Below, piece by piece: positions 1 to 64,000 of a DNA stretch of 64,000 nt (its first letter is position 1; each line of letters opens with the position of its first letter). A program made the position numbers and the translations under genes. Source of the DNA: Mariniblastus fucicola (GTDB lineage: Bacteria; Planctomycetota; Planctomycetia; Pirellulales; Pirellulaceae); contig NZ_CP042912.1 of NCBI RefSeq assembly GCF_008087665.1, forward strand, positions 2,418,001 to 2,482,000. The letters are read 5' to 3'. The notes beneath the pieces are model-generated. The model did not search any database, was not told where the DNA came from, and worked only from the letters and a program-made list of their open reading frames with translations.

Positions 1-306
1 CGAGGCTACGACCTGCTCAGCCGATCACGGAAGATAACCGCCGACGATCTGGAGCGATTTGACTTGGTCATCGCGATGGACCGGCAGAACCTCGCCGACA
101 TAATGTCGATCGACTCATCTGCCGAAAACGTTCGACTACTCAGCCACTTCCTTGACGACAATTGGCCGGAAGACGTACCCGATCCGTATTACGGTGGAGC
201 CGACGGGTTTGAGACAGTGCTCGACATGATCGAAGCCGCCTGTCCCGCGATTCTGGATCGACTGCTCGGTCGCGAATTCGAATCTCCTGCCGAAACCAAC
301 CAATAA
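1..306 (+). CDS. Low-molecular-weight protein-tyrosine phosphatase (3' part)
   Basis: The reading frame is open from the first base, so the 5' end, including the CX5R catalytic loop, lies outside the window. The visible 101 residues match the C-terminal half of low-molecular-weight protein-tyrosine phosphatases. They show the 'FDLVIAMDRQN' strand, then the general-acid loop 'VPDPYYGG' and the helix 'GFETVLDMIEAAC' that normally ends the domain. The family hydrolyses phosphotyrosine or acts on low-molecular-weight phosphoesters in the cytoplasm. The gene ends cleanly with TAA and has no same-strand neighbour close behind. Assignment is confident; the substrate is unknown. Confidence 0.85.
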   Translation, partial: RGYDLLSRSRKITADDLERFDLVIAMDRQNLADIMSIDSSAENVRLLSHFLDDNWPEDVPDPYYGGADGFETVLDMIEAACPAILDRLLGREFESPAETNQ

Positions 307-606
307 AAGAACACGGCAGACAAAAATTCAGCGCGAGGGACTTAGGAATACGGATCAGCACTGATCGCACGCCAGACGCTGTTTGTTAAATGTGAGCGGC
401 AAGGCGCTAGCCGCCGTTCAAAAAGCGCAACGGACCGCCGGCCACGACATGAAAATCAATTTATCAGACAGTGCCTGGTGAAATCCTCAGGCGTTCCAGC
501 CCTGAATCTGAGTACGTTGCAAACGGAGGCCACTGCGATGCCCAACCGCCACGGGTTGCCGAGGCTGCAGCGTAAGAACCATGTTAGGTGACTGTTTGGC
601 GACGCG
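307..606. other. Intergenic region with a small palindrome
   Basis: No convincing gene is seen in these 300 bases. A hairpin-forming stretch at 396-414 (GCGGC, 9-nt loop, GCCGC) resembles the short GC-rich palindromes dispersed between genes in planctomycetes. No T-run follows it, so it is not a clear terminator. Confidence 0.4.
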
Positions 607-936
607 CTACTTGTCGCTCGGCCAATAGTTGAACTTGCGAAGCCGATTGAGTGCAAGTAATTGAGTTCTGCCACGGTTGTCGGTCATAACGACGTATCCG
701 GGCAAAAACTCGATTGAATCTACCGCCAGTTCTTCGCTTCCGGATGCCGAGCTTGGGCCGGTCTCGTACATGTAGTCGACAGTGACGTTTCGGACAATAT
801 CGTCACCATGCGATTCCGTCGTCCGGGAGGACAGCCAGCATGCGCCGACGACGACAGCACCGACCAAAAACCCTACTGCGATCAGTACGATCGGAGGTGT
901 TGGAGCGGCATCATTGGGTTTTAGTTCGTTGTTCAT
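607..936 (-). CDS. Hypothetical membrane-anchored protein
   Basis: A 109-residue protein with a short hydrophilic N-terminus, one strong membrane segment at about residues 15-36 ('PIVLIAVGFLVGAVVVGACW') and a soluble C-terminal part of about 70 residues. The topology suggests a small membrane-anchored protein with an extracytoplasmic domain. No family is recognised. The ATG at 936 has only a weak ribosome-binding site. It stands alone, with non-coding sequence on both sides. It could be a lineage-specific gene; existence is moderately supported. Confidence 0.5.
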   Translation of the reverse strand: MNNELKPNDAAPTPPIVLIAVGFLVGAVVVGACWLSSRTTESHGDDIVRNVTVDYMYETGPSSASGSEELAVDSIEFLPGYVVMTDNRGRTQLLALNRLRKFNYWPSDK

Positions 937-1093
937 TTCAATGTTCGCCGAACGATAGGTTTTAAGACACCGTCCTAAACGAAGCGAACGATGCCTGAAC
1001 TACCGGAAATTGTACCAAGGCTTTGGCTCGTTACCAAAGAGTCAAGGTGTGCCGAAGGCCTCAGTGTAAAAACCAGGTTGTTGGACCATCTTG

Positions 1094-1543
1094 CTACGAA
1101 TTGGTAGGGTCAAGGGTTTCTGCATCTGCAATATCTTTGGGACGCCCACAAGCTCTTATGTTTACGATCAAATCGTCGCGGCCGATCACGCAAAGTTCAA
1201 TACCATCGATTTCAATAGAAAGCCGGTTGCCCCACGCCTGATCGAAGTCAACGCCAGAAATTGCCGTCAGTATGTCAATTCGTGAAGGTTCGACACCGAT
1301 CTGAAAGACCATGCCGGGTTTAGCCAAGTCATCAATTGTTAGATCGTGAGGCGGTGCTCCAAATTCAGCGAGGACGCGGTAGACACGGGGCGCAGTTTCG
1401 GAGCTCGGACGAACCCAAAGATCGAGGTCGCCAGTAGCGCGTGGATGGCCATGGGCAGCGACGGCATAAGCACCGACGAGCAGGAAATCAATCTTCGCGC
1501 CGGATAACGCGCGCAACATGTCTTTGAAGTCGGGGTTGAACAA
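1094..1543 (-). CDS. Nucleotidyltransferase-fold protein (MNT/DUF6036-like)
   Basis: A 149-residue nucleotidyltransferase-fold protein. Near the N-terminus it has 'FLLVGAYAVAAHGHPRATG' followed by 'DLDLWV', the strand carrying the paired acidic metal ligands of this superfamily. Later comes 'VFQIGVEPSRIDILTAISG', and near the end 'GRPKDIADAETL', typical of small proteins related to MNT-type antitoxins. The start is taken as TTG 1543, with AAGGAG about 8 bases upstream inside the preceding gene. It overlaps that gene by 56 bases in another frame. The pair is commonly found together. A toxin-antitoxin role is possible but not shown. Confidence 0.82.
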   Translation of the reverse strand: MFNPDFKDMLRALSGAKIDFLLVGAYAVAAHGHPRATGDLDLWVRPSSETAPRVYRVLAEFGAPPHDLTIDDLAKPGMVFQIGVEPSRIDILTAISGVDFDQAWGNRLSIEIDGIELCVIGRDDLIVNIRACGRPKDIADAETLDPTNS

Positions 1544-1700
1544 CGTTTGGCTCCTTGAATGCCCAAGCGGTTAGTGTCAAAGGCCAAACCATGAGCAAAC
1601 GCTCAGCCGGGGTTGCGTTGGGAGCACCTGAGTCGAGTCCCTGTTGATCTAGCGTCGTGAGCTTCACAACGGAACGGTCCATTCGTGGGAGTGAGGCCAT
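1488..1700 (-). CDS. Small conserved partner of the nucleotidyltransferase
   Basis: A 70-residue protein with the signature 'ATPAERLLMVWPLTLTAWAF', then a basic tail 'PRLQRHVARVIRRED'. I recognise this as a small family that precedes nucleotidyltransferases in many bacteria; its function is not established. The C-terminal 18 codons overlap the start of the nucleotidyltransferase in a different frame, which suggests translational coupling. An upstream in-frame ATG at 1700 is used. Partner or antitoxin-like function is inference from gene order only. Confidence 0.7.
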   Translation of the reverse strand: MASLPRMDRSVVKLTTLDQQGLDSGAPNATPAERLLMVWPLTLTAWAFKEPNVVQPRLQRHVARVIRRED

Positions 1701-1830
1701 GGCATTCCTTTTGACTGAGGTCCGACAACGGAAGGTTTTTACGATACCTTTGCACGGATTTTAAGAACCACGCAAAAACGTGAGTCTACTCGGTAAATTC
1801 CGAGGATTCAACCACATTTGTGATTCGGAT

Positions 1831-1870
1831 CTGTGGTCAAGTTTGGTCAACAATTGTCATCCTTAGTCAT
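1831..1870 (+). repeat. Four GTCAA/GTCAT repeats phased at exactly 10 bp
   Basis: Four pentamers, GTCAA, GTCAA, GTCAT and GTCAT, begin at 1836, 1846, 1856 and 1866, each preceded by five unrelated bases. They therefore lie on one face of the helix. They sit 50-85 bases upstream of the serine recombinase start, where such elements often carry their attachment site or an operator. A binding site for the recombinase or its regulator is inferred. Confidence 0.5.
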
Positions 1871-1920
1871 CTGTTTTGGCACACTGTGTCAACGTCGCGG
1901 TCTCCGATATGGAGAACCCT

Positions 1921-3855
1921 ATGTCGTTTTATGACTATACGAAACCGAAGAATGGCACCAAATTCGAAGGAATCGGTGTCGCGCGTATCTCTGGTGAGAA
2001 TCAGGATGAAAAGTCTTGGGAGGATCAAGAGGCGTTTTATCGGGAATGGCTGGATCGCACTTACGGACGCGACAACTACGAGTTGCGAGTGATCGCATAT
2101 CAGGGAAGTGGTCAAATCTTGGACCACACGGAGTTTCTCGAACTCTGCGATCTGGTGGCAACAGGAGACTACGATTTCGTGATCGCTGAAGATCTGAGTC
2201 GTATCATCCGTCGGCTCCAGGCAGTCATCTTCTGTGAAGAAGCGGAAGCTTTGGGAACCCGTGTTGTTGGTATTGGGGATCCGGTGGATACCTCCATCGA
2301 AGGTTGGGAATACGCCGCAGTTTTCACATCTCTGAAGAACAAAGCGTTTTGCAAAGATACCGCACGCCGCATTCGGAGGACTCTGCGGAACCGCTTCGCC
2401 AATGGTGAGATCGTTATGTGTCTCCAGTATGGGTACATCAAACCGCATCCAGGGGCTTCGGATGAAGAGGTCCAAAAAGATCCTGAGGCTGATGCCGTTT
2501 ATGAGAAGTGGGTTTCCATGCTTGAAGACGACGCAACCTATGCTGAAGTCGCTCGTTGGTTGAACTCAGAAAATGTTCCGACTGGAAAGTACTGCACAGA
2601 AGACAAGTGGACAGGTGCCATGGTGAAACGCCTGACATACAACCCGATTCTTAAAGGTGAAAGGCATCGCAACAAGAAAAAAGTTCGACGGAAGCAGAAT
2701 GGTCGCCCAGAGTGCATTAATGCTCCGCCAGAGGAGTTGTTGGTCCGCCAGGTTCCGCATCTGGCTTTTTTTGAGCCTGACCGCTGGGATCGTTTGATTC
2801 GCAAGTTGGATGAGCGCAACAAGAAGTACCAGCGATCAAAGGAGCGAAAAAACGACCCTCGTGCAGGTGTTGCTCGGAAGCGGACACGTTGGCCGGGGCA
2901 ACACCTTCGTTGTGGCGTCTGTGGGCGAATTTTTGTTCATGGCGGACATGGACGCAAAGGGCGGATGATGTGCAATGGCGCGCGTGTATACACATGCTGG
3001 AATGCAATGTCCGTTGATGCCGCTCAAGTAGCCGAAGTGGTCACAAGTGACATTCGCGAATTGGTTCGCGGGCTTCCTTCTTTCGACGTGCATTGGGTAA
3101 CTGAGTACGAAAACCAACGTGCTCAATTTCGAGCTGCTCAGGATGCTGAATTGGGGCGTATTGAAAAGGAGTTGGCGAAGGAAAAAGGGGCCCTTGAGAA
3201 TTTCCTTGCGGCGCTTGGTGAACTCGGTTCAAGTCCTTCTGTTTTGCAGAAGGTGAAATCTTGTGAATCCAAAATCCAACTGCTGGAAGATCGGAGGTAC
3301 CAACTTGAGCAAGATTGCGGACAGCGTGAAGAACTTCCATCACTGGAAGAGATCACTGCCGTGTCAGATGAAACATTCAGCAATCTGGCAGTTGAGTGCG
3401 AGGAATTTGGAAGACTGATGAAATCTGTCGTTACGGAATTCTTTGTATTGCCGTATCAGCTTGCAAATGGAGGACATGTGCAGCCACGGATTGCATTTCG
3501 AATTTGTCTGGCTCCATTGGTAGGAAGTTCTGATATGGAGTTGCTGCAATTTGATCGGATTGTTGACTTGGCCAAAAAGCCAAAGCGTCTTCGATTCCTC
3601 AATGACGTTGTTCGGATGGTCAATACTGGTGAAAAGCATGTTGACGTGGCAGAAAAGCTTGGGATTTTCAAAACGGAAGTTGGCTATGCGATGGCTCTGC
3701 ATCGTCGAATGCAAGAGCTCGGCGTCGCCGATCCATGGATTCCTGTCGTCGATGAAAGCCAGGCAGCCCGTTACTTCAAGAGAGTTCGCAACTCGGTGTT
3801 CAAGTTTGAACCCCTGGAGGGGTTTGAGTCAACGCGGCACCCACGCGCCGAGTAG
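1921..3855 (+). CDS. Large serine recombinase (resolvase/integrase)
   Basis: A 644-residue large serine recombinase, the type that integrates and excises mobile elements. The N-terminal resolvase domain shows 'VARISGENQ' with the likely nucleophile Ser24 and Arg22, and the later 'EDLSRIIRR' arginine cluster. The recombinase DNA-binding domain follows (about residues 150-260). A zinc ribbon at about 330-360 has paired cysteines ('RCGVCGRIF', then 'MCNG' and 'YTCW'). A coiled coil lies at about 405-470. ATG 1921 is chosen because GGAG lies six bases before it; the frame also allows TTG 1876 or ATG 1909. It is the probable integrase of the element carrying the genes to about 9 kb. Confidence 0.92.
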   Translation: MSFYDYTKPKNGTKFEGIGVARISGENQDEKSWEDQEAFYREWLDRTYGRDNYELRVIAYQGSGQILDHTEFLELCDLVATGDYDFVIAEDLSRIIRRLQAVIFCEEAEALGTRVVGIGDPVDTSIEGWEYAAVFTSLKNKAFCKDTARRIRRTLRNRFANGEIVMCLQYGYIKPHPGASDEEVQKDPEADAVYEKWVSMLEDDATYAEVARWLNSENVPTGKYCTEDKWTGAMVKRLTYNPILKGERHRNKKKVRRKQNGRPECINAPPEELLVRQVPHLAFFEPDRWDRLIRKLDERNKKYQRSKERKNDPRAGVARKRTRWPGQHLRCGVCGRIFVHGGHGRKGRMMCNGARVYTCWNAMSVDAAQVAEVVTSDIRELVRGLPSFDVHWVTEYENQRAQFRAAQDAELGRIEKELAKEKGALENFLAALGELGSSPSVLQKVKSCESKIQLLEDRRYQLEQDCGQREELPSLEEITAVSDETFSNLAVECEEFGRLMKSVVTEFFVLPYQLANGGHVQPRIAFRICLAPLVGSSDMELLQFDRIVDLAKKPKRLRFLNDVVRMVNTGEKHVDVAEKLGIFKTEVGYAMALHRRMQELGVADPWIPVVDESQAARYFKRVRNSVFKFEPLEGFESTRHPRAE

Positions 3856-3890
3856 CGATTGAAATTTTTGACAATTTACTACTTTCAACC

Positions 3891-3922
3891 TCCGGATGGT
3901 CATTGGCTATCCGGATTTTTTT
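3891..3922 (+). terminator. Intrinsic terminator after the recombinase gene
   Basis: A perfect 7-bp stem (TCCGGAT / ATCCGGA) is followed by seven T residues. It ends the recombinase transcript, but the ribosome-binding site of the next gene (AAAGGAG) begins only five bases later. Confidence 0.8.
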
Positions 3923-3936
3923 ATGCAAAGGAGCAA

Positions 3937-4074
3937 ATGAGAAACACAAACATGAATCTCAACGATTTGATACGCATTTGGATGGAAGCATGCTTCAAAA
4001 ATGCGATGCGAACGAGCAATGCCAGCAAGCAATCAAGTGATGAACCGCCTAAAACCAAACCCCGATCTAAATAA
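3937..4074 (+). CDS. Small hypothetical protein
   Basis: A 45-residue protein starting at ATG 3937, with AAAGGAG at 3927-3933 at good spacing. It begins 'MRNTNMNLNDLIRIWMEACF' and ends in a hydrophilic Pro/Lys tail. No family is recognised. It lies first in the cargo row behind the recombinase, just after the terminator hairpin. The strong ribosome-binding site is the main support. Confidence 0.5.
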   Translation: MRNTNMNLNDLIRIWMEACFKNAMRTSNASKQSSDEPPKTKPRSK

Positions 4075-4137
4075 ACGCCCGAAATGCGTCATGTGTATGT
4101 GAAGGGTGTTAGCACGCAGACCAACAAAGGAGGAATC

Positions 4138-4335
4138 TTGATCACAGCATTCGTCAGCGGCAACTCAATTTTGATCCTTGTGCTGACCGTTCTCTTTATC
4201 CGTGAACGAAGTCGGCGAAAGGCATTGGAAGAGCTGCTACGACAAACCATCAACTATTGGAGAAATGCTTATGAAGCAAATGTTGGCGGTGGGAACATTG
4301 ATCCTGACCACAACAATGACGCTCGGATGCAGTAG
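4138..4335 (+). CDS. Small membrane protein, unknown function
   Basis: About 65 residues from TTG 4138, which is preceded by the strong site AAAGGAGG (4126-4133). An ATG at 4084 in the same frame has no such site. The N-terminus holds one membrane helix ('SGNSILILVLTVLFI') followed by a basic helix ('RERSRRKALEELL'), which suggests an inner-membrane anchor with a cytoplasmic tail. The 3' end overlaps the next gene by 65 bases in another frame. No function can be assigned. Confidence 0.55.
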   Translation: MITAFVSGNSILILVLTVLFIRERSRRKALEELLRQTINYWRNAYEANVGGGNIDPDHNNDARMQ

Positions 4336-4828
4336 TGAATCCGAGCGGATGGCCAACATGGCCGAACGAATGGTTCGTTCACAAAACGATGTCAATTCAA
4401 ACGTCGTGAGGACGAACGAGAACTTCGTTGATCTCAACAAAGAACTTCAAAAGGAAAGGACATGCTTACAGAATGAACGGTTCGCACTCAACGAACAATT
4501 TGAAAGGCTGGAGCAGGATCGCCGAGACATTCATCGGCAGCGAAGATCAGAACTGGCCTGGTCAGAGGGCTTTCGCTTTCTGGCAGTCGTAATCGCGGCA
4601 ATCTCGCCGCTTTTATTATGCGCCTACCTGATCTGGAGTTCGGCACAGAGTTCGGTGAAACAGGAGGAAGTCAACTCCATCCTGATTCATGAACTTGTGT
4701 CGACCACGCCACGATTGATCGCGGCGCCGAACTTACGGCTCATCGATGAATCAAAAGAAAGCGGTCGTGCGAATTTGCAAACCAAACAGAATCCTAAACA
4801 AGGAGATACAACATCTCACACATCGTAA
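4271..4828 (+). CDS. Lipoprotein-like membrane protein with coiled coil
   Basis: 185 residues. The N-terminus 'MKQMLAVGTLILTTTMTLGC' is a lipoprotein signal with a lipobox ending in Cys. A long charged coiled coil follows (about 25-95), then a membrane helix ('FLAVVIAAISPLLLCAYLIW') and a hydrophilic tail. ATG 4271 is preferred over ATG 4265 because GGAG (4259-4262) is eight bases away. The 3' end overlaps the DUF1257 gene start by 16 bases, so the two are probably translationally coupled. No family is recognised. Confidence 0.65.
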   Translation: MKQMLAVGTLILTTTMTLGCSSESERMANMAERMVRSQNDVNSNVVRTNENFVDLNKELQKERTCLQNERFALNEQFERLEQDRRDIHRQRRSELAWSEGFRFLAVVIAAISPLLLCAYLIWSSAQSSVKQEEVNSILIHELVSTTPRLIAAPNLRLIDESKESGRANLQTKQNPKQGDTTSHTS

Positions 4829-5181
4829 AGATACAGACCGAAGTGCGAAGTGAGGCTGCCGTGCAATCGGCATGCAAGCGACTTCATTTACCCAAGGCAA
4901 CTCGTGGTACGTTCGAGCTTTACAACTCGAAGGAGACCGGACTTGGATTCGAGTTGCCGAATTGGAAGTATCCTGTTGTCGCCAATACGGAGACTGGCGA
5001 ACTTCGATTTGACAACTACAACGGACGCTGGGGTTCGCAAGAATTCCTTGATCAGTTCTTGCAAGCTTATGCCGCTGAACAGGTCAAAATCGAAGCGCGA
5101 AAGAAAGGCCACTCTGTGGTCGAACAGCGACTCGATAACGGATCTATCAAACTCACAGTCCGCGTGGGAGGTGTAGCTTGA
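4813..5181 (+). CDS. DUF1257 (Ycf35-like) protein, apparent AUC start
   Basis: A DUF1257-family protein of about 122 residues; the family includes plastid and cyanobacterial Ycf35. The body 'YPVVANTETGELRFDNYNG' and the C-terminal 'GSIKLTVRVGG' fit the family. The conserved family start reads M-S-H-I-V-K-I-Q-T-E. Here the sequence gives I-S-H-I-V-K-I-Q-T-E, with ATC at the start position (4813) and AGGAGA at 4801-4806. An in-frame stop lies at 4795, and the first normal start codon is GTG 4843, which would remove the conserved strand. Function is unknown; it travels with DUF2997 and the AAA ATPase. Confidence 0.82.
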   Translation: MSHIVKIQTEVRSEAAVQSACKRLHLPKATRGTFELYNSKETGLGFELPNWKYPVVANTETGELRFDNYNGRWGSQEFLDQFLQAYAAEQVKIEARKKGHSVVEQRLDNGSIKLTVRVGGVA

Positions 5182-5369
5182 AGACTATCGAAATTGTGGT
5201 TTCACCAAATGGTGAAAGCCAAGTCGAAACCAAGGGCTTTGACGGGAATAGCTGCCGAGAAGGAAGCAAGTTTATCGAGTCAGCTCTCGGTAAACGCTCA
5301 GGTGAAACGTTGAAGCCTGAGTTCCATACCCAAACACCGTCACAGAACTCCGTTGAGAATTCTAACTAA
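5178..5369 (+). CDS. DUF2997 family protein
   Basis: A 63-residue protein starting at TTG 5178, overlapping the stop of the DUF1257 gene (TTGA). 'MKTIEIVVSPNGESQVETKG', then 'GFDGNSCREGSKFIESALG', matches DUF2997, a small family encoded beside DUF1257 and Ycf46-like ATPases in cyanobacteria and planctomycetes. The single conserved Cys in 'SCRE' is present. Function is not known; co-translation with its partner is suggested by the overlap. Confidence 0.85.
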   Translation: MKTIEIVVSPNGESQVETKGFDGNSCREGSKFIESALGKRSGETLKPEFHTQTPSQNSVENSN

Positions 5370-5391
5370 GCAGTGACGGACAACAAAAACC

Positions 5392-5436
5392 AAACGGCTG
5401 TAATTCCACAAGCGGGATTGCAGCCGTTTCTTATTT
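5392..5436 (+). terminator. Terminator-like hairpin before the AAA ATPase gene
   Basis: A perfect 9-bp stem (AAACGGCTG at 5392-5400, CAGCCGTTT at 5421-5429) with a 20-base loop is followed by CTTATTTC. It lies directly before the ribosome-binding site AAAGGA and ATG 5450, so it may act as an attenuator as well as a terminator. Confidence 0.65.
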
Positions 5437-5449
5437 CAAAGGACAAATC

Positions 5450-6931
5450 ATGTTGAAAGAAAAGCTTCACGAGCTGGTGTCCGCATGCTTTACAGGCATT
5501 TGGATTGAGACTCATGAAACCCACGAAGCGGCTGCCGAGATTCGGCAGCTTTGCCAAGAGCAAGACTGGCAGTTGGCGACGTGGGATATTGATCGAGGCC
5601 TGGTTGTTGGCACTGGTGAAAACTTGCTAGAGGCGAATGATCCGCTGGCAGCGATCAAGGCCGTTAATGCGATGGCAACAAACGATGGAGCAGCCGTATT
5701 GGTAATGAACAACTTGCACAAGTTCATCTCGTCGACGGAAGTCCTTCAGGCTTTGCAGCACCAACTGCTGTCGGGAAAACAAGACCGAACCATCGTAATC
5801 GGCTTGTCTCCAACAGCCCAGATCCCTAACGAATTGGAAAAGCTGTTCGTCGTCATCGAGCATGCGCTACCCAATCGTGAACAGCTTGAAGAAATTGTTC
5901 GTTCGATCGCAACCGAAGAAGGCGAGTTTCCGGACGGAGCGAAGCTTGAAACGGTACTCGATGCTGCGGCCGGGCTAACTCGACTTGAAGCGGAAAATGC
6001 TTTTAGCCTTAGCTTGGTACGCCAAGGTCGCATCGAGCCAGATGCGATCTGGGAGTTGAAGGCGGGAATGCTGAAGAAGTCAGGATTGATGCAGCTCTAT
6101 CACGGTGAAGAAGACTTCAATTCGTTGGGCGGCCTCGAAAACTTGAAGGCGTTCACGAAGCGATGTTTGCTTCAACCGAACCGGGACAAGCCGTTGAGGC
6201 GACCACGCGGTGTCTTGTTGCTGGGTGTACCTGGTACCGGCAAGTCGGCATTCGCAAAAAGCCTTGGCAAGGAGACGGACCGGCCAACGCTTGTTCTCGA
6301 TATTGGTGCGCTCATGGGAAGCCTTGTAGGCCAAACTGAGGCGAACATCCGACGGGCTCTTCAGATCGCTGATGCGATGGCGCCTTGCATCCTGTTTGTC
6401 GACGAGTTGGAAAAGGCACTGAGCGGCGCAGCGGGTTCTGGCCAATCAGATTCGGGAGTGTCGTCTCGCTTGTTTGGAACGTTGCTTTCCTGGATGAACG
6501 ACCATACCTCGAACGTTTACTTGGTTGCCACTTGCAACGACATCAGCAAGATACCGCCTGAGCTGACACGAGCCGAACGCTTCGACGGAATCGTTTTTCT
6601 AGATCTTCCAAGCCGCGAAGAAAAAGGCGCAATCTGGCAGCAGTATATCTCGACGTTTGAGCTTGATAGAGATCAGTCTCTTCCTAATGACAAAGGATGG
6701 ACGGGGGCCGAAGTGCGAGCTTGCTGTCGATTGTCAGCACTGCTTGATGTCCCGCTCAAACAGGCGGCAACCAACGTTGTTCCTGTTTCTGCAACGGCAG
6801 GTGAGTCCGTAGAACGACTTCGCACCTGGGCCAACGGACGATGCCTTGATGCAGAGAAAGGAGGGATCTATCAGTACCGCAAAAGTTCCAGTTCGCGACG
6901 CAAGGTCAGACGCGATCCGTCGCTTAACTAA
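5450..6931 (+). CDS. Ycf46-like AAA+ ATPase
   Basis: A 493-residue AAA+ ATPase resembling the Ycf46 group. An N-terminal half of about 240 residues ('GIWIETHETHEAAAEIRQL') precedes a single AAA module. This has Walker A 'GVPGTGKS' at about 257-265, Walker B 'CILFVDELEKAL' at about 311-322, sensor 1 in 'VATCND', and the arginine-finger strand 'RAERFDGIVFLDLP'. It hydrolyses ATP; the substrate is unknown. It follows DUF1257 and DUF2997, its usual partners, and is preceded by AAAGGA and a terminator-like hairpin. Assignment to AAA is certain, to the Ycf46 group likely. Confidence 0.9.
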   Translation: MLKEKLHELVSACFTGIWIETHETHEAAAEIRQLCQEQDWQLATWDIDRGLVVGTGENLLEANDPLAAIKAVNAMATNDGAAVLVMNNLHKFISSTEVLQALQHQLLSGKQDRTIVIGLSPTAQIPNELEKLFVVIEHALPNREQLEEIVRSIATEEGEFPDGAKLETVLDAAAGLTRLEAENAFSLSLVRQGRIEPDAIWELKAGMLKKSGLMQLYHGEEDFNSLGGLENLKAFTKRCLLQPNRDKPLRRPRGVLLLGVPGTGKSAFAKSLGKETDRPTLVLDIGALMGSLVGQTEANIRRALQIADAMAPCILFVDELEKALSGAAGSGQSDSGVSSRLFGTLLSWMNDHTSNVYLVATCNDISKIPPELTRAERFDGIVFLDLPSREEKGAIWQQYISTFELDRDQSLPNDKGWTGAEVRACCRLSALLDVPLKQAATNVVPVSATAGESVERLRTWANGRCLDAEKGGIYQYRKSSSSRRKVRRDPSLN

Positions 6932-6950
6932 GAAACGAAAGGGACCCGTC

Positions 6951-7241
6951 ATGTTGAACTCCAAACATCTGGCAATTGTTCGGGCGGCACTGACCTACTG
7001 GGATGAAGAAATGGGAGCCGAGTCTCACGACGTCTATCGGCATTACCTGCATTCGCGAGACAAGGACACTGTGTTTACTCCGGACGACGTTGCTTCGGTT
7101 CGTTCGTACTTCAACGCCGTCGATCATCGGCGTGGCTTGCTGAACGTGCAAACGGGAAAACTTTTGCTTGTCACATTCGAGGACGAGCCCCCGGTGCCTA
7201 AAGAGCCCGACCAGAAAATCGTTAGCGTCCTGTTTCATTGA
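6951..7241 (+). CDS. Conserved hypothetical protein next to the AAA ATPase
   Basis: A 96-residue soluble protein from ATG 6951 (AAGGGA upstream), beginning 'MLNSKHLAIVRAALTYWDEE'. It is acidic, mostly helical in appearance, and has no membrane segment or known motif. It starts 20 bases after the ATPase stop, so it is probably in the same operon. I have the impression that short proteins of this type recur beside the planctomycete DUF1257/AAA cluster, but cannot confirm it. No function is proposed. Confidence 0.65.
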   Translation: MLNSKHLAIVRAALTYWDEEMGAESHDVYRHYLHSRDKDTVFTPDDVASVRSYFNAVDHRRGLLNVQTGKLLLVTFEDEPPVPKEPDQKIVSVLFH

Positions 7242-7265
7242 CGCTATTTATGTTCACACCAATTC

Positions 7266-7298
7266 AAAGCCCTCGGCAAATTTGCTGGGGGCTTTTTT
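7266..7298 (+). terminator. Terminator-like hairpin before the next cargo gene
   Basis: AAAGCCC-t-C-g-GCAAA pairs with TTTGC-t-G-g-GGGCTTT, giving a long stem with two mismatches and a minimal loop, followed by T6. The next ribosome-binding site (AAGGAG) starts about six bases downstream. Confidence 0.75.
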
Positions 7299-7314
7299 CA
7301 TTCAAGGAGAAAAC

Positions 7315-8268
7315 ATGAGTACAGCCATTGAAGCTGAAACCGCACAAGAATCGACCACCGAAACTTCGGCAGTCAATCGTGTGCGAGACAACTTTCTTGC
7401 GTGCAGAGTCAAATTCAAATGGTTCGGCACTAGCAAATCGCTTACCTCAGATCAGAAGTCACGTGCTGCAGAATCGTTCGGCGCCGAAGGGGCAGCGATT
7501 AGCGCTGCCAAACGACTGATTGATACGAAGCACGAAAGCTACCGGGCGCTGACCTCGATCAAAAGTCAAATCAATCGCTACTGGCGAGACTCAAGCCTAC
7601 CTTACCCGGAGAGCGGGATTAGGCTGATTCGGAACGAGGCCGTCGATGATTTCAATTCGTCGCTGCTTGGGTTCAAAGGTCAGCTCGAAGCTGCCGTAGT
7701 CGAACTCGACAACCACTTCTGGGACTTGAAAGAGGCGGCCAGAATTCATCTTGGATCACTCTTTGATCAGGACGACTATCCTTCGACCCTTTCAAATGAG
7801 TTCGATGTCTCTTGGGACTTCCCTTCTGTGGATGCGCCAGACTACCTGAGGCGACTCAGCCCATCCATTTACCAGCGAGAATGCGATCGGGTACGGTCGC
7901 AGTTCTCCAACGCGGTTGAATTGGCTGAGCAAATGTTCCAGGAGCAGCTCGCTGAACTGGTTGAGCATCTGGTCGAACGGCTTTCGTCTGACGAAAGCGG
8001 AAAGCAAAAGACGTTTCGCGATTCGACGATCACGAACCTTGTTGACTTCTTTGCGAGGTTTCGTGAGTTGAACATTGGCAACAGCGAGGAGCTTGACCAA
8101 TTGGTCGAACAAGCTCAGTCGGTTGTCCGTGGCGTCCAGCCACAAAGCCTCCGAGACAACGATGCTCTTCGGCAACGAATCGCCAGTCAGATGTCAGCTG
8201 TCCAGGCAAGTCTTGACGGCATGATGATTGATCGTCCACGCCGTAACATTCTTCGGAAAGCGAGGTGA
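7315..8268 (+). CDS. Conserved hypothetical protein of the recombinase element
   Basis: A 317-residue soluble, highly charged, helix-rich protein from ATG 7315 with AAGGAG at good spacing. It starts 'MSTAIEAETAQESTTETSAV', then 'RVKFKWFGTSKSLTSDQ', and ends in a basic 'RPRRNILRKAR'. The predicted coiled-coil helices at about 190-270 suggest oligomerisation. It may be related to DUF3150-type proteins found in phages and plasmids, but this is a weak impression. It overlaps the start of the next gene by four bases, so the two are probably co-translated. Confidence 0.7.
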   Translation: MSTAIEAETAQESTTETSAVNRVRDNFLACRVKFKWFGTSKSLTSDQKSRAAESFGAEGAAISAAKRLIDTKHESYRALTSIKSQINRYWRDSSLPYPESGIRLIRNEAVDDFNSSLLGFKGQLEAAVVELDNHFWDLKEAARIHLGSLFDQDDYPSTLSNEFDVSWDFPSVDAPDYLRRLSPSIYQRECDRVRSQFSNAVELAEQMFQEQLAELVEHLVERLSSDESGKQKTFRDSTITNLVDFFARFRELNIGNSEELDQLVEQAQSVVRGVQPQSLRDNDALRQRIASQMSAVQASLDGMMIDRPRRNILRKAR

Positions 8269-8513
8269 CCGTGCAGTTGATCATCGACAGTTCAGGAAAC
8301 GCTCGTTGTATCTACGACGAAACGATCCCGCTTCAACAACTTGGCCGAATCAAAATCCGGCGAGGTTCCCATGTCGAGCCTATTCCAGGCGGACGGTGGA
8401 TCGCAGATATGGAACCTGTTGATGGGCCAGTCCTTGGTCCGTTCAGCATGCGGTCTCAAGCCTTGGCGGCAGAACGTCGTTGGCTTGAGAAGCACTGGTT
8501 GCCTCAAGGCTAA
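8265..8513 (+). CDS. Conserved hypothetical protein (82 aa)
   Basis: An 82-residue protein starting at GTG 8265, overlapping the previous stop (GTGA). The pattern 'QLIIDSSGNARCIYDETIPL', then 'GSHVEPIPGGRWIADMEPV', then 'GPVLGPFSMRSQALAAERRW' looks like a small family recurring in planctomycete mobile clusters. It is probably a small beta-rich domain with a C-terminal helix. Function is unknown. A second small hairpin (GTTGCC TTTA GGCAAC, 8529-8544) and a strong terminator follow. Confidence 0.72.
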   Translation: MTVQLIIDSSGNARCIYDETIPLQQLGRIKIRRGSHVEPIPGGRWIADMEPVDGPVLGPFSMRSQALAAERRWLEKHWLPQG

Positions 8514-8566
8514 CCTCTTACCTACTCCGTTGCCTTTAGGCAACTTCAACCATTTCACAACCTACG

Positions 8567-8599
8567 CCCGAACGAGCACTCCGCTTGTTCGGGTTTTTT
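8567..8599 (+). terminator. Strong intrinsic terminator
   Basis: CCCGAACGAGC (8567-8577) pairs with GCTTGTTCGGG (8583-8593) with one wobble pair, followed by T6. The start codon of the next gene is only 15 bases beyond the T-run. Confidence 0.85.
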
Positions 8600-8613
8600 A
8601 ATGGAGTCACAGA

Positions 8614-8793
8614 ATGACACAACGCGAACTCGAACGAGAAGTCGCCAGCCAAACTGGCGAAACATTTCAAACCATCAGATCCTTGGGTTTCAGCGCTCTG
8701 CGGGAAACGATTCCAATCGAAGAGCGCCAAGAGCCACTCATGGTCGATTGGGATGAAGTTGACCGAAGAAGAAACACAAGAGGCATCTATTGA
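8614..8793 (+). CDS. Small conserved protein (59 aa)
   Basis: A 59-residue protein from ATG 8614 to TGA 8793, with GGAG at 8603-8606. It reads 'MTQRELEREVASQTGETFQT', then 'IRSLGFSALRE', and near the end 'PLMVDWDEVDRRR'. I recognise this as a small planctomycete family with an N-terminal helix-turn-helix-like start, possibly DNA-binding. It lies between two terminators in the cargo row. The function is not known. Confidence 0.72.
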   Translation: MTQRELEREVASQTGETFQTIRSLGFSALRETIPIEERQEPLMVDWDEVDRRRNTRGIY

Positions 8794-9032
8794 ATGCACG
8801 TCAAAAACTTAACGAACATGCAATCTGGACCGCAATCGGCGCAGCCACTTTGATCGGTTGGCTGACATCATCATGGATCGTGTTCGTCTTGGTCAGCGGA
8901 GGATTAATCGCTTCCGCGATCGCCAAATCAGAAATTCGACTCGGCCAAAACAAAGAGGTCGACGTCGAAGGAAGTGATTCACTTCCGCACCAACAATTGT
9001 TGGTGCTTTTTTTAGCTATTGGAGATTTTTGA
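8790..9032 (+). CDS. Possible small membrane protein reading through a terminator
   Basis: Up to 80 residues from TTG 8790, overlapping the previous stop (TTGA). It has one or two membrane helices ('HAIWTAIGAATLIGWLTSSW' and 'IVFVLVSGGLIASAIA') followed by a short hydrophilic part. The frame then runs through a perfect terminator palindrome, so the last residues ('QQLLVLFLAIGDF') are encoded by the hairpin and T-run. That is unusual and lowers confidence. A shorter product or a frameshift upstream of the hairpin is possible. Confidence 0.42.
   Translation: MNARQKLNEHAIWTAIGAATLIGWLTSSWIVFVLVSGGLIASAIAKSEIRLGQNKEVDVEGSDSLPHQQLLVLFLAIGDF
8987..9013 (+). terminator. Perfect palindromic terminator closing the cargo row
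   Basis: GCACCAACAA followed directly by TTGTTGGTGC forms a perfect 20-base palindrome with T7 behind it. It separates the plus-strand cargo genes from the minus-strand STAND gene, which ends at 9058. Confidence 0.85.
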
Positions 9033-9057
9033 GCTCTGGTCAATGCCCAAACCTGGC

Positions 9058-12000
9058 TCAAGTCGGGAATTCAAAACTTGGTAAGTTCAGCGAATCAGCA
9101 ATCCACATGTAGCGAGCTTGACCCAATAGTTCAAATCCGGTTTTCATCCGGTCGCGCCACTCTGCAATTTCGTCAATTGTCAATCGGGCTTCTTCACTAA
9201 ACCCTTCCTTTGGATAGAGCGAATCCTGCATGTCGACGATCAGTTGCATGCAATTGAATATGTCGGAGCGTTGGCTGACAACATCCTCGTCTATCTCAGG
9301 AAAATGCTGAAACACTTCCGCAGCCGAGTCAAAGGTTGCCTGAAGCAGTGGATTTGTTCGACCTTGCTCTTTCTCCAAATACTTCTTGAAAATTTCCTCG
9401 CCCAAATCGTCAAGCTCGACGTTGCATCGTTGAAAATCTGCCATGTGATCGACGTGGAAGAACAAAGCCTGATACGCAACGGTAAAGTTGTCGAATACAT
9501 CCCATATTGGATGACGGGCCCAGCATTTCAGTTCAAGTCGATTCAAAGATTCCTGTGGTATTGACATTGGGCCGAGACGACATTCGTTGGCTTCAAGTTC
9601 TTCGTCTAATCCGCAAACAACGCCATTCATGTGAGGCAGGGCTTGACCTTCAAGACTCTTTCCAAGCACCAACGGGACAAGCACTATCCGTTTCCAGTTA
9701 AGTTCGATCGTTTTCGCTCTTACAATCTTGTCTCGGTCGGGCTTAAAGGCTTCGAGCAGGCACGACCACATTTTCTCAATCGCGATGAGCGACGAAATCG
9801 GATGATCAACATTGAACGATATCCAAAGTGCTGAATTATCCTCCCAACGGACTCGTTCGGAAATTACTTTAGCATAGATGCCGTGTTTCGTGAGTTGCTT
9901 CAGAGAATCGGCAACTCTGTTTCTTGTTTTTCGCAAACAATCTCGAAGCACTGGAGTTCTTGACCGAGATGATCTTTTATTCTTCTTTCTAGAGCTGCCG
10001 GTTGCTGGTTTCTCAGCGACTTCTTCGGGAAATGTAAAATGCGACCACGATCGCAGCGTTTTTTCAATCTCCGCAGTCTCCTGAATTCTGAATGAATCAT
10101 TGTATGGAAACACCGTTCCAGAATCGGCCAGCAACCTCTCTTCCAAATGTACCTTTTGCAGCTCAATACATGAGTCAAATCCATGAATTACCGAAAAGCG
10201 AACCGTTTCATCACTGATCTTTAACTCTTTTGCTTTTGCAACGATGGCTTGGCGCTTCGCATTGTCTCGAGCATTTCGGTAATGGTGCAAATATGCGAGA
10301 GACTTTTCCGCCTTGTCCATGAACGCACTAACGTCACTTGTAAACTCGTTTATCGCCTTGTTGAAATTATCCAAAATCGAAATCGCTGTCGTTTTGTTTC
10401 GATTTCGTGGCTCTTCTCTCCGTGACTCTGATTCGAACCCCCACGGATCGACTGCGGTTTGTGGCAAAAACAAACTTCCTGTCAATTCCAAACTCGTTTC
10501 CCGCCACGTTTCTGAATCCTCTAGCCCAATCTTACCTGTTCGCTGAGTGGTGCGAATCGCTTTACGAAGTTCAACCATTGATCTAATGACGAGTGATCGC
10601 ATCCGATGGATCTTTGAAAAATACTCACTCCATGAATTTGGCCGGAACTGGCGAACAACGACACCGCGGCTCAATGCATTGAATGAAGGAAGCCATGGCA
10701 TAACTATGTTCTCGATCGGCATTCGCTTGTGCGAGTCGTCACCGAGAGTATCGAAAACGAAAGCCATACGATGCCCATATCCACTCGCACCGTAAGATTG
10801 GTATCCGGATAAACAAAATGATGCCGCATCGACTCGTTGAACCGCCATATCGTTGATGTTTGCTTCTTCAGATCCGATGCTGAGATTGCTTGCTTCGCGT
10901 TCGATGTCAATGATGAAGTGACTGGTCAGACAATCGTCTGCCTTTTCGTGTTCCAAAGCGAATACACCAGCGGCCTGACGAAATCTTGCTTCAACGTTTT
11001 GCCGATTCTTTTCTAGCCATGCTTGATAAACTTCGGAATTATACTTTTGTGCGCCGCAGGCAAGCCTTGAAAACAATTGGATTGGTAAATCCTCGCAGCT
11101 ATTCGAAAGAAAATCCTTCGACTTCACCCAAGCCGCGCGAACACTGCCTTGAAGACCCAAATGGCCAAGCCAGTACAGCACTTCAGAAGCTGCCACAAAG
11201 TCCGATTCACTTGTAGGTTCTGGTAACTCAATGTCAACTCGTCTTAGCCATTTCGACCAGTGTTCGAAAACATCGTTCTTGTCGGATTGCTGGCTTTGCA
11301 GCGTGGGTATTGAGTCTGCCGCAAATTCATGTTCTTTGGATAGGTTCTTGAGGCTTTCAACAATTTGGAAACCTCCCTTCCCTTTGATCTGGGCCAAGTC
11401 CCAATCCAGCATGAACCACCAAGCGCTTCCAAATGCTTTTCTCACATTGGAAATAAGTTCTTCGTTGGCTTCCGCGTATTCGCGAAGGCCAAGCCAATGC
11501 AATGCCGTCATTACTGACTTGATACCGAGCCAGGAATTCAAGTTGATTTGACTTAGCTGTTGAAGGATTTCGACAGGTTGCTCATCGCGTCGGCTGAACG
11601 CACTCAAGAGAAAGTGTTCAAGGTCTTCCTCGTTGAGTAGGGTTATGACGTCTGCTTCCAGTTGGTGGCGTGGCGAAAAGGCCTCATCCGTCAGCTCATC
11701 AGCAATTATCTCACTTCGAATTGCATGAAAGCCCTCGACCCATTTCCCATCATTGGTTGTCCGCAATAAATACTCGTTATTAAACCGCTCCAGAGCTCTT
11801 GAAAGGTCGGGAATTTGTAGTGATTCGTCGACTCTTGAAACATCCAGCCGTGCTTCGAACGCGGTGGCGACTGACACAAGTCTCAAGAGTTGCAGTTCGT
11901 CGCCGCTCAAGTTGCCAGAGTTTGCCTGATCTCGAATAGTTGCAATTTGAGATTTGATTTTTTGGGCAAGGTCTTCTGCTTGAGTTACAAGGTAAGCAAA

Positions 12001-13281
12001 TTCAAAAAGCGTTTTTCGTTCTCCTAGTTTCGCCCATGCTTCGTCGAAGTTCAGAAAATTGGTTTGGTTTCCTGTCCTTAGCGTTTCGTATATCGAAGAC
12101 GCCACGCCCCGATCAAAGGGCAGCGAGACGTCAGAAAAACGAAAGTCATCTGAGGTGACTTGCGCACGAAACCAGTCTTCTTCTCGAATCGTAATCAGAA
12201 CGCGAATTCCCGGCTCGCTGGCAAGTTCACGGACTGTTTCAACCCAGAATTGATCTCCGGGACGAACATCGACGTAAACGACGGTTGGTATTTCCAAAGC
12301 TTTTGTGTGACCGGAAATCGCGGTCGCCAATCTGCGCGCGTGTTGAAGGTCAGATGCGCGAAGAACTTCAAATCTAAAGTCGTTCGGTACATTGTCTATC
12401 AAGTAGCGATAGGCCAAAGTGGTCTTGCCTTGACCAGATGCGGCTCGAACGACAACAACATTGTTTTTTGAAAACGCTTGATGAACTTCATTTAACAGGT
12501 GTTCTCGGGGAACATCCAACTCAGCGTGGATGTGTTCAACTCGAACTCGACCACCTTGGAAATAGTCGCTCTTGAGTTTTTCGATGTCGGCCTTTGATGA
12601 AGGCAATTGAATGGGCTTGATTGAGATGTTCCATTCATGCTCAAACGCCGCCCGCTCAGAAAGAAACCTTCCGATTTGACTCAGTTTTCCTACGCTAATT
12701 GCTCGGGTGATTCTGCGTTGCCGCTCAGCCGCATTGACAATCCACCACATCAAATTCTCAAACGCACTTTTCGCATCACCAGCGGTGACGGTATCTCGAA
12801 GTTTCTCGAGGATCGCGCTGGTCAAGGCTTGTTCATCTACACGCTCAAGTTCGATATGTTTGAAAACTCGTTTCGCTTCTGAATCGGACAGGCCTTTGAC
12901 TCGACCAATTTTTCCGTTGCTCTCGGTGATCGTTCGGTCTTTTTTGAGTGTTTCGATCGAGCGACAGGGTGTTTTCTGTTCATTGTCCATTGCGGCCGCA
13001 AGTTCCGGCCCAACTTCACCAAACGACACCAGTTTTACAGATACACTTGATCCTTCTTCGCAATCTGCCAGCACTCGCTTGAAGAAGGTTGGCTTGACAT
13101 TTGAAACCGTCAAGTTGGACGAATAGTCCTTTACCTGAATCACTTCTAGCAACTGGCCGTTTTGATCATAAATAGCTAGATCTTCTTTTCCCTCAGGTTG
13201 GAATATCGTTCCGCCGGGAAGCGCGTCATCGAGCAGTCGAAACAAGCAATACAACGCTTGCCGCCTGTATCCACGATATGT
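9058..13281 (-). CDS. Nuclease-STAND NTPase (Avs-like), 5' end lost to an IS
   Basis: About 1,400 residues remain of a large defence-type protein. The N-terminus preserves 'YRGYRRQALYCLFRLLDD', then 'PEGKEDLAIYD' and 'VIQVKD', the E-D...QxK pattern of DUF4297/Cap4-type nucleases. A NTPase module follows, with Walker A 'AASGQGKTTLAYR' at about residue 270 and 'RVLITIREEDWF'. Some 900 helical residues after it probably form the sensor. This order resembles antiviral STAND (Avs) proteins, which cut DNA after sensing phage proteins. The frame continues without a start into an IS at 13282, so the native start is missing; TTG 13254 is the first remaining start codon. Probably inactive or misregulated. 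Confidence 0.8.
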   Translation of the reverse strand, partial: TYRGYRRQALYCLFRLLDDALPGGTIFQPEGKEDLAIYDQNGQLLEVIQVKDYSSNLTVSNVKPTFFKRVLADCEEGSSVSVKLVSFGEVGPELAAAMDNEQKTPCRSIETLKKDRTITESNGKIGRVKGLSDSEAKRVFKHIELERVDEQALTSAILEKLRDTVTAGDAKSAFENLMWWIVNAAERQRRITRAISVGKLSQIGRFLSERAAFEHEWNISIKPIQLPSSKADIEKLKSDYFQGGRVRVEHIHAELDVPREHLLNEVHQAFSKNNVVVVRAASGQGKTTLAYRYLIDNVPNDFRFEVLRASDLQHARRLATAISGHTKALEIPTVVYVDVRPGDQFWVETVRELASEPGIRVLITIREEDWFRAQVTSDDFRFSDVSLPFDRGVASSIYETLRTGNQTNFLNFDEAWAKLGERKTLFEFAYLVTQAEDLAQKIKSQIATIRDQANSGNLSGDELQLLRLVSVATAFEARLDVSRVDESLQIPDLSRALERFNNEYLLRTTNDGKWVEGFHAIRSEIIADELTDEAFSPRHQLEADVITLLNEEDLEHFLLSAFSRRDEQPVEILQQLSQINLNSWLGIKSVMTALHWLGLREYAEANEELISNVRKAFGSAWWFMLDWDLAQIKGKGGFQIVESLKNLSKEHEFAADSIPTLQSQQSDKNDVFEHWSKWLRRVDIELPEPTSESDFVAASEVLYWLGHLGLQGSVRAAWVKSKDFLSNSCEDLPIQLFSRLACGAQKYNSEVYQAWLEKNRQNVEARFRQAAGVFALEHEKADDCLTSHFIIDIEREASNLSIGSEEANINDMAVQRVDAASFCLSGYQSYGASGYGHRMAFVFDTLGDDSHKRMPIENIVMPWLPSFNALSRGVVVRQFRPNSWSEYFSKIHRMRSLVIRSMVELRKAIRTTQRTGKIGLEDSETWRETSLELTGSLFLPQTAVDPWGFESESRREEPRNRNKTTAISILDNFNKAINEFTSDVSAFMDKAEKSLAYLHHYRNARDNAKRQAIVAKAKELKISDETVRFSVIHGFDSCIELQKVHLEERLLADSGTVFPYNDSFRIQETAEIEKTLRSWSHFTFPEEVAEKPATGSSRKKNKRSSRSRTPVLRDCLRKTRNRVADSLKQLTKHGIYAKVISERVRWEDNSALWISFNVDHPISSLIAIEKMWSCLLEAFKPDRDKIVRAKTIELNWKRIVLVPLVLGKSLEGQALPHMNGVVCGLDEELEANECRLGPMSIPQESLNRLELKCWARHPIWDVFDNFTVAYQALFFHVDHMADFQRCNVELDDLGEEIFKKYLEKEQGRTNPLLQATFDSAAEVFQHFPEIDEDVVSQRSDIFNCMQLIVDMQDSLYPKEGFSEEARLTIDEIAEWRDRMKTGFELLGQARYMWIADSLNLPSFEFPT

Positions 13282-13692
13282 TGCGATAGCCCAAGACTGG
13301 TGGACTCCGGTTTCGTGTTAAGCAGCTAAAGCTGCACGGTAGTTTCTTTCGAATTCGTCGGGCGTCTGGTACCCTAGAGTTTGATGAATTCTCTTCGAGT
13401 TGTAAAACGTCTCGATGTATTTGAAGACGCTCATGCGAGCCTCCTCAAGGTTTTCGTAGCGACGATGCTTCGTCCATTCATGCTTCAGCGACCAGAAGAA
13501 CCGCTCCATGACGGCGTTGTCATAACAGCATCCTGTTCGGCTCATTGAGCACTGAATGTTTAGCGTTCGAAGAATTCCCTGAAAGGCGTCGCTGGTGTAC
13601 TGACAGCCTCGATCGCTGTGATGAAGCAGCACACCGGGCTCCGGCCGTCTTGATTCAATTGCTTTCCTCAAGGCTTCAGTCACGATCGGCGT
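13282..13692 (-). mobile_element. IS3-family remnant (type A, right end)
   Basis: The outer end reads TGCGATAGCCCAAGACTGG inward, the same terminal sequence as the intact left end of another copy at 63591. Only the 3' part of orfB remains. The rest is cut off by the IS that starts at 13693. It broke the STAND gene after its codons for 'TYRGYRRQ'. Confidence 0.85.
13318..13692 (-). pseudogene. IS3 transposase orfB fragment (type A)
   Basis: The C-terminal 124 residues of an IS3-family DDE transposase: 'TPIVTEALRKAI', then 'LLHHSDRGCQYTS' with the second catalytic Asp, and 'CCYDNAVMERFFWSLKHE' with the catalytic Glu. The frame is open up to the junction with the next IS, so the N-terminal part, including the first Asp, is gone. 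The matching intact copy begins at 63591. Confidence 0.85.
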
Positions 13693-13768
13693 TGACCTCC
13701 TCCCCTAAACTTGATCCATGCTGAGTGCGAGAATTCATTCTGGGCTTTGCCCAGAAAGGAATTTTTGG

Positions 13769-14047
13769 ATGTCACGAAAACGTCACAGCACCGATCAGAT
13801 TATTTCGAAGCTTCGTCGTGCCGATGTGGAGCTTGGTAAAGGGAAGAAGGTACCCGAAGTCTGCAAGCTTTTGGATATCACGGAGCAAACTTACTATCGG
13901 TGGCGTCAGAAGTATGGCGGGATGCAGCCTGACATGGTGAAGGAACTCAGAACGTTGCAGAAAGAGAATGCTCGTTTGAAGAAGATGGTTGCGGAGCAGG
14001 CATTGGATATGGAGATACTGAAGGAAGCGTCGAAGGGAAACTGGTAA
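13769..14047 (+). CDS. IS3-family transposase OrfA (type B)
   Basis: A 92-residue OrfA from ATG 13769: 'MSRKRHSTDQIISKLRRADV', a helix-turn-helix ('ITEQTYYRWRQKYGGM') and a leucine-zipper helix ending 'LDMEILKEAS'. It binds the IS ends and, with OrfB, forms the transposase. OrfB lies in the -1 frame just downstream, as usual for IS3 elements, where a programmed frameshift yields OrfAB. A longer frame from 13718 has no ribosome-binding site and overlaps the terminal repeat. Confidence 0.88.
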   Translation: MSRKRHSTDQIISKLRRADVELGKGKKVPEVCKLLDITEQTYYRWRQKYGGMQPDMVKELRTLQKENARLKKMVAEQALDMEILKEASKGNW

Positions 14048-14067
14048 GCCCTGAACGTCGGCGTCGT

Positions 14068-14934
14068 GTGGTCACGGAAGTCCGCCGTCGATTGGGGCCA
14101 GATCGCGTATCAGAACGTCGAGCTTGTCGTGTTCTTGGTCAATCTCGTAGCACTCACCGCTATCAACCGCGTTGTCGTGACGATGAAGCGGCCTTGCTCC
14201 AGGAAATGCGAGCGTTGGCGTTGCGGCGTCCTCGTTATGGCGCGGCCCGTATTCACCGGTTGCTACTTGAACGTCACTGGCGAGTGAATCACAAACGCGT
14301 GCATCGCCTTTGGAAGCGAGAGAACATGCAAGTCCCTCAAAAACAGCATCGAAAACGTCGTTTTCCCGGCGGTAGTGAAAACAGCTGTTACCGTCATCGA
14401 GCTCAACACAAAGATCATGTCTGGTCCTACGACTTCGTCACCGACCGCACCGAAGATGGCCGTCAACTTCGAATGCTGGTGGTGATCGATGAGTACACTC
14501 GTGAGTGTCTTGCGATCGAAGTTGCTCGTTCGTTCACGGCTCAAAACGTCGTTGGCGTTTTGCAATATCTGTTTGCCATTCGAGGCACCCCACAACACAT
14601 TCGCAGCGACAACGGCCCCGAGTTCGTTGCGAGAACGGTTTGTCGCTGGCTCAACCAAGCGGAAGTCAAAACGCTGTTCATTGCCAAAGGGAGTCCTTGG
14701 GAGAACGGTTACGTGGAGTCGTTCAACGGCAAGCTGCGCGACGAGCTATTGAATCGAGAAATCTTCCTGAGCCTGTCAGAAGCTCGCTGGGTGATCGATC
14801 GCTGGCGACTGGACTACAACCATCATCGCCCCCACAGCTCATTGAACTATCAAACCCCTGCTGCTTACGCGGCCGGCAGTGTTCTTCCGGCTTCGGCTGC
14901 GCCTCAGCCTCCAGAACACTGCCGTTTTTACTAA
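14068..14934 (+). CDS. IS3-family transposase OrfB (type B), DDE integrase
   Basis: A 288-residue transposase with an HTH_21 part ('RYGAARIHRLLLERHWRVNH') and an intact rve core: first Asp in 'HVWSYDFVTD', second in 'IRSDNGPEF', Glu in 'NGYVESFNGKLRDELL'. The frame is open upstream of GTG 14068 to the end of orfA, consistent with translation by -1 frameshifting. The last 20 codons lie inside a long hairpin that ends in a T-run and probably terminates transcription. Confidence 0.88.
   Translation: MVTEVRRRLGPDRVSERRACRVLGQSRSTHRYQPRCRDDEAALLQEMRALALRRPRYGAARIHRLLLERHWRVNHKRVHRLWKRENMQVPQKQHRKRRFPGGSENSCYRHRAQHKDHVWSYDFVTDRTEDGRQLRMLVVIDEYTRECLAIEVARSFTAQNVVGVLQYLFAIRGTPQHIRSDNGPEFVARTVCRWLNQAEVKTLFIAKGSPWENGYVESFNGKLRDELLNREIFLSLSEARWVIDRWRLDYNHHRPHSSLNYQTPAAYAAGSVLPASAAPQPPEHCRFY
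14874..14929 (+). repeat. Palindromic terminator-like repeat (copy 1)
   Basis: An 11-bp perfect stem (CGGCAGTGTTC at 14874-14884, GAACACTGCCG at 14914-14924) encloses CTTCGGCTGCGCCTCAG and is followed by a short T-run. Almost the same structure occurs at 16520-16566 at the end of a different IS. Confidence 0.75.
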
Positions 14935-14972
14935 CCCCATTCTCTCACTCGGCCTGGTACTAAACCCGGGGG

Positions 14973-16142
14973 GTGGTCACGTTCGCAATTTTGGCAATTG
15001 GCCAAAGCGGAAGAGCAGACCTTTTGCCATTGGTTCAGTCAAAACTGACCGAAAGCGAATTGGATAGCGATATGGCGTTGTGTTCTCTTTTGGCATTGGA
15101 TGATCTAGCCACCGAATGCCAACCGTTTTTTGAACGACTTACTGAACAATACCGTACTGGCAACCATAAGTATCCGGTACTCAAAGTCATGGATGGCTGT
15201 AGCGACGCCACACCAGAACATTACGTCCAGCTTCTACCTGATGAATCATTCGACAGGCTCGACCTCGACGTCCTTCGCTATGTCGGCAGTCAAGTCGAGA
15301 CGAAGGAATCCGTTCGTGAGCTAGTTCGCAAGCACATCTTCTTCACTGATAGTTTTGGTACTTTCGCATCGGGTTATGTCGATGAAATGATCGACCCAAG
15401 CGTCAAGGATGAATTGAATTTGTTGTGGGAGCATTCCGCAGCTCCAACCGGCAGCTTTTTCAACGGCGACAAAGCAACCGCGATCGAAAAGCTGGCAGCC
15501 GCAGATCACTCAAGCGCGTATGAGATTGCCCTGAGGACGCTCCGACATGATTCTCAGCTTGGTGAAAAAATGCCCGCAGTTTTGTTGAAGATAAACGCGA
15601 CCAAAGCAACCGTCGATCTTTGCGGGTACTTGTCGGAAACGAGCAACAAAAAGATTCTGCGCGCAATCGGAATTGCCTTCAGGCGACACGGCGATGATCG
15701 AATTGTCCACAAATCTATCGCAGAGATTCTGCCTGACGCAAGCTGGAAATTGCGTCGTGCAGTTGCATTTGTGTCGGGATACCTCTCGCAATCAGCAACG
15801 AAAGATTGGCTTGAACAGCTGGCTTTCGGAGATCGAACGCTTTCGGTTACACAAGTCGCCCAGTGCTCAATACGAAAACATCAAAAAGAAGTCGCCGCTA
15901 GCAAAATCGCCGATTCAGTTAGTGCATCTGCCTCGCATGAAGCTTGGGCAGCGATCGAGTCTATTGTTCATCTGGTTGACCCTTCGATCCTTGCAATGAA
16001 GGCTGACCCAATTGGTTTTCATGCAATTTTCGAAGAATTACCCTGGTGCTTTACAAAGTTTGCGAACAAACAGTGTGAAGACCGAGCGAAGAAAATCGCG
16101 AGCGCTCTAGACTCCATAACCAACCGTTGGGACGATGGCTAG
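14973..16142 (+). CDS. HEAT-like repeat protein, 5' end lost to an IS
   Basis: About 387 residues remain of a helical-repeat protein. The first residues after the IS, 'FAILAIGQSGRADLLPLVQS', look like a HEAT-type repeat, and helix pairs continue ('KIADSVSASASHEAWAAIES'). GTG 14973 lies inside the IS end, so the present start is artificial. The native frame begins at the junction near 14983. It diverges from the STAND gene on the other side of the IS cluster, so the two probably shared a promoter region and may have formed one defence locus. No enzyme motif is seen. Confidence 0.65.
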   Translation: MVTFAILAIGQSGRADLLPLVQSKLTESELDSDMALCSLLALDDLATECQPFFERLTEQYRTGNHKYPVLKVMDGCSDATPEHYVQLLPDESFDRLDLDVLRYVGSQVETKESVRELVRKHIFFTDSFGTFASGYVDEMIDPSVKDELNLLWEHSAAPTGSFFNGDKATAIEKLAAADHSSAYEIALRTLRHDSQLGEKMPAVLLKINATKATVDLCGYLSETSNKKILRAIGIAFRRHGDDRIVHKSIAEILPDASWKLRRAVAFVSGYLSQSATKDWLEQLAFGDRTLSVTQVAQCSIRKHQKEVAASKIADSVSASASHEAWAAIESIVHLVDPSILAMKADPIGFHAIFEELPWCFTKFANKQCEDRAKKIASALDSITNRWDDG

Positions 16143-16473
16143 ATGCAGCATCAATGGAAACCCAATCAACAAATCATACGCGCTTTCTGAAGAGGACGGA
16201 TGTGAAACCTTGATTGAATTTTCTAGGTTTTCTTGGGGTTGAAGTAGATCTTAGTCCGTTCTTGCCAATGTTTACCGCAGCACGTTGCGCCATTCAGCGA
16301 CATTTTCTCGTTCCCAGAGTGCGTTCTCAAATAGGCATGAAAAGGAGACCGTCGGGAAAAACAAGTTGGAAGCAAGTGCTAGACCCGTGCCATTGATGTA
16401 CTTCGAATTGGTTCTCTGGCCTGCTCCCAAAAAGTTGTTCCATGTGATAAGAGGTTCTACTGAGCCTTGACCT
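16143..16473. other. Intergenic region, possible gene remnant
   Basis: No complete gene is visible. On the minus strand, 16272-16473 has a coding-like stretch ending 'FENALWERENVAEWRNVLR' before a stop. It could be the C-terminus of a protein gene cut by the IS that starts at 16474. I do not recognise it. Confidence 0.3.
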
Positions 16474-16516
16474 TGCCCCGAATTGAGTCCACTTGGAGCG
16501 TGAGTTTTTCTTTCCC

Positions 16517-17392
16517 TCAGGCAGTGTTCGGAGACTGAGGCGTAGCCGAAGTCGGAGAACACTGCCGGACCGCAAACTCGTTGGGAGTCAGCTGACCCAA
16601 GCTACTATGCGGTCGATTCTGGTTGTAGTCTTTCCTCCACTGATCAAGTTTCTCCTGAGCATCCTCTAAGGAAAGGAACCAGTTCTCATTCAAGCATTCT
16701 TGCCGAACACGCCCATTGAACGACTCTATCACGGCATTATCGGTTGGTTTGCCGGGACGGCTGAAATCAAGCTTAACCTTGTTCCAGTATGCCCACCAAT
16801 CCAAACTCTGGGAAATGAACTCAGGTCCATTGTCCACCTGAATCACTTCAGGGAATCCGTGGACCTTGCAAACTTTTTCCAGAATCTGAACGACATGGTC
16901 GCCCGTCATTCTTTGGCCTGACTCGATCGCGAGGCTAACTCGACTAAAGTTATCGACCAACGTCAGAAGCCGAAAACGACGCCCACAATACAGCTGATCC
17001 GACATGAAGTCCATGCTCCAGCGCTCCCGAGTACGAGTTGGAGAAGCTCTTTCTTCACGAATCTGGCAGCTCCGGTTACGGCGAGGCCGCTTGCGACGCA
17101 TGGCCAGGCCTTCCTCCTTGTAAACCCGGTAGACCAGTTTGTGGTTGACCTTTCAACCCTCTCGTTGCAAGAGAACATGAAGGCGGCGATAGCCGTAGTG
17201 AACACGGCTCGTGGCCAAATCACGAAGTTTGATACGAAGATCTGCCCGATCATCTTTAACACTTTTGTATCGGTGGCTGGACTTGGGGAATCCAGTCGCC
17301 AACAGTGCGCGACGTTCGCTAACTTCATAGGAAACTTGAAGCTTCTTAACGATCGTCCGCCGACGATCGGGCTTTAGACCTTTCCCTGGACA
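16517..17392 (-). pseudogene. IS3-family transposase orfB (type C) with a nonsense codon
   Basis: The reading frame begins after orfA ('GLKPDRRRTIVKKLQVSYEV') and continues to 'RLHVLLQREG', where TGA (minus strand, 17155-17153) replaces the usual Trp before 'KVNHKLVYRVYKEEGLAM'. It then continues to the end, with Asp in 'RWSMDFMSDQ', Asp in 'VDNGPEFIS' and Glu in 'NAVIESFNGRVRQECL'. The catalytic triad is intact downstream of the stop, so this is a single inactivating change. Translation could restart at the ATG at 17101 and give a truncated protein. Confidence 0.85.
16520..16566 (-). repeat. Palindromic terminator-like repeat (copy 2)
   Basis: A 10-bp perfect stem (GGCAGTGTTC / GAACACTGCC) encloses CTTCGGCTACGCCTCAG when read on the minus strand. 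It is nearly identical to the palindrome at the end of the type-B IS at 14874-14929. Here the orfB stop codon follows the stem directly. Confidence 0.75.
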
Positions 17393-17640
17393 ACGTCCTG
17401 AAGCATCTTCTTGTCGAGTCTAAGGTCCGCGACGAGTTGTTTCAGCTTTCGATTCTCTTCCTCAAGTTGCTTCAAGCGCCGGACTTCAGCAACGCCCATC
17501 CCGGCGAACTTCTTCTTCCACCGATAGTAAGTCTGATCTGTAATTCCCATCTTGCGAACGATATCCACAATGGGCGTTCCCGATTCTCCCTGACGAAGGG
17601 CAAATGCAATTTGCTCCTCCGTGTACCTTTTTCGCTTCAT
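17374..17640 (-). CDS. IS3-family transposase OrfA (type C)
   Basis: An 88-residue OrfA: 'MKRKRYTEEQIAFALRQGES', helix-turn-helix 'ITDQTYYRWKKKFAGM', then a leucine-zipper helix 'LRLDKKMLQDVVQGKV'. It resembles the IS407-like branch of IS3 OrfA proteins. The preceding AGGAGGATCAAA gives a good ribosome-binding site. OrfB, which follows in another frame, is broken, so the element is probably immobile by itself. Confidence 0.88.
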   Translation of the reverse strand: MKRKRYTEEQIAFALRQGESGTPIVDIVRKMGITDQTYYRWKKKFAGMGVAEVRRLKQLEEENRKLKQLVADLRLDKKMLQDVVQGKV

Positions 17641-17830
17641 TTTGATCCTCCTGGATTGTGAAAAATACCAAATTTTTTCACGCTCTGCATGGATCAGGAT
17701 TCGGGGGCAAGATCAAAGCAATCTCGTAAACTAACTTCACGAAATTCAGACTTTCATTGTAACACTCTGATATAACCGCATACGTGTAGTAGCGGAGTTA
17801 CTTTTTGAAACACTTAGCGAGAGCAAGCTC

Positions 17831-19144
17831 ATGATGTTGGCCAAACAGATGTTGTTCGCACCACTGGTCGTCTTTTTGGCAATCTTGGCGGAGGGGAATT
17901 TGGATGCCCAGGGGAACAATCAGGTTGTTCCAACGCTTCCGCCAACGACAACCCAGCAAAGCAGCACACTGGTGCCGCCTACCAACATCCAATCGGCCCC
18001 AGTGCAAGGAACTCAGCAGTTAGTCGTGCCGCAACAAAGTTTTCCCCAACAGCAGCAAAGATTGGTCCAACCTCAGCAGGGATTTCCTCAAAAATAAGGA
18101 TTCCCGCAGCAGCAATTTACGCAACCTCAACAGGTCGTTCCGCAACAGCAATTTCAACAGCAGCAATTTGGGCAGCAAGGAAACTTTCAGCAACAACTAG
18201 GCAATTTCCAGCAGGGGGGAGTTCAGCAGCAGTTTCAGCAACCGCCAAACGCATTGAGCAAAGCCCAGCTACGCGATATCGAGACGATGACCTCGCAGTT
18301 GACTCAATACACGAAAATGTTGCATGACCAACACCATGCCTTTCTTGAAGGACAACGGCATGGTCAGAAACTGGACGATGACGTCACGGCGCTTGAGCGG
18401 CAGGCGGAAGCATTGCAAGCGACTGTTACGCAATCAGACGGTAGCCAACAATCCATGCAGCAAATGCGTGGAAGCGCGAGTGACTTCTTGCAGCTTTCTT
18501 TTCGAATTTCGCGTACGATTGATTTGACTCAACCTTGGCTTCGCGGCGGGCAGGCTCAAAACGGAATCACTCAAATGCGACAAGTGGCTCAAGGAACAAC
18601 CACTATTGCTTTGCGTGTCGATCAGTACCTGCCCGTCGATACACAGTTGATTGACCGCCAGACGGAAATCCTCGAGGCGGCGGTAAAAGAACTGCACGAC
18701 GAGTTTCATGAGCATCTGGAAGGTTACGAAGTTTCAAGACATCTTGATGTAGACGTTGAAGGTGTAGAGACGCTTGTCGAGCACATGCACGGATTGGCCC
18801 ACAATAAAAACTGGGGACAAATCAACTTCACTCATCGCTGGCAAGATATCGGTCAGGTGAAACAGAAAACGGCTCACATTGAATCGCTTTTTGTTCGGCA
18901 AGCTCAAATTGGCGTGCGGACTCAGGATTGGATCGGGATCGAACATTCTAGAGATGCGATTACTGATGTGCTCTCTTCCGCATATTTGTTGGAGCACATG
19001 ATCCGAAAGACTCAGCCAGTGCAACAACAGCAGCCAATCCGGCAACCCATTCGAGACACTCGACCACTAAGGGATCGCCACGGTCACCCAGTTGATCCAA
19101 ACAGGGCCTTGGACCGCCATGGCCATTCGCGCGATCACCGATAG
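17831..19144 (+). pseudogene. Secreted Q/P-rich helical protein, interrupted by TAA
   Basis: One frame of 438 codons runs from ATG 17831 to 19144, broken only by TAA at 18095-18097. The N-terminus is a signal peptide ('MLFAPLVVFLAILAEGNLDA'). A Gln/Pro-rich spacer of about 120 residues follows and continues on both sides of the stop ('QPQQGFPQK', stop, 'GFPQQQFTQPQQVV'), so CAA to TAA is the likely change. The C-terminal 290 residues are helical ('LSKAQLRDIETMTSQLTQYT') and end in a His/Arg tail ('RDRHGHPVDPNRALDRHGH'). An envelope protein of unknown function, now probably a pseudogene. Sequencing error is possible. Confidence 0.7.
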
Positions 19145-19271
19145 AGATAAGCGGTTGCGAACAATGCTCTGTAGTAAACTGATCCTTGCCAATGTGGTAG
19201 CTGGCCTTGCACCGAGGTTCAACGTTTGGAAAGTTGGCATTGTTGCATTTGAATCAGACCAAGGATCTTCC

Positions 19272-20018
19272 ATGCGGTTCGTAATTTATGCCGTCGCACT
19301 TATTGTCAGCTTCTTCTTGATTGGATGCGATCAAAGCAAGGAAGCAAATCAGCAGACCGAAGGTCGAACATCAACAAACAAGCTGGAGCAGATTCGCTTG
19401 CACTTTGCCGGGTTTACCAAAAGCAAGAGCGGCGCAACGTGAATGGCCTGACCCGATGCGGTCAATGAGGCTCTGGATGGGCTTCCCGGAATTGAAGAAG
19501 TTGAGATGGAACTGGATCGCGATGAGTTCATCATCGCATACGATTCCGATAGAGTTTCCAAGGCAGAGATTCTTGCTGCCTGTGACAAGTCCGGATTTCC
19601 GGCAACTGTTGTGCAGAATGTGCAAGTTGGTAATGCCAACGACGCTCTTGTTTCGTCAAGTGAGTTTACGCCACCTCCGCTTTATGCCGAGGCACTCGCC
19701 AAAGCAAAGAGCGAGAACAAACCGCTCGTTCTGGACTTCATGGCCGTTTGGTGTTCTCCCTGCAAACGGCTTGTCAGCGAAACTTTCGTCGACGAAGAGG
19801 TTGCTGCTCTTCTGGAGAAATGTGTATTCCTCAAGATCGACACGGATGAGTATCCTGACCTTGCCAAACAGTTCAAAGTCGCCAGCCTTCCAGATATTCG
19901 GTTTCTTTCACCTCAAGGAAAGCAGGTCAAAAAACTAAACGGTTTTCAAACACCCGAGTCGTTTGAGAATGAGTTACGTCATTTACTCAGTGTTAAAGAG
20001 AAGGGTTCAGCAAATTAG
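19272..20018 (+). CDS. Candidate selenoprotein: HMA-thioredoxin lipoprotein with UxxU
   Basis: A 248-codon frame interrupted only by TGA codons 57 (19440-19442) and 60 (19449-19451). The lipoprotein signal is 'MRFVIYAVALIVSFFLIGC'. Around the TGAs the protein reads S-G-A-T-[TGA]-M-A-[TGA]-P-D-A-V-N-E-A-L, then 'DGLPGIEEVEMELDRDEF' and 'ACDKSGFPATVV'. This is a heavy-metal-associated (HMA) domain in which both cysteines of the CxxC metal site are TGA. A thioredoxin domain follows with 'VLDFMAVWCSPCKRL'. A stem-loop at 19467-19485 fits a bacterial selenocysteine insertion element. I interpret both TGAs as selenocysteine; a doubly mutated pseudogene is the alternative. The 3' end overlaps the VOC gene by four bases. 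Confidence 0.72.
19467..19485 (+). promoter_or_regulatory. Possible bacterial SECIS element (HMA-thioredoxin gene)
   Basis: GAGGCTC (19467-19473) pairs with GGGCTTC (19479-19485) with five standard and two wobble pairs, leaving the loop TGGAT. The G at loop position two lies 24 nt after the second TGA and 33 nt after the first. Both distances are within the 16-37 nt window used for bacterial selenocysteine insertion elements. It lies inside the coding frame, as in bacteria. Confidence 0.55.
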
Positions 20019-20398
20019 CTCTGTGCTTCGCCGATACAATAGCACAAGCCATCGGGTGCGATGACGAAGAACAGCCGATACGTCGTGTCACCATGTTTCT
20101 GCATTTGAAGTTCCGCTTTGAAACTTGAGTCGTACGATCGAAGTTCAGCCACAGCCGCCTCGACATCGTCGACCTCAAAGAAACAGCCTTCTTGTGCAGG
20201 ATCACCGCCGTTTTCGGCCAGTCCAATTTGAATCGTATCCCGCTCAAGCACCGCCTTGCGACATCCCTCTTCCGATCGCGACGCAACGCGAAAGCCCATC
20301 TTCGACTCGTAAAACGGAATCGCCGTGTCGATATCTCGAACCGGAAGGCTCATGGCGTCATCGGCGTAGGGCGAAGCTCGAAAGAATTCTGCAGTCAT
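20015..20398 (-). CDS. VOC superfamily (glyoxalase-like) protein, copy 1
   Basis: A 127-residue single-domain vicinal-oxygen-chelate protein: 'LPVRDIDTAIPFYESKMGF' is the typical first beta-alpha-beta unit, and 'CFFEVDDVEAAVAELRSY' starts the second half. The family covers glyoxalases, dioxygenases and resistance proteins that bind a metal or a toxin; the substrate here is unknown. It lies downstream of merR on the same strand. A second copy, 117 of 127 residues identical by my count, is at 46934-47317. Confidence 0.85.
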   Translation of the reverse strand: MTAEFFRASPYADDAMSLPVRDIDTAIPFYESKMGFRVASRSEEGCRKAVLERDTIQIGLAENGGDPAQEGCFFEVDDVEAAVAELRSYDSSFKAELQMQKHGDTTYRLFFVIAPDGLCYCIGEAQS

Positions 20399-20586
20399 TG
20401 GGTTTTGCGATCTACTACGACGTTAATTTAGGAACCAAGCCTTGTCAGACTGCACGCGGCAAAGCAGGAATCTGTCACTGAGCTTATTCAAATGGTGACG
20501 CCAAGGTTCTATCAGCGTATTGATTTGATTTTCAGGAATTGCCATATCGAACGGACGAGAACAAGGTCGGGAAGTCTACCGCTGCT

Positions 20587-21003
20587 TTATAGTTCCTTTC
20601 CAAGATCGTTGTCAATCAACGCATCAATGATTGGGCATCCTTTGACTGATCCCTCTCCGGAACAGTTTTCTACCAACTCGGACAAAGCTTGTTCCGCTTT
20701 TTGAAGCTCGGCAATCCTGCTGCGAAGCGTTTCAGCTTTTTGGGACGCGATGTTTTTGACGGCAGCACGATCGTTTTTCGGGCAATCAGCCAAGGCCAAC
20801 AGATCTTTGATTTCGTCAAGCTTGAAGCCAAGTTCTTTTGCACGTTTGATGAACCGAATCCTCTCCACGACGCTGCGTGGGTAGATGCGGTACGTACCAG
20901 TTGCGACTGGCTGTTCGATCAATCCTTTTCTCTCATAAAATCGGATCGTTTCGACGCCAACCTCGGCGGCCTTCGCGACCTTTCCAATTGTGAATCCAGT
21001 CAT
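20587..21003 (-). CDS. merR: MerR-family metal-responsive regulator
   Basis: A 138-residue MerR-type activator from ATG 21003 (AAAGGAATT upstream). The winged helix-turn-helix is 'FTIGKVAKAAEVGVETIRFY' then 'ERKGLIEQP'. Three cysteines (Cys74, Cys114, Cys123) occupy positions like the mercury ligands of MerR from Tn501 (Cys82, Cys117, Cys126). The last two match exactly in context ('SELVENCSGEGSVKGCPII'); the first spacing is five residues longer. Such proteins bind between -35 and -10 and twist the promoter when metal binds. Hg(II), or another soft metal, is the likely effector. Neighbours on the same strand are the tandem-TGA lipoprotein upstream and the VOC protein downstream. Confidence 0.85.
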   Translation of the reverse strand: MTGFTIGKVAKAAEVGVETIRFYERKGLIEQPVATGTYRIYPRSVVERIRFIKRAKELGFKLDEIKDLLALADCPKNDRAAVKNIASQKAETLRSRIAELQKAEQALSELVENCSGEGSVKGCPIIDALIDNDLGKEL

Positions 21004-21164
21004 TTGAATTCCTTTGTTTTTCTTTTGTTGACGCTTCACTAAAACTCAAATTCGAGATTGTCGAGTCGCATTCGCCATACGGTTCCTGCTGACTCGACAC
21101 TCGTACTCGGAAATGCACTTCCCCGTAAAAGTGCACATTCGAGCAATAATTTCATGAGTTCCGA

Positions 21165-21407
21165 TCAGCTACTTTCACTCTTGCCTTCACTGGCATCAGG
21201 CTCACTTTTTGTTGTTTCATCAGCCTCCTGTTCTTCCGATTTGGTTTCAACAGGCGGTGTTGTTGATGCGTCCGAACCGGACGCTGATTTTGACTGTCAT
21301 CAGCCGCCAGCTGGTGCCGCTGCAGGCACCGCAGGTTCTGGAGATGAGCATCCGCCAAGGCATAAGCACATGGCGAAAACGAATAAGGCGTTGGTTAGTT
21401 TTGACAT
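21165..21407 (-). CDS. Candidate selenoprotein: small lipoprotein with tandem TGA
   Basis: An 80-codon frame from ATG 21407 to TGA 21165, interrupted by TGA-TGA at codons 36-37 (21302-21297). The lipoprotein signal is 'MSKLTNALFVFAMCLCLGGC'. Then comes 'SSPEPAVPAAAPAGG', the two TGAs, 'QSKSASGSDASTTPPVETK' and an acidic, Ser-rich tail. The downstream part has normal composition for such a lipoprotein, so it does not look like read-through noise. A perfect 7-bp hairpin follows at 21284-21268. A Sec-Sec pair replacing a Cys-Cys metal site is my interpretation; Cys-Cys pairs are common in the neighbouring secreted proteins. The alternative is a 35-residue peptide or a pseudogene. The ribosome-binding site (GAGAG) is weak. 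Confidence 0.58.
21268..21284 (-). promoter_or_regulatory. Possible bacterial SECIS element (tandem-TGA lipoprotein)
   Basis: Read on the minus strand, GCGTCCG, loop GTT, CGGACGC forms a perfect 7-bp hairpin. The first loop base is G and lies 20 nt after the second TGA and 23 nt after the first, inside the 16-37 nt range. The top (CCGGUUCGG) contains GGU, as in the E. coli fdhF element. Confidence 0.6.
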
Positions 21408-21458
21408 TTTTAACTCTCAAAATTTGTTGGTTCTGTAGTTTTACTCTTCTAAATCCAC

Positions 21459-22286
21459 TTACTCTTGCTTGCTGGAAGCAGCGATCTGCGCATCAAGCTT
21501 CGCCACATAGGCTGCTGGATCGGCGTCGATCTTCTTGATGCATGGAGGACAACAAACGAAAATCTTGCGACCGTTGACGACAGTCGATTTCATCGAAGCA
21601 TCAACCGCTTTGCCCATCACCGGGCACGTTTTCTGAGCAGTAGCAAGGTTGGTCTGGATTGTCTTCCAATGTTCTGCGTTGAGTGCTTTGCCGACGCAGC
21701 CTTTGCAGCAAAGGAAAGCGACTTCCTTTTCGCCCACTTTGACTTTGATGGGAGCGCCCATAGAGCCAAGCTTTTGGCCAGACACCGGGCAGATGCCTTG
21801 TGCCATTGCGTGGAGCTGATCGCTTTTTGCCTGACGTTCTTTCGCAACGAAAGAGACGTAACTGGCGTTCACTTTCTTCAAAGAACCGTCAGCATCCGCT
21901 TGGATCTTGGCGATACATGGTGGGCAGCAAACAAAAACTTGCTGACCATTGACGACTGTCGATTTCATCGAGGCGTCGACTGGTTTGCCCATGATGGGGC
22001 ACGTTCCTTGAGCCGCTGCGATGTTTGTTTGGATCGTTTTCCAATGTTCGGCATTCAACTCTTTTCCTTGGCAGCCTTTGCAACAAAGGAAAGCGACTTG
22101 CTCGCCGACTTTGACTTTGACGGGATCGCCCATAGAACCAAGGGCTCCGCCGGAGACGGGGCAGATTTTCTGTACGGCAATCTGCAATTGATCGGCATCA
22201 GTTAGCGTGCTTTTCTGTTGTGTTTCTTGAGCGATCGCCGAAACCGCAAGCAATGCAACGGCAACGAATGTTAGTAGTGTCTTCAT
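21459..22286 (-). CDS. Secreted protein with four Cys-rich metal-binding repeats
   Basis: A 275-residue protein with a signal peptide ('MKTLLTFVAVALLAVSAIA'). It has two alternating module types, each present twice: 'CPVSGGALGSMGDPVKVKVG' ending 'AFLCCKGC', and 'CPIMGKPVDASMKSTVVNG' ending 'VFVCCPPC'. They resemble YHS/TRASH-type metal-binding domains with a CP...CCxxC ligand set. The same module occurs twice at the C-terminus of the adaptor at 26039-28321. It follows the RND gene on the same strand, so it is probably part of that operon and acts as a periplasmic metal store or chaperone. The metal is unknown; Cu or Hg is likely. Confidence 0.82.
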   Translation of the reverse strand: MKTLLTFVAVALLAVSAIAQETQQKSTLTDADQLQIAVQKICPVSGGALGSMGDPVKVKVGEQVAFLCCKGCQGKELNAEHWKTIQTNIAAAQGTCPIMGKPVDASMKSTVVNGQQVFVCCPPCIAKIQADADGSLKKVNASYVSFVAKERQAKSDQLHAMAQGICPVSGQKLGSMGAPIKVKVGEKEVAFLCCKGCVGKALNAEHWKTIQTNLATAQKTCPVMGKAVDASMKSTVVNGRKIFVCCPPCIKKIDADPAAYVAKLDAQIAASSKQE

Positions 22287-22403
22287 ATCTCACCTGTGTC
22301 TGTTAAATGTCGTGGGTTCCAATGGTTCCCGAATTTTCAAAAAGTAAATTAAGTACTAGAGATTGAGTTTCATTTTTCTGGGGTCATATTTTTTGGCACT
22401 CCT

Positions 22404-25400
22404 TTAGGTTTCGATCTCGGGGGTCGTTTCAAGGACGATTCCCATCTTCATTTTGAATTCTGCGATAGCGCAATAAACGGTAGGCACGACGAAAGACGAG
22501 AACGGTTCGATCAGCATGCCGCCAAAGACCGGGATCGCCATCGCACGAGCGACATCTGCTCCTCGGCCATCAGAAAGTAGTACGGGTAGCAAAGCGACGA
22601 GCGTTGTCACCGTGGTCATCAGGCAAGGCCGAACGCGTTTCATCCCTGCGTCGTAGACGGTTTCGCGAAGTTCGTCGATCGTTTTTGGATTACGTCGCCT
22701 GACGAGTTGTTGGATGTAAGTCGCCATAACGACGCCATCATCGACGGCGATACCGAACAGGGCGATGAAGCCGATCCAGATCGCTGTGTTCATCTGCACA
22801 TCCGCAATCGCGATCGCAACCATCCCTGCGGCGAACGAAACGGGAATGGCTGAAAAGATCGTGGCGGCAATGGAGAAGTTCCTGAAGCTCAAATAGAGCA
22901 AGAAAAAGTTGATCAACATCGCCAGCGGAACCAATCCCAGCGGAACCCAGTTCAGCACCCACGCAATTCGATCCTGTATGGAGTTGATCTCCTTTGGGTA
23001 GTCCAGATCAAGCAGCGGCCCCAGCCACGCAAGCCGAAGATTGGACTTCACTTGGTTTTCAAATGATCCAACCGGCACCATCTCAAAATTGCCGTCCGGA
23101 AACTCAAGTTCGCCGCTGGCTCTGGCGTTGGTCAGCGTTTTCATTGCTGAATTGACGGTTTCAATGTCGCCTTGAACGCCGGACGGAGAGAAGATCACGT
23201 GCGCGACCAACCGCGAATCTTCGCTGTTGATCATGCCCGGCCCCCAAGAGGTACTCGTGGTGGCAAGGCGTTCCAATGGAACGATGTCACCGGTCGGTGT
23301 TACGACGGGAACTTTGTCAAGTAAATCAACTTGCTCGCGTATGTCTCGGCGGAAGCGAACTTGAACCGGGTATCGTTCGCGGCCTTCGACGGTATTGGTA
23401 ACGTTGACGCCACCAAGTCCCGCACCAACAATTTCGTTTACCATCTCGGTTGTCATTCCGTAACGGGCCGACTGATCGCGATCGACTTCGAACTCGAAAT
23501 AGGGTTTACCAAGAACAACGTCTGGATTGACTGTTCTTTCATCGACAAGCGGATTGGTTTTCAACACGTCTGCCACTCGATTGGCTGCGATCCCGAGTCC
23601 CTCAAGCGAATCGCCGTAGACGCGAATCGCCATCGGAGCTTTGATTCCGCTGGCCAACATGACGACTCGACCTTGGATCGGTTGCAGCGGAGACGCCAGT
23701 GTCACGCCGGGCAAAGTTGCAACGGCATTGACTTCATCCCAAATGGCCTTCGCATCGACACCATCCCGCCACTGATCTCGCGGCTTGAGCATGATGTAGG
23801 TTTCGACCATTGTGACCGGAGCAGGATCGAGTGCCGAATCGACTCGGCCAATCTTGCCCAAGACATTTTCAACCTCCGGGATCTGTTGGATCATCGCGTC
23901 TTGCGTTTGCAAAACTTCCATCGCTTGGGAAAAGCTTGCCGCCGGATAGAGACTGGGCATGTAAAACCAGCTTCCTTCGTCCAACGCGATCCAGTCATCT
24001 GACTCAAGGCCGGTGAATGTGTGCTTTGCGTCGACGTAACCGGGAAGTTCATTTAGCTCGGCTCCGAGCCGATTAGCGACCTTTTCGATAGGAGCAAGAA
24101 TCGTTGGGAAGCCGAACCAAGCCCCCGCACCAACAAAGATGATGAAAGCGGGAAAGGAGAGCATCAACAGTTTGTGTCGCAGAGCAAATCGTAACCGCGC
24201 TGCATAGAGAAACCGGATCAATCCACTCACCGGATTTTCTTCAATCGGGCGAATTCGCTCTCGCAGAATCCACCAGCCGATTGCGAAGCCAAGAACGGAA
24301 ACCACTGCCGTCAGCCACTCCAGCGGAATCGTTTCGACAGGTTGCAATCCGAGCTTGGGAACGGCGACCGACAACCAGTTGATCGCTGCGACGCAGACGT
24401 CATTCAGGTGATGGCCCCAGACGAACTGACACAACAGTCCCGCGATGGCGGCAACTCCGAGCGCTCCCACGAAGGCAGCCCACTTTGGCGTTCGACTGCT
24501 TTTCAGGAACAGTCGGCACAGGGTTGGGACAACGGTGACCGCAACGATCAGGCTGGCAACGATGGCGAATGTTTTTGTCCAAGCCAGCGGTGAGAACAGT
24601 CTTTGATCGCGACCGGTGAGAAAGAAAACGGGTAGGAAGCTGACGACCGTTGTGCTGACCGCAGTCACCACCGCCGGAGCGACCTCAGTTGCGGCGCGGC
24701 GGATGACATCGACACGAGTCTCCGTGCTGCCACCGTCGATGAGACCTTCGGAGGCCCCGTCTTTTTCCCAATCCGCCAAGTGGTCATAGATGTTCTCAAG
24801 GACGATGATGCCCATGTCGACCATCGTTCCGATCGCGATGGCAATTCCGGCAAGCGACATGATGTTCGCATCCACACTGAAGACATTCATGGCGATGAAC
24901 GCAATCAGCACAGCCAGCGGCAAAGAAATGGCAATGATCAGGCTGGCCCGAAAATGCAACAGGAACAAGATGACGATCGCGATCGTGACCAACGTCTCCT
25001 GCATCAAAGCTTCGCTGAGCGTGTGGACGGTTTCGTCAATCAGAAACGTGCGGTCGTAGATGCCTGTTATTTTGACACCGCCGAGTTCAGGTTCGAGAGA
25101 AGCGATCTTTGCTTTGACGTTCTCGATGACGGTGCGCGGATTCTCTCGATACCGCATCACGACGACGCCACCGACGGCTTCGGAACCGTTTAAGTCCAAG
25201 GCACCTGTGCGGAAAGCGGGGCCGGTTTGTACAGCGGCCAAGTCACGAACTCGAATCGGCACGCCTTCATTCGATTGCACGACCGTGTCGCCAATTTGCT
25301 CGATGGTTTCTTCTTCGGATTTACCCGAACCGAGAAAGCCTTTGCCGCGAACGAGATATTCCATCCCAGAAGTCTCAGCGGTCTTCGCACCGACTTCCGC

Positions 25401-26042
25401 GTTGGATGCTTTGACGGCCATCAGCAATTTGTTCAGCGTGATGTTGTGGTAGCGAAGCTTGTCCGGATCGACTTCGATTTGATACTGGCGAACGTAGCCG
25501 CCAATGGAAGCAACTTCCGCAACGCCATCGACGGATTCGAGCGCCAGCTTGACGACGTAGTCTTGCAACGATCTCAAGTCGGCGAGGTCGGTATCAGGTG
25601 CAGGTTCCAGCACGTAGTAGAAAATCTGCCCGAGTCCCGTCGCGTCCGGCCCCAGCACGGGCGTAACGCCTTTAGGGATTTTGCCCGACGGCAGGGAAAG
25701 CAGCTGCTCTGCGACTCGCGAACGTGCCCAATAAAAATCGGTGCTATCGTCGAAAGTGACTTGGACGAAGCTAAATCCAAACATGCTTTTGCCGCGAACG
25801 CTGATCGCGCCGGGCACGGCTTGAAGAGCAACCGAGAGCGGGTACGTCAGCTGGTCTTCGACGTCTTTGGGAGATTGGCCGGGCCAGTCGGCCAGCACGA
25901 TGACTTGGTTGTCGCCAACGTTAGGGATGGCGTCCAACGGAACTGAGTTGGTGGAAAACCAACCGATCGCAACGACCAGCAACGCCACCAAGATGACGAT
26001 TAGGCGCTCTTCGATACAAAATTTTACGATTGAGCGAATCAT
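22404..26042 (-). CDS. cusA: CusA-type heavy-metal RND efflux permease
   Basis: A 1,212-residue inner-membrane RND pump that drives metal out with the proton gradient. The fourth membrane segment 'AIAIGTMVDMGIIVLEN' (about residue 400) fits the CusA/SilA Cu(I)/Ag(I) group rather than the DFG-type Czc group. The N-terminus 'PLDAIPNVGDNQVIVLADWP' is typical of heavy-metal RND proteins. An insertion with extra hydrophobic segments lies between about residues 510 and 600 ('WAAFVGALGVAAIAGLLC', 'WLTAVVSVLGFAIGWWILRE'). Its start overlaps the adaptor stop (ATGA), so the two are co-translated. A TolC-family channel is not adjacent; the ones at 35-38 kb could serve. Confidence 0.93.
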   Translation of the reverse strand: MIRSIVKFCIEERLIVILVALLVVAIGWFSTNSVPLDAIPNVGDNQVIVLADWPGQSPKDVEDQLTYPLSVALQAVPGAISVRGKSMFGFSFVQVTFDDSTDFYWARSRVAEQLLSLPSGKIPKGVTPVLGPDATGLGQIFYYVLEPAPDTDLADLRSLQDYVVKLALESVDGVAEVASIGGYVRQYQIEVDPDKLRYHNITLNKLLMAVKASNAEVGAKTAETSGMEYLVRGKGFLGSGKSEEETIEQIGDTVVQSNEGVPIRVRDLAAVQTGPAFRTGALDLNGSEAVGGVVVMRYRENPRTVIENVKAKIASLEPELGGVKITGIYDRTFLIDETVHTLSEALMQETLVTIAIVILFLLHFRASLIIAISLPLAVLIAFIAMNVFSVDANIMSLAGIAIAIGTMVDMGIIVLENIYDHLADWEKDGASEGLIDGGSTETRVDVIRRAATEVAPAVVTAVSTTVVSFLPVFFLTGRDQRLFSPLAWTKTFAIVASLIVAVTVVPTLCRLFLKSSRTPKWAAFVGALGVAAIAGLLCQFVWGHHLNDVCVAAINWLSVAVPKLGLQPVETIPLEWLTAVVSVLGFAIGWWILRERIRPIEENPVSGLIRFLYAARLRFALRHKLLMLSFPAFIIFVGAGAWFGFPTILAPIEKVANRLGAELNELPGYVDAKHTFTGLESDDWIALDEGSWFYMPSLYPAASFSQAMEVLQTQDAMIQQIPEVENVLGKIGRVDSALDPAPVTMVETYIMLKPRDQWRDGVDAKAIWDEVNAVATLPGVTLASPLQPIQGRVVMLASGIKAPMAIRVYGDSLEGLGIAANRVADVLKTNPLVDERTVNPDVVLGKPYFEFEVDRDQSARYGMTTEMVNEIVGAGLGGVNVTNTVEGRERYPVQVRFRRDIREQVDLLDKVPVVTPTGDIVPLERLATTSTSWGPGMINSEDSRLVAHVIFSPSGVQGDIETVNSAMKTLTNARASGELEFPDGNFEMVPVGSFENQVKSNLRLAWLGPLLDLDYPKEINSIQDRIAWVLNWVPLGLVPLAMLINFFLLYLSFRNFSIAATIFSAIPVSFAAGMVAIAIADVQMNTAIWIGFIALFGIAVDDGVVMATYIQQLVRRRNPKTIDELRETVYDAGMKRVRPCLMTTVTTLVALLPVLLSDGRGADVARAMAIPVFGGMLIEPFSSFVVPTVYCAIAEFKMKMGIVLETTPEIET

Positions 26043-28321
26043 TGCTTGGGCAACTCCATCTGAGGCAGTTGCATTTGCGGTAGATCCATCTTCGGTAACT
26101 GCATTTGTGGAAGCTGCATTTGCGGCAGCTCATCGTCGCCGTTTGCTGGGCTCATGGGCATAGAGTTATCACTGCCATTTGGATCAGACAGATAGTCGTC
26201 GAGGATCTTGAAGTACTTGTCTGGCTCGTTGACCCAACTATCGCGGCACCCTTCACAGCAAATGAAAACTGTGCGGCCTTCGATTTCAAGTTTGATCGGC
26301 GTGCCCATTCCCATCGAACCCAGTCGCACTTCGGTGACCGGGCAGATGACTTGAGCCTCCGCGAGAGCCCGGTCTTCTTCGCTCAGTGGTTCGAGTGCTT
26401 CGCGGATTTCGCTTTTCTCGGCATCGGTCAGCTCCCGTTGCTTCGACTTCCCAGAAAGGTAGTCGTCGAGGATCTTGAAATACTTGTCCGGCTCGTTGAC
26501 CCAACTATCGCGGCACCCTTCACAGCAAATGAAAACCGTGCGGCCTTCGATTTCAAGTTTGATCGGCGTCCCCATTCCCATCGAACCCAATCGCACTTCG
26601 GTGACCGGACAAATGACTTGTGCTTCCGCGAGAGCCCGGTCGGCGTCACTCAAATTCTCCATCGCTTTGCGGATTTCTTCCTTTTCCGCTTCCGTTAGTT
26701 GGGCCTCGCCATCCTCGACAGCTTTGTCGGGATCAATAAGCGACGGGTTGCCTTGCAGTTGCATCTGGGCATCGAGCAGGAACGTTGATTTCGAAACTAC
26801 ATTTTCACCTGATTCAATCCCTTCAAAGACGGCAACCATTCCGTCGACGGACGGGCCCGTCTTGAGCTTGCGAAGCTGAAACACTCCCGGTTTCGTTTCT
26901 ACGTAAGCCAACGAAGTTTTGCCGATGGAAAGCAAGCTGTTGCGAGGGATGACCACTGTCTCTTTGGTCATGCCGTCTTGATCCGAGGCGATCGGAATCG
27001 TCAACGTCGCTTGAGCAAACTCGCCCGGCTTCAAAAAGCCTTTCTCATTGTCGATCACGACGCGCACGCCAACGGTTCGCATTTTGGGATCAACGGTTGG
27101 TTCGATGAATTCGACACGGCCCTCGAAAGGCTCGCTGCCAAGTGACTGAGTCGTGGCAGTGACGATCTGACCAAGCTGAATCGCTTTGGCGTCTTCCGGA
27201 AACAGTTCGAGTACCAGCCAAACTTTGCTCAGGTCTGCCAAACGATAGATCGGAGCCCCGGCCTTGATGTATTGACCGGGCGTTGCCATTTTCTCGATTA
27301 CGGTGCCACTAATTGGTGCGTATAAGTCAAGCGTCCTCTGAGCAGTTCGTTCAGCGTCGAGGTTGTTGATCTGAGGCTCGGTCATGCCAAGCTCGACAAG
27401 TCGCTGGCGAGAGCTTTTCAGCAGACGTCGATTTGAATTTTGTACCCGAGTGTTTGAAGAGTTTGATCGTTCGTTGTATTCCAACGTCTTCAGGTATTCG
27501 ACTTGGGCCGAGTAGAGATTGGGCGAGTACAGCATCCCCAGCGACTCGCCTTGTTTAACTTCGATGCCGGTGTAGTCCGCTTTCAACTGTTCGATGCGAC
27601 CGTCGATGTAGGCGGCAAGTGTCTTCTGCTGCGTTTCGTCGTATTTGATTTCACCAACGCTGCTTACCTCACGGGCCAAAGTCTGCAAAGTTGCAACCGT
27701 TGTCTTGATTCCCGCGACGCGGCGTGAACGAGGGTCGATTTCGATTGTGCTCGATGGGCCGGACGATCCACCTTTGGCAGCTGGAACCAATTCCATTGCG
27801 CAGACCGGGCAACGACCGGGCTTGTTGGTTGGAGGAACGCACATCATTGGGCAGATGTACGATACGTCGGCTTCCTGAGAAGTTGCTCCAGCGGCGTTTG
27901 AATCACTCCCCGCCGAAGCCGATTGGATCCAGTTGTTACGCTGAGCCAACCCAAGCAGTGCGATTCCGATTGCAAACGCTCCTATGATCATTGCGGGCAC
28001 GAGGAACAGCTTGAGGATCTCAAGCGGCATTCCAAACTTGGATCGGACTGTCGGCCCTTGCTGTTCTTCCGCTGGTGCCGATGCGATCGAGTCAACAACC
28101 TGAACAGAATCGGATTCCGTTTCGCTGGGTGCGTCGATTACTGGCAAATCAATTGACCGACTCGCCATTCCATTGGTTTCTCCAACAGAGCTATTGCCTG
28201 TCGCCACGACAATCACCGTCGTCGCCGGATCGGTAGCTGATCCATTTCGCGCACCAGCACCTGCATCCGCAGGAAGCGGTATCCGTGTTTCGGGAGTGTC
28301 ATTTTTGTCTGCCATGGTCAT
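26039..28321 (-). CDS. cusB: CusB-type adaptor with added metal-binding domains
   Basis: A 760-residue periplasmic adaptor (membrane fusion protein). After an acidic leader and a membrane anchor ('ILKLFLVPAMIIGAFAIGIA') comes a Cys-rich heavy-metal-binding domain: 'YICPMMC', then 'GRCPVCAMELVP'. Next are the usual hairpin, lipoyl and barrel parts ('LDLYAPISGTVIEKMATPGQ'). The C-terminus carries two almost identical modules with 'CPVTEVRLGSMGMGTPIK' and 'VFICCEGCRDSW', and a Met/Gln-rich tail. At DNA level the modules are a recent 182-bp duplication. It links the RND pump to an outer-membrane channel and may hand metal to it. Starts ATG 28321 or 28315. Confidence 0.92.
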   Translation of the reverse strand: MTMADKNDTPETRIPLPADAGAGARNGSATDPATTVIVVATGNSSVGETNGMASRSIDLPVIDAPSETESDSVQVVDSIASAPAEEQQGPTVRSKFGMPLEILKLFLVPAMIIGAFAIGIALLGLAQRNNWIQSASAGSDSNAAGATSQEADVSYICPMMCVPPTNKPGRCPVCAMELVPAAKGGSSGPSSTIEIDPRSRRVAGIKTTVATLQTLAREVSSVGEIKYDETQQKTLAAYIDGRIEQLKADYTGIEVKQGESLGMLYSPNLYSAQVEYLKTLEYNERSNSSNTRVQNSNRRLLKSSRQRLVELGMTEPQINNLDAERTAQRTLDLYAPISGTVIEKMATPGQYIKAGAPIYRLADLSKVWLVLELFPEDAKAIQLGQIVTATTQSLGSEPFEGRVEFIEPTVDPKMRTVGVRVVIDNEKGFLKPGEFAQATLTIPIASDQDGMTKETVVIPRNSLLSIGKTSLAYVETKPGVFQLRKLKTGPSVDGMVAVFEGIESGENVVSKSTFLLDAQMQLQGNPSLIDPDKAVEDGEAQLTEAEKEEIRKAMENLSDADRALAEAQVICPVTEVRLGSMGMGTPIKLEIEGRTVFICCEGCRDSWVNEPDKYFKILDDYLSGKSKQRELTDAEKSEIREALEPLSEEDRALAEAQVICPVTEVRLGSMGMGTPIKLEIEGRTVFICCEGCRDSWVNEPDKYFKILDDYLSDPNGSDNSMPMSPANGDDELPQMQLPQMQLPKMDLPQMQLPQMELPKQ
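26193..26641 (-). repeat. Near-identical 182-bp direct repeat in the adaptor gene
   Basis: Bases 26193-26374 and 26460-26641 are nearly identical (offset 267 bp) and encode the two C-terminal metal-binding modules. The few differences are mostly silent, which points to a recent internal duplication. Confidence 0.85.
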
Positions 28322-28584
28322 ACTCGCGCAAGAATCTATTGGGCTTGATTGGCGAATCAGGATGTCTGATTCACAAACGAAGCTGTACGAAATCGAGATG
28401 AGTTCGCATTAAGTGCGTGAATGCGGGCAGTTGATTTCCTCGCGTGATGCTTCGGTAGTTCGTTTGGAACCCAAGTGAAAGATCACGACAGGCGAAACGA
28501 AGTTAGCAATGGCATCAGACAAAACGGCTCTTCAGAGCGTTTTGGTGGAGAAATGAGCGCGCATTTACGTTGTCGATTTCGGAA

Positions 28585-29091
28585 TCAACACGTAAAACGA
28601 GAGAGCAGAACGCAACGTTCTTGAGAAGAAAGGGCCGCGAATTCAAGTGCGGATCGTGGATGGGCAACAAGTCGTTTACCGACTTCACGAGGATACCCAA
28701 CGACCGGGGCCGCACAAATCAAAACTGGCGAGACGGTCTCGTTTGATTCGCTGGGCGGCACTGCTGGCGAAAGTGGATCCGGTTGGTCTTCCTCGGCGTT
28801 GCAATTGCAATCAACGCACTTGCAAGTCATCGCTTCGGGATTGCAGCAGCAGCCGTTTGTTGGAGCGGCTTGCTTGGTCGAACAACAACTGGGTTCCGAA
28901 TCTTGAACCGCACGGGAACAACACGAGGATTCTGTAACGGACGGAACCGCTTCGACGGTTTTAGTCGCACTGCAACTGCACCCGCAGGCAGAACCAGATG
29001 TGAAAGCCAGCGATTGCAAACCGATGGCGGCGGTCGCGAACACCAAGAGTGTCGCGATCATCGAACGTCGAATTGTTGATTGGCTTTTCAT
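28585..29091 (-). CDS. Secreted Cys-rich metallothionein-like protein
   Basis: A 168-residue protein with a signal peptide ('MIATLLVFATAAIGLQSLAF') and a central part very rich in cysteine: 'ACGCSCSATKT', 'SSCCSRAV', 'PSCCSTKQ', 'NGCCCNPEAMTCKCVDCNCN'. The C-terminal 60 residues are ordinary. The cysteine clusters suggest binding of several soft metal ions outside the cytoplasm. It lies about 260 bases upstream of the adaptor/RND pair on the same strand. Comparable small secreted Cys/His-rich proteins stand before the other two adaptor genes (38709 and 55769). It is not a true metallothionein by length; function is inferred from composition. Confidence 0.75.
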   Translation of the reverse strand: MKSQSTIRRSMIATLLVFATAAIGLQSLAFTSGSACGCSCSATKTVEAVPSVTESSCCSRAVQDSEPSCCSTKQAAPTNGCCCNPEAMTCKCVDCNCNAEEDQPDPLSPAVPPSESNETVSPVLICAAPVVGYPREVGKRLVAHPRSALEFAALSSQERCVLLSRFTC

Positions 29092-29240
29092 TGTGCTGTC
29101 CTAGCCCAAATGATTGTGGGCTGGAGCTTCCGGGTCAAGACGAGTAACACCCTCACCATTATACGTCAGAATTGCTTTGTCAGTCCTTTGTTTGTCATTT
29201 CCGCATAACAGACGCCAAATCCCACTCAATCCGACGATGG

Positions 29241-29408
29241 CCGTACCTTGGAACGGTGATTTTTTTTGGGCTCAAACCACTGGTTTAGGCACTTTGTCCG
29301 TACCGAAATACGGCCTCTTGGCTGAGCCCATAAAACGCGAGGAATGTCAGTCCGTACTTTGGTACAGGATCAGGCTATCTGCCCGCGAAAGTCTGTACTT
29401 AAGTTCGG
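29241..29408. promoter_or_regulatory. Cluster of four CCGTAC...TACGG-type dyads
   Basis: Imperfect palindromes at 29241-29256, 29298-29313, 29352-29368 and 29393-29408 follow the pattern CCGTAC, a few bases, (G)TACGG. The half-site equals that of classic mer operators. None has both promoter boxes at MerR-type spacing, so they may be auxiliary operators for the flanking genes rather than promoters. Confidence 0.45.
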
Positions 29409-29619
29409 TTTCTGCTCGGTGATTTTTGCTCACCAGACGAGCGATTTTGAGTTTTTGAAACGTAACTTTGTCTGTCAATTCGTACCGTTCCGTTAATGGT
29501 CTTTCCGTTTGCGTTTGAGGCAAATGGAGATCAAGGCAGAAGCGGTACAGGGCTCCACACAAATGAATCGCAAAAACATCAAGCGTTGCATTCACGAAAC
29601 ACTTTTGACTTAGCTTCAT
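29347..29619 (-). CDS. Hypothetical protein (90 aa)
   Basis: A 90-residue basic protein from ATG 29619, supported by AGGAG eight bases upstream. It begins 'MKLSQKCFVNATLDVFAIHL' and contains 'RYELTDKVTFQKLKIARLVS'. No family is recognised. The gene overlaps two of the dyad repeats listed for 29241-29408. It could be a small regulator or a chance frame; the good ribosome-binding site is the best evidence. Confidence 0.42.
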   Translation of the reverse strand: MKLSQKCFVNATLDVFAIHLCGALYRFCLDLHLPQTQTERPLTERYELTDKVTFQKLKIARLVSKNHRAETELKYRLSRADSLILYQSTD

Positions 29620-29845
29620 CGTTTTCTCCTGCTTTTTTTAATGGCATGCCAGATGCTTATTAAATCGACGTCACACCCCCCAACTCACGAATCGTCGTCC
29701 TATCGGTTGACTGAACCGTTGTAAGACAGGCCGTAGCATGATGCGCAGGAACCACAACTTTCAAAATCGACTAATCGTTGCTGCGATTCTTTTACCTTCC
29801 CCTTCCGTCAAGCCAACAAACCAGCTTTTGGACAACTGAGATCCC

Positions 29846-30700
29846 ATGAATAAACCACTATCAATTGAGCACGCTGAAAACACTTCGTTGAAGCAAACGG
29901 CCAAGCAGTTCGCAGGGCAAGTTTTGGCCGCGATCGCCTCCAAGCGTACCAAAGAATTGATTGACACTCCCATCAGCCAACCGACTGGGTTACAAGACAA
30001 GCTGATCATGGCACATCTCAAGCGGCAAGCCTTTCGTCAGAATGATGCCGACTTCTTCGAGCGACTTCACATTGACTTTTGGCAAGGCGAAGGTGGAGCT
30101 GTCTTTTCAGAGAACTGCGACCATCGCTTCGAAAATCTGTTTCTGTCGAAGCAAAAACTTGACTTCGATCAACTTCGCCAAATCTGGGACGAGCGACAGC
30201 CAAAGCACATCGTTGAATTCGGCTGCAACTCGGGCCTGTTACTCCAATACATGACGACTGAACTCGGCGGCGTTGAATCATCGACAGGCATCGAGATCAA
30301 TGCAGAACAAGTTCGGAAGAATCAAGAATCATCAAAGTTCGATTCGCGAATAAACTTCCTCAATGCCGATGGCGGGAAGTGGCTACTTGAAAACGGGCAA
30401 GCGAATTCGCTGTTCGTGTCTAACGGCGGAGTCCTCGAGTACTTTCGACGCGAGCGACTCGATGAAATGCTAACTCACATTTGCAACAATCTTGGCCCTG
30501 CAGTTTTCTTTGCGGTTGAGCCTGTTGCTGACGATCACGATTGGAAGAAGACAACAGAATCCGTTCCGTTTGGTGAAGAGCTGTCTTTTTCGCACAACTA
30601 CACAGACCTGTTTGAATCAAATGGTTTTCAGATTGTCCATCAAAGAGCGGTCGAGTTCGAATCGTGGAAAATGATGGCGACGATTGCTGTTACAGATTGA
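29846..30700 (+). CDS. SAM-dependent methyltransferase (class I)
   Basis: A 284-residue cytoplasmic protein. The Rossmann motif I is 'HIVEFGCNSGLLLQYM' at about residue 120, followed by an acidic residue at the end of the second strand ('STGIEINAEQ') and 'INFLNADGGKW' near motif III. This is a class I SAM-dependent methyltransferase; the substrate cannot be inferred. It is transcribed away from the Cys-rich protein and converges on the copper ATPase gene. No metal-binding motif is seen, so a link to resistance is only positional. Confidence 0.78.
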   Translation: MNKPLSIEHAENTSLKQTAKQFAGQVLAAIASKRTKELIDTPISQPTGLQDKLIMAHLKRQAFRQNDADFFERLHIDFWQGEGGAVFSENCDHRFENLFLSKQKLDFDQLRQIWDERQPKHIVEFGCNSGLLLQYMTTELGGVESSTGIEINAEQVRKNQESSKFDSRINFLNADGGKWLLENGQANSLFVSNGGVLEYFRRERLDEMLTHICNNLGPAVFFAVEPVADDHDWKKTTESVPFGEELSFSHNYTDLFESNGFQIVHQRAVEFESWKMMATIAVTD

Positions 30701-30786
30701 GAGTGCTGCAATTAGTCGCTGTCAAACTAGCCGACAATCGAGCGACGAAAACTAGCAGGCTAATTATTGAGTAGATCGGCTGGTGC

Positions 30787-33222
30787 CTACGAATTCCTCA
30801 ACCGCAATGCATTGGCAATCACCGATACGCTACTCAGGCTCATCGCAGCGGCAGCGATCATTGGGCTCAATAGAGCGTTGATGCCGAAGAGCGGCACCAG
30901 AATTCCGGCGGCGATGGGTACGCCGAGTGCGTTGTAAATGAACGCGAAGAATAGATTCTGACGAATGTTGCTCATCGTGTCGCGGCTAAGCTTGATCGCT
31001 TTGACGATCCCATTGAGATCCCCTTTGACCAACGTGACTCCCGCACTTTCAATCGCGACGTCGGTGCCCGTGCCCATCGCGATGCCCACGTTTGCCTGAG
31101 CCAGTGCCGGGGCGTCGTTGATGCCGTCCCCCGCCATGGCAACAATTGCTCCAGACGATTGCAGCTGTTTGACTCGGTCGTGTTTATCTTCTGGACTGAC
31201 TCCAGCTTCAACTTCGTCGATCGAGAGCTGATCCGCAACCGCCTTGGCCGTGCGCTCGTTGTCGCCTGTCAGCATCGCGACTTTGATGTTCAGTTCGTGA
31301 AGCTGTTTGATTGCGGCTGCAGACGTTTGCTTAACCGGGTCGGAAACGGCAATCAATCCTGCGAAAGTCCCATCGACCCCGGCAAACATGACGGTGCGGC
31401 CCTGATTTTGTAATTCAACTGCACGATCGGACATCGACTCGATGTTGGCGATGCCCTTTTCCCGCAACAGATGCTCGTTGCCAATCAAAATTGAGTGACC
31501 TTCGACGGTACCAACGACGCCTCCGCCGGTAATTGAATCAAATCTCTCAACTGAGGACAGTTGCAGTTTTTTTTCTTTTGCTCCGTTCACAATTGCCGCC
31601 GCCAACGGATGCTCGCTGTAGCTTTCGACGGCAGCGCAAACAGCCAACAGTTGATCTGCGTTGAAAGGTGTATTTGAACTGATTTCGATCTCGGTAAGCC
31701 GCGGGCGTCCTTCAGTTAACGTCCCGGTTTTGTCCACGATCAAAGTGTCGATCTTCTCCATCGTTTCCAGCACTTCAGCGTTCTTGATCAACACACCTTC
31801 TTTGGCTCCGCGACCAACGCCGACCATGATCGACATCGGCGTCGCCAGCCCCAAGGCACAAGGGCAAGCGATGATCAGAACGGCAACTGCGTTGACCAGA
31901 GCGTAAGCCAACGCTGGCTGGGCGGGAGAGAGGAACGCCCAAATGATGAAGGTCGCGATCGCGGCAACGACCACGGCAGGGACAAACCAGCCCGCTACCG
32001 TGTCGGCGACTTTTTGAATCGGCGCCCGACTGCGTTGAGCGTTGGCGACCATGTTGACAATCTGAGAAAGCGTCGTGTCACCACCGACCCGCAACGCTTT
32101 CATTTGAAAGGCTCCTGTTTGATTGACGGTGCCACCGATGACTTCGTCGCCTACGACTTTCGAAACTGCAATCGGTTCGCCTGTAATCATTGACTCGTCG
32201 ACCGAACTCTTGCCGTCGACTACTTCACCATCAACGGGGATCTTGTCACCGGGTACTACTTTGATGATCTCGTTTTCCTGAACTTGTTCGAGCTGCACTT
32301 CTTGCTCGACGCCGTTGCGGATGACTCGCGCCGTCGGCGGGGCAAGTGACAACAGTTCTGCAATGGCTCCGCTTGTGCGACGACGGGCTCGCAATTCGAG
32401 AACTTGGCCGAGTAATACCAGTGCGATAATCACAGCGGCGGCTTCAAAGTAGACGGCGACGCTACCGTGTTCCTTGAAGGATTCTGGAATCCAATGCGGA
32501 AAGACTAAGGCGATGGTGCTATAGGCGTAAGCGGCACCGACGCCCAATGAAATGAGCGTGAACATGTTCAGGTTCCAACTCAGAACGGAGCGGTAGCCAC
32601 GCACAAAAAAAGGCCAGCCACACCAAAACACGATGGGCGTCGTGAGTGTGAATTGAAGCCAACGCGACACGGTTGGTCCGCCGATCCACTGGTCGATCGG
32701 AATGCCGACCATAGGCAACATCGCCAGCAGAAAAACGGGCACAGCCAAGGCGACCGATATCCAAAACCTGTTCGTCATAGATACCAGTTCACTGTCGCCG
32801 TCTGCGGTTTCTGCGGTGACATATTTAGGCTCAAGGTCCATGCCGCAGATCGGACAGGCTCCCGGTTGATCCTGTTCAACCTCTGGATGCATTGGGCAAG
32901 TGTAGATGGTCTCTTGAGCAGGCTGGGCAAAGTGAGTCGGTTCCAGTGCCATTCCGCATTTCGGACAGTCTCCCGGTTGGTCGCTTTCGATGCCTTCGCA
33001 CATCGGGCAATAGTAGTTGGCACTCGACGTCGGCTTGACCTTTTCGCCGCTACTCTCTTGCTGGCAGCAACCACTTACCGGAGCGTCCATTGACTCGAAT
33101 TTTTCTTGGCAATGTCGACTGCAAAAGTAAAACGTTTCGCTATCCTTGGAGGACGACAACGCGGTGTCTGGGTCAACCTGCATTCCGCAAATGGGATCAA
33201 CGGCTTGGTCGTCTGTGTCCAT
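30787..33222 (-). CDS. copA: Copper-type P1B ATPase with Cys-rich N-terminus
   Basis: An 811-residue metal-exporting P-type ATPase. The N-terminus has a YHS-like module ('[14 protein letters not shown]') and two Cys-rich heavy-metal-binding modules ('YYCPMCEG', '[10 protein letters not shown]'; '[10 protein letters not shown]', '[10 protein letters not shown]') in place of HMA domains. The ion-site motif is '[14 protein letters not shown]' near residue 454, the phosphorylation site 'DKTGTLTEG' near 497, then 'SEHPLAAAI' and '[16 protein letters not shown]'. This pattern fits Cu/Ag exporters of the SilP/CopA type. A MerR-type promoter (33395-33426) reads into it. It pumps Cu(I) or Ag(I) from cytoplasm to periplasm, upstream of the oxidase and efflux genes. 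Confidence 0.92.
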
Positions 33223-33259
33223 TTATTTGCCCACTCCGAAATGAATGTGAATCAACGCA

Positions 33260-33330
33260 TCAGGTGCCGATTACAACCGGCTGTTCGGGAAGGCCATTTC
33301 TCTCGTTAAAGCGGATAGCATGACGAGGAC
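33260..33330 (-). pseudogene. Short relic of a merR-like gene
   Basis: On the minus strand the codons read 'AIRFNERNGLPEQPVVIGT' and then a stop. This resembles 'TIRFYERKGLIEQPVATGT' of the MerR at 20587-21003. Nothing else of the gene is recognisable. It lies in the leader between a MerR-type promoter and the copper ATPase gene, the position of a regulator gene that has been lost. Confidence 0.5.
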
Positions 33331-33394
33331 AACAGCAGCGGTTGCTGCGCTCCCGATTGTAAACCCTCTTGTTGCAGAACTCCCGGTTGAGGCT

Positions 33395-33426
33395 AATTAT
33401 AGACGCCGTACTTAAATACGGAGTCA
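33395..33426 (-). promoter_or_regulatory. MerR-type promoter with 20-bp spacer
   Basis: On the minus strand: -35 TTGACT (33426-33421), a 20-bp spacer made of CCGTATTTAAGTACGG plus CGTC, and -10 TATAAT (33400-33395). Near-consensus boxes with an overlong spacer holding a CCGTA...TACGG dyad are the hallmark of promoters activated by MerR-family regulators. It directs transcription toward the copper ATPase gene. Confidence 0.8.
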
Positions 33427-33526
33427 ACTGGCCATTGCTTGCTGATTCGGGAAACAATGCGAGGTTGGGCGATGCGATTCTGACAAAATTGAAATCTCTC
33501 AACAGGATCAAGAGCTATTACACATC

Positions 33527-35140
33527 TCATTTTTGCATTTTGTCTTGTCCCATTGGCATATTCATATTGCCATTGGACTTCTGCATACTTTCATTGTTCA
33601 TGTCCATGCCGCCCATATCCATGCCACCCATCGCCATCTTGGGGGCTTTTTTGTAGTCCGACGGATTGCCGAAACGCTTGACGATTTCGGCGAAGATGGA
33701 GCCCCTCTCGATCTTCTCATCGCTGTTCATGACACGGTCAAACAAATCGGCCGGTAGCACGCGCATCGAAGTCATCAAACCGTGCATCGACATGGCCGCG
33801 GTGGCTCGCATGCCTTGCATTTCCCTTGGCTGCCAAACTCGCATCATGGTTTCCATGTCCATATTCATGCTGAGCATCTTTTGCGGGTAGCCGGGAGCTT
33901 TCTCGCCTCGCGCAATGGGCGTAACTTCGACGGTCGGTATTGAATCCAGATTCGACAGGTATTGGTCGACGTTGGAATTGCTGCGGATGCGTGGGCCAAA
34001 GTGCTGAGTCATGTGATTCATCATGTGGTGAATCATGTGGCAGTGAAATTGCCAGTCTCCCGGATTGTTGGCAACGAACTCAAATTCACTCGCTTGAGCA
34101 ACGGCGACCAGTTCCGTATTGCGAGGCCGCCAAGACGTTTTTGGAGCGCGAGCCCCTTCGTGAGCAGTGACCCAGAAGGTATGCCCGTGCATGTGAACCG
34201 GATGATGCTGCATCGGGCTGAAATTAATCAACCGCACGCGAACTCGTTCGCCATGCCTGACGACGCAAGGCGTTGTGAACGGGCCGCTGCGCCCGTTGAT
34301 GGTGTGCCAGTTCCAATCCATCTTCCACGAGTCAGAAATCGTCTGGTTTGGCTTGATGAAGAAGTTTTGAAACAAAAGCACGAAGTCGCGGTCGACCGGC
34401 GGATCGAACTGTTTGCGTGGATGAACAACGATCGGGCCTACCATTCCCATCGCCTCCTGCATACCAACATGCGAATGATAAAAGAACGTGCCGTGCTCGT
34501 GGACATCGAATTCGTAAGTAAACGACTTGCCGGGCTTGATCGGATTCTGAGTCATCTCAGCGGCACCGTCATACTGCACCGGCATTTCAAAACCGTGCAT
34601 GTGAAAGTTGGTGGCTTCCGGTAGTTCATTGGTGACAATCACGCGAATCCGGTCACCCTGATTGATCTCCATCAGCGGGCCGGGGCAAGTGCCGTTGTAT
34701 CCGTAGACATTCATCATGTAGCCGGGCAAAAACTCTCGCGCGACTGCCTGAGCCTGAATTCGAAATTCTTTGGCACCGTTGACCATCTTCCATGGAAGCT
34801 TCTCCAAATCCGGAGCGGTGATCTCGACGGGAGCAGCAGTCGCAGGTCGGAAACCCGGAACAAGTTTGCCGCAGTACCAGTCGCTATCGGGATCGTCGCC
34901 GCGTGTCGGCTTGAAGCGCGAAAACCCGTCGTATTCGTTCTGCACGTTGGACGTATCGTTCTGCATGTTGGACATATTGTGATGCGAATGATCCTGATGC
35001 TTCGTTTCTGGCGCGGTAAGATCAATCTGTTCTCCATCCTGAGCGTGAACGATCGAATTCGCACTACCGACTACCAAGCCAGCCGCCGCAGCAGTGATGC
35101 CGGTTTTCAAAAACTTGCGTCGATTATCTGTCTTGTCCAT
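33527..35140 (-). CDS. Multicopper oxidase (copper-resistance type), Tat-exported
   Basis: A 537-residue multicopper oxidase from ATG 35140. The Tat signal is 'RRKFLKTGITAAAAGLVVG'. The copper ligand motifs are 'NFHMHGFEMP', 'HEHGTFFYHSHVGMQEAMG', 'HHPVHMHGHTFWV' and 'WQFHCHMIHHMMNHM', the last matching HCHxxxHxxxxM of the type 1 site. The C-terminus is rich in Met ('MGGMDMGGMDMNNESM'). It probably oxidises Cu(I) to the less toxic Cu(II) in the periplasm. It lies 58 bases after the TolC-family gene on the same strand. A longer frame reaches 35215, but the Tat signal fixes the start. Confidence 0.92.
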   Translation of the reverse strand: MDKTDNRRKFLKTGITAAAAGLVVGSANSIVHAQDGEQIDLTAPETKHQDHSHHNMSNMQNDTSNVQNEYDGFSRFKPTRGDDPDSDWYCGKLVPGFRPATAAPVEITAPDLEKLPWKMVNGAKEFRIQAQAVAREFLPGYMMNVYGYNGTCPGPLMEINQGDRIRVIVTNELPEATNFHMHGFEMPVQYDGAAEMTQNPIKPGKSFTYEFDVHEHGTFFYHSHVGMQEAMGMVGPIVVHPRKQFDPPVDRDFVLLFQNFFIKPNQTISDSWKMDWNWHTINGRSGPFTTPCVVRHGERVRVRLINFSPMQHHPVHMHGHTFWVTAHEGARAPKTSWRPRNTELVAVAQASEFEFVANNPGDWQFHCHMIHHMMNHMTQHFGPRIRSNSNVDQYLSNLDSIPTVEVTPIARGEKAPGYPQKMLSMNMDMETMMRVWQPREMQGMRATAAMSMHGLMTSMRVLPADLFDRVMNSDEKIERGSIFAEIVKRFGNPSDYKKAPKMAMGGMDMGGMDMNNESMQKSNGNMNMPMGQDKMQK

Positions 35141-35198
35141 CGGTGATTCCTGTTCTCTTTTGCTGTTCTGATTTTGGGAAGGCGCATATAGCGTCGGT

Positions 35199-36761
35199 CT
35201 AACGCGGTTTGGCAACGGAGTCGATATGTCCGGCAGGCGTTGGCCCCTCGGCAGCCATCAGTCCATCGTGCAATAACATTCCGTCGATCAAAACCTGCGA
35301 TTTACGCCACTGCCACAACCAGTCGATGTACTCTTGCCGAGCCATGAAGTAGTCGCTTTGAGCGTGCAGCACTTCGTTCCAGTCGGTTCGATTCTCCTTG
35401 TAGCTTTCGAGCATCAAGCGATACGTTTCTTTTAATTCCGGCAGAATCATGGTTCGATATTGATCGACGTGCTGTGTCGTCGTCAGATAACTTTCAAACT
35501 GCCCGGCAAGGTCACGTTTGAGCCTACCTTCCAATCGCTCAATTTCGGCACACTGTCGTGACAGGTCAGCTTGTGCCTGCTGGATCGTGCCTTGGTTGCG
35601 ATCCCAAATCGGTAGTTGCAAGCTGATGCCGGCCGCGGCAACGGTTTGATTGCGTTCAAAGTTGTAGCCCGCACCGCCTTCAAGAGTGATATTGGGAATC
35701 GGCTCGACTCTCTCGCGACGGACGGTAATGCGATCAGCTTGTAGTTTTGCTCGGGCAGCCATCATCTCCGGGCTGCTGACCAATAGTTCGGCCAGCAATT
35801 CAGAAAAGTCCATTACGATCGACTGGCCTTCGAGTTCCCCTACGAAAAAGCTGCCGTCGAGTTCGGTTCCAACCAAAGCTGACAACTGGCGGACGGCCTG
35901 ACGAAGTTTGTTCTGTTGAGCCAGCAATTCCAGACGCGATTTTTGTAATGCGACGTTCACTCGTCGGATCCCAACCGCGTTCGCTTGCCCCATTTGAAAC
36001 GCTTCGCGTGCCGTGACGGCCGCATCCTCAGAAGACTTAACCAGTTCCGTCTGGACGTTCACTTTCTGCTGTTGCGACAGAACCATGTAGAAGTGAATCT
36101 TTACATCGTTCGCGACTCGAAATTGCTGAGCCAATGCTAGTGCCTCAGTGGCTTTGACGCGTTGCACATATTTTGCTCGGCTCAGTCGGAGTTTGCCGCC
36201 CCGTACAATTTCCTGACTGAAGATTCCACCATGAAATTCACCCGCCGTCCCATCAACGCCAATCTGTTCCGCTGAATAACGAAAGCCGGGGTTGGGATAA
36301 AGTCCTGCCTGAATCGCCTTGCCTGTTTCTGCGGTGATCTGGTTTTGAGCTTGCCGCAGCGTTGGATTGTTTTGTGTCGCGATTGCCAGAAGGTCATCAA
36401 GTGTGAGTTGCTGCCCCGTGTAATTATCGGGGCGGTCAGTCGGCACGCTGCTTTCGGGCGTCGCAGGCAACGCTGTTGGTTTCTGATAACGATGCCCCGG
36501 TTTGTCAGGAACCTTCGTCTTCATATCGCCCATCGCCATGCCGGAATGGGAGTTCCCGGAATGAGCGTTGCTCGATGGTGAACCCGGCATCTGCATTCCA
36601 TGGCCTTGCATCGAGCCGTCCATCTGCTGGCTGGCATGGACGGTAGGATCGGTAATCCGGTAGCTTGATTTCTGGTAGTAGTCCTGAGCGACTACGGATG
36701 GGAGGCCGTAGTGTAAGACTATCGCCACGACCAACGACATCCAGTACAAATTCTTCATCAC
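35199..36761 (-). CDS. TolC-family outer-membrane efflux protein with His/Met-rich N-terminus
   Basis: A 520-residue outer-membrane channel protein. A signal peptide ('MSLVVAIVLHYGLPSVVA') is followed by a Met/His-rich stretch of about 60 residues ('MQGHGMQMPG', 'HSGNSHSGMAMGDM') that is not usual in TolC and could bind copper. The two OEP repeats follow ('LDDLLAIATQNNPTLRQAQN', later 'ISLQLPIWDRNQG'). It would form the exit duct for an adaptor/RND pump. Gene order with the oxidase and the copper ATPase suggests copper efflux. Confidence 0.88.
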   Translation of the reverse strand: MMKNLYWMSLVVAIVLHYGLPSVVAQDYYQKSSYRITDPTVHASQQMDGSMQGHGMQMPGSPSSNAHSGNSHSGMAMGDMKTKVPDKPGHRYQKPTALPATPESSVPTDRPDNYTGQQLTLDDLLAIATQNNPTLRQAQNQITAETGKAIQAGLYPNPGFRYSAEQIGVDGTAGEFHGGIFSQEIVRGGKLRLSRAKYVQRVKATEALALAQQFRVANDVKIHFYMVLSQQQKVNVQTELVKSSEDAAVTAREAFQMGQANAVGIRRVNVALQKSRLELLAQQNKLRQAVRQLSALVGTELDGSFFVGELEGQSIVMDFSELLAELLVSSPEMMAARAKLQADRITVRRERVEPIPNITLEGGAGYNFERNQTVAAAGISLQLPIWDRNQGTIQQAQADLSRQCAEIERLEGRLKRDLAGQFESYLTTTQHVDQYRTMILPELKETYRLMLESYKENRTDWNEVLHAQSDYFMARQEYIDWLWQWRKSQVLIDGMLLHDGLMAAEGPTPAGHIDSVAKPR

Positions 36762-36911
36762 GCTTATTCTTCCATCCTTGGAAATTGTCTAGCACTACTT
36801 TTGTCGGCTCGACGAGTATTGCTTGACTTTACGAACTCATCTTTTCTTTGCTTCCGTAGTTGAGAACGGTCGCTAAGCTTTAACGATTGAGAAAGCTTGA
36901 GAAAAGACCCG

Positions 36912-38405
36912 CTAAGGTTTTGTTCCAGTTTCGTCCACGTCCCTCGAATCGCCTTCCGTTTCTTCCGTCTCGTTCGACGTTGATTCTTCAGCTGCGTCAT
37001 CGAATTCAAGTGGTTCCGCATCTTCAAATTCAGGCTGGTCAACACTGCCTGCGGTGAAAGAAGCAATCGGTTCCAATTGGCCGACGCTTCTTGCCAGCGA
37101 TGCCAATAGCTGCCCATGTTGCGATTGAAGATTCGCTTCAGCCACACGATACCGCAGAACGGTTCTCCAGTTGGCAATCAACTGCACGTACTCAACCTCG
37201 TCGGTCGCATATTCGTCAATAGACAGGTCAAGCGTGCGTTGTGCTTTGGGGAGAATGTCGTTTCGAATCAAGTCCATGGTCTGCTGGTTGCTTTCCAGTT
37301 TCGCGACCAAATCGAAGACTTCCTCGGCGACTATGTCTTGTAAACTCTCCAGCCTGCTCTGCGACGCACGCCGGTTCGCTTGAGCTTCGCAAATGCCCGC
37401 TCGGATTCGGTTTTTGTAGACCGGCAGATTGAACCCAACTCCCAACAGCAATGCATCATCGCCATTGGCAACGGGACTGATGCCGCTATCCGATGTCGCG
37501 ATCCAGTTCAGCCCGACCGTGAAGTCTGGTTTTGATTCCAGACTGGCAAGGTGGATTTTCTTTTGGTCTCGATTGACGTTGGCTATCTGAGATCGCAACT
37601 CGGGACGTAATTGAATGGCCGTGGCGATCAAGGATTCGGCGTTTAGCTGACTGCTTTGCGTCTGCAACTGGTCAATGATTTGTAGTTCAGAACGTGGGTC
37701 GACGTGAAGGAGCCTCGCCAATCGAGCTTGATACGATTTCCCCTTTTGCTGCAAGTCGGTGATTTGATTTTCGATTTTCGACTGTTCGATTTGAACGTTC
37801 AGAATGTCTTGCTGGGTTACCGATTGTTTGACTTCGTACTGGCGCTCGATGACTTCAGCAATTTGAGCCAGTGATTCCGCATCCTCTGTGGAGATCTCGA
37901 TGGACTTACGCACGAACAGCAACTGATAACAGGCGGTGCGAATTCTCTCCGCAATCTCCAGCTGTATTTTTTCAAGCTCGGCTTCAGCAGCCGCAACTTC
38001 ATCGTTGACGATTGCAGCTTTGGTCGCCCGCCGCTCAGCGTTGGTAAACTTCTGGCTCACGCCCAATGCGAATGCTTGCCGACCTGCGGCTGTTTCAACC
38101 GGAGACAGATGTGTTGTCGTGTTCACCATCGGATCTGGCAGCGAAAGCACCTGCGGGACACGATGGCCGATGGCCTCGATCTTGTGCTGTGCTTCCTGTA
38201 GCTGAGGGTTCCGCTGTAAGCCAAGCTGCACGTATTCTTCAACGGTGCCAGCTTCGCTAGTCGTTTCCACCGGTACAGATTGACTCAACGTGCTGGCGTC
38301 TGCCACGCAAGGCCTGCAAGACTCAAGCTGTTGCATCATTACTTGCGGAGAGCGGCATCCGCTGATTCCGGCAATAATGAACACTGCGACTGCTAATTTC
38401 CTCAT
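36912..38405 (-). CDS. TolC-family outer-membrane efflux lipoprotein
   Basis: A 497-residue TolC-family protein. The N-terminus 'MRKLAVAVFIIAGISGC' is a lipoprotein signal. Two OEP halves follow, starting 'VEEYVQLGLQRNPQLQEAQH' and containing 'VGFNLPVYKNRIRAG'. The C-terminus is very acidic. It is the first gene of the minus-strand row toward the copper ATPase; 150 bases separate it from the second TolC-type gene. Two channel proteins in one row suggest they serve different pumps. A MerR-type dyad at 38531 lies about 125 bases upstream. Confidence 0.87.
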   Translation of the reverse strand: MRKLAVAVFIIAGISGCRSPQVMMQQLESCRPCVADASTLSQSVPVETTSEAGTVEEYVQLGLQRNPQLQEAQHKIEAIGHRVPQVLSLPDPMVNTTTHLSPVETAAGRQAFALGVSQKFTNAERRATKAAIVNDEVAAAEAELEKIQLEIAERIRTACYQLLFVRKSIEISTEDAESLAQIAEVIERQYEVKQSVTQQDILNVQIEQSKIENQITDLQQKGKSYQARLARLLHVDPRSELQIIDQLQTQSSQLNAESLIATAIQLRPELRSQIANVNRDQKKIHLASLESKPDFTVGLNWIATSDSGISPVANGDDALLLGVGFNLPVYKNRIRAGICEAQANRRASQSRLESLQDIVAEEVFDLVAKLESNQQTMDLIRNDILPKAQRTLDLSIDEYATDEVEYVQLIANWRTVLRYRVAEANLQSQHGQLLASLARSVGQLEPIASFTAGSVDQPEFEDAEPLEFDDAAEESTSNETEETEGDSRDVDETGTKP

Positions 38406-38708
38406 TGGAACAAATCCTGTCCGCGACTTCAGATGATGTACACGACAGTTATCGTCTGAATAACCGGCACAAGCCGACTTTCGGCAGGACGGCTCGATTT
38501 ACTGGATTAAGTGGGACAGATTAACGATCTCCGTACGCCGATACGGTTGTAATTTCGGCTGTACTCTCTTCACTGATGTTCTGCTGGAAAATGGCATCAA
38601 TGCTCTGCCAAAACAGGTTTGTGCAAGCCCACCGGTCGAATTACTGATCGTGCAATCTAGCTTGACCAGTGATTGGCGGCGACCTACGATTGATCAACTC
38701 GTGTCCGT
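38406..38708. other. Divergent promoter region between two metal operons
   Basis: 303 bases between the TolC lipoprotein gene (minus) and the Cys-rich gene (plus). Apart from the dyad at 38531-38546, no gene or RNA structure is evident. Confidence 0.6.
38531..38546. promoter_or_regulatory. MerR-type operator dyad
   Basis: CCGTACGCCGATACGG, flanked by TTAACG at 38521 and TTGTAAT at 38547. Weak -35 and -10 boxes with a 21-bp spacer can be drawn in either direction, so the site could control the divergent TolC and Cys-rich genes together. Confidence 0.5.
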
Positions 38709-39134
38709 TTGCATTGCCGGAAAAAACTGTTGTTTCCCCCTAAAGTCATCTCGATTCTTCTTGCCGCTCTGGTCGTGCTCTGTCCTTTTCAGTGCGCGTT
38801 CGGTAGCTTCTTGGCAAGCAGTTCAGACGACGGGCACGTTGCAATGAGCAGTTGTTGTGATCACTGCTCGAATCCAACGGACGAATCTGAAAACGATTCG
38901 CAGTTGCCCGGGGAATGCGGCTGTCACGATTGCTTTTGCTGTGGTGCACTTCCGGCGACTGAAGTTTTGGCCTCCGAATTAGTGCCTCTAGCTGACTTCA
39001 GCTTTGTTGTGCTGGAACTGCCTCAAGCCTCGGCCAAGCCCCTCACCGTTGAGCCCATTCGTTGGCTCTCTACCCGTTTTGTCGCGACAACTGCGCTCGA
39101 GGTTCGCGCCGATCTTTGCTGCTGGCTCATCTAA
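38709..39134 (+). CDS. Secreted Cys-rich protein before a Czc-type operon
   Basis: About 141 residues from TTG 38709, the only start codon before the signal peptide ('VISILLAALVVLCPFQCAFG'). The mature part has Cys/His clusters ('SSCCDHCSNP', 'GECGCHDCFCCGALP') and ends 'RADLCCWLI'. It resembles in layout the proteins at 28585 and 55769: signal peptide, Cys/His cluster, hydrophobic C-terminus. Like them it stands directly before an adaptor gene. A periplasmic metal-binding or sensing role is inferred. The start codon is uncertain. Confidence 0.62.
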   Translation: MHCRKKLLFPPKVISILLAALVVLCPFQCAFGSFLASSSDDGHVAMSSCCDHCSNPTDESENDSQLPGECGCHDCFCCGALPATEVLASELVPLADFSFVVLELPQASAKPLTVEPIRWLSTRFVATTALEVRADLCCWLI

Positions 39135-39262
39135 AGCCGCGGATTTCTATTTCCTTTACGCATAGAGCGTTCTTGCGCGCTTTCGTTCAACGACATCACG
39201 TCTGAACGTTCGTTCGCCGCAATTCTGAGTCTGAATTTCCGTCTCCGCGATCAATGCGAAAC

Positions 39263-39323
39263 ACTCCTGCCGGACTGCTTCAGAGCCTGCGTAGGTTCCG
39301 ACGGTACACAGTTCGGCAGGAGT
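39263..39323 (+). repeat. 59-bp structured dispersed repeat (copy 1)
   Basis: The ends CTCCTGCCG and CGGCAGGAG form a 9-bp closing stem. Inside are an ACTG/CAGT pairing and a hairpin built on CCTGCGTAGG. A near-identical copy is at 57873-57931. Both lie on the plus strand shortly before a metal-efflux gene. No T-run follows, so it is not a simple terminator. Confidence 0.75.
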
Positions 39324-39357
39324 CCAATCAATCGAAATCTTCAGTGGTAATTTTAAC

Positions 39358-41031
39358 ATGAGCGAATCAACACCAAGCATAGCGGATGTTGCGGAACATG
39401 CTGACGTCGCAAATGACTCAGCTGCAACTCCAGATTTGCAATCACATTCTGCGGCCAGTGATGCCTCAGTTTCTATTGCCAAGCAAAGTTTCCTAGGAAG
39501 AGTTGCGGCCTCGATTCTGGGTGGCATCCCAACCTTGATCGTCTTAGCTGCGATTGGCGGGCTGGCATGGTGGGGGCACCATCATGAATGGAGCCTCCCG
39601 AAATTTTCGGACCTAACCGGTAGCGAAAAAGAAACGGGCGTCCTGTGGTGTGATGAACATGGAGTTGCGGAAGCTGACTGTATTTCATGCAATTCGGACT
39701 TGATGCCGAAAGGGGAGCTGTTCGGCTGGTGTAAAGAGCACGGCGTTCACGAATGTGTGCTTCACAATCCCCAACTATCGCAACTGAGCGAGGTTCCTGA
39801 AATCAACCAAGATGATCTTGATCGTGCATCCGAAGCCATTGCTGCCTATCCACGAACCAAGAACGATCCTGGCTGCAAAATGCACCTGCGCAGAATTCAA
39901 TTTCCGTCCATTGAATCTATTGATCAAGCCGGTGTCGACATCAAGCTAGTCGATCGTGGGCCAGTTGTTGAAACGATCAAGACCACAGGTGAAATTGTCT
40001 ACGATCCGACTCGCGTTGCCCGCTTATCCTCTCGGTCTGGCGGCACCGTCTGGAAAGTCGAAAAGAACGTCGGAGACAAAGTCCAGCAAGGCGATTTGCT
40101 CGCCCTCGTTGATGCGGTCGAAGTCGGTCGCTTGAAATCACGACTGTTGCAAGCCTTGGCTCAACTTGAACTGGACACCAAAACGCTCGAACGTGTATCG
40201 CGACTGGGCGGATCTGTAATTCCCGAGAAGAAAATACAGGAAGCCGAGGCGGCAAAGTCCGAAACGGAATACGAAGTCGAAAGCGCGGTTCAGGCATTAT
40301 CCAACTTGGGACTTCCAATTCAATTGGATGATGTCAAAGGAAAAGCGGCTAACGCCGTAGGTTCGAAGCTCAGGTTTCTCGGCCTACCTCAGTCAATCGT
40401 TGATTCAATGAAGCAGGCAAATGAGTCGGCAAATCTGATTCCTGTATTGTCGCCTCGTGATGGTATTGTTGTAAGCCGGGATGCAGTTGCCGGAGAAGTT
40501 ATCGAAACAGGCAAACGTTTGTTCACGATCGCGGACACGAGCCAGATGTGGTTATTGCTAAACGTTCGCCTTGAAGAATCGGAACGAATTTCGCTTGGGC
40601 AGAAGGTTGTATTCACACCAGATGGCTCGGAAAGAGAAACGGTTGGCACGCTCACTTGGGTCAGTACAGAAGTGGATAGCCAAACGCGAACGATTCGAGT
40701 TCGTGCAGAACTGACCAATGACAACGGACGTCTTCGCAACGAAACGTTTGGTGCGGGCGAAATTATTTTGCGTGATGTCCAAGAAGCGATTCTCGTACCT
40801 AATGAAGCCATTCACTGGGAGGGCTGTTGTCACGTCGCGTTTGTTCGTGACAAAGATTACTTCAAAGACGGATCGTACAAGGTCTTCCACACTCGAAGTG
40901 TTCGCCCCGGTGCAGTCATGGGCGATAACACAGAAGTCATTGCCGGACTATTGCCGGGCGAAGTCGTCGTCACCAAAGGCAGCGGAATCCTGCGAGCTGA
41001 GTTGCTGAAGGGAAACTTGGGCGCTGGCTGA
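39358..41031 (+). CDS. CzcB/CusB-type adaptor with a WCxEH metal motif
   Basis: A 557-residue periplasmic adaptor. After a membrane anchor ('GRVAASILGGIPTLIVLAAI') comes a Cys/His-rich part: 'LWCDEHGVAEADCISC', later 'GWCKEHGVHECVLHN'. The adaptor core follows, with a lipoyl half ('GGTVWKVEKNVGDKVQQGD'), a coiled hairpin and a beta barrel. It connects the RND pump encoded next (80 bases downstream) to a TolC-type channel. The WCxEH motif recurs in the small lipoprotein at 44344 of the same operon, so the two may exchange metal. Confidence 0.9.
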   Translation: MSESTPSIADVAEHADVANDSAATPDLQSHSAASDASVSIAKQSFLGRVAASILGGIPTLIVLAAIGGLAWWGHHHEWSLPKFSDLTGSEKETGVLWCDEHGVAEADCISCNSDLMPKGELFGWCKEHGVHECVLHNPQLSQLSEVPEINQDDLDRASEAIAAYPRTKNDPGCKMHLRRIQFPSIESIDQAGVDIKLVDRGPVVETIKTTGEIVYDPTRVARLSSRSGGTVWKVEKNVGDKVQQGDLLALVDAVEVGRLKSRLLQALAQLELDTKTLERVSRLGGSVIPEKKIQEAEAAKSETEYEVESAVQALSNLGLPIQLDDVKGKAANAVGSKLRFLGLPQSIVDSMKQANESANLIPVLSPRDGIVVSRDAVAGEVIETGKRLFTIADTSQMWLLLNVRLEESERISLGQKVVFTPDGSERETVGTLTWVSTEVDSQTRTIRVRAELTNDNGRLRNETFGAGEIILRDVQEAILVPNEAIHWEGCCHVAFVRDKDYFKDGSYKVFHTRSVRPGAVMGDNTEVIAGLLPGEVVVTKGSGILRAELLKGNLGAG

Positions 41032-41111
41032 CTGTGTGAACATTAACAGCCGGTCGGCTGAAATAACTTACACAGTTCTTCAACTTTTGCCTTCAAACAG
41101 AATATCAACTC

Positions 41112-44100
41112 ATGCTCAACTGGATCATAGATTTCTCGCTTCGCAACCGACTCGTGGTGCTCTGCGCTGTAGCAGTGGTGATTGCGGTCGGTGCTTTTTC
41201 GTTGCGACATCTGAACATCGACGCGTTCCCGGATACAACGCCCGTGATGGTGCAGATCAATACGACCGCGCCATCGTTATCGCCAGAGGAAGTCGAGAGG
41301 CAGATTACTTTCCCGGTCGAGCAAGTAATCAGCGGGCTACCAGCCCTGGAAAAACTTCGCTCGATTTCAAAATTTGGTATGTCACAAGTCGTCGTCACGT
41401 TTGAAGACGGCACAGATATATACTTTGCTCGCCAACTGGTGGCAGAACGGCTCTCAACCGTTGAACTTCCCGAAGGAATCGAACGCCCGAAACTTGGCCC
41501 GGTGTCCACAGGACTGGGAGAAGTCTTTCATTATGTAGTGCGGCTTGAAGGAGTCGACATATCAGCTTTGCCACGTGAGCGACAGATTGAGGAACTCACC
41601 AAGCTTCGAACCGTACACGATTGGGTCGTCAAACCACAACTTCGAACTGTCCGTGGTACCGCTGAAGTCAACAGCTGGGGCGGTTTTGAAAAACAATATC
41701 AAGTGCGAATCGACCCAGCACGGCTAATCAAATTCAACCTGACTTTTGATGAAGTGGTTGATGCGGTCAAAGCCAACAATCGCAACGTTGGCGGCGGAAA
41801 CATCACTCGCAATACGGAAATGTTATTGGTGCACGGAATTGCTCGTACCGTAAACATTCCGCAGATCGAAAACATCGTCATCAAAGCGATGGATGGTTCG
41901 CCAATTCGAGTCGTTGATGTTGCCGATGTACAAATTGGTCACGAGATTCGCCGTGGAGCTGTAACGGCTGACGGGCAAGGCGAAGTCGTTTATGGACTTG
42001 GCTTCATGCTCATGGGCGAGAATCCCCATGAGGTGACGAATGCTCTAAAACACAAGATGGAAGAGATTAAATCCACACTGCCCCCGGGTGTCGAAGTCGC
42101 CACGGTTTACGATCGAACACAGCTGGTTGACGCTGTTATCAAAACCGTACAGAAGAACCTGTTCGAGGGAGGATTGCTGGTTGTCGCTGTGCTATTTGTC
42201 TTCCTTGGGAACTTGAGAGCAGGTCTGATCGTTGCGGTTGCGATCCCGCTCTCAATGTTGTTTGCATTCTCGGGAATGCTACAGGTAGGAATTGCAGCCA
42301 GCCTGCTAAGCCTGGGCGCGATCGACTTTGGGTTAGTCGTCGATAGTTCCGTGGTGATGGTTGAAAACTGCGCGAGGAGAATCTCTAACGGAATTCCACG
42401 TGGGCAGACGAAACTCGATGTGATCCGAGATGCGGCAATCGAAGTTCGTAAACCAACCATGTTCGGCGAACTGATCATCATGATCGTCTACATCCCAATT
42501 CTGACGCTGGCAGGCGTCGAAGGAAAACTGTTCCGCCCAATGGCTTTGACGGTCATCTTCGCACTTGCTGGTTCGATGTTCCTTTCGTTGACATTGATGC
42601 CAGTGTTGGCCAGCTACTTTTTGCCAAGCAAGATGCAAGAACGCGAGCCATTGCTGATTCGAATTATTAAACGACTATACAAGCCAATCCTGCACTTCAC
42701 GATGCATCAGAAAGCAGCGGTGATGTTGTTCGCTGCCGCTGTGTTGGCATTTGCGTTCGGAATGATTGCTCCCAATCTCGGCTCCGAGTTCGTTCCCAAG
42801 TTGTCGGAAGGTGCGCTGGCGATCAATGTCGTGAGACTGGCGGGAACCGACCTCGACGAGTCAATCCGAATCAATACCGAGATGGAAAAAACGATTTTGA
42901 ACAGGTTTCCGGACGAAGTCGAACACGTTTGGAGTCGCATTGGCAGTGCCGAAGTAGCCACCGACCCGATGGGTGTCGAGCTGACTGACATGTTCATCAC
43001 GCTCAAACCTCGGTCGGAATGGACGAAGGCCTCGACGCAATATGAGTTAACTGAGCTGGTTCAAAAGACATTGAGAGAAATGCCCGGCCAAAAGATTGCG
43101 ATGACTCAGCCAATCGAGATGCGGCTGAACGAAATGATCAGCGGCGTTCGCAGTGACGTCGCAGTCAAATTGTTCGGCGACGACTTTGACGTACTGGTGG
43201 ACAAAGCCGCAGAGATAGAACGTGTCCTGAAATCCATCGACGGAAACGCCGACGTCAACGTTGAACAAGTTACAGGACAACCAGTGCTTCAAATTATCGT
43301 CAAGCAGGACGAAATCGCCCGCTATGGCGTGTCAGCCACTGAAGTCTTAGACCTTGTTGAGTCGTTGGGAAGCTTTCATCTAGGTGAGGTTTATGAAGAC
43401 CAGCTACGATATCCACTCGTGGTAAGATTACCGGAAACAGTACGCAGTTCTCCGCAAGCCATTGGCAACATTGAAGTCAACACGCCTTCAGGACAACGCA
43501 TCCCGCTTTCGCGGCTTGCCGAGATCAAAACAACAGAAGGCCCCTCAACGATCACTCGTGAATGGGGCTATCGTCGGATCACTATTTCATCCAACGTCCG
43601 TGGGCGAGACATGGTTGGGTTTGTCGAAGAAGCCCAGCAAGCAATCGCCAAACAAGTCAAACTACCCGATGGACGATACCACCTTGAGTGGGGCGGCCAG
43701 TTCGAGCATTACCAAAGCGCCCGCCAACGTTTGATGTTCATCGTACCAATGGCTCTGACATTGATCGTGATACTGCTTTACATGACGTATCACAACTTGG
43801 TTGATACGTTCCGAGTTCTGACAGGTATTCCCTTTGCTTGGACAGGCGGCATCATCGCACTTTGGATTCGTGATTTGCCGTTCTCGATTTCCGCAGCGAT
43901 CGGATTTGTTGCCTTGTCTGGCGTTGCCGTATTGGATGACATGTTACTCGTGACGACAATTCGTCGCTTCCGCCGCGTTGGCATGGCATTGGAACAAGCG
44001 GTAGAGCAAGCCGCGATGACGCGCCTTCGTCCAGTCTTAATGACAACGTTAGTTGCAGCGGTCGGCTTCCTGCCCATGGCACTCAACACCGGAATCGGAT

Positions 44101-44318
44101 CAGAAGTCCAAAGGCCACTAGCAACGGTTGTCGTTGGCGGCGTCTTTAGTGCCATGATTATGTCGCTGTTGGTGCTTCGCGTTCTTTACTCCGTGTTCGC
44201 TGGAGTGACAGGTGATGCGATGGTGGAAACTGATTCATCGTCGAGTAACACTACTGAAAACAACGGGCAACCGCCCACCGACCGGATTCGTGATTCGGTC
44301 GTAACATCAATTGATTAG
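41112..44318 (+). CDS. czcA: CzcA-type heavy-metal RND efflux permease
   Basis: A 1,068-residue RND pump. The N-terminus 'LRHLNIDAFPDTTPVMVQIN' and the TM4 motif 'GAIDFGLVVDSSVVMVEN' (about residue 400, DFG...D...E) point to the divalent-cation (Zn/Co/Cd/Ni) group, unlike the CusA-type pump at 22404. The later membrane part has 'GVAVLDDMLLVTTIRRF'. It sits between its adaptor and a metal-binding lipoprotein, with a Zn/Cd-type ATPase behind, so the operon is most likely for zinc, cadmium or cobalt. Confidence 0.93.
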   Translation: MLNWIIDFSLRNRLVVLCAVAVVIAVGAFSLRHLNIDAFPDTTPVMVQINTTAPSLSPEEVERQITFPVEQVISGLPALEKLRSISKFGMSQVVVTFEDGTDIYFARQLVAERLSTVELPEGIERPKLGPVSTGLGEVFHYVVRLEGVDISALPRERQIEELTKLRTVHDWVVKPQLRTVRGTAEVNSWGGFEKQYQVRIDPARLIKFNLTFDEVVDAVKANNRNVGGGNITRNTEMLLVHGIARTVNIPQIENIVIKAMDGSPIRVVDVADVQIGHEIRRGAVTADGQGEVVYGLGFMLMGENPHEVTNALKHKMEEIKSTLPPGVEVATVYDRTQLVDAVIKTVQKNLFEGGLLVVAVLFVFLGNLRAGLIVAVAIPLSMLFAFSGMLQVGIAASLLSLGAIDFGLVVDSSVVMVENCARRISNGIPRGQTKLDVIRDAAIEVRKPTMFGELIIMIVYIPILTLAGVEGKLFRPMALTVIFALAGSMFLSLTLMPVLASYFLPSKMQEREPLLIRIIKRLYKPILHFTMHQKAAVMLFAAAVLAFAFGMIAPNLGSEFVPKLSEGALAINVVRLAGTDLDESIRINTEMEKTILNRFPDEVEHVWSRIGSAEVATDPMGVELTDMFITLKPRSEWTKASTQYELTELVQKTLREMPGQKIAMTQPIEMRLNEMISGVRSDVAVKLFGDDFDVLVDKAAEIERVLKSIDGNADVNVEQVTGQPVLQIIVKQDEIARYGVSATEVLDLVESLGSFHLGEVYEDQLRYPLVVRLPETVRSSPQAIGNIEVNTPSGQRIPLSRLAEIKTTEGPSTITREWGYRRITISSNVRGRDMVGFVEEAQQAIAKQVKLPDGRYHLEWGGQFEHYQSARQRLMFIVPMALTLIVILLYMTYHNLVDTFRVLTGIPFAWTGGIIALWIRDLPFSISAAIGFVALSGVAVLDDMLLVTTIRRFRRVGMALEQAVEQAAMTRLRPVLMTTLVAAVGFLPMALNTGIGSEVQRPLATVVVGGVFSAMIMSLLVLRVLYSVFAGVTGDAMVETDSSSSNTTENNGQPPTDRIRDSVVTSID

Positions 44319-44343
44319 TATTATTTCTTGTGAGGAAGTTAAA

Positions 44344-44700
44344 ATGCGCTTTTACAAAATGTTTGGAATGTTAGCCATGTTGTCCGCAGCTATTCTGATG
44401 GTTTCCGGATGCGCTGGTGACAAGCCAGCCGCAGAAAAAGGATCCGACGAAACCGAAACTGCCACAACGGCTGATCCAACGCACGGTGGATGGTGGTGCG
44501 TCGAACACGCGATTCCTGAAGAGGAATGCAGTATGTGCAGTGCTTCCTATGCCAAAGCTTGCAAAGAAAAAGGCGACTGGTGCGAGGAACACAACCGAGC
44601 CGAATCGCAGTGCTTTATCTGTGATGCCAGTCAGGCTGAGAAATACGTCAAGCTTTACGAAGCCAAATACGGTAAGAAGCCTCCCGCAGCTACGGAGTAG
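44344..44700 (+). CDS. Lipoprotein with paired WCxEH...CxxC metal motifs
   Basis: A 118-residue lipoprotein from ATG 44344 (GAGGAAG upstream). The signal is 'MFGMLAMLSAAILMVSGC'. The mature part carries the motif twice: 'WWCVEHAIPEEECSMC' and 'DWCEEHNRAESQCFIC'. The same pattern is in the adaptor at 39358. The Cys/His ligands suggest a small envelope metal-binding protein feeding the pump. It lies between the RND and the ATPase genes. I do not recognise a named family. Confidence 0.8.
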   Translation: MRFYKMFGMLAMLSAAILMVSGCAGDKPAAEKGSDETETATTADPTHGGWWCVEHAIPEEECSMCSASYAKACKEKGDWCEEHNRAESQCFICDASQAEKYVKLYEAKYGKKPPAATE

Positions 44701-44703
44701 AAC

Positions 44704-46875
44704 TTGGTGACCACCGATCTAAACCAGATGGCCTTCAAGATTCACGGGATGGATTGCGCGGAAGAAGTCGCAATTCTCAAACGTGAACTTGGGCCATTGA
44801 TCGATGATATTGAACAACTTCGCTTCGATGTCTTAAACGGAAAATTGACTGTCGTCGGCATGAACGATCTTTCGCAAGAACAGATCGTTCAAGCCGTCAA
44901 CAAGACCGGGATGCGCGCCGAAGTTTGGAAGGACAAAGAACCGGAAAGCCAATCGGGATTCTGGAGCGTCTACGGACGAGCGATTCTAACATCGGCCAGT
45001 GGACTTTTGGGACTCGCGGGTTTTATCTGCCATGTAATGATCGCGGGCGGGTTTGCGCAAGCCTTTGGTTCGGAGGGAATGGGTATCGCACATGGAGTTC
45101 CTGCTGTCTCAATCGCTCTCTACTTGATCGGCATTGTTGCCGGAACATGGATCGTTCTACCCAAAGCTTGGCGTGCCGTGATCCGACTTCGGCCCGATAT
45201 GAATTTGCTGATGTTGGTGGCGGTGATTGGAGCTGCAGCGATCGGCGAGTGGTTTGAGGCCGCAACAGTCGCGTTTCTATTTGCAGTTTCACTGCTACTC
45301 GAATCATGGAGTGTTGGTCGCGCCCGACGGGCGATTGCTTCTTTGATGAGTCTGACTCCACCGTCGGCGCGGGTTCGAGATAAAGATGGCCAGTTGAAAG
45401 AAATCGCTCCTGACCAAGTCGACGTTGGCACCACTTTTGTCGTTCGACCCGGTGAAAAAATTCCACTCGACGGCACGGTCGTAAAAGGCATCGGCGCGGT
45501 TAATCAGGCTCCGATAACAGGTGAGAGCGTGCCGGTCGAAAAGCAAGCGGGCAGTGAAGTCTTCGCGGGAACGATCAATGGCGACGGCGTGATCGAAGCC
45601 AAATCCACAAAGGCCGCTCAAGACACGACGTTAGCCAAGATCATTCAGATGGTTGGCGATGCCCAGTCCCAACGTTCGCCATCAGAACAATGGGTCGAAA
45701 CATTTGCACGTTACTATACGCCAGTCGTCATGGCACTGGCGATTCTGGTATTCCTGCTTCCGCCGATGCTACTTGGCGGTGAGTGGTCGGTCTGGTTGTA
45801 TCGCTCGTTAGTTCTGTTGGTGGTTGCCTGCCCGTGCGCTCTGGTGATTTCAACACCCGTTTCGATCGTCGCGGCGTTAGCATCAGCGGCAAAAAATGGG
45901 GTGCTCATCAAGGGCGGGTTGTATGTGGAAAAGCCAGCTCACCTGAAAGCAATCGCGGTCGACAAAACAGGGACACTCACTCACGGCCAGCCGGTTGTCA
46001 TCGACGTTGTTCCACTTAACGACCACACCAAGACCGAGCTACTGGAACGCGCCGCTGCGTTGGAAGTTCATTCGAATCATCCTTTGGCACAGGCCATCGT
46101 TCGCAAAGCCAATGAGGAAGGCGTTGACGTTGCTGCTGCCGAAGAATTCGAAATCGTGCAAGGCAAGGGAGCCCGCGGCATCGTCAACGGTAAATCGTTC
46201 TGGCTCGGTTCACACCGCTACTTGGAAGAACGCGATCAGGAGACGCCGGAAGTTCACGAACAACTTCAATCGTTGCAGGATTCAGGTCGATCCATTGTCG
46301 TGATCGGCAATGATGAACACGTTTGTGGTTTTCTGTCGCTGGCCGACACCGTACGGCCGGAAACGAAAGGGATTCTTGCCGACCTGCATGCTGAAGGAAT
46401 TGAAAACGTTGCGATGCTGACCGGCGACAATCAAGGTACTGCCGATGCCATTGCAGAAGAAGTTGGAATCGACTCCGTGCATGCCGAGCTACTTCCAGAA
46501 AACAAGGTCGAGATTGTTGAGTTACTCGTCGAAAAGTATGGTCAAGCTGCGATGGTCGGTGACGGAGTCAACGATGCCCCGGCACTTGCGCGATCTTCGC
46601 TTGGAATTGCGATGGGTGCCGTGGGGACGGACGCCGCTATCGAAACAGCCGACATTGCTTTGATGTCAGATGACCTGTCAAAACTCCCTTGGTTGATTCG
46701 CCACTCAAAAAAGACGCTCTTCATCATCCGCCAAAACATCTGGTTTTCGTTGGGCGTGAAGTTGCTGTTCGTCGCGCTGACATTCGGCGGATATGCATCG
46801 CTTTGGGCAGCCATCGCCGCTGACATGGGGGCTTCACTGTTGGTAATCGCCAACAGCCTCCGACTGCTCCGCTAG
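44704..46875 (+). CDS. zntA: Zn/Cd-type P1B ATPase
   Basis: A 723-residue metal-exporting P-type ATPase. The N-terminal HMA-like domain has only one cysteine ('IHGMDCAEEVAILKRELG'), with acidic residues in place of the second. The ion-site motif 'CPCALVISTPVSIV' lies near residue 374, 'DKTGTLTHG' near 419, then 'SNHPLAQAI' and 'GDGVNDAPALARSSLG'. These fit the Zn/Cd/Pb group. It begins at TTG 44704 or GTG 44707, three to six bases after the lipoprotein stop, and is co-transcribed with the Czc-type pump genes. Confidence 0.92.
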   Translation: MVTTDLNQMAFKIHGMDCAEEVAILKRELGPLIDDIEQLRFDVLNGKLTVVGMNDLSQEQIVQAVNKTGMRAEVWKDKEPESQSGFWSVYGRAILTSASGLLGLAGFICHVMIAGGFAQAFGSEGMGIAHGVPAVSIALYLIGIVAGTWIVLPKAWRAVIRLRPDMNLLMLVAVIGAAAIGEWFEAATVAFLFAVSLLLESWSVGRARRAIASLMSLTPPSARVRDKDGQLKEIAPDQVDVGTTFVVRPGEKIPLDGTVVKGIGAVNQAPITGESVPVEKQAGSEVFAGTINGDGVIEAKSTKAAQDTTLAKIIQMVGDAQSQRSPSEQWVETFARYYTPVVMALAILVFLLPPMLLGGEWSVWLYRSLVLLVVACPCALVISTPVSIVAALASAAKNGVLIKGGLYVEKPAHLKAIAVDKTGTLTHGQPVVIDVVPLNDHTKTELLERAAALEVHSNHPLAQAIVRKANEEGVDVAAAEEFEIVQGKGARGIVNGKSFWLGSHRYLEERDQETPEVHEQLQSLQDSGRSIVVIGNDEHVCGFLSLADTVRPETKGILADLHAEGIENVAMLTGDNQGTADAIAEEVGIDSVHAELLPENKVEIVELLVEKYGQAAMVGDGVNDAPALARSSLGIAMGAVGTDAAIETADIALMSDDLSKLPWLIRHSKKTLFIIRQNIWFSLGVKLLFVALTFGGYASLWAAIAADMGASLLVIANSLRLLR

Positions 46876-46933
46876 ACACGGTCTAGATTGTGATCTTGTT
46901 GGTGGCTTAGAACCTGAATGTTTGATGCCGCAA

Positions 46934-47317
46934 TCACTGCTGCGCTTCACCAATGCAATAGCACAAACCATCGGGTGCGATGACGAAGAACAGCTGATAA
47001 GTTGTGTCACCATGTTTTTGTATTTGAAGATCCGCTTTGAAACTTGAGTCGTACAATCGAAGTTCAGCCACAGCCGCTTCGACATCATCAACTTCAAAAA
47101 AGCAGCCTTCTTGTGCAGGATCACCGCCGTTTTCGGCCAGTCCAATTTGAATCGTATCCCGCTCAAGTACCGCTTTCCGACAGCCCTCATCCGATCGCGA
47201 CGCTACTCGAAAGCCCATCTTCGACTCGTAAAACGGAATCGCCGCGTCGATATCCCGAACCGGAAGGTTCATGGCGTCATCGGCGTAGGGTGCAGCTCGA
47301 AAGAATTTTGCAGTCAT
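46934..47317 (-). CDS. VOC superfamily protein, copy 2
   Basis: A 127-residue vicinal-oxygen-chelate protein differing at only ten positions from the one at 20015-20398. It shares 'GFRVASRS', 'ENGGDPAQEGCFFEVDDVE' and the Cys pair near the C-terminus ('DGLCYCIGEAQ'). It converges on the ATPase gene. The pair brackets the central metal-resistance region and may mark a duplication. The substrate is unknown. Confidence 0.85.
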   Translation of the reverse strand: MTAKFFRAAPYADDAMNLPVRDIDAAIPFYESKMGFRVASRSDEGCRKAVLERDTIQIGLAENGGDPAQEGCFFEVDDVEAAVAELRLYDSSFKADLQIQKHGDTTYQLFFVIAPDGLCYCIGEAQQ

Positions 47318-47348
47318 TGGATTATACGATCGGTTACTTCTTGGTTAA

Positions 47349-47390
47349 TTGATTGACTCGGTAACGATTTTGATTGACTCGGTAACGATT
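47349..47390 (+). repeat. Perfect 21-bp tandem repeat
   Basis: The unit TTGATTGACTCGGTAACGATT occurs twice without a gap (47349-47369, 47370-47390). It lies about 200 bases upstream of the zinc-ribbon and Kiwa genes and before the divergent VOC gene. Two operators on one helix face every two turns are plausible. Confidence 0.8.
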
Positions 47391-47591
47391 CGTCACCTTG
47401 GTTTGTTGTCTATTTTGGCTCGAAGTCTGATAACTTGGGAAATATGGAACAACTTCAGTCTAAAAACTCAACGTCTATGGCAAACCGAAGAAAAGTTTGA
47501 GGAATCTTCGCAAGCGTGACCAGACGTGTCACAAGGCTCCATAAGATTCACAGTTTGAGTTTTACTTTTTTCACATTTTTGGAGACCCAAA

Positions 47592-47738
47592 ATGTACAGT
47601 ATTGGCGAGAAACCCGGAAAAGGCACGTATTGCTGCACCAACTGCAACTGGAAAGTCACTTTGGATGACGACGACGACCGCCTGCCACCTTGCGGCAGCT
47701 GCGGCAAAGGTCAGGATACGAAGTACGAAAAGTGCTAA
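47592..47738 (+). CDS. Small zinc-ribbon protein (48 aa)
   Basis: A 48-residue protein from ATG 47592 with GGAG upstream. 'TYCCTNCNWKVTLDDDDDRL' is followed by 'PPCGSCGKGQDTKYEKC'. Two CxxC knuckles separated by an acidic turn form a zinc ribbon like those of the zinc-ribbon-containing proteins of many bacteria. It is just before the Kiwa-like genes but separated from them by a terminator-like hairpin. A regulatory or nucleic-acid-binding role is possible. Confidence 0.8.
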   Translation: MYSIGEKPGKGTYCCTNCNWKVTLDDDDDRLPPCGSCGKGQDTKYEKC

Positions 47739-47758
47739 CTGAAAATAACGTCCATTGG

Positions 47759-47793
47759 CGGCTCGTTTCAATAAATATGCGAGCCGTCTTTTT
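47759..47793 (+). terminator. Terminator-like hairpin before kwaA
   Basis: CGGCTCG (47759-47765) pairs with CGAGCCG (47780-47786), followed by TCTTTTT. The kwaA ribosome-binding site GGAG begins on the next base. Confidence 0.75.
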
Positions 47794-47803
47794 GGAGAAC
47801 CGC

Positions 47804-48322
47804 ATGAACAAACTCGGGAAATTTCTGCTGGTCGTTACTTCTCTTTCACCGATTTTGTTTGCGTACGCTGTAAATTCCGTTTCCAAGGGTGATTCAACAG
47901 CCGCGTACTATTTTACGATTTGCGGTGTCGGCTTCAGCGTCATTGGTTTCTTGATTCTTTGGTTTTGCAAAACGCAGATATCAATTGAGACGTTGAAGAT
48001 CAAGAAAGTCAAATCGGTTGACAAACAGGCCATCGCGTTCCTCGTCATTTACCTGATGCCACTTTTCGCAGATAATGCAATTGACTTTCGGGCTCATCCT
48101 TGGACGGCAATCTATGTGATCGCTATCATCGGTGTTGTCGTATATCACAGCAATGCTTTTGCCTTCAACCCGTTGTTAGCGCTGCTCTGGTATCACTTTT
48201 ATGAAATTGAAAATGAAGATGGCATGACCTATATGCTGGTCACCCGAAAGTTGCTGCGAAAGCAATCGAACACAATCAAGGTGGTCGAGATTGCTGATTA
48301 CGTTTATATGGATCGAGAATAG
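47804..48322 (+). CDS. kwaA: Kiwa antiphage protein KwaA (membrane)
   Basis: A 172-residue membrane protein from ATG 47804 (GGAG seven bases upstream). Four membrane segments are visible: 'FLLVVTSLSPILFAYAV', 'FTICGVGFSVIGFLILWF', 'AIAFLVIYLMPLFA' and 'AIYVIAIIGVVVYHSNAF'. The C-terminal part 'YEIENEDGMTYMLVTRKLL' fits KwaA. In Kiwa, KwaA senses phage at the membrane and acts with KwaB. kwaB starts eight bases after its stop. The identification rests on the pair rather than on this protein alone. Confidence 0.78.
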   Translation: MNKLGKFLLVVTSLSPILFAYAVNSVSKGDSTAAYYFTICGVGFSVIGFLILWFCKTQISIETLKIKKVKSVDKQAIAFLVIYLMPLFADNAIDFRAHPWTAIYVIAIIGVVVYHSNAFAFNPLLALLWYHFYEIENEDGMTYMLVTRKLLRKQSNTIKVVEIADYVYMDRE

Positions 48323-48330
48323 GCAGGTTT

Positions 48331-49254
48331 ATGGAAATGCGTGATTCGGAATCGTTCGAGTTTTATGTTGTGGTTCGGGGCGCGGATCTATCACTGGATT
48401 TGCAGAAAATTCCTTTAAGCCAGCCGGTGCAAGCCGATTTGACCTCTTTGTTTGAGGAGCAGAAGGCATCATTTGTTGGAATTCAAACCGAAATAAAATC
48501 GTTTGAGCCAACGTATACGCCGAAAAAGAACGAGCTATTTGAGATCAAGGATTACGAACTGCCTGATTTCTGCGGTCGCGCACTGACAGTCTCGCAGTCC
48601 ATTGACGATTTGCAGAACGCGTTCAAACCGAATGCGCCGATTATCAAGGCCGTCGTTGCCGTTGATGTGGAAAACCAAACGTTCTATTTTCAATCATTCC
48701 GTGCTTCTCACATTCTTGAACGCCGTCGTGTCCTTTCTCTGTCAAAGTCAGGTACATTCAAACAATTGAGTCAGCCGGGCGTACAGATCGACAATAAGTT
48801 GGCAGCGATCTATCGCGATGGTAATTTGTACTTTCGGTCGTTCCACGTCGCCAAACAATTCCTGCCGATGGATGACATTTTTCGAGAAGCGACACGCGAG
48901 GACGTATTGGTCGCGCTTGGCAACGATTTGTTCTTGGTTGACAATCCTAACGAGGTCGTTGATCAGTTTTCGGCCCGCGTAATGAAGTATTTCTCAATCA
49001 TCATCGACTCAAAAATCCTTGAGCACGCCAACGCGACGCCTCAAAAGATCCGGAACGCGAGCAAAAAGTTTGACGGCTTGGAGTTCGAAATCAAAAAACC
49101 GAACGGCGTCAGCAAGATTGTTTTGCCAACAGACAAGCGGCAACTCAATTATCTGTTGCGATTTCTGGCAGAAGAGTTTTACGTCAGTGAGATTACCAAA
49201 GAGCCAAGGGCGACAAATTCGTTTGAAAAGTACAAGCCTGTGAAGTCGAGTTAA
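48331..49254 (+). CDS. kwaB: Kiwa antiphage protein KwaB (DUF4868)
   Basis: A 307-residue soluble protein resembling KwaB/DUF4868. The N-terminal part has 'LSQPVQADLTSLFEEQKASF', then 'APIIKAVVAVDVENQTFYF', 'QSFRASHILERRRVLSLSKS' and 'IDNKLAAIYRDGNLYFRSFH'. It ends 'LPTDKRQLNYLLRFLAEEFY', the closing helix of the family. KwaB is the DNA-acting partner in Kiwa defence. It forms a two-gene operon with kwaA. Spermidine-synthase-like and metal genes flank it, so this is a small defence island inside a metal-resistance region. Confidence 0.82.
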   Translation: MEMRDSESFEFYVVVRGADLSLDLQKIPLSQPVQADLTSLFEEQKASFVGIQTEIKSFEPTYTPKKNELFEIKDYELPDFCGRALTVSQSIDDLQNAFKPNAPIIKAVVAVDVENQTFYFQSFRASHILERRRVLSLSKSGTFKQLSQPGVQIDNKLAAIYRDGNLYFRSFHVAKQFLPMDDIFREATREDVLVALGNDLFLVDNPNEVVDQFSARVMKYFSIIIDSKILEHANATPQKIRNASKKFDGLEFEIKKPNGVSKIVLPTDKRQLNYLLRFLAEEFYVSEITKEPRATNSFEKYKPVKSS

Positions 49255-49289
49255 CGGCTTTCGGCCAAGCCAACTTCTCTGCCCGTTCT

Positions 49290-51731
49290 CTATCGCCCAA
49301 ACAAGATTAGTTTTTGGGCCGATCGTCGACGCAGAGAGTCTTGCAATTTGTCACCCTGAAGGGTCGCTGACGTCATTGGCAAGTTGAACAACACATCGGT
49401 GAAGTACTGTTTCAACACTTTGCCTTTGATCATCTTTCCATCGCGGTTGGACATGGGTGTCAGGAATTCAACACGCGGATGTTCGTCGGTGTTGAATTGG
49501 GCATTTGCCTGCAACTGCCAGTCGCCGATGTAGTGATCCCAGAATCTTTCCGGGGTTGCGATGGACTGGTCGGGGGCAGTTGCGTTGGTGTTCAGGGAGT
49601 CCAATCGCTGGGCCAGTTCGATCGGGTCGACTTCAATTGATGAACGGCTGCCGATCAGCGCGACGACCGGGCTGGTTGTCTCAAGCTGTCCCCACCAAAT
49701 CGTTGTGTGCGGAAATACGCTGGCGAAACTGTTGGCGATTGATTCGAATTCACGCTCACCAAGCTGGTAAAGCGGCAACCATTGGCAGAAAAGTCCGTCC
49801 TGTTTCAGACGCTGCGAGGCAATTTCATAGTGCTCGACTGTGTACAGGTATCCGGTTTCGCTTTCCCACGGAACAAACAAGTCAGAAATGATGATGTCAA
49901 ATGCTCTTTCGTTTGCCAACAGATAATGCCGTGCGTCATCTATCTGAATATCGACTTTGGAATCGTCGGCAACGTTGTAGTTAAAGTCGGAAAGCATACG
50001 AACGGCATCAACGACTTCGGGGATCAATTCGACCGCGACGATGTTTTCGACATTGGAGTGTGGGATCGCTCCGCCAGCAGTTAACCCTGTTCCAAGCCCC
50101 AAAAACAAGACGTCGTCTGGGCTGTCGTGTAACAGGATCGGAATGTGGGCTTGTCGGTACTCTCGAACATTGCCTCCGGTCTTACCGAATCTGTAGTGCA
50201 GGTTCTGGCGGATTTTGAACGAACCGGATTTTTCGTTTTGAACGACGTCGATCCAGCCGTAGGCAGAGTTCCATCGTTTGATGAGTCGTTCATTATATTC
50301 GCGACGATTGAATTCAGACTCTGTTTGGTATTGCCATGAGACTACGGAAATTGCCACGGTTAAGGCCGCAATCGCCGTCGCAAATTTTGTTTGTTTGTTT
50401 CGGTAGAGCAAAACCAATGAAGAGATCAGGAACAACGAGGCTATCAACACGATCGACTGCCACAATCCGATCCAAACCAACATAACAAAGCTTGCCACCA
50501 ATGCACCCAATGCAGCAGCCACTGTATTCATGGCGGTCAAGTTTCCAACGACCTTAGCCGCCGTGCCTGATTGAGCGGCTAGCACCCACACTTGAGGCAA
50601 CATCATTCCCAGACAAGTGATGGCTGGAGCAACAACGATACTGACTAACAAGATGGCTCCAGCCATGTACTGGACGAATGAATCTCCGCTACTGAAGTAC
50701 TTCAAATCAGTGAGCAAGACAAAAACCACAACCGAACCAGCGGTTGCCAACGCCCCGAGTCCTGTTGTAACTCCGATCAGTCGGTTGGCAGCGAAACGGC
50801 GTTGAAGCCGCGAAGTGATTGCCGCACCAATAGCCAACGACGCGAGAAACACCGCCACGACGATTCCGAACGTGTAGGTGCTGTTATGAAACACCAGCGA
50901 GAACATGCGGGTGTAGAGAACTTGAAGCGCCAGAATCCCAAAGCCGCTGAGAAAGGCGAGAGAGAATAGTCCAGTTCCAACAGTCGAACGACAATCCTGC
51001 ACTGGGCTTTCAGAACTCGCCTCTCGTTCCTCAGGAGTCGTCACTTTAGGTTCCAAAAACAAGGCGGCTAAGGCGCAGAGCACTGACAAACCGGCGGCGA
51101 CATAACTGCTAGTGCACACGCCAACGACAACCAGCATGAAAAAGGTGGCTGACAATACGCCGATTAAAGCTCCGGCAGTGTTAAGTGCGTAGGCAAGTGT
51201 GACTCGCGACGAATTGCGAGCGTTCGACATCTGGCTCCGACCATCTTCTGTGAAATAGTCTGCAATCATCGGCAGTGTTACGCCGAGCGCGATCGTTGCA
51301 GGCAACAACAAGAGGAAACTGAACACGGCACGTGTCGCTGTTTGCAAAGCGAATGAAGAATTACTGAACCACGGTGCAATCGTTGATGATTCTGACCATT
51401 GCAATATTAGCGGGACGACAAAGGCCCAAGCCGCAACAACGACTTCTGCGATTGCATAGCCTTTTAGTGGCGAGATCCGACCCGACCACTTTGCTCCCAG
51501 CAAATATCCAATCGACATTCCGACAAAGTAGCTGGCCAAGACGATGGTCGAAGCGTGCACAGTGTGACCGAACAACAATCCAATTTGCCTCGTCCACGAA
51601 ATCTCATAAACAAGCGCTGCGGCACCAGACAGGAAAAACACGAAGTAAATCAGCAGGTCTTTCCACCAGGTTCTTTCCGTCGCAGCCGCGGCGATATTTG
51701 TGTCGCCGTGCGTTGATGATTGATGAGGCAT
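49290..51731 (-). CDS. Membrane-fused spermidine-synthase-like protein
   Basis: An 813-residue protein. The N-terminal 470 residues hold about a dozen membrane helices ('LIYFVFFLSGAAALVYEISW' is typical of this fused family). The C-terminal part is a spermidine-synthase-like Rossmann domain: 'DVLFLGLGTGLTAGGAIPHS', 'AVELIPEVVDAVRML', 'IDDARHYLLANERAFDIIIS' and 'DLFVPWESETGYLYTVEHY'. Whether it makes polyamines is unknown; the fused forms often have other, unproven roles. It converges on kwaB and diverges from the methyltransferase-like gene at 51783. Confidence 0.88.
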   Translation of the reverse strand: MPHQSSTHGDTNIAAAATERTWWKDLLIYFVFFLSGAAALVYEISWTRQIGLLFGHTVHASTIVLASYFVGMSIGYLLGAKWSGRISPLKGYAIAEVVVAAWAFVVPLILQWSESSTIAPWFSNSSFALQTATRAVFSFLLLLPATIALGVTLPMIADYFTEDGRSQMSNARNSSRVTLAYALNTAGALIGVLSATFFMLVVVGVCTSSYVAAGLSVLCALAALFLEPKVTTPEEREASSESPVQDCRSTVGTGLFSLAFLSGFGILALQVLYTRMFSLVFHNSTYTFGIVVAVFLASLAIGAAITSRLQRRFAANRLIGVTTGLGALATAGSVVVFVLLTDLKYFSSGDSFVQYMAGAILLVSIVVAPAITCLGMMLPQVWVLAAQSGTAAKVVGNLTAMNTVAAALGALVASFVMLVWIGLWQSIVLIASLFLISSLVLLYRNKQTKFATAIAALTVAISVVSWQYQTESEFNRREYNERLIKRWNSAYGWIDVVQNEKSGSFKIRQNLHYRFGKTGGNVREYRQAHIPILLHDSPDDVLFLGLGTGLTAGGAIPHSNVENIVAVELIPEVVDAVRMLSDFNYNVADDSKVDIQIDDARHYLLANERAFDIIISDLFVPWESETGYLYTVEHYEIASQRLKQDGLFCQWLPLYQLGEREFESIANSFASVFPHTTIWWGQLETTSPVVALIGSRSSIEVDPIELAQRLDSLNTNATAPDQSIATPERFWDHYIGDWQLQANAQFNTDEHPRVEFLTPMSNRDGKMIKGKVLKQYFTDVLFNLPMTSATLQGDKLQDSLRRRSAQKLILFGR

Positions 51732-51782
51732 TTACAACTTCTGGTTGGTTGTCAATCAGGACAAGCATAAGCTAATACCAAC

Positions 51783-52337
51783 ATGTTGCCATTACTACTT
51801 ACATTGACGCTTCTGTTGCTCGTAATCCTGAATGCTCTTCTAGCGTTTTCGATTGCCAAGCCGGATAGACGCATCTGGCCACCACCTGCCCAACGAACCT
51901 GGCAGTATTATTTCGTCTGGGTTCCGACGCTGCTCAGTTTTCTGCTCTTCATCATTATCGGCATCGCTGATTGGAACAGCTTGAATTGGCCTGCCCTGAT
52001 TCGTTGGCCAATCGGTGGCTTGCTGATCGTCACAGGCAATTTGCTGGCGTGGGGAGGCGTGTGGCAGTTTGGCTTAAAGAAGACGTCCGGCGCGGAGGGC
52101 TCACTGGTTACGAGTGGCCTTTACCGATACTCACGCAATCCACAGTACCTGGGCGATATTTCCATTCTTATCGGCTGGATGGTTTTGTCCGCATCCATCT
52201 GGGCTAACCCGGCGGTTCTTGCTGGGATTCTGGCATTCGTACTGGCCCCGTTCGCAGAAGAGTCCTGGCTGGAAGAAATTCACGGCGACGAGTATCGCGA
52301 ATACTTGAAGAAGGCACCGCGTTTTCTATTTTGGTAA
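51783..52337 (+). CDS. Isoprenylcysteine/phospholipid methyltransferase-like membrane protein
   Basis: A 184-residue protein with four to five membrane helices ('LLLTLTLLLLVILNALLAFS', 'YYFVWVPTLLSFLLFIIIGI'). The C-terminal signature is 'TSGLYRYSRNPQYLGDISIL' followed by 'APFAEESWLEEIHGDEYREY', the SAM-binding part of the ICMT/PEMT-type membrane methyltransferases. The substrate in bacteria is usually unknown. It is divergent from the spermidine-synthase-like gene, with only 51 bases between the start codons. Confidence 0.85.
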   Translation: MLPLLLTLTLLLLVILNALLAFSIAKPDRRIWPPPAQRTWQYYFVWVPTLLSFLLFIIIGIADWNSLNWPALIRWPIGGLLIVTGNLLAWGGVWQFGLKKTSGAEGSLVTSGLYRYSRNPQYLGDISILIGWMVLSASIWANPAVLAGILAFVLAPFAEESWLEEIHGDEYREYLKKAPRFLFW

Positions 52338-52342
52338 AAAAA

Positions 52343-52371
52343 GAGCGGCCTCGTTTGAAGCCGCCCTTTGT
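52343..52371. terminator. Bidirectional terminator
   Basis: GCGGC and GCCGC arms enclose CTCGTTTGAA, with an A-run on the left and a short T-run on the right. It separates the convergent genes ending at 52337 (plus) and 52403 (minus). Confidence 0.7.
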
Positions 52372-52402
52372 TAAGTCAGATTTTATCGAATTCTATTTCG
52401 CA

Positions 52403-52831
52403 TTAGCGACGATCCCAGTGAGTGGTCGTGTGGGGAACGACGTGCGAGTGATTTCCATGTCGGATTCGATCGAAGTGAGTCGTCGTGTGCGGAACGAATC
52501 GTGGCACTCGGTGGAAATGTGTCGTCGTATGAGGAACCGCATCGAGATGGTTCCCGTGTGGAACGTAATCAATGTGAGTTGAGGTGTGCGGTACGTACTG
52601 TGGACGCCAAGGGTTGAGGGGCCGCAGTGTCGTGTGTGGCACACGGTCAATGTGCGTTGTGGTGTGTGGAACTGCGTGCAGATGGTTTCCGTGTCGAACC
52701 AAATCCGTATGCGTTGTCGTATGCGGAACGTTGTGGTAATGCGTCTCTGGATAGAAGCCCTGTGCGTTTGCAAATTGAGTCATTCCAAAAACTGCGACGG
52801 CGGCGATTACGATGGTGCTCGTTTTCAACAT
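52403..52831 (-). CDS. Secreted His-rich repeat protein
   Basis: A 142-residue protein with a signal peptide ('IVIAAVAVFGMTQFANA') and a mature part built from a repeated unit, 'VPHTTTHIDRVPHTT', 'HGNHLHAVPHTTTH', 'HGNHSHVVPHTTTH'. About one residue in five is His, which suggests binding of Ni, Zn or Cu in the envelope. A closely similar gene lies at 63171, where an IS has removed its 5' end. The two bracket the third pump operon. Confidence 0.78.
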   Translation of the reverse strand: MLKTSTIVIAAVAVFGMTQFANAQGFYPETHYHNVPHTTTHTDLVRHGNHLHAVPHTTTHIDRVPHTTLRPLNPWRPQYVPHTSTHIDYVPHGNHLDAVPHTTTHFHRVPRFVPHTTTHFDRIRHGNHSHVVPHTTTHWDRR

Positions 52832-53207
52832 GTCATTCTCCCTAAAGGATGTTTGATTCTTTTAACGAGCTGCCGGGGGCGGTTCGTTGATTGCTCGCTC
52901 GTGAGCAACTGAAAGAAACCACTCGCATACGATGTGCCAGAGGTGGTGAAATGGGGGAAAGTTCAAAAAAACACGGCAAAACAGCTAACTCGCGGGATTC
53001 CTGAAGCATTTGAGTATGCTGTCGAATTGATCGCTATTGTGACCAAAATGACGACACTCGAACCGAATTTCATCCGAGTAAAAAACCGAATAACCGGAAC
53101 AGCCCGACCGATTCCAGTCGTGATTATCACGGAACACGTCACGGTCGATACCTGACTCAGTACCGTCGCAATGTGCTTAATTGGGACTATTGTCAGGATG
53201 TTCAGTG
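52832..53207. other. Intergenic region without a convincing gene
   Basis: 376 bases between the divergent His-rich gene (minus) and the TolC-type gene (plus). Short open frames on both strands (for example 52934-53155) overlap each other and lack good ribosome-binding sites. It probably holds two promoters. Confidence 0.5.
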
Positions 53208-54641
53208 ATGAAATTGAATTGGATCGCGGCGCTGGGGCTACTCGTAGCGTTGAGTGGTTGCAAAACGGTACACCAGCCATTTTTTACATCTGACCAAACA
53301 GCAGCCGCGTCGCTTGCGTTAAAGGTCGATGAAAAAAAAGAGCGAACGAAGCCAATGAATCGGCAGGCTATTCAACAAGTTGCATTCCAGCAAGACGTTT
53401 CATCGAGCAACGACTCGACTCGAGACTCAACTTACGACGCCGAACCAGTCGTGACTCCTGATGCACAGCCATTCGTTGGTGTGACTTCGTTGGCTCAGTT
53501 GGAACAAGTTGCTTTGGCAAACAATCCGGCGGTCTTTGAAATCCAAGCCGACATCGAATCACTGCGAGGCAAACTAACCCAAGCAGGATTGCCGCCCAAT
53601 CCAACCGCTGGGATCGTTGGCAGCGACATCAACGAGGATGGCGAAAGCTTCGGTCGCTACGGCGTTTATTTTGGCCGCGAGGTAGTTCGTGGAAACAAAC
53701 TGGGCTATTCGAGGGCGGCTGTATGTGCGGAAATAAAAACGGCTGAACAGCGATTGGCAGTCATTCAGCAGCGATTGCTGACCGACGTTCGACAGCGATA
53801 TTACGACCTGTTGGTAGCACAGGAAACGGTCACTATAGCTGACCAGTTGTTCAAGATCTCTCAAAACGCAGTTGATGTATCGCAGCGCCTGTTGGATGCC
53901 AAAGAAGCCGCTCAAACCTCCGTTCTTCAGGCGGAAATCGAAATGCAAAATGCCTCAGTCGTTAAACGGCAGGCTGAAAATCAACGACTTGCAGCTCGTC
54001 GAAAGTTGGCGGGATTGCTTGGCGAAAGTGAACTCTCGTTGGGACATGTTGACGGCAACGTTCGGGAACTCTTGGTCATCGCCGATTTCGAACAGTCATT
54101 CGACCAAGTCGTCAACAAAAGTCCAGAAATCGCTGCTTTGTTTGCCGACGTTGAGCAGAAACGACGTCAGTTGCAACGTGAAATCGTTGAGCCAATTCCA
54201 AACGTGACTTGGCAAGCGTCCTTGCAGCACGATTTTCTGACCGATGACCTGATTCCTGGTTTTCAGATCGGCATGCCTATTCCGATATGGAATCGGAATC
54301 AAGGTTCTATTCATCAGACGCGTTATCAAATCGTGGCAGCGGAGCGACGAGCGGACAAAAAAGTGCTCGATCTACGACAGCGATTGGCTTCTGCGTATGA
54401 AAGTTATCTTGACGCCAAGTTACAAGTCGATGCGTTCGATTCGGAAATTATACCGAAGGCGAAAGAAACGCTCGATCTGGTCAACAAAGGGTATCGCGAA
54501 GGTGAGATTGGCTTTCTCCAGCTGTTGACCGCACAGCGAACGTATTCGCAGATCAACTTGACGTACCTTCAACAGCTCAAGCAGCTTTGGCGACAACACG
54601 TCGAAATCGAAGGGCTGCTGCTTTCCGGAAGTTTGGAGTAA
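53208..54641 (+). CDS. TolC-family outer-membrane efflux lipoprotein
   Basis: A 477-residue TolC-family protein from ATG 53208. The signal is 'MKLNWIAALGLLVALSGC', with a lipobox. Two OEP halves follow ('LEQVALANNPAVFEIQADIE', then 'IGMPIPIWNRNQGSIHQTRY'). It starts the third pump set of the window: channel, two secreted proteins, adaptor, RND pump. It resembles the channel at 35199 more than the one at 36912 in its 'IPIWNRNQG' loop. Confidence 0.88.
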   Translation: MKLNWIAALGLLVALSGCKTVHQPFFTSDQTAAASLALKVDEKKERTKPMNRQAIQQVAFQQDVSSSNDSTRDSTYDAEPVVTPDAQPFVGVTSLAQLEQVALANNPAVFEIQADIESLRGKLTQAGLPPNPTAGIVGSDINEDGESFGRYGVYFGREVVRGNKLGYSRAAVCAEIKTAEQRLAVIQQRLLTDVRQRYYDLLVAQETVTIADQLFKISQNAVDVSQRLLDAKEAAQTSVLQAEIEMQNASVVKRQAENQRLAARRKLAGLLGESELSLGHVDGNVRELLVIADFEQSFDQVVNKSPEIAALFADVEQKRRQLQREIVEPIPNVTWQASLQHDFLTDDLIPGFQIGMPIPIWNRNQGSIHQTRYQIVAAERRADKKVLDLRQRLASAYESYLDAKLQVDAFDSEIIPKAKETLDLVNKGYREGEIGFLQLLTAQRTYSQINLTYLQQLKQLWRQHVEIEGLLLSGSLE

Positions 54642-54804
54642 ACGGAACCTCTGTACCATTCCGAATCTCGCCATGTAGACAGTTCTAAGACTGAATGCCG
54701 GTTGTCATTTGCACGACATTCTTGCCAGCTGAATTATGGCTGAACAAATTCGGGAAACCTGCCGTACGTTCAGAACGTCACGTCTCTTGCACGGAAAGCG
54801 AATC

Positions 54805-55614
54805 ATGAAAAAGTTAAACAACGCGTTTGCAATTATCGCAATCGTTGGTGCATTCCAATTAGCTGACGCGAAAGCGCAGCAATACGAGTACGGATATTCA
54901 TCGTCTTGTTCCGAACGAGGCGGTTGCCATTACGGAGCCAACGATTCAATCGAACTAATCCCGTACGGCAACACCAACTACCGACAGAACCGAATGCCCT
55001 ATGATGCGGGCATTCAAAACGGTTCGTCGGTCGCCAGTGGAGAATTTGCAAACGGTTGCCCGGCATGCGGATACGGTAGAACCAATGCTCGCAATTCGTA
55101 TCGAGCGCACCAGTACTCGAACTATCCCAATGAAACGGGAGCTTGTGCTGGCGGACGTTGTCCGTATGAGCAAGGACGATATCAAGAACAGGATCTCAGG
55201 GCTGAGTACGCGAACTATCAATCAAGATTTCGCGAACAAAGGCCTCAATCGGGTTTTGGCCCGTCAAGAAATGAGTATTACGGAGCTCCACGTTCCGGAA
55301 TTCCAGCTCGCGAAGATTTGGCACCGGCAGACACCCGGCCTCGGTTGAATGCGCCTTCGTACTCTCCTGACTCGAACTTTGGCGGTTCACGTTATGAATC
55401 GAATAATTTGCAAGCGATGCCGCCGACATCAACAAAAATCACGCCGCCGCCCGCTTTGCCTCCACAGCCGTCGAGTCGCAATCAGCAAAATCCAGGTCCC
55501 CGATTTGATTCCGACGCGTCAATCAATCGCCTTCCTCCGTTTCTTCCCCCGACGAATCCAGGCCAAAAATCCGGATCGGCAACAGGCAACTGCCAATGTG
55601 GCCACGACCATTAA
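54805..55614 (+). CDS. Secreted Tyr/Arg/Pro-rich protein with Cys motifs
   Basis: A 269-residue protein from ATG 54805. The signal peptide is 'FAIIAIVGAFQLADAKA'. The mature part is low-complexity, rich in Tyr, Arg, Asn and Pro, with separated Cys pairs ('ERGGCHYGAND', 'GCPACGYGRTN', 'GACAGGRCPYEQ') and a C-terminal 'GNCQCGHDH'. The Cys and His ends suggest metal contact. No family is recognised. It lies 160 bases after the TolC-type gene on the same strand. Confidence 0.65.
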   Translation: MKKLNNAFAIIAIVGAFQLADAKAQQYEYGYSSSCSERGGCHYGANDSIELIPYGNTNYRQNRMPYDAGIQNGSSVASGEFANGCPACGYGRTNARNSYRAHQYSNYPNETGACAGGRCPYEQGRYQEQDLRAEYANYQSRFREQRPQSGFGPSRNEYYGAPRSGIPAREDLAPADTRPRLNAPSYSPDSNFGGSRYESNNLQAMPPTSTKITPPPALPPQPSSRNQQNPGPRFDSDASINRLPPFLPPTNPGQKSGSATGNCQCGHDH

Positions 55615-55768
55615 TTTGGGTGCGAATTGACGTTTCAGCTCAAGATTGCCCCAAGGCAGACGGGTAGATGGCCGAAAAATAAGCTAAGCTAGACAAGCTA
55701 TCTCGTATTGACCATTTGCCCGAAGTTACAGATTATAGGCCAACTTCACTAGTTAACTCGAAGCAACA

Positions 55769-56248
55769 ATGAAATCGTTTCTGGTACATCTCGCAAGCAT
55801 AGCCGTCATGGCTCACATGATCTTCGGGTGCAGTTGGCACCACGGATTGAGTGCTGCGTCTGGATGTGACCACACGGGATTAGTGTCGAGTTGCTGCTTC
55901 ACCAGTGAGTCTGATTCGCACGATGATCATGAGCACGAACATGGTGACCATGTAGCGGGTGACCAAAGTCAGGGTGAATGGCCTCTCCCGGAGTCCACTT
56001 TCGATCACAACGGGCAGGATTCAGAGCACAATCATTTTTGCTGTTCTGACGACGGCTGTAATGTGATCAAGGTTGTGAAATACCAGTTCACTTCATTTGA
56101 TTTCCTAACGCAATACCTGGGTGGTGCTGAGGATTCGGCGATTCTTAAGGCAGCTTCATCTGCCTTCGCAATTGATCCGTTTCCGGATTTTTGCTCTTTC
56201 GCGCCGCAAATGCGCGCACACTTGCTCTTGGGCGTTCAACTCATCTAG
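55769..56248 (+). CDS. Secreted Cys/His-rich protein before the third pump
   Basis: A 159-residue protein with a signal peptide ('VHLASIAVMAHMIFGCSWHH'). The mature part has Cys/His clusters ('SGCDHTGLVSSCCFTSES', 'HDDHEHEHGDHVAGD', 'EHNHFCCSDDGC') and a hydrophobic C-terminus 'RAHLLLGVQLI'. The layout matches the proteins at 28585 and 38709, which also precede adaptor genes. A periplasmic metal-binding role is inferred from composition and position. Confidence 0.72.
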   Translation: MKSFLVHLASIAVMAHMIFGCSWHHGLSAASGCDHTGLVSSCCFTSESDSHDDHEHEHGDHVAGDQSQGEWPLPESTFDHNGQDSEHNHFCCSDDGCNVIKVVKYQFTSFDFLTQYLGGAEDSAILKAASSAFAIDPFPDFCSFAPQMRAHLLLGVQLI

Positions 56249-56473
56249 CAGTTGACGTTGCGTAGAGTTCGGCGATCGAATCGCGTTCGCCACTACGCCT
56301 TCTTTTTTCAACCGCAGCACAATCGACCTGTTGCTTGCGCGTTGTCTCGATATCACACCTCAGTTTTGCACCGGAAAGTCCGTTGCACTTTCACAAAATC
56401 AAGGATTGGACGATGGGTCGTTGCGCAGCGATTCGTTTGCGCCGCTGATCCGTCCGATAGCCCGGAGAATTTG

Positions 56474-57847
56474 ATGAGTACGAAGTTTAGTTGGTTGAAA
56501 AAGCTTGTTTGGCCAATCCTGTTGGTGGCAGTGTGCGTTGCTGCGTTTTTCACGCAGGACCGATGGATGCCACATGCTCAACAATTCATCGCATATCTCA
56601 AGAATGAGAACGCGGATGATGAAGAACATCCGGAAGAGGAAGCACCAAGTGAGACTCCCGACACGCTAACGCTCAGCCCAACAGCTTGGAAAAACATCGG
56701 ACTGATGACCGGAACGGTCAATCCAACCGACTTCACCAAAGTTGTTTCAGTTCCGGCATTAGTAACTGAACGGCACGGTCGATCACGGAACGAAATTACG
56801 GCTCCGATGACCGGTGTGGTTACTCAAATCTATCCATTGGAACGTCAAGCAGTCGAACCCGGAATTGCCTTGTTCGACATGCGACTCACCCACGAAGACG
56901 TCGTTTCCGCTCAGGCGACGTTCCTTACAAATTTGCAGAGTTTGGACGTTGTAAACAAAGAATTGACTCGGCTGAAGAACGTCGGCGAAGGTGTCATTCC
57001 AGGGAAGCGAATCATCCAACAGGAATATGAACGTGATAAAGTCATGTCTGCTTTGTCAACGACTCGGCAAAGCTTGTTGCTTCATGGAATGAGCGAGCAA
57101 CAGATTGCCGAAATGGAAGCAACAAGAAAGGTGCTTCGCGAAGTCACCGTGGTTGCACCTCCCTATGCAAAGAACCACGAACACGAAGGGATCGAGCATC
57201 AATATCAAGTGCAATCGATCAATGTAAATCGCGGCGAGAGCGTAACGGCGGGGCAACTGCTGGGCGTGTTGGCAGACCATTGCCTGTTGTACGTAGAAGG
57301 CAAAGCGTTTGAAGATGATTCCGAGCGATTGGTCCACGCCGCAGAAAACGGCTCGACGATTCAGGTCGTTCCCACTTCAAGCGACGGCGAGAGCGATGAA
57401 ATTCTGAATTTGAAGGTTCAAAGCGTCGCCAACGAAATTGACCTGCAATCTCGCGCTTTGAAATTCTATTTGTTGCTGCCGAACCGGTTGACCAGCAAGA
57501 GTGGAGCGGGCACTTACAGCAAGAACTTTATCTCATGGAAGTACCGGCCGGGACAACGGATGGAAGCAAGAATCCCGACCACCCAAGTGATGGAGAACAA
57601 GATCGTACTTCCACCCAATGCCGTTGTCATCGAAGGTCCGAACGCGTTTGTGTTTGAGCAAAACGGCGACAACTTTGATCGCATCGACGTCCAAGTGCTT
57701 TACCGGGACAAAGACACAGTAGTTCTTGAGAACGATGGTCAGTTGGTCGGCAGTATTATCGCGTTGAATGGTGCTTACCAAATGCACTTGGCACTTAAAA
57801 ACCAGTCTGGCGGCGCGATCGACCCTCATGCAGGACACAACCATTGA
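56474..57847 (+). CDS. Heavy-metal efflux adaptor (membrane fusion protein)
   Basis: A 457-residue adaptor from ATG 56474 (GGAG eight bases upstream; the frame is open further upstream but without signal features). Membrane anchor 'LVWPILLVAVCVAAFFT', an acidic linker, then the adaptor core 'NEITAPMTGVVTQIYPLERQ', a hairpin ('VVNKELTRLKNVGEGVIPGK') and beta domains. The C-terminus 'DPHAGHNH' repeats the His motif seen in the next lipoproteins. It partners the RND pump encoded at 57985, with a structured repeat between them. Confidence 0.88.
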   Translation: MSTKFSWLKKLVWPILLVAVCVAAFFTQDRWMPHAQQFIAYLKNENADDEEHPEEEAPSETPDTLTLSPTAWKNIGLMTGTVNPTDFTKVVSVPALVTERHGRSRNEITAPMTGVVTQIYPLERQAVEPGIALFDMRLTHEDVVSAQATFLTNLQSLDVVNKELTRLKNVGEGVIPGKRIIQQEYERDKVMSALSTTRQSLLLHGMSEQQIAEMEATRKVLREVTVVAPPYAKNHEHEGIEHQYQVQSINVNRGESVTAGQLLGVLADHCLLYVEGKAFEDDSERLVHAAENGSTIQVVPTSSDGESDEILNLKVQSVANEIDLQSRALKFYLLLPNRLTSKSGAGTYSKNFISWKYRPGQRMEARIPTTQVMENKIVLPPNAVVIEGPNAFVFEQNGDNFDRIDVQVLYRDKDTVVLENDGQLVGSIIALNGAYQMHLALKNQSGGAIDPHAGHNH

Positions 57848-57872
57848 TGGACGTTGAATCATGACAAGACAG

Positions 57873-57931
57873 CTCCTGCCGGACTGCTTCAGAACCTGCG
57901 TAGGTTCCGACGGTACACAGCTCGGCAGGAG
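57873..57931 (+). repeat. 59-bp structured dispersed repeat (copy 2)
   Basis: Nearly identical to 39264-39322. The closing stem CTCCTGCCG / CGGCAGGAG is conserved, and the inner hairpin is perfect here (GAACCTGCGTAGGTTC). It lies 54 bases before the RND start codon. Confidence 0.75.
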
Positions 57932-57984
57932 TCTTGTTCATGGAAAACGAAAACAACGTGCACGACACAATATTGAGTAGATAA

Positions 57985-60900
57985 ATGCTTTCAACATTTC
58001 TAAACGGCGTGATTCGATTCGCCCTGCACAACCGGATGCTGGTTGCCGCAATGTCGGTGTTTCTGTTGCTGTACGGCGGCTGGCAAATGATGCAACTGCC
58101 GATCGACGTGTTTCCGAATCTGAATCGTCCTCGCGTCGTCATTATGACCGAAGCTCTGGGCCTTGCGCCGGAAGAAGTCGAAACACTCGTATCGTTTCCG
58201 ATCGAAACGGCGCTAAATGGTGCTTCCGGCGTGCAGGATGTCCGTTCAACTTCTGGAGTTGGCCTGTCGGTTATCTATATCGAGTTCGATTGGGGAACCG
58301 ACATTTACAACGATCGGCAGATTGTCGCCGAACGGTTGGCAGTCGTCGCCGAGCAATTGCCGGAGGGTGTAAAACCACAGCTCGCGCCGATTTCTTCGAT
58401 CATGGGTCAGATCATCATGACGGGAATGCTGAGCGAAACGAACGAGAAGACGTTTTTGTTCGAGATCCCGAGTATTGCAGACGAGTCGATTGCAATGCTG
58501 AACTCTGAACGTGCCCCACCTGCCATCCTTGACCAATTCAAACAGCGCGACAATCAGCTTTCACTCGATCTCGACATTCGCATGGAGATTCGCAATGAAA
58601 AGTGGATGATCGGAGATCGAGAAGCGGATAGCTGGTATGCCATCGTCGCTTCTCCCAGCAAACCAAATTATCTGGAAGTCCATCGACGAACGTCACCGCT
58701 TGAGATGCGAACCATGGCGGATTGGGTTGTCCGCCAGCAAATGCTAACCGTTCCTGGCGTTTCGCAGGTGTTCGTCATGGGTGGCGACCGAATGCAATAT
58801 CAAGTTCTGATCGACCCGGACAAGCTTCTGAAATTTGGCGTGACCATTCACCATGTCGAAGAAGCGCTCGCGATGAGCAACGCCAATGCCACAGGTGGAT
58901 ACCTGGACGAACAAGGCCCTAATGAGTTTTTGGTCAGAGCCCTTGGCCGCATTGAGTCGATTGACGAACTAGAAAAAATTGTCATCACCTACCGCGACGG
59001 GAAGTCCGTGACGCTTGGACAAGTGGCCCGAATTGTCGAGGGCGCACAGATCAAACGCGGTGATAGTGCGTTGTACCTCCGCGACAAAGACGAGGAAGAC
59101 TCTTCAGGTTCAGAACAATCCGCTCAAAGCTTCATCGGTGGCCCGGGAATCATACTGACAGTCAGCAAGCAGCCCGGAGCGGACACGCGTGAGGTAACAG
59201 CTGGAATTGAAGAGCTTGTGAAAAGCCTGAAAGGTCGTCTCGCAGACGACATCATCATGGACACAAGCATCTATAAGCAGAAAGAATTTATTGACCACGC
59301 GATCGACAATGTGATTGAAGCCCTTCGTGATGGAGGCATCTTGGTCGTTATCATCTTGTTCCTGTTTCTCTTGAACTTCAGAACAACGTTTATCACACTA
59401 ACGGCAATCCCTCTCTCGATCGTGATGACGGCGCTCGTGTTCTGGGCCTTTGGTTTGTCCATCAACACGATGACCCTTGGCGGTCTGGCTGTCGCGATTG
59501 GAGAACTTGTTGATGACGCGATTGTCGATGTCGAAAACATCTTTCGGCGACTCAAAGAGAATCGAAAAGCAGGAAACCCCAAACCTGCGTTGTTAGTTGT
59601 GTTTCAGGCAAGCGTGGAAATCCGAAACTCGATCGTGTTTGGAACCATGATTGTGATTTTGGTTTTCATTCCGCTGTTTGCGTTGAGCGGAATGGAAGGA
59701 CGACTGTTCGCTCCGTTGGGCGTGGCCTACATCGTTTCGATTCTTTCCAGCCTGTTTGTGTCGCTAACGCTTACGCCGGTTCTGTCGTACTGGTTGCTGA
59801 ACAAGAAATTGAAGCCAGGTGAAGTCGAACACGAAGAGAAGGACTCATTTGTACTAAGGTTTATGAAATGGATCGCTGACGCCGCGATACGAATGAGCCT
59901 GAAGCTCTCGTTTCCGATTCTGATTGCCGCCACTTTCTTCGTAGCCGTTGCCGGATTCGCGCTGTATCACATCGAACGTGACTTCCTGCCACCGTTCAAC
60001 GAAGGTGCTGTGCAAATCAACGTGTTGATGCCAGCCGGTACTTCGCTGGCCAAGTCCAGTGAGATCGCACAGATCGCTGGTGCTCGCATTCGCGAAGTTC
60101 CTGAGATTCGCACTCTTGCTCGCCGAACGGGACGAGCCGAACTCGACGAACACGCCGAAGGTGTAAACGTAACAGAGTTCTTTGCTTCTATGGACGAGTC
60201 CGAGCGTTCGCGTGAAGAGATGCTTGATGATGTTCGAGGCCGATTAGAGGATGTGCCCGGCATTGTCGTCAGCGTTGAACAGCCGTTGGCTCACTTGATC
60301 TCGCACATGATATCGGGAGTGAAAGCCCAAGTCGGCATCAAGCTTTTCGGTGACGATCTGGATACGCTTCGTCGCAATGCGAGCCTGATCGAATCCACGA
60401 TCAAAACGGTTGATGGTGTTACTGATGCGCAGGTCGAACAACAAACCGAAATTCCTCAACTTCAAGTCAAAGTCAACGGCGATCAACTGGAACAGTACGG
60501 TCTGCGACGAAAAGAGGTCACCGAGTTTATCGAAACGGCGATGAATGGCGTGGTTGTATCCGAAATCCTGCAAGGCCAACGAAAGTTTGACTTGCTGGTT
60601 CGATTGGAAGAGCGATACCGCGAAGACCTTGCGACTTTGGGGCGTCTTCAACTGACTCTGCCTGATGGCGGCGTCGTAAAACTCGAAGACGTCGCAACGA
60701 TTCGAGAAGGCTCAGGCCCCAACCAAATCAAACGCGAAAAAGTACGTCGTCGAATTGTCATTCAATGCAATGTCAGTGGCCGCGGCTTGGTAGATGTTGT
60801 TGAGGACATCAAACGCAAGGTGGCACCCATCGAAGCCGACTTGCCGCCGGGCTACATCCTTGAATATGGCGGACAATTCGAAAGCCAGCAAAGTGCATCG

Positions 60901-61512
60901 CGTGTGATCGCCATTCTGTTTGCCGTTTCCCTAGTGGGCATGTTGTTTGTTCTTTACACGATGTTCAAGAGCTTCAACCTTGCTTTGCAGGTCATGGTCG
61001 CTTTGCCGATGGCGTTCATCGGAAGTGTCGCGGCTCTAAAACTCACAGACCAAACGCTGACGATTGCGGCCATGGTTGGGTTCATTTCCCTCTGCGGCAT
61101 CGCAACACGAAACGGCATCCTGCTGATCAACCACTATTTGCACTTGGTCAAGTACGAGGGTGAGACGTGGTCGGCGGACATGATTGCTCGCGCAGGCAAG
61201 GAACGCCTTGCTCCCGTTTTGATGACATGTTTGACGACGGGCATCGGGCTCGTACCGCTGGCAATGGCCGCTGGCGAAACTGGAAAGGAAATTCTTTACC
61301 CAGTCGCGACCGTCATTATTGGCGGTTTGATTACCAGCACGACGTTGGAGTTCCTTGTCCGCCCAGCGTTGTTTTGGCAGTTCGGCATGCGATCTGCAAA
61401 AGCAGTGGTTAGCAATGAAGCAGCTAAAGTCGAATTGATCGAGGAATCAGAAGAGCATCGTGGCTCACATTTATCGCATGCTTCGGAATCCGAAGTTGTT
61501 GCAACAAACTAA
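57985..61512 (+). CDS. Heavy-metal RND efflux permease with an inserted porter segment
   Basis: A 1,175-residue RND pump. The N-terminal 'QLPIDVFPNLNRPRVVIMTE' and TM4 'LAVAIGELVDDAIVDVEN' (about residue 500) place it among heavy-metal RND proteins, in neither the DFG Czc nor the classic CusA group. About 90 residues are inserted in the first porter domain ('FLFEIPSIADESIAML', 'EIRNEKWMIGDREADSWYAI'), which explains the shift of TM4. A second acidic insert lies near residue 370 ('RDKDEEDSSGSEQSAQ'). The likely substrate is a transition metal; Cu or Co/Ni cannot be told apart. Confidence 0.9.
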   Translation: MLSTFLNGVIRFALHNRMLVAAMSVFLLLYGGWQMMQLPIDVFPNLNRPRVVIMTEALGLAPEEVETLVSFPIETALNGASGVQDVRSTSGVGLSVIYIEFDWGTDIYNDRQIVAERLAVVAEQLPEGVKPQLAPISSIMGQIIMTGMLSETNEKTFLFEIPSIADESIAMLNSERAPPAILDQFKQRDNQLSLDLDIRMEIRNEKWMIGDREADSWYAIVASPSKPNYLEVHRRTSPLEMRTMADWVVRQQMLTVPGVSQVFVMGGDRMQYQVLIDPDKLLKFGVTIHHVEEALAMSNANATGGYLDEQGPNEFLVRALGRIESIDELEKIVITYRDGKSVTLGQVARIVEGAQIKRGDSALYLRDKDEEDSSGSEQSAQSFIGGPGIILTVSKQPGADTREVTAGIEELVKSLKGRLADDIIMDTSIYKQKEFIDHAIDNVIEALRDGGILVVIILFLFLLNFRTTFITLTAIPLSIVMTALVFWAFGLSINTMTLGGLAVAIGELVDDAIVDVENIFRRLKENRKAGNPKPALLVVFQASVEIRNSIVFGTMIVILVFIPLFALSGMEGRLFAPLGVAYIVSILSSLFVSLTLTPVLSYWLLNKKLKPGEVEHEEKDSFVLRFMKWIADAAIRMSLKLSFPILIAATFFVAVAGFALYHIERDFLPPFNEGAVQINVLMPAGTSLAKSSEIAQIAGARIREVPEIRTLARRTGRAELDEHAEGVNVTEFFASMDESERSREEMLDDVRGRLEDVPGIVVSVEQPLAHLISHMISGVKAQVGIKLFGDDLDTLRRNASLIESTIKTVDGVTDAQVEQQTEIPQLQVKVNGDQLEQYGLRRKEVTEFIETAMNGVVVSEILQGQRKFDLLVRLEERYREDLATLGRLQLTLPDGGVVKLEDVATIREGSGPNQIKREKVRRRIVIQCNVSGRGLVDVVEDIKRKVAPIEADLPPGYILEYGGQFESQQSASRVIAILFAVSLVGMLFVLYTMFKSFNLALQVMVALPMAFIGSVAALKLTDQTLTIAAMVGFISLCGIATRNGILLINHYLHLVKYEGETWSADMIARAGKERLAPVLMTCLTTGIGLVPLAMAAGETGKEILYPVATVIIGGLITSTTLEFLVRPALFWQFGMRSAKAVVSNEAAKVELIEESEEHRGSHLSHASESEVVATN

Positions 61513-61537
61513 CATTCGTTTTTTTAAAGGTACCGTC

Positions 61538-62101
61538 ATGAAAAAGTTTTCACTTCTACTAGGACTCGTCGCTGTTTCAATGTTTGTCATTGGCTGCGGT
61601 GAACCACAGACAGCGGGCTCAGGCTCAAACGATACTCAAGAGGAAGATCCTCACGCCGGTCACAACCATGATGGCGGAGGGCATGACGGCCACGATCACG
61701 CAGCACACGATCATTCGCCGAAGCATGGCGGTCACTTGATCGAGATCGGTCGCAATCACGAGTACCACGCGGAACTTGTCGACGATCACAAAACAGAATC
61801 AATCACGGTTTACATGATGGATAGCCACATGGAACCGCTCTCGCTCAATACGGCTTCAATCAACCTTGTTCTCACCGCTGGTGACAAGACGGAAACTTTC
61901 GAATTACTGGCAAGCCAGCCCGGCGGTTCAGCCGAGTTTTCCTCGAGTGATGCCAAGATGATGGAAATGATTGAGGGTGAAGAAGTCAAAGGCAAACTGC
62001 GCATGACCATTAATGGAAAGCCGTTCTCTGGCACGTTCGATCATCATGGACATGGCCACGAAGGAGAAGGAGAAGATAGCCACGCCGGACACAATCATTA
62101 G
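61538..62101 (+). CDS. His-rich lipoprotein downstream of the RND pump
   Basis: A 187-residue lipoprotein from ATG 61538. The signal is 'MKKFSLLLGLVAVSMFVIGC'. A His-rich segment follows ('DPHAGHNHDGGGHDGHDHAA'), then a folded domain beginning 'SPKHGGHLIEIGRNHEYHAE', and a second His tail ('FDHHGHGHEGEGEDSHAGHN'). The central domain is known to me from planctomycete metal-efflux operons but has no proven function. It lies 25 bases after the RND stop and probably acts as a periplasmic metal buffer. Confidence 0.8.
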   Translation: MKKFSLLLGLVAVSMFVIGCGEPQTAGSGSNDTQEEDPHAGHNHDGGGHDGHDHAAHDHSPKHGGHLIEIGRNHEYHAELVDDHKTESITVYMMDSHMEPLSLNTASINLVLTAGDKTETFELLASQPGGSAEFSSSDAKMMEMIEGEEVKGKLRMTINGKPFSGTFDHHGHGHEGEGEDSHAGHNH

Positions 62102-62222
62102 AAATGAAAATGCAACCTGTTCGCAGGTTGAACTCGAGCGAAATGGAATTCGTACCTGGCGACCTCTGGGCCGCAAGATTAAAAGCCTCAGAACAATTTT
62201 TAACTTTGATAAAGGACTGAAC

Positions 62223-63077
62223 ATGAAAACTTCATTCGTCGCAATTTTGTTGCTTTCAGCTTGCGTCGTCTTTGCGACATCAAACGCAAACGCGCAGCAA
62301 CAGACCACTCAACAGCAACAACAGACCACTCAACAGCAACAACAGACCACTCAACAGCAACAACAGACTACCCAACAGCTGCAGCAAACTAACCAGCAAA
62401 ATTCGGCTCAAGCCGCCAATGCCGCCACTCAACCACAGGTTGTCAAGAAAGTCGGATTTCGAATGGCCAATTGGCGCACCATTCATGGCGATGGCACGAA
62501 AGCAACAACCGATCTGGTAACGACGTTGCAGAAAATTGGTTGTGAAGTCAAACAGGACAACCACGGCAACCATACTGACATCTCCTTCAGATGCCCCAGT
62601 TGGAAAACCGTCAGCGTCCAAAACGACGACCAATCAAACCAGTGGCATCAGTGGTTGGTGGACAACGAGTTTGAAACCGTCGTTCTCAATCCACCGGCAG
62701 CAACAAAATTGCCAACAGTCAAGATTCGCATGGCTGCTTGGAAAACGATTCACGCTCGCAGTGCGCAGCAAGCTCAAGCGTTGAAAGAAACCTACGAGCT
62801 AATAGGCTGCGAAGCCGTCGTTGACAGCCATGGCGACCACATCGACCTCAAATTCCGTTGTCCAAATTGGACAACCGTGGCTTTGGTAAACTCACAAGCC
62901 GCTCACGTTTGGCAAGACTGGCTGAACAAGTCCGGTTTCGAAACGCAGCATGATCACTCGGCAGACGGCCACGACGCTCACGCCGGACACAATCACGGAG
63001 CAACCGGTCACGCAGGTCACGACCATAGCCATGACGATCATTCCGGACACAACCATGAGGGTCACGATCACAAATAA
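62223..63077 (+). CDS. Secreted protein with Q/T repeats, duplicated domain and His tail
   Basis: A 284-residue protein from ATG 62223 with a signal peptide ('FVAILLLSACVVFATSNANA'). First comes a Gln/Thr repeat (QQQQTTQ). Two copies of a domain of about 75 residues follow: 'FRMANWRTIHGDG', 'FRCPSWKTVSVQ', 'WHQWLVDNEFET'; and 'IRMAAWKTIHARS', 'FRCPNWTTVALV', 'WQDWLNKSGFET'. Each copy has one 'IGCE' cysteine and one 'FRCP' cysteine. A His-rich tail closes it ('HDAHAGHNHGATGHAGHDHS'). I do not recognise the domain. It ends the third pump operon. Confidence 0.78.
   Translation: MKTSFVAILLLSACVVFATSNANAQQQTTQQQQQTTQQQQQTTQQQQQTTQQLQQTNQQNSAQAANAATQPQVVKKVGFRMANWRTIHGDGTKATTDLVTTLQKIGCEVKQDNHGNHTDISFRCPSWKTVSVQNDDQSNQWHQWLVDNEFETVVLNPPAATKLPTVKIRMAAWKTIHARSAQQAQALKETYELIGCEAVVDSHGDHIDLKFRCPNWTTVALVNSQAAHVWQDWLNKSGFETQHDHSADGHDAHAGHNHGATGHAGHDHSHDDHSGHNHEGHDHK
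62295..62375 (+). repeat. 21-bp tandem coding repeat
   Basis: Three 21-bp units (62313-62333, 62334-62354, 62355-62375), preceded by a shortened 18-bp unit, encode QQQQTTQ repeats. The second and third units are identical, so the array is recent and could vary in number between strains. Confidence 0.8.
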
Positions 63078-63114
63078 CCCAACTTGGTAAAAAGATGTCG
63101 TCTCCAAATGAAAC

Positions 63115-63138
63115 AGGGCGGCCTGATTTGGCCGCCCT
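63115..63138. terminator. Bidirectional terminator
   Basis: AGGGCGGCC and GGCCGCCCT form a perfect 9-bp stem with the loop TGATTT, between the convergent genes ending at 63077 (plus) and 63171 (minus). Confidence 0.75.
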
Positions 63139-63170
63139 GTATTATTCATCTTGAATCGAAATCGATTCCA

Positions 63171-63590
63171 TTATCGGTGGATATCAAAATGCGTCGTCGT
63201 GTGTGGGACTACGTCAAGGTGATTACCGTGCGGAACGACGTGATTGTGCGTTGTTGTATGAGGCACGACTTGCGGAACACGATGCAAATGTGTTGTCGTG
63301 TGAGGCACCACGTCAACGTGATTGCGGTGCGGCACTAGATGGTTGTGCGTCGTCGTATGTGGTACGTATTGTGGGCGAAAGCTTTGCTGAGGGATGAACT
63401 GCTGCTGAGGAACAATCTGTTGTTGTGGAATGTAGGTCTGTTGTTGTGGAATGTAGTTGGTGACGTGTGACTGGTGAAGCGTGTGGTTTTGGAAATGCGG
63501 TTGATATGTCGTATGAGGTACAGCATGTACGTGAGTCGTTGTGTGCGGAACGGCATGCAGATGATTTCCATGTCGAACGACATCGGTGTG
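63171..63590 (-). pseudogene. Secreted His-rich repeat protein, 5' end cut by an IS
   Basis: About 140 codons remain of a paralogue of the protein at 52403: 'HTDVVRHGNHLHAVPHTTTH', a Gln-rich spacer ('IPQQQTYIPQQQIVPQQQF'), and more 'VPHTTTHNHLVPH' units. The IS end at 63591 replaces the signal peptide and first repeats, so the protein can no longer be exported normally. Any start codon now lies inside the IS. Confidence 0.8.
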
Positions 63591-63652
63591 TGCGATAGCC
63601 CAAGACTGGCGGACTCCGGCGGAAGATAAGAGAATCCGCTTTGGAGGAAGCA

Positions 63653-63958
63653 ATGTCAAGCAATGGAAAACGCACACGCCGGACTTTTTCAGAAGAGTTC
63701 AAGCGTGATGCGGTCAATCTGATCGTCAGTGAGGGCTACTCGTTTCGAGCCGCCGCTGAAGCCGTCAATGTCAACGAGAACAGCCTTCGAAGCTGGCATA
63801 GAAAGTATGCTCCGGAGCCTGAACCTTGCGGTCCCGAGGCATCGCTGCAACAGGTTCTTGAAGAGAACAAACGCCTTCGCAAGCAGCTGAAGCGTGCGGA
63901 ACTGGAACGTGAAATCCTAAAAAAGGCGACGGCGTACTTCGCAAAGGAGTCGCAGTGA
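63653..63958 (+). CDS. IS3-family transposase OrfA (type A)
   Basis: A 101-residue OrfA from ATG 63653 with GGAGG six bases upstream. Helix-turn-helix: 'FSEEFKRDAVNLIVSEGYSF', then 'NVNENSLRSWHRKY'. The leucine-zipper helix is 'LEENKRLRKQLKRAELEREI'. Near the 3' end is a canonical slippery heptamer A AAA AAG (63919-63925) in the right phase to shift ribosomes into orfB by -1. Confidence 0.9.
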   Translation: MSSNGKRTRRTFSEEFKRDAVNLIVSEGYSFRAAAEAVNVNENSLRSWHRKYAPEPEPCGPEASLQQVLEENKRLRKQLKRAELEREILKKATAYFAKESQ

Positions 63959-64000
63959 AGTACGCGTGGATCAAACAACATCGCGACCAGTATTGCATCA
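63955..64000 (+). CDS. IS3-family transposase OrfB (type A), 5' end only
   Basis: The last 46 bases encode 'KYAWIKQHRDQYCI', the usual N-terminus of IS3-family OrfB, in the -1 frame relative to orfA and overlapping its stop (GTGA). The rest lies beyond the window. Confidence 0.8.
   Translation, partial: MKYAWIKQHRDQYCI

Follow-up and report, generated by a model that had tools for sequence, protein, structure and literature searches.

The window analyzed here is a 64,000-nucleotide stretch of the Mariniblastus fucicola genome. It contains a frame (19272-20018, forward strand) that would encode a fusion of a metal-binding and a thioredoxin domain if two internal TGA codons were read through. 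The question is whether these codons are read as selenocysteine (Sec) and what the protein would then do. We predict a selenoprotein gene with a lipoprotein signal, a UxxU HMA domain, and a DsbD-gamma-like thioredoxin. The product is probably a membrane-anchored, periplasm-facing selenoprotein in which a UxxU HMA soft-metal site is kept reduced by the fused thioredoxin. The selenoprotein interpretation, made in an earlier note on this DNA, is supported. The computed support comes from the conserved UGAs, from selection acting on the hairpin and on the frame downstream, and from the Sec machinery, the folds, and the genomic association. The mechanism is inferred from the anatomy of the protein, its context, and general chemistry.

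The gene and its domains

The frame encodes 248 residues with both UGAs read as Sec. Upstream of the TAG at 20016, the only in-frame stops are the TGAs at 19440-19442 (codon 57) and 19449-19451 (codon 60). The frame is thus open except at the two Cys positions, as the earlier note had it. Both codons are predicted to encode Sec, as the first and second metal ligands, respectively. The chance that two randomly placed TGAs fall on exactly codons 57 and 60 of 247 is about 3 in 100,000. These odds and the conservation of the TGAs in homologues bear out the view that random decay is improbable. The main evidence for the two UGAs is their conservation, above the random-placement odds. In the same frame, the table 11 ORF listing contains only a 170-residue internal ORF (19506-20018). 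Since standard-code ORF calling shows a mere fragment, such genes are easily missed. A scan for a promoter of the gene found none.

The frame begins with the lipoprotein signal that had been proposed ahead of the HMA part. The signal peptide (19272-19328), read from the sequence, has the lipobox L-I-G-C and ends at Cys19. The HMA domain follows at 19383-19616. It is assigned from PF00403, solved HMA domains, and the predicted model. PF00403 matches residues 52 to 109 with 33.2 bits (cut-off, 24.8), and a distant relative (L027) falls short of this threshold with 22.0. U57 and U60 align with both GMTCxxC cysteines of the HMA domains from two copper ATPases. The in-frame UGAs therefore stand at sites of Cys in homologous domains. 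MerP was also matched by the HMA part in the comparison with solved HMA domains. The metal loop (G-F-T-K-S-K-S-G-A-T-U-M-A-U-P) is longer than ordinary HMA loops. AlphaFold2, run with a 43-row family alignment, gave a model with a pLDDT of 88.1 and a pTM of 0.78. In its HMA part, strands and helices at residues 38 to 113 follow the order beta-alpha-beta-beta-alpha-beta, with a pLDDT of about 95.

The thioredoxin domain lies at 19677-20006 on the forward strand. It had been described as intact, and it is. PF00085 covers residues 146 to 235 with 58.8 bits (cut-off, 23.5), and the CxxC is WCSPC (19749-19763). AlphaFold2 places a thioredoxin fold at residues 136 to 245. The nearest solved fold found by Foldseek for this half is the DsbD C-terminal domain (E value, 1.6e-8; 32% identity).

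Relatives, additional UGA codons, and gene surroundings

Of the 241 genomes of the family that were searched, eight have a one-piece fusion whose matched stretch contains two TGAs, the window gene being one of them. In G056 the fusion is divided between two contigs, which brings the family total to 9 of 241 genomes. When 392 genomes of the phylum were searched with a profile, the HMA site was covered in 35 rows from 31 genomes. Each row has 2 to 4 in-frame TGAs, a count that in a few rows takes in the TGA at which the gene ends. A 32nd genome (G467) was recognized on reading its locus, where this gene has a long linker. A public-genome scan found further fusions in MAGs of Planctomycetota and in MAGs of Gammaproteobacteria with SAR86 and Pseudomonadales labels. 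Among 369 genomes in the class of one Pseudomonadales MAG (G624), the fusion at E <= 1e-22 was solely in that MAG. A partial, stop-free row from residue 75 (G557) lacks the fused HMA motif.

The relatives are 22 to 54% identical to the window protein (alignment A3, in which the first-site U is partly due to row choice). A set of 47 proteins was picked with a motif demanding U at the first site, which is there by construction; the unbiased count is that of the 35 rows. A relative with both TGAs and a CxxS thioredoxin (L128) is outside the protein and tree sets and inside the neighborhood counts, and a partial one (L132) is outside the tree. A lipobox-like motif is present in 33 of the 47 relatives, and the gammaproteobacterial clade, with 7 rows, lacks it throughout. 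From their sequences, the proteins of this clade seem to be secreted without an anchor. One fusion gene that nests in the clade (L027/L063; NVWB01000315.1) is binned as Blastopirellula. This L063 contig, of genome G057, may be bin contamination or transfer.

The earlier note had looked to homologues with Cys or TGA at codons 57 and 60. TGA is kept at both, and random disruptions are absent. In one relative (L093/L124), the second site is Cys (U-S-A-C) and the hairpin is retained. No Cys-only fusion was found among the matches listed that cover the HMA site in the 241, 392, and 369 genomes, for which the best 11, 4, and 7 candidates per genome, respectively, were scored; the weakest rows of the 241-genome search lie outside these matches. 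Searches for a Cys-only fusion in plasmids and phages returned 5 records and 1 record, respectively, all matching in the thioredoxin part only. Since no such fusion was found, the Cys/Sec pairing rests on general HMA domains and on the UxxC of L093/L124.

Many relatives contain additional UGAs. Among the 47 proteins, 30 have two, 14 have three, and 3 have four. One that was counted with two (L056) carries two further in its tail. The thioredoxin site is UxxC in two clades of the 46-row tree (12 and 4 rows), and both may have a single origin. The fourth UGA is at PDT-U in L106, L109, and L111. For 12 of the 20 added UGAs tested, a 22-nt window at <= -7.5 kcal/mol is in reach, several offsets having been tried and the best one taken. 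The other 8 have weaker windows, the weakest at -4.5 kcal/mol.

Several loci were also read individually. L056:9833-11305 contains, in one frame with four UGAs, a UxxU HMA domain, a WCGPC thioredoxin, and another HMA domain, which has GMTUPDGU. The UGA site of this second domain is followed by a CCC-UGGAA-GGG hairpin. At the C termini of L054 and L116, and also in L026, a third domain with SPxUxxC (SPTUGPC or SPGUPMC) contains a third in-frame UGA. The flanks of the fusion on the minus strand of L106, upstream and downstream, contain a CopZ-MerT neighbor that reads through a UGA at GMTUPQSC and a Grx-like ORF with SSATUGSC. Apparently, three selenoprotein genes are close together there. A frame that directly precedes the fusion in L052, around 9624, has an HMA domain with GMTUAAC at its end, and here too a metal ligand is encoded by UGA. 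G410:C2:2302072-2302275 (L158) and other planctomycete HMA frames contain one or two in-frame TGAs. HMA domains with Sec may be widespread among planctomycetes. In L129:7992-8798, a Cys HMA domain precedes the UxxU HMA-thioredoxin in frame, like two genes joined.

The main rival to a metal-binding role is a purely redox one. The protein would still be a selenoprotein, with UxxU as the redox center. Its HMA-like domain would be a diselenide partner reduced by the thioredoxin, for example, against peroxides or envelope disulfides. This we consider unlikely. It would suit the fusion to a thioredoxin that is itself UxxC in two clades, which is like a tuning of electron flow. It also accords with the 2026 review, which deems most uncharacterized selenoproteins likely redox. 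It sits poorly with U57 and U60 in the cysteine places of HMA metal sites, and with UGA-bearing HMA domains elsewhere, namely, the second one of L056 and that of the L106 MerT protein.

The gene surroundings also bear on this choice. Downstream of the window gene, on the minus strand, is a gene for a MerR-family regulator (20587-21039). Its best model is mercury MerR, with 133.4 bits, which misses the cut-off of 150.85. A CusA/CzcA heavy-metal efflux RND permease is encoded at 22404-26042 (minus strand; TIGR00914, 796.5 bits, over the cut-off). A CusB-type adaptor with a heavy metal binding domain is encoded at 26039-28321 on the same strand, also as a neighbor of the window gene. The protein encoded at 21459-22286 (minus strand) has Cys-rich repeats of the TRASH type and, by eye, a signal peptide. 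These are repeated CPVSG...CCKGC units, and the gene adjoins the CusAB genes. No match to MerT was found in 10001-29000, and the window gene is in no operon with MerT. The best MerA match in the genome reached 389 and did not pass the cut-off of 454.

Metal genes were sought around 49 loci, including the window. At least one was found in 29 of the 49 neighborhoods and in none of 20 controls (P = 1.4e-6). The queries were drawn from six case loci, and without those six the count is 23 of 43. The controls were 20 nonrandom stretches, one contig each from 20 of the genomes, with 241 kb in total versus 658 kb for the cases. Among stretches of >= 8 kb, metal genes are present in 25 of 44 versus 0 of 16 controls. 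MerR was found in 24 neighborhoods, the CopZ N-terminal domain in 11, MerT in 9, RND parts in 6, CsoR in 5, and a P1B ATPase in 3. MerR is within 2.5 kb at 22 of 48 loci. A CopZ-type zinc-binding domain, MerT, and a Cys HMA domain (Pfam) are joined in the gene next to the fusion, on its upstream side, in L099, L116, and L117. This enrichment in metal regulators and transporters argues against the redox role. The 20 of 49 neighborhoods without the metal genes sought, to which the larger UxxC-thioredoxin clade contributes 8 of its 12 rows, are in its favor.

Predicted decoding of the UGA codons

A predicted bacterial SECIS hairpin lies at 19467-19485 on the forward strand. It has a stem of 7 bp and the loop UGGAU, with G at 19475, second in the loop, exactly as first described. 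Spacers of 31 and 22 nt separate the loop from the first and second UGAs, respectively. The minimum free energy (MFE) is -8.5 kcal/mol for 19 nt or -9.3 kcal/mol for 22 nt. The bSECIS rules given in PMC13188914 are a stem of 4 to 16 bp, a loop of 3 to 9 nt, a G among the first two loop positions, a distance of 16 to 37 nt from the UGA, and an MFE of <= -7.5. A bSECIS model had been named as a check, and the hairpin agrees with all of these published rules, applied by hand.

The hairpin was compared across 39 sequences. This set omits one locus too near a contig end (L023), loci without the motif, and repeated sequences. The loop opens with U-G in 39 of 39. Of the stem cells, 242 of 273 (0.886) are paired, versus a mean of 0.754 and a maximum of 0.806 in shuffles and 0.22 to 0.56 in slid registers. 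Two-sided changes occur at 6 of the 7 pairs (covariation). Under synonymous recoding with the protein fixed, the mean z is -2.43, and z is below -1 in 36 of the 39 hairpins. The other 3 have z above -1, and L088 is poorly paired in this register. Across 47 genes, the hairpins have a mean z of -2.47, compared with -0.09 for 940 control windows taken from those genes (P = 5e-26). Because related sequences are not independent, P values are only guides. The hairpins of 43 of the 47 genes attain -7.5 kcal/mol. The hairpin is conserved, is under selection beyond protein coding, and fits the bSECIS rules. A small conserved stem, UGACC/GGUCA, lies at 19449-19464 on the forward strand with the second UGA inside. 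Its cells are paired in 169 of 195 cases over the 39 sequences, which equals the shuffles. It was given no weight because a covariation signal is absent.

The case for Sec had also been made to depend on selA, selB, selC, and selD, and all four are in the same genome (6.57 Mb in one contig). SelB (355.7 bits), SelA (555.4 bits), SelD (265.1 bits), and tRNA-Sec (70.1 bits) are all over their cut-offs. ARAGORN also calls the tRNA as Sec, with the anticodon UCA. Across the 392 genomes, SelA (E <= 1e-50) is present in 29 of 32 fusion genomes versus 213 of 360 others (Fisher P = 2.3e-4). The three fusion genomes without SelA are 77 to 84% complete, and SelB is over the cut-off in all three. In the genome that L063 comes from, SelA matched with 266.4 bits, slightly below the cut-off. 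SelA is over the cut-off in four of the five gammaproteobacterial genomes tested. In G627, no SelA was found at E <= 1e-20, and SelB matched only below the cut-off. In the family set, SelB (E <= 1e-50) was found in 6 of the 8 fusion genomes tested. It was not found in G057. The other exception is G038, a genome of one contig that is given as 99% complete and contains a three-UGA relative (L024/L116). The empty SelB search at this threshold makes G038 the one real contradiction to the Sec linkage.

These results were weighed against the possibility that the locus is a decayed pseudogene or a sequencing error. The TGAs would then be ordinary stops, and the product would be the 170-residue ORF from 19506 or nothing. 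We regard this as very improbable. The table 11 listing, with its internal ORF only, and G038, with a relative and no SelB found at E <= 1e-50, would be in line with it. It conflicts with the same two TGA codons in relatives of 22 to 54% identity and in the 35 unbiased rows. The presence of the same TGAs in dozens of independent genomes makes a sequencing error very unlikely. Nine pairs of relatives, none with the window gene, were compared for dN/dS downstream of the first UGA, and eight of them give 0.10 to 0.33. The ninth pair has 0.51, at a dS of only 0.06. This purifying selection downstream of the UGA, together with selection on the hairpin (47 genes) that exceeds the demands of the protein, led us to reject both decay and sequencing error. 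UGA reassigned, or read through as an amino acid other than Sec, is less probable still and was also rejected, since TGA ends 6 of the 24 long ORFs in the window as an ordinary stop (with a further in-frame stop 2 to 42 codons on), the Sec machinery is complete, the SECIS rules hold, and no points in its favor were found.

Proposed mechanism and comparison with known systems

In the selenoprotein that we favor, SelB and tRNA-Sec would decode UGA codons 57 and 60 as Sec. The one hairpin at 19467-19485 may serve both UGAs. The protein would be anchored in a membrane and face the periplasm. Two selenolates would stand in for the HMA metal cysteines, with UxxU for CxxC. Such a site would be very soft and suited to Hg(II), Cu(I), or Ag(I). 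Selenolates have affinity for mercury. They are also readily oxidized, and a pair, once oxidized, is unable to bind metal. For this reason, the fused thioredoxin is proposed as the reductant of the pair. This DsbD-gamma-like domain, presumably supplied by a membrane electron transducer, would keep the selenolates reduced in the oxidizing envelope. The loaded HMA domain may hand its metal to a MerT-like importer at loci with such a neighbor. Near the window gene, the recipient may instead be the CusA/CzcA-type exporter. The links to MerR and MerT would favor Hg(II), and those to Cus, CsoR, and CopZ would favor Cu(I) or Ag(I).

A broader reading is put forward tentatively, as somewhat less probable than its opposite. 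It holds that the family is a Sec-dedicated envelope soft-metal system with 2 to 4 Sec per protein and SECIS elements that are own or shared. Each protein would combine an all-selenolate HMA trap with a thioredoxin reductant that is sometimes selenium based. Its partners would be of the MerR, CopZ-MerT-HMA, and Cus types. The system would be the selenium-based equivalent of the periplasmic shuttle of mer, apparently with no all-cysteine form, in which case selenium would be indispensable to its function. If true, the known roles of selenium in proteins would be widened toward metal capture by a family that has an all-selenolate metal site fused to its own reductant and up to 4 UGAs within some 240 residues. 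The family bears on why cells pay for Sec where Cys binds metal, with the ordinary Cys HMA domain as the control.

The fusion passes none of the NCBIfam cut-offs among the 25 of 29 matches listed, and neither do seven relatives. MerP has a periplasmic HMA fold with two soft-metal ligands and is the partner of MerR and MerT. It uses Cys and has neither lipobox nor thioredoxin, and the window protein scores 34.6 with its model (TIGR02052), below the cut-off of 92.55. The DsbD gamma domain is the nearest solved fold to the thioredoxin half but sits in a membrane reductase. The window protein scores 60.2 with the DsbD model (NF001419) versus a cut-off of 330. TsoB (NF045694), which is rhodanese/DsbD fusion-like, is likewise a multi-Sec protein with a DsbD-like thioredoxin end. 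It has a rhodanese rather than an HMA domain and another Sec motif, and the score is 58 bits (cut-off, 805). The MerT/CopZ fusion-like heavy metal transport selenoprotein (NF045683) shares the HMA domain of mercury-type transport. It has a membrane MerT part and no thioredoxin, and the window protein scores 22.7 versus 375. A UGA-bearing MerT-HMA gene of this kind stands beside the relative L106.

Table 1 of a 2026 inventory contains 119 prokaryotic selenoprotein families, mostly with one Sec and a small subset with two or three. The lipoprotein-HMA-thioredoxin fusion is absent from that table. No report of the fusion was found in the freely accessible literature searched, which included main-text passages of PMC13188914, PMC9312934, PMC2398784, and PMC4807772, and the terms sought are absent from PMC12013277.

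Among Sec-related NCBIfam models, the HMA part matches NF041115 (UxxU_metal_bind) best, and this is likewise a UxxU metal-binding domain. Its model has 74 positions and, unlike the window protein, no lipobox or thioredoxin. The window protein has the UxxU motif and scores 44.5 versus the cut-off of 95. This cut-off was passed by 0 of 199 genomes of the phylum, and NF041115 was rejected as the family name on the score. The 2026 review gives NF041115 as a putative mercuric reductase with UxxU and 2 Sec. It credits the UxxU unit to Zhang and Gladyshev 2007, from an Olavius symbiont. The proposal of a new kind of envelope selenoprotein therefore stands in part. As a small metal-binding selenoprotein, the UxxU HMA unit had been described before. 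New here are its fusion to a lipoprotein signal and a thioredoxin, the multi-UGA forms, and the genomic context.
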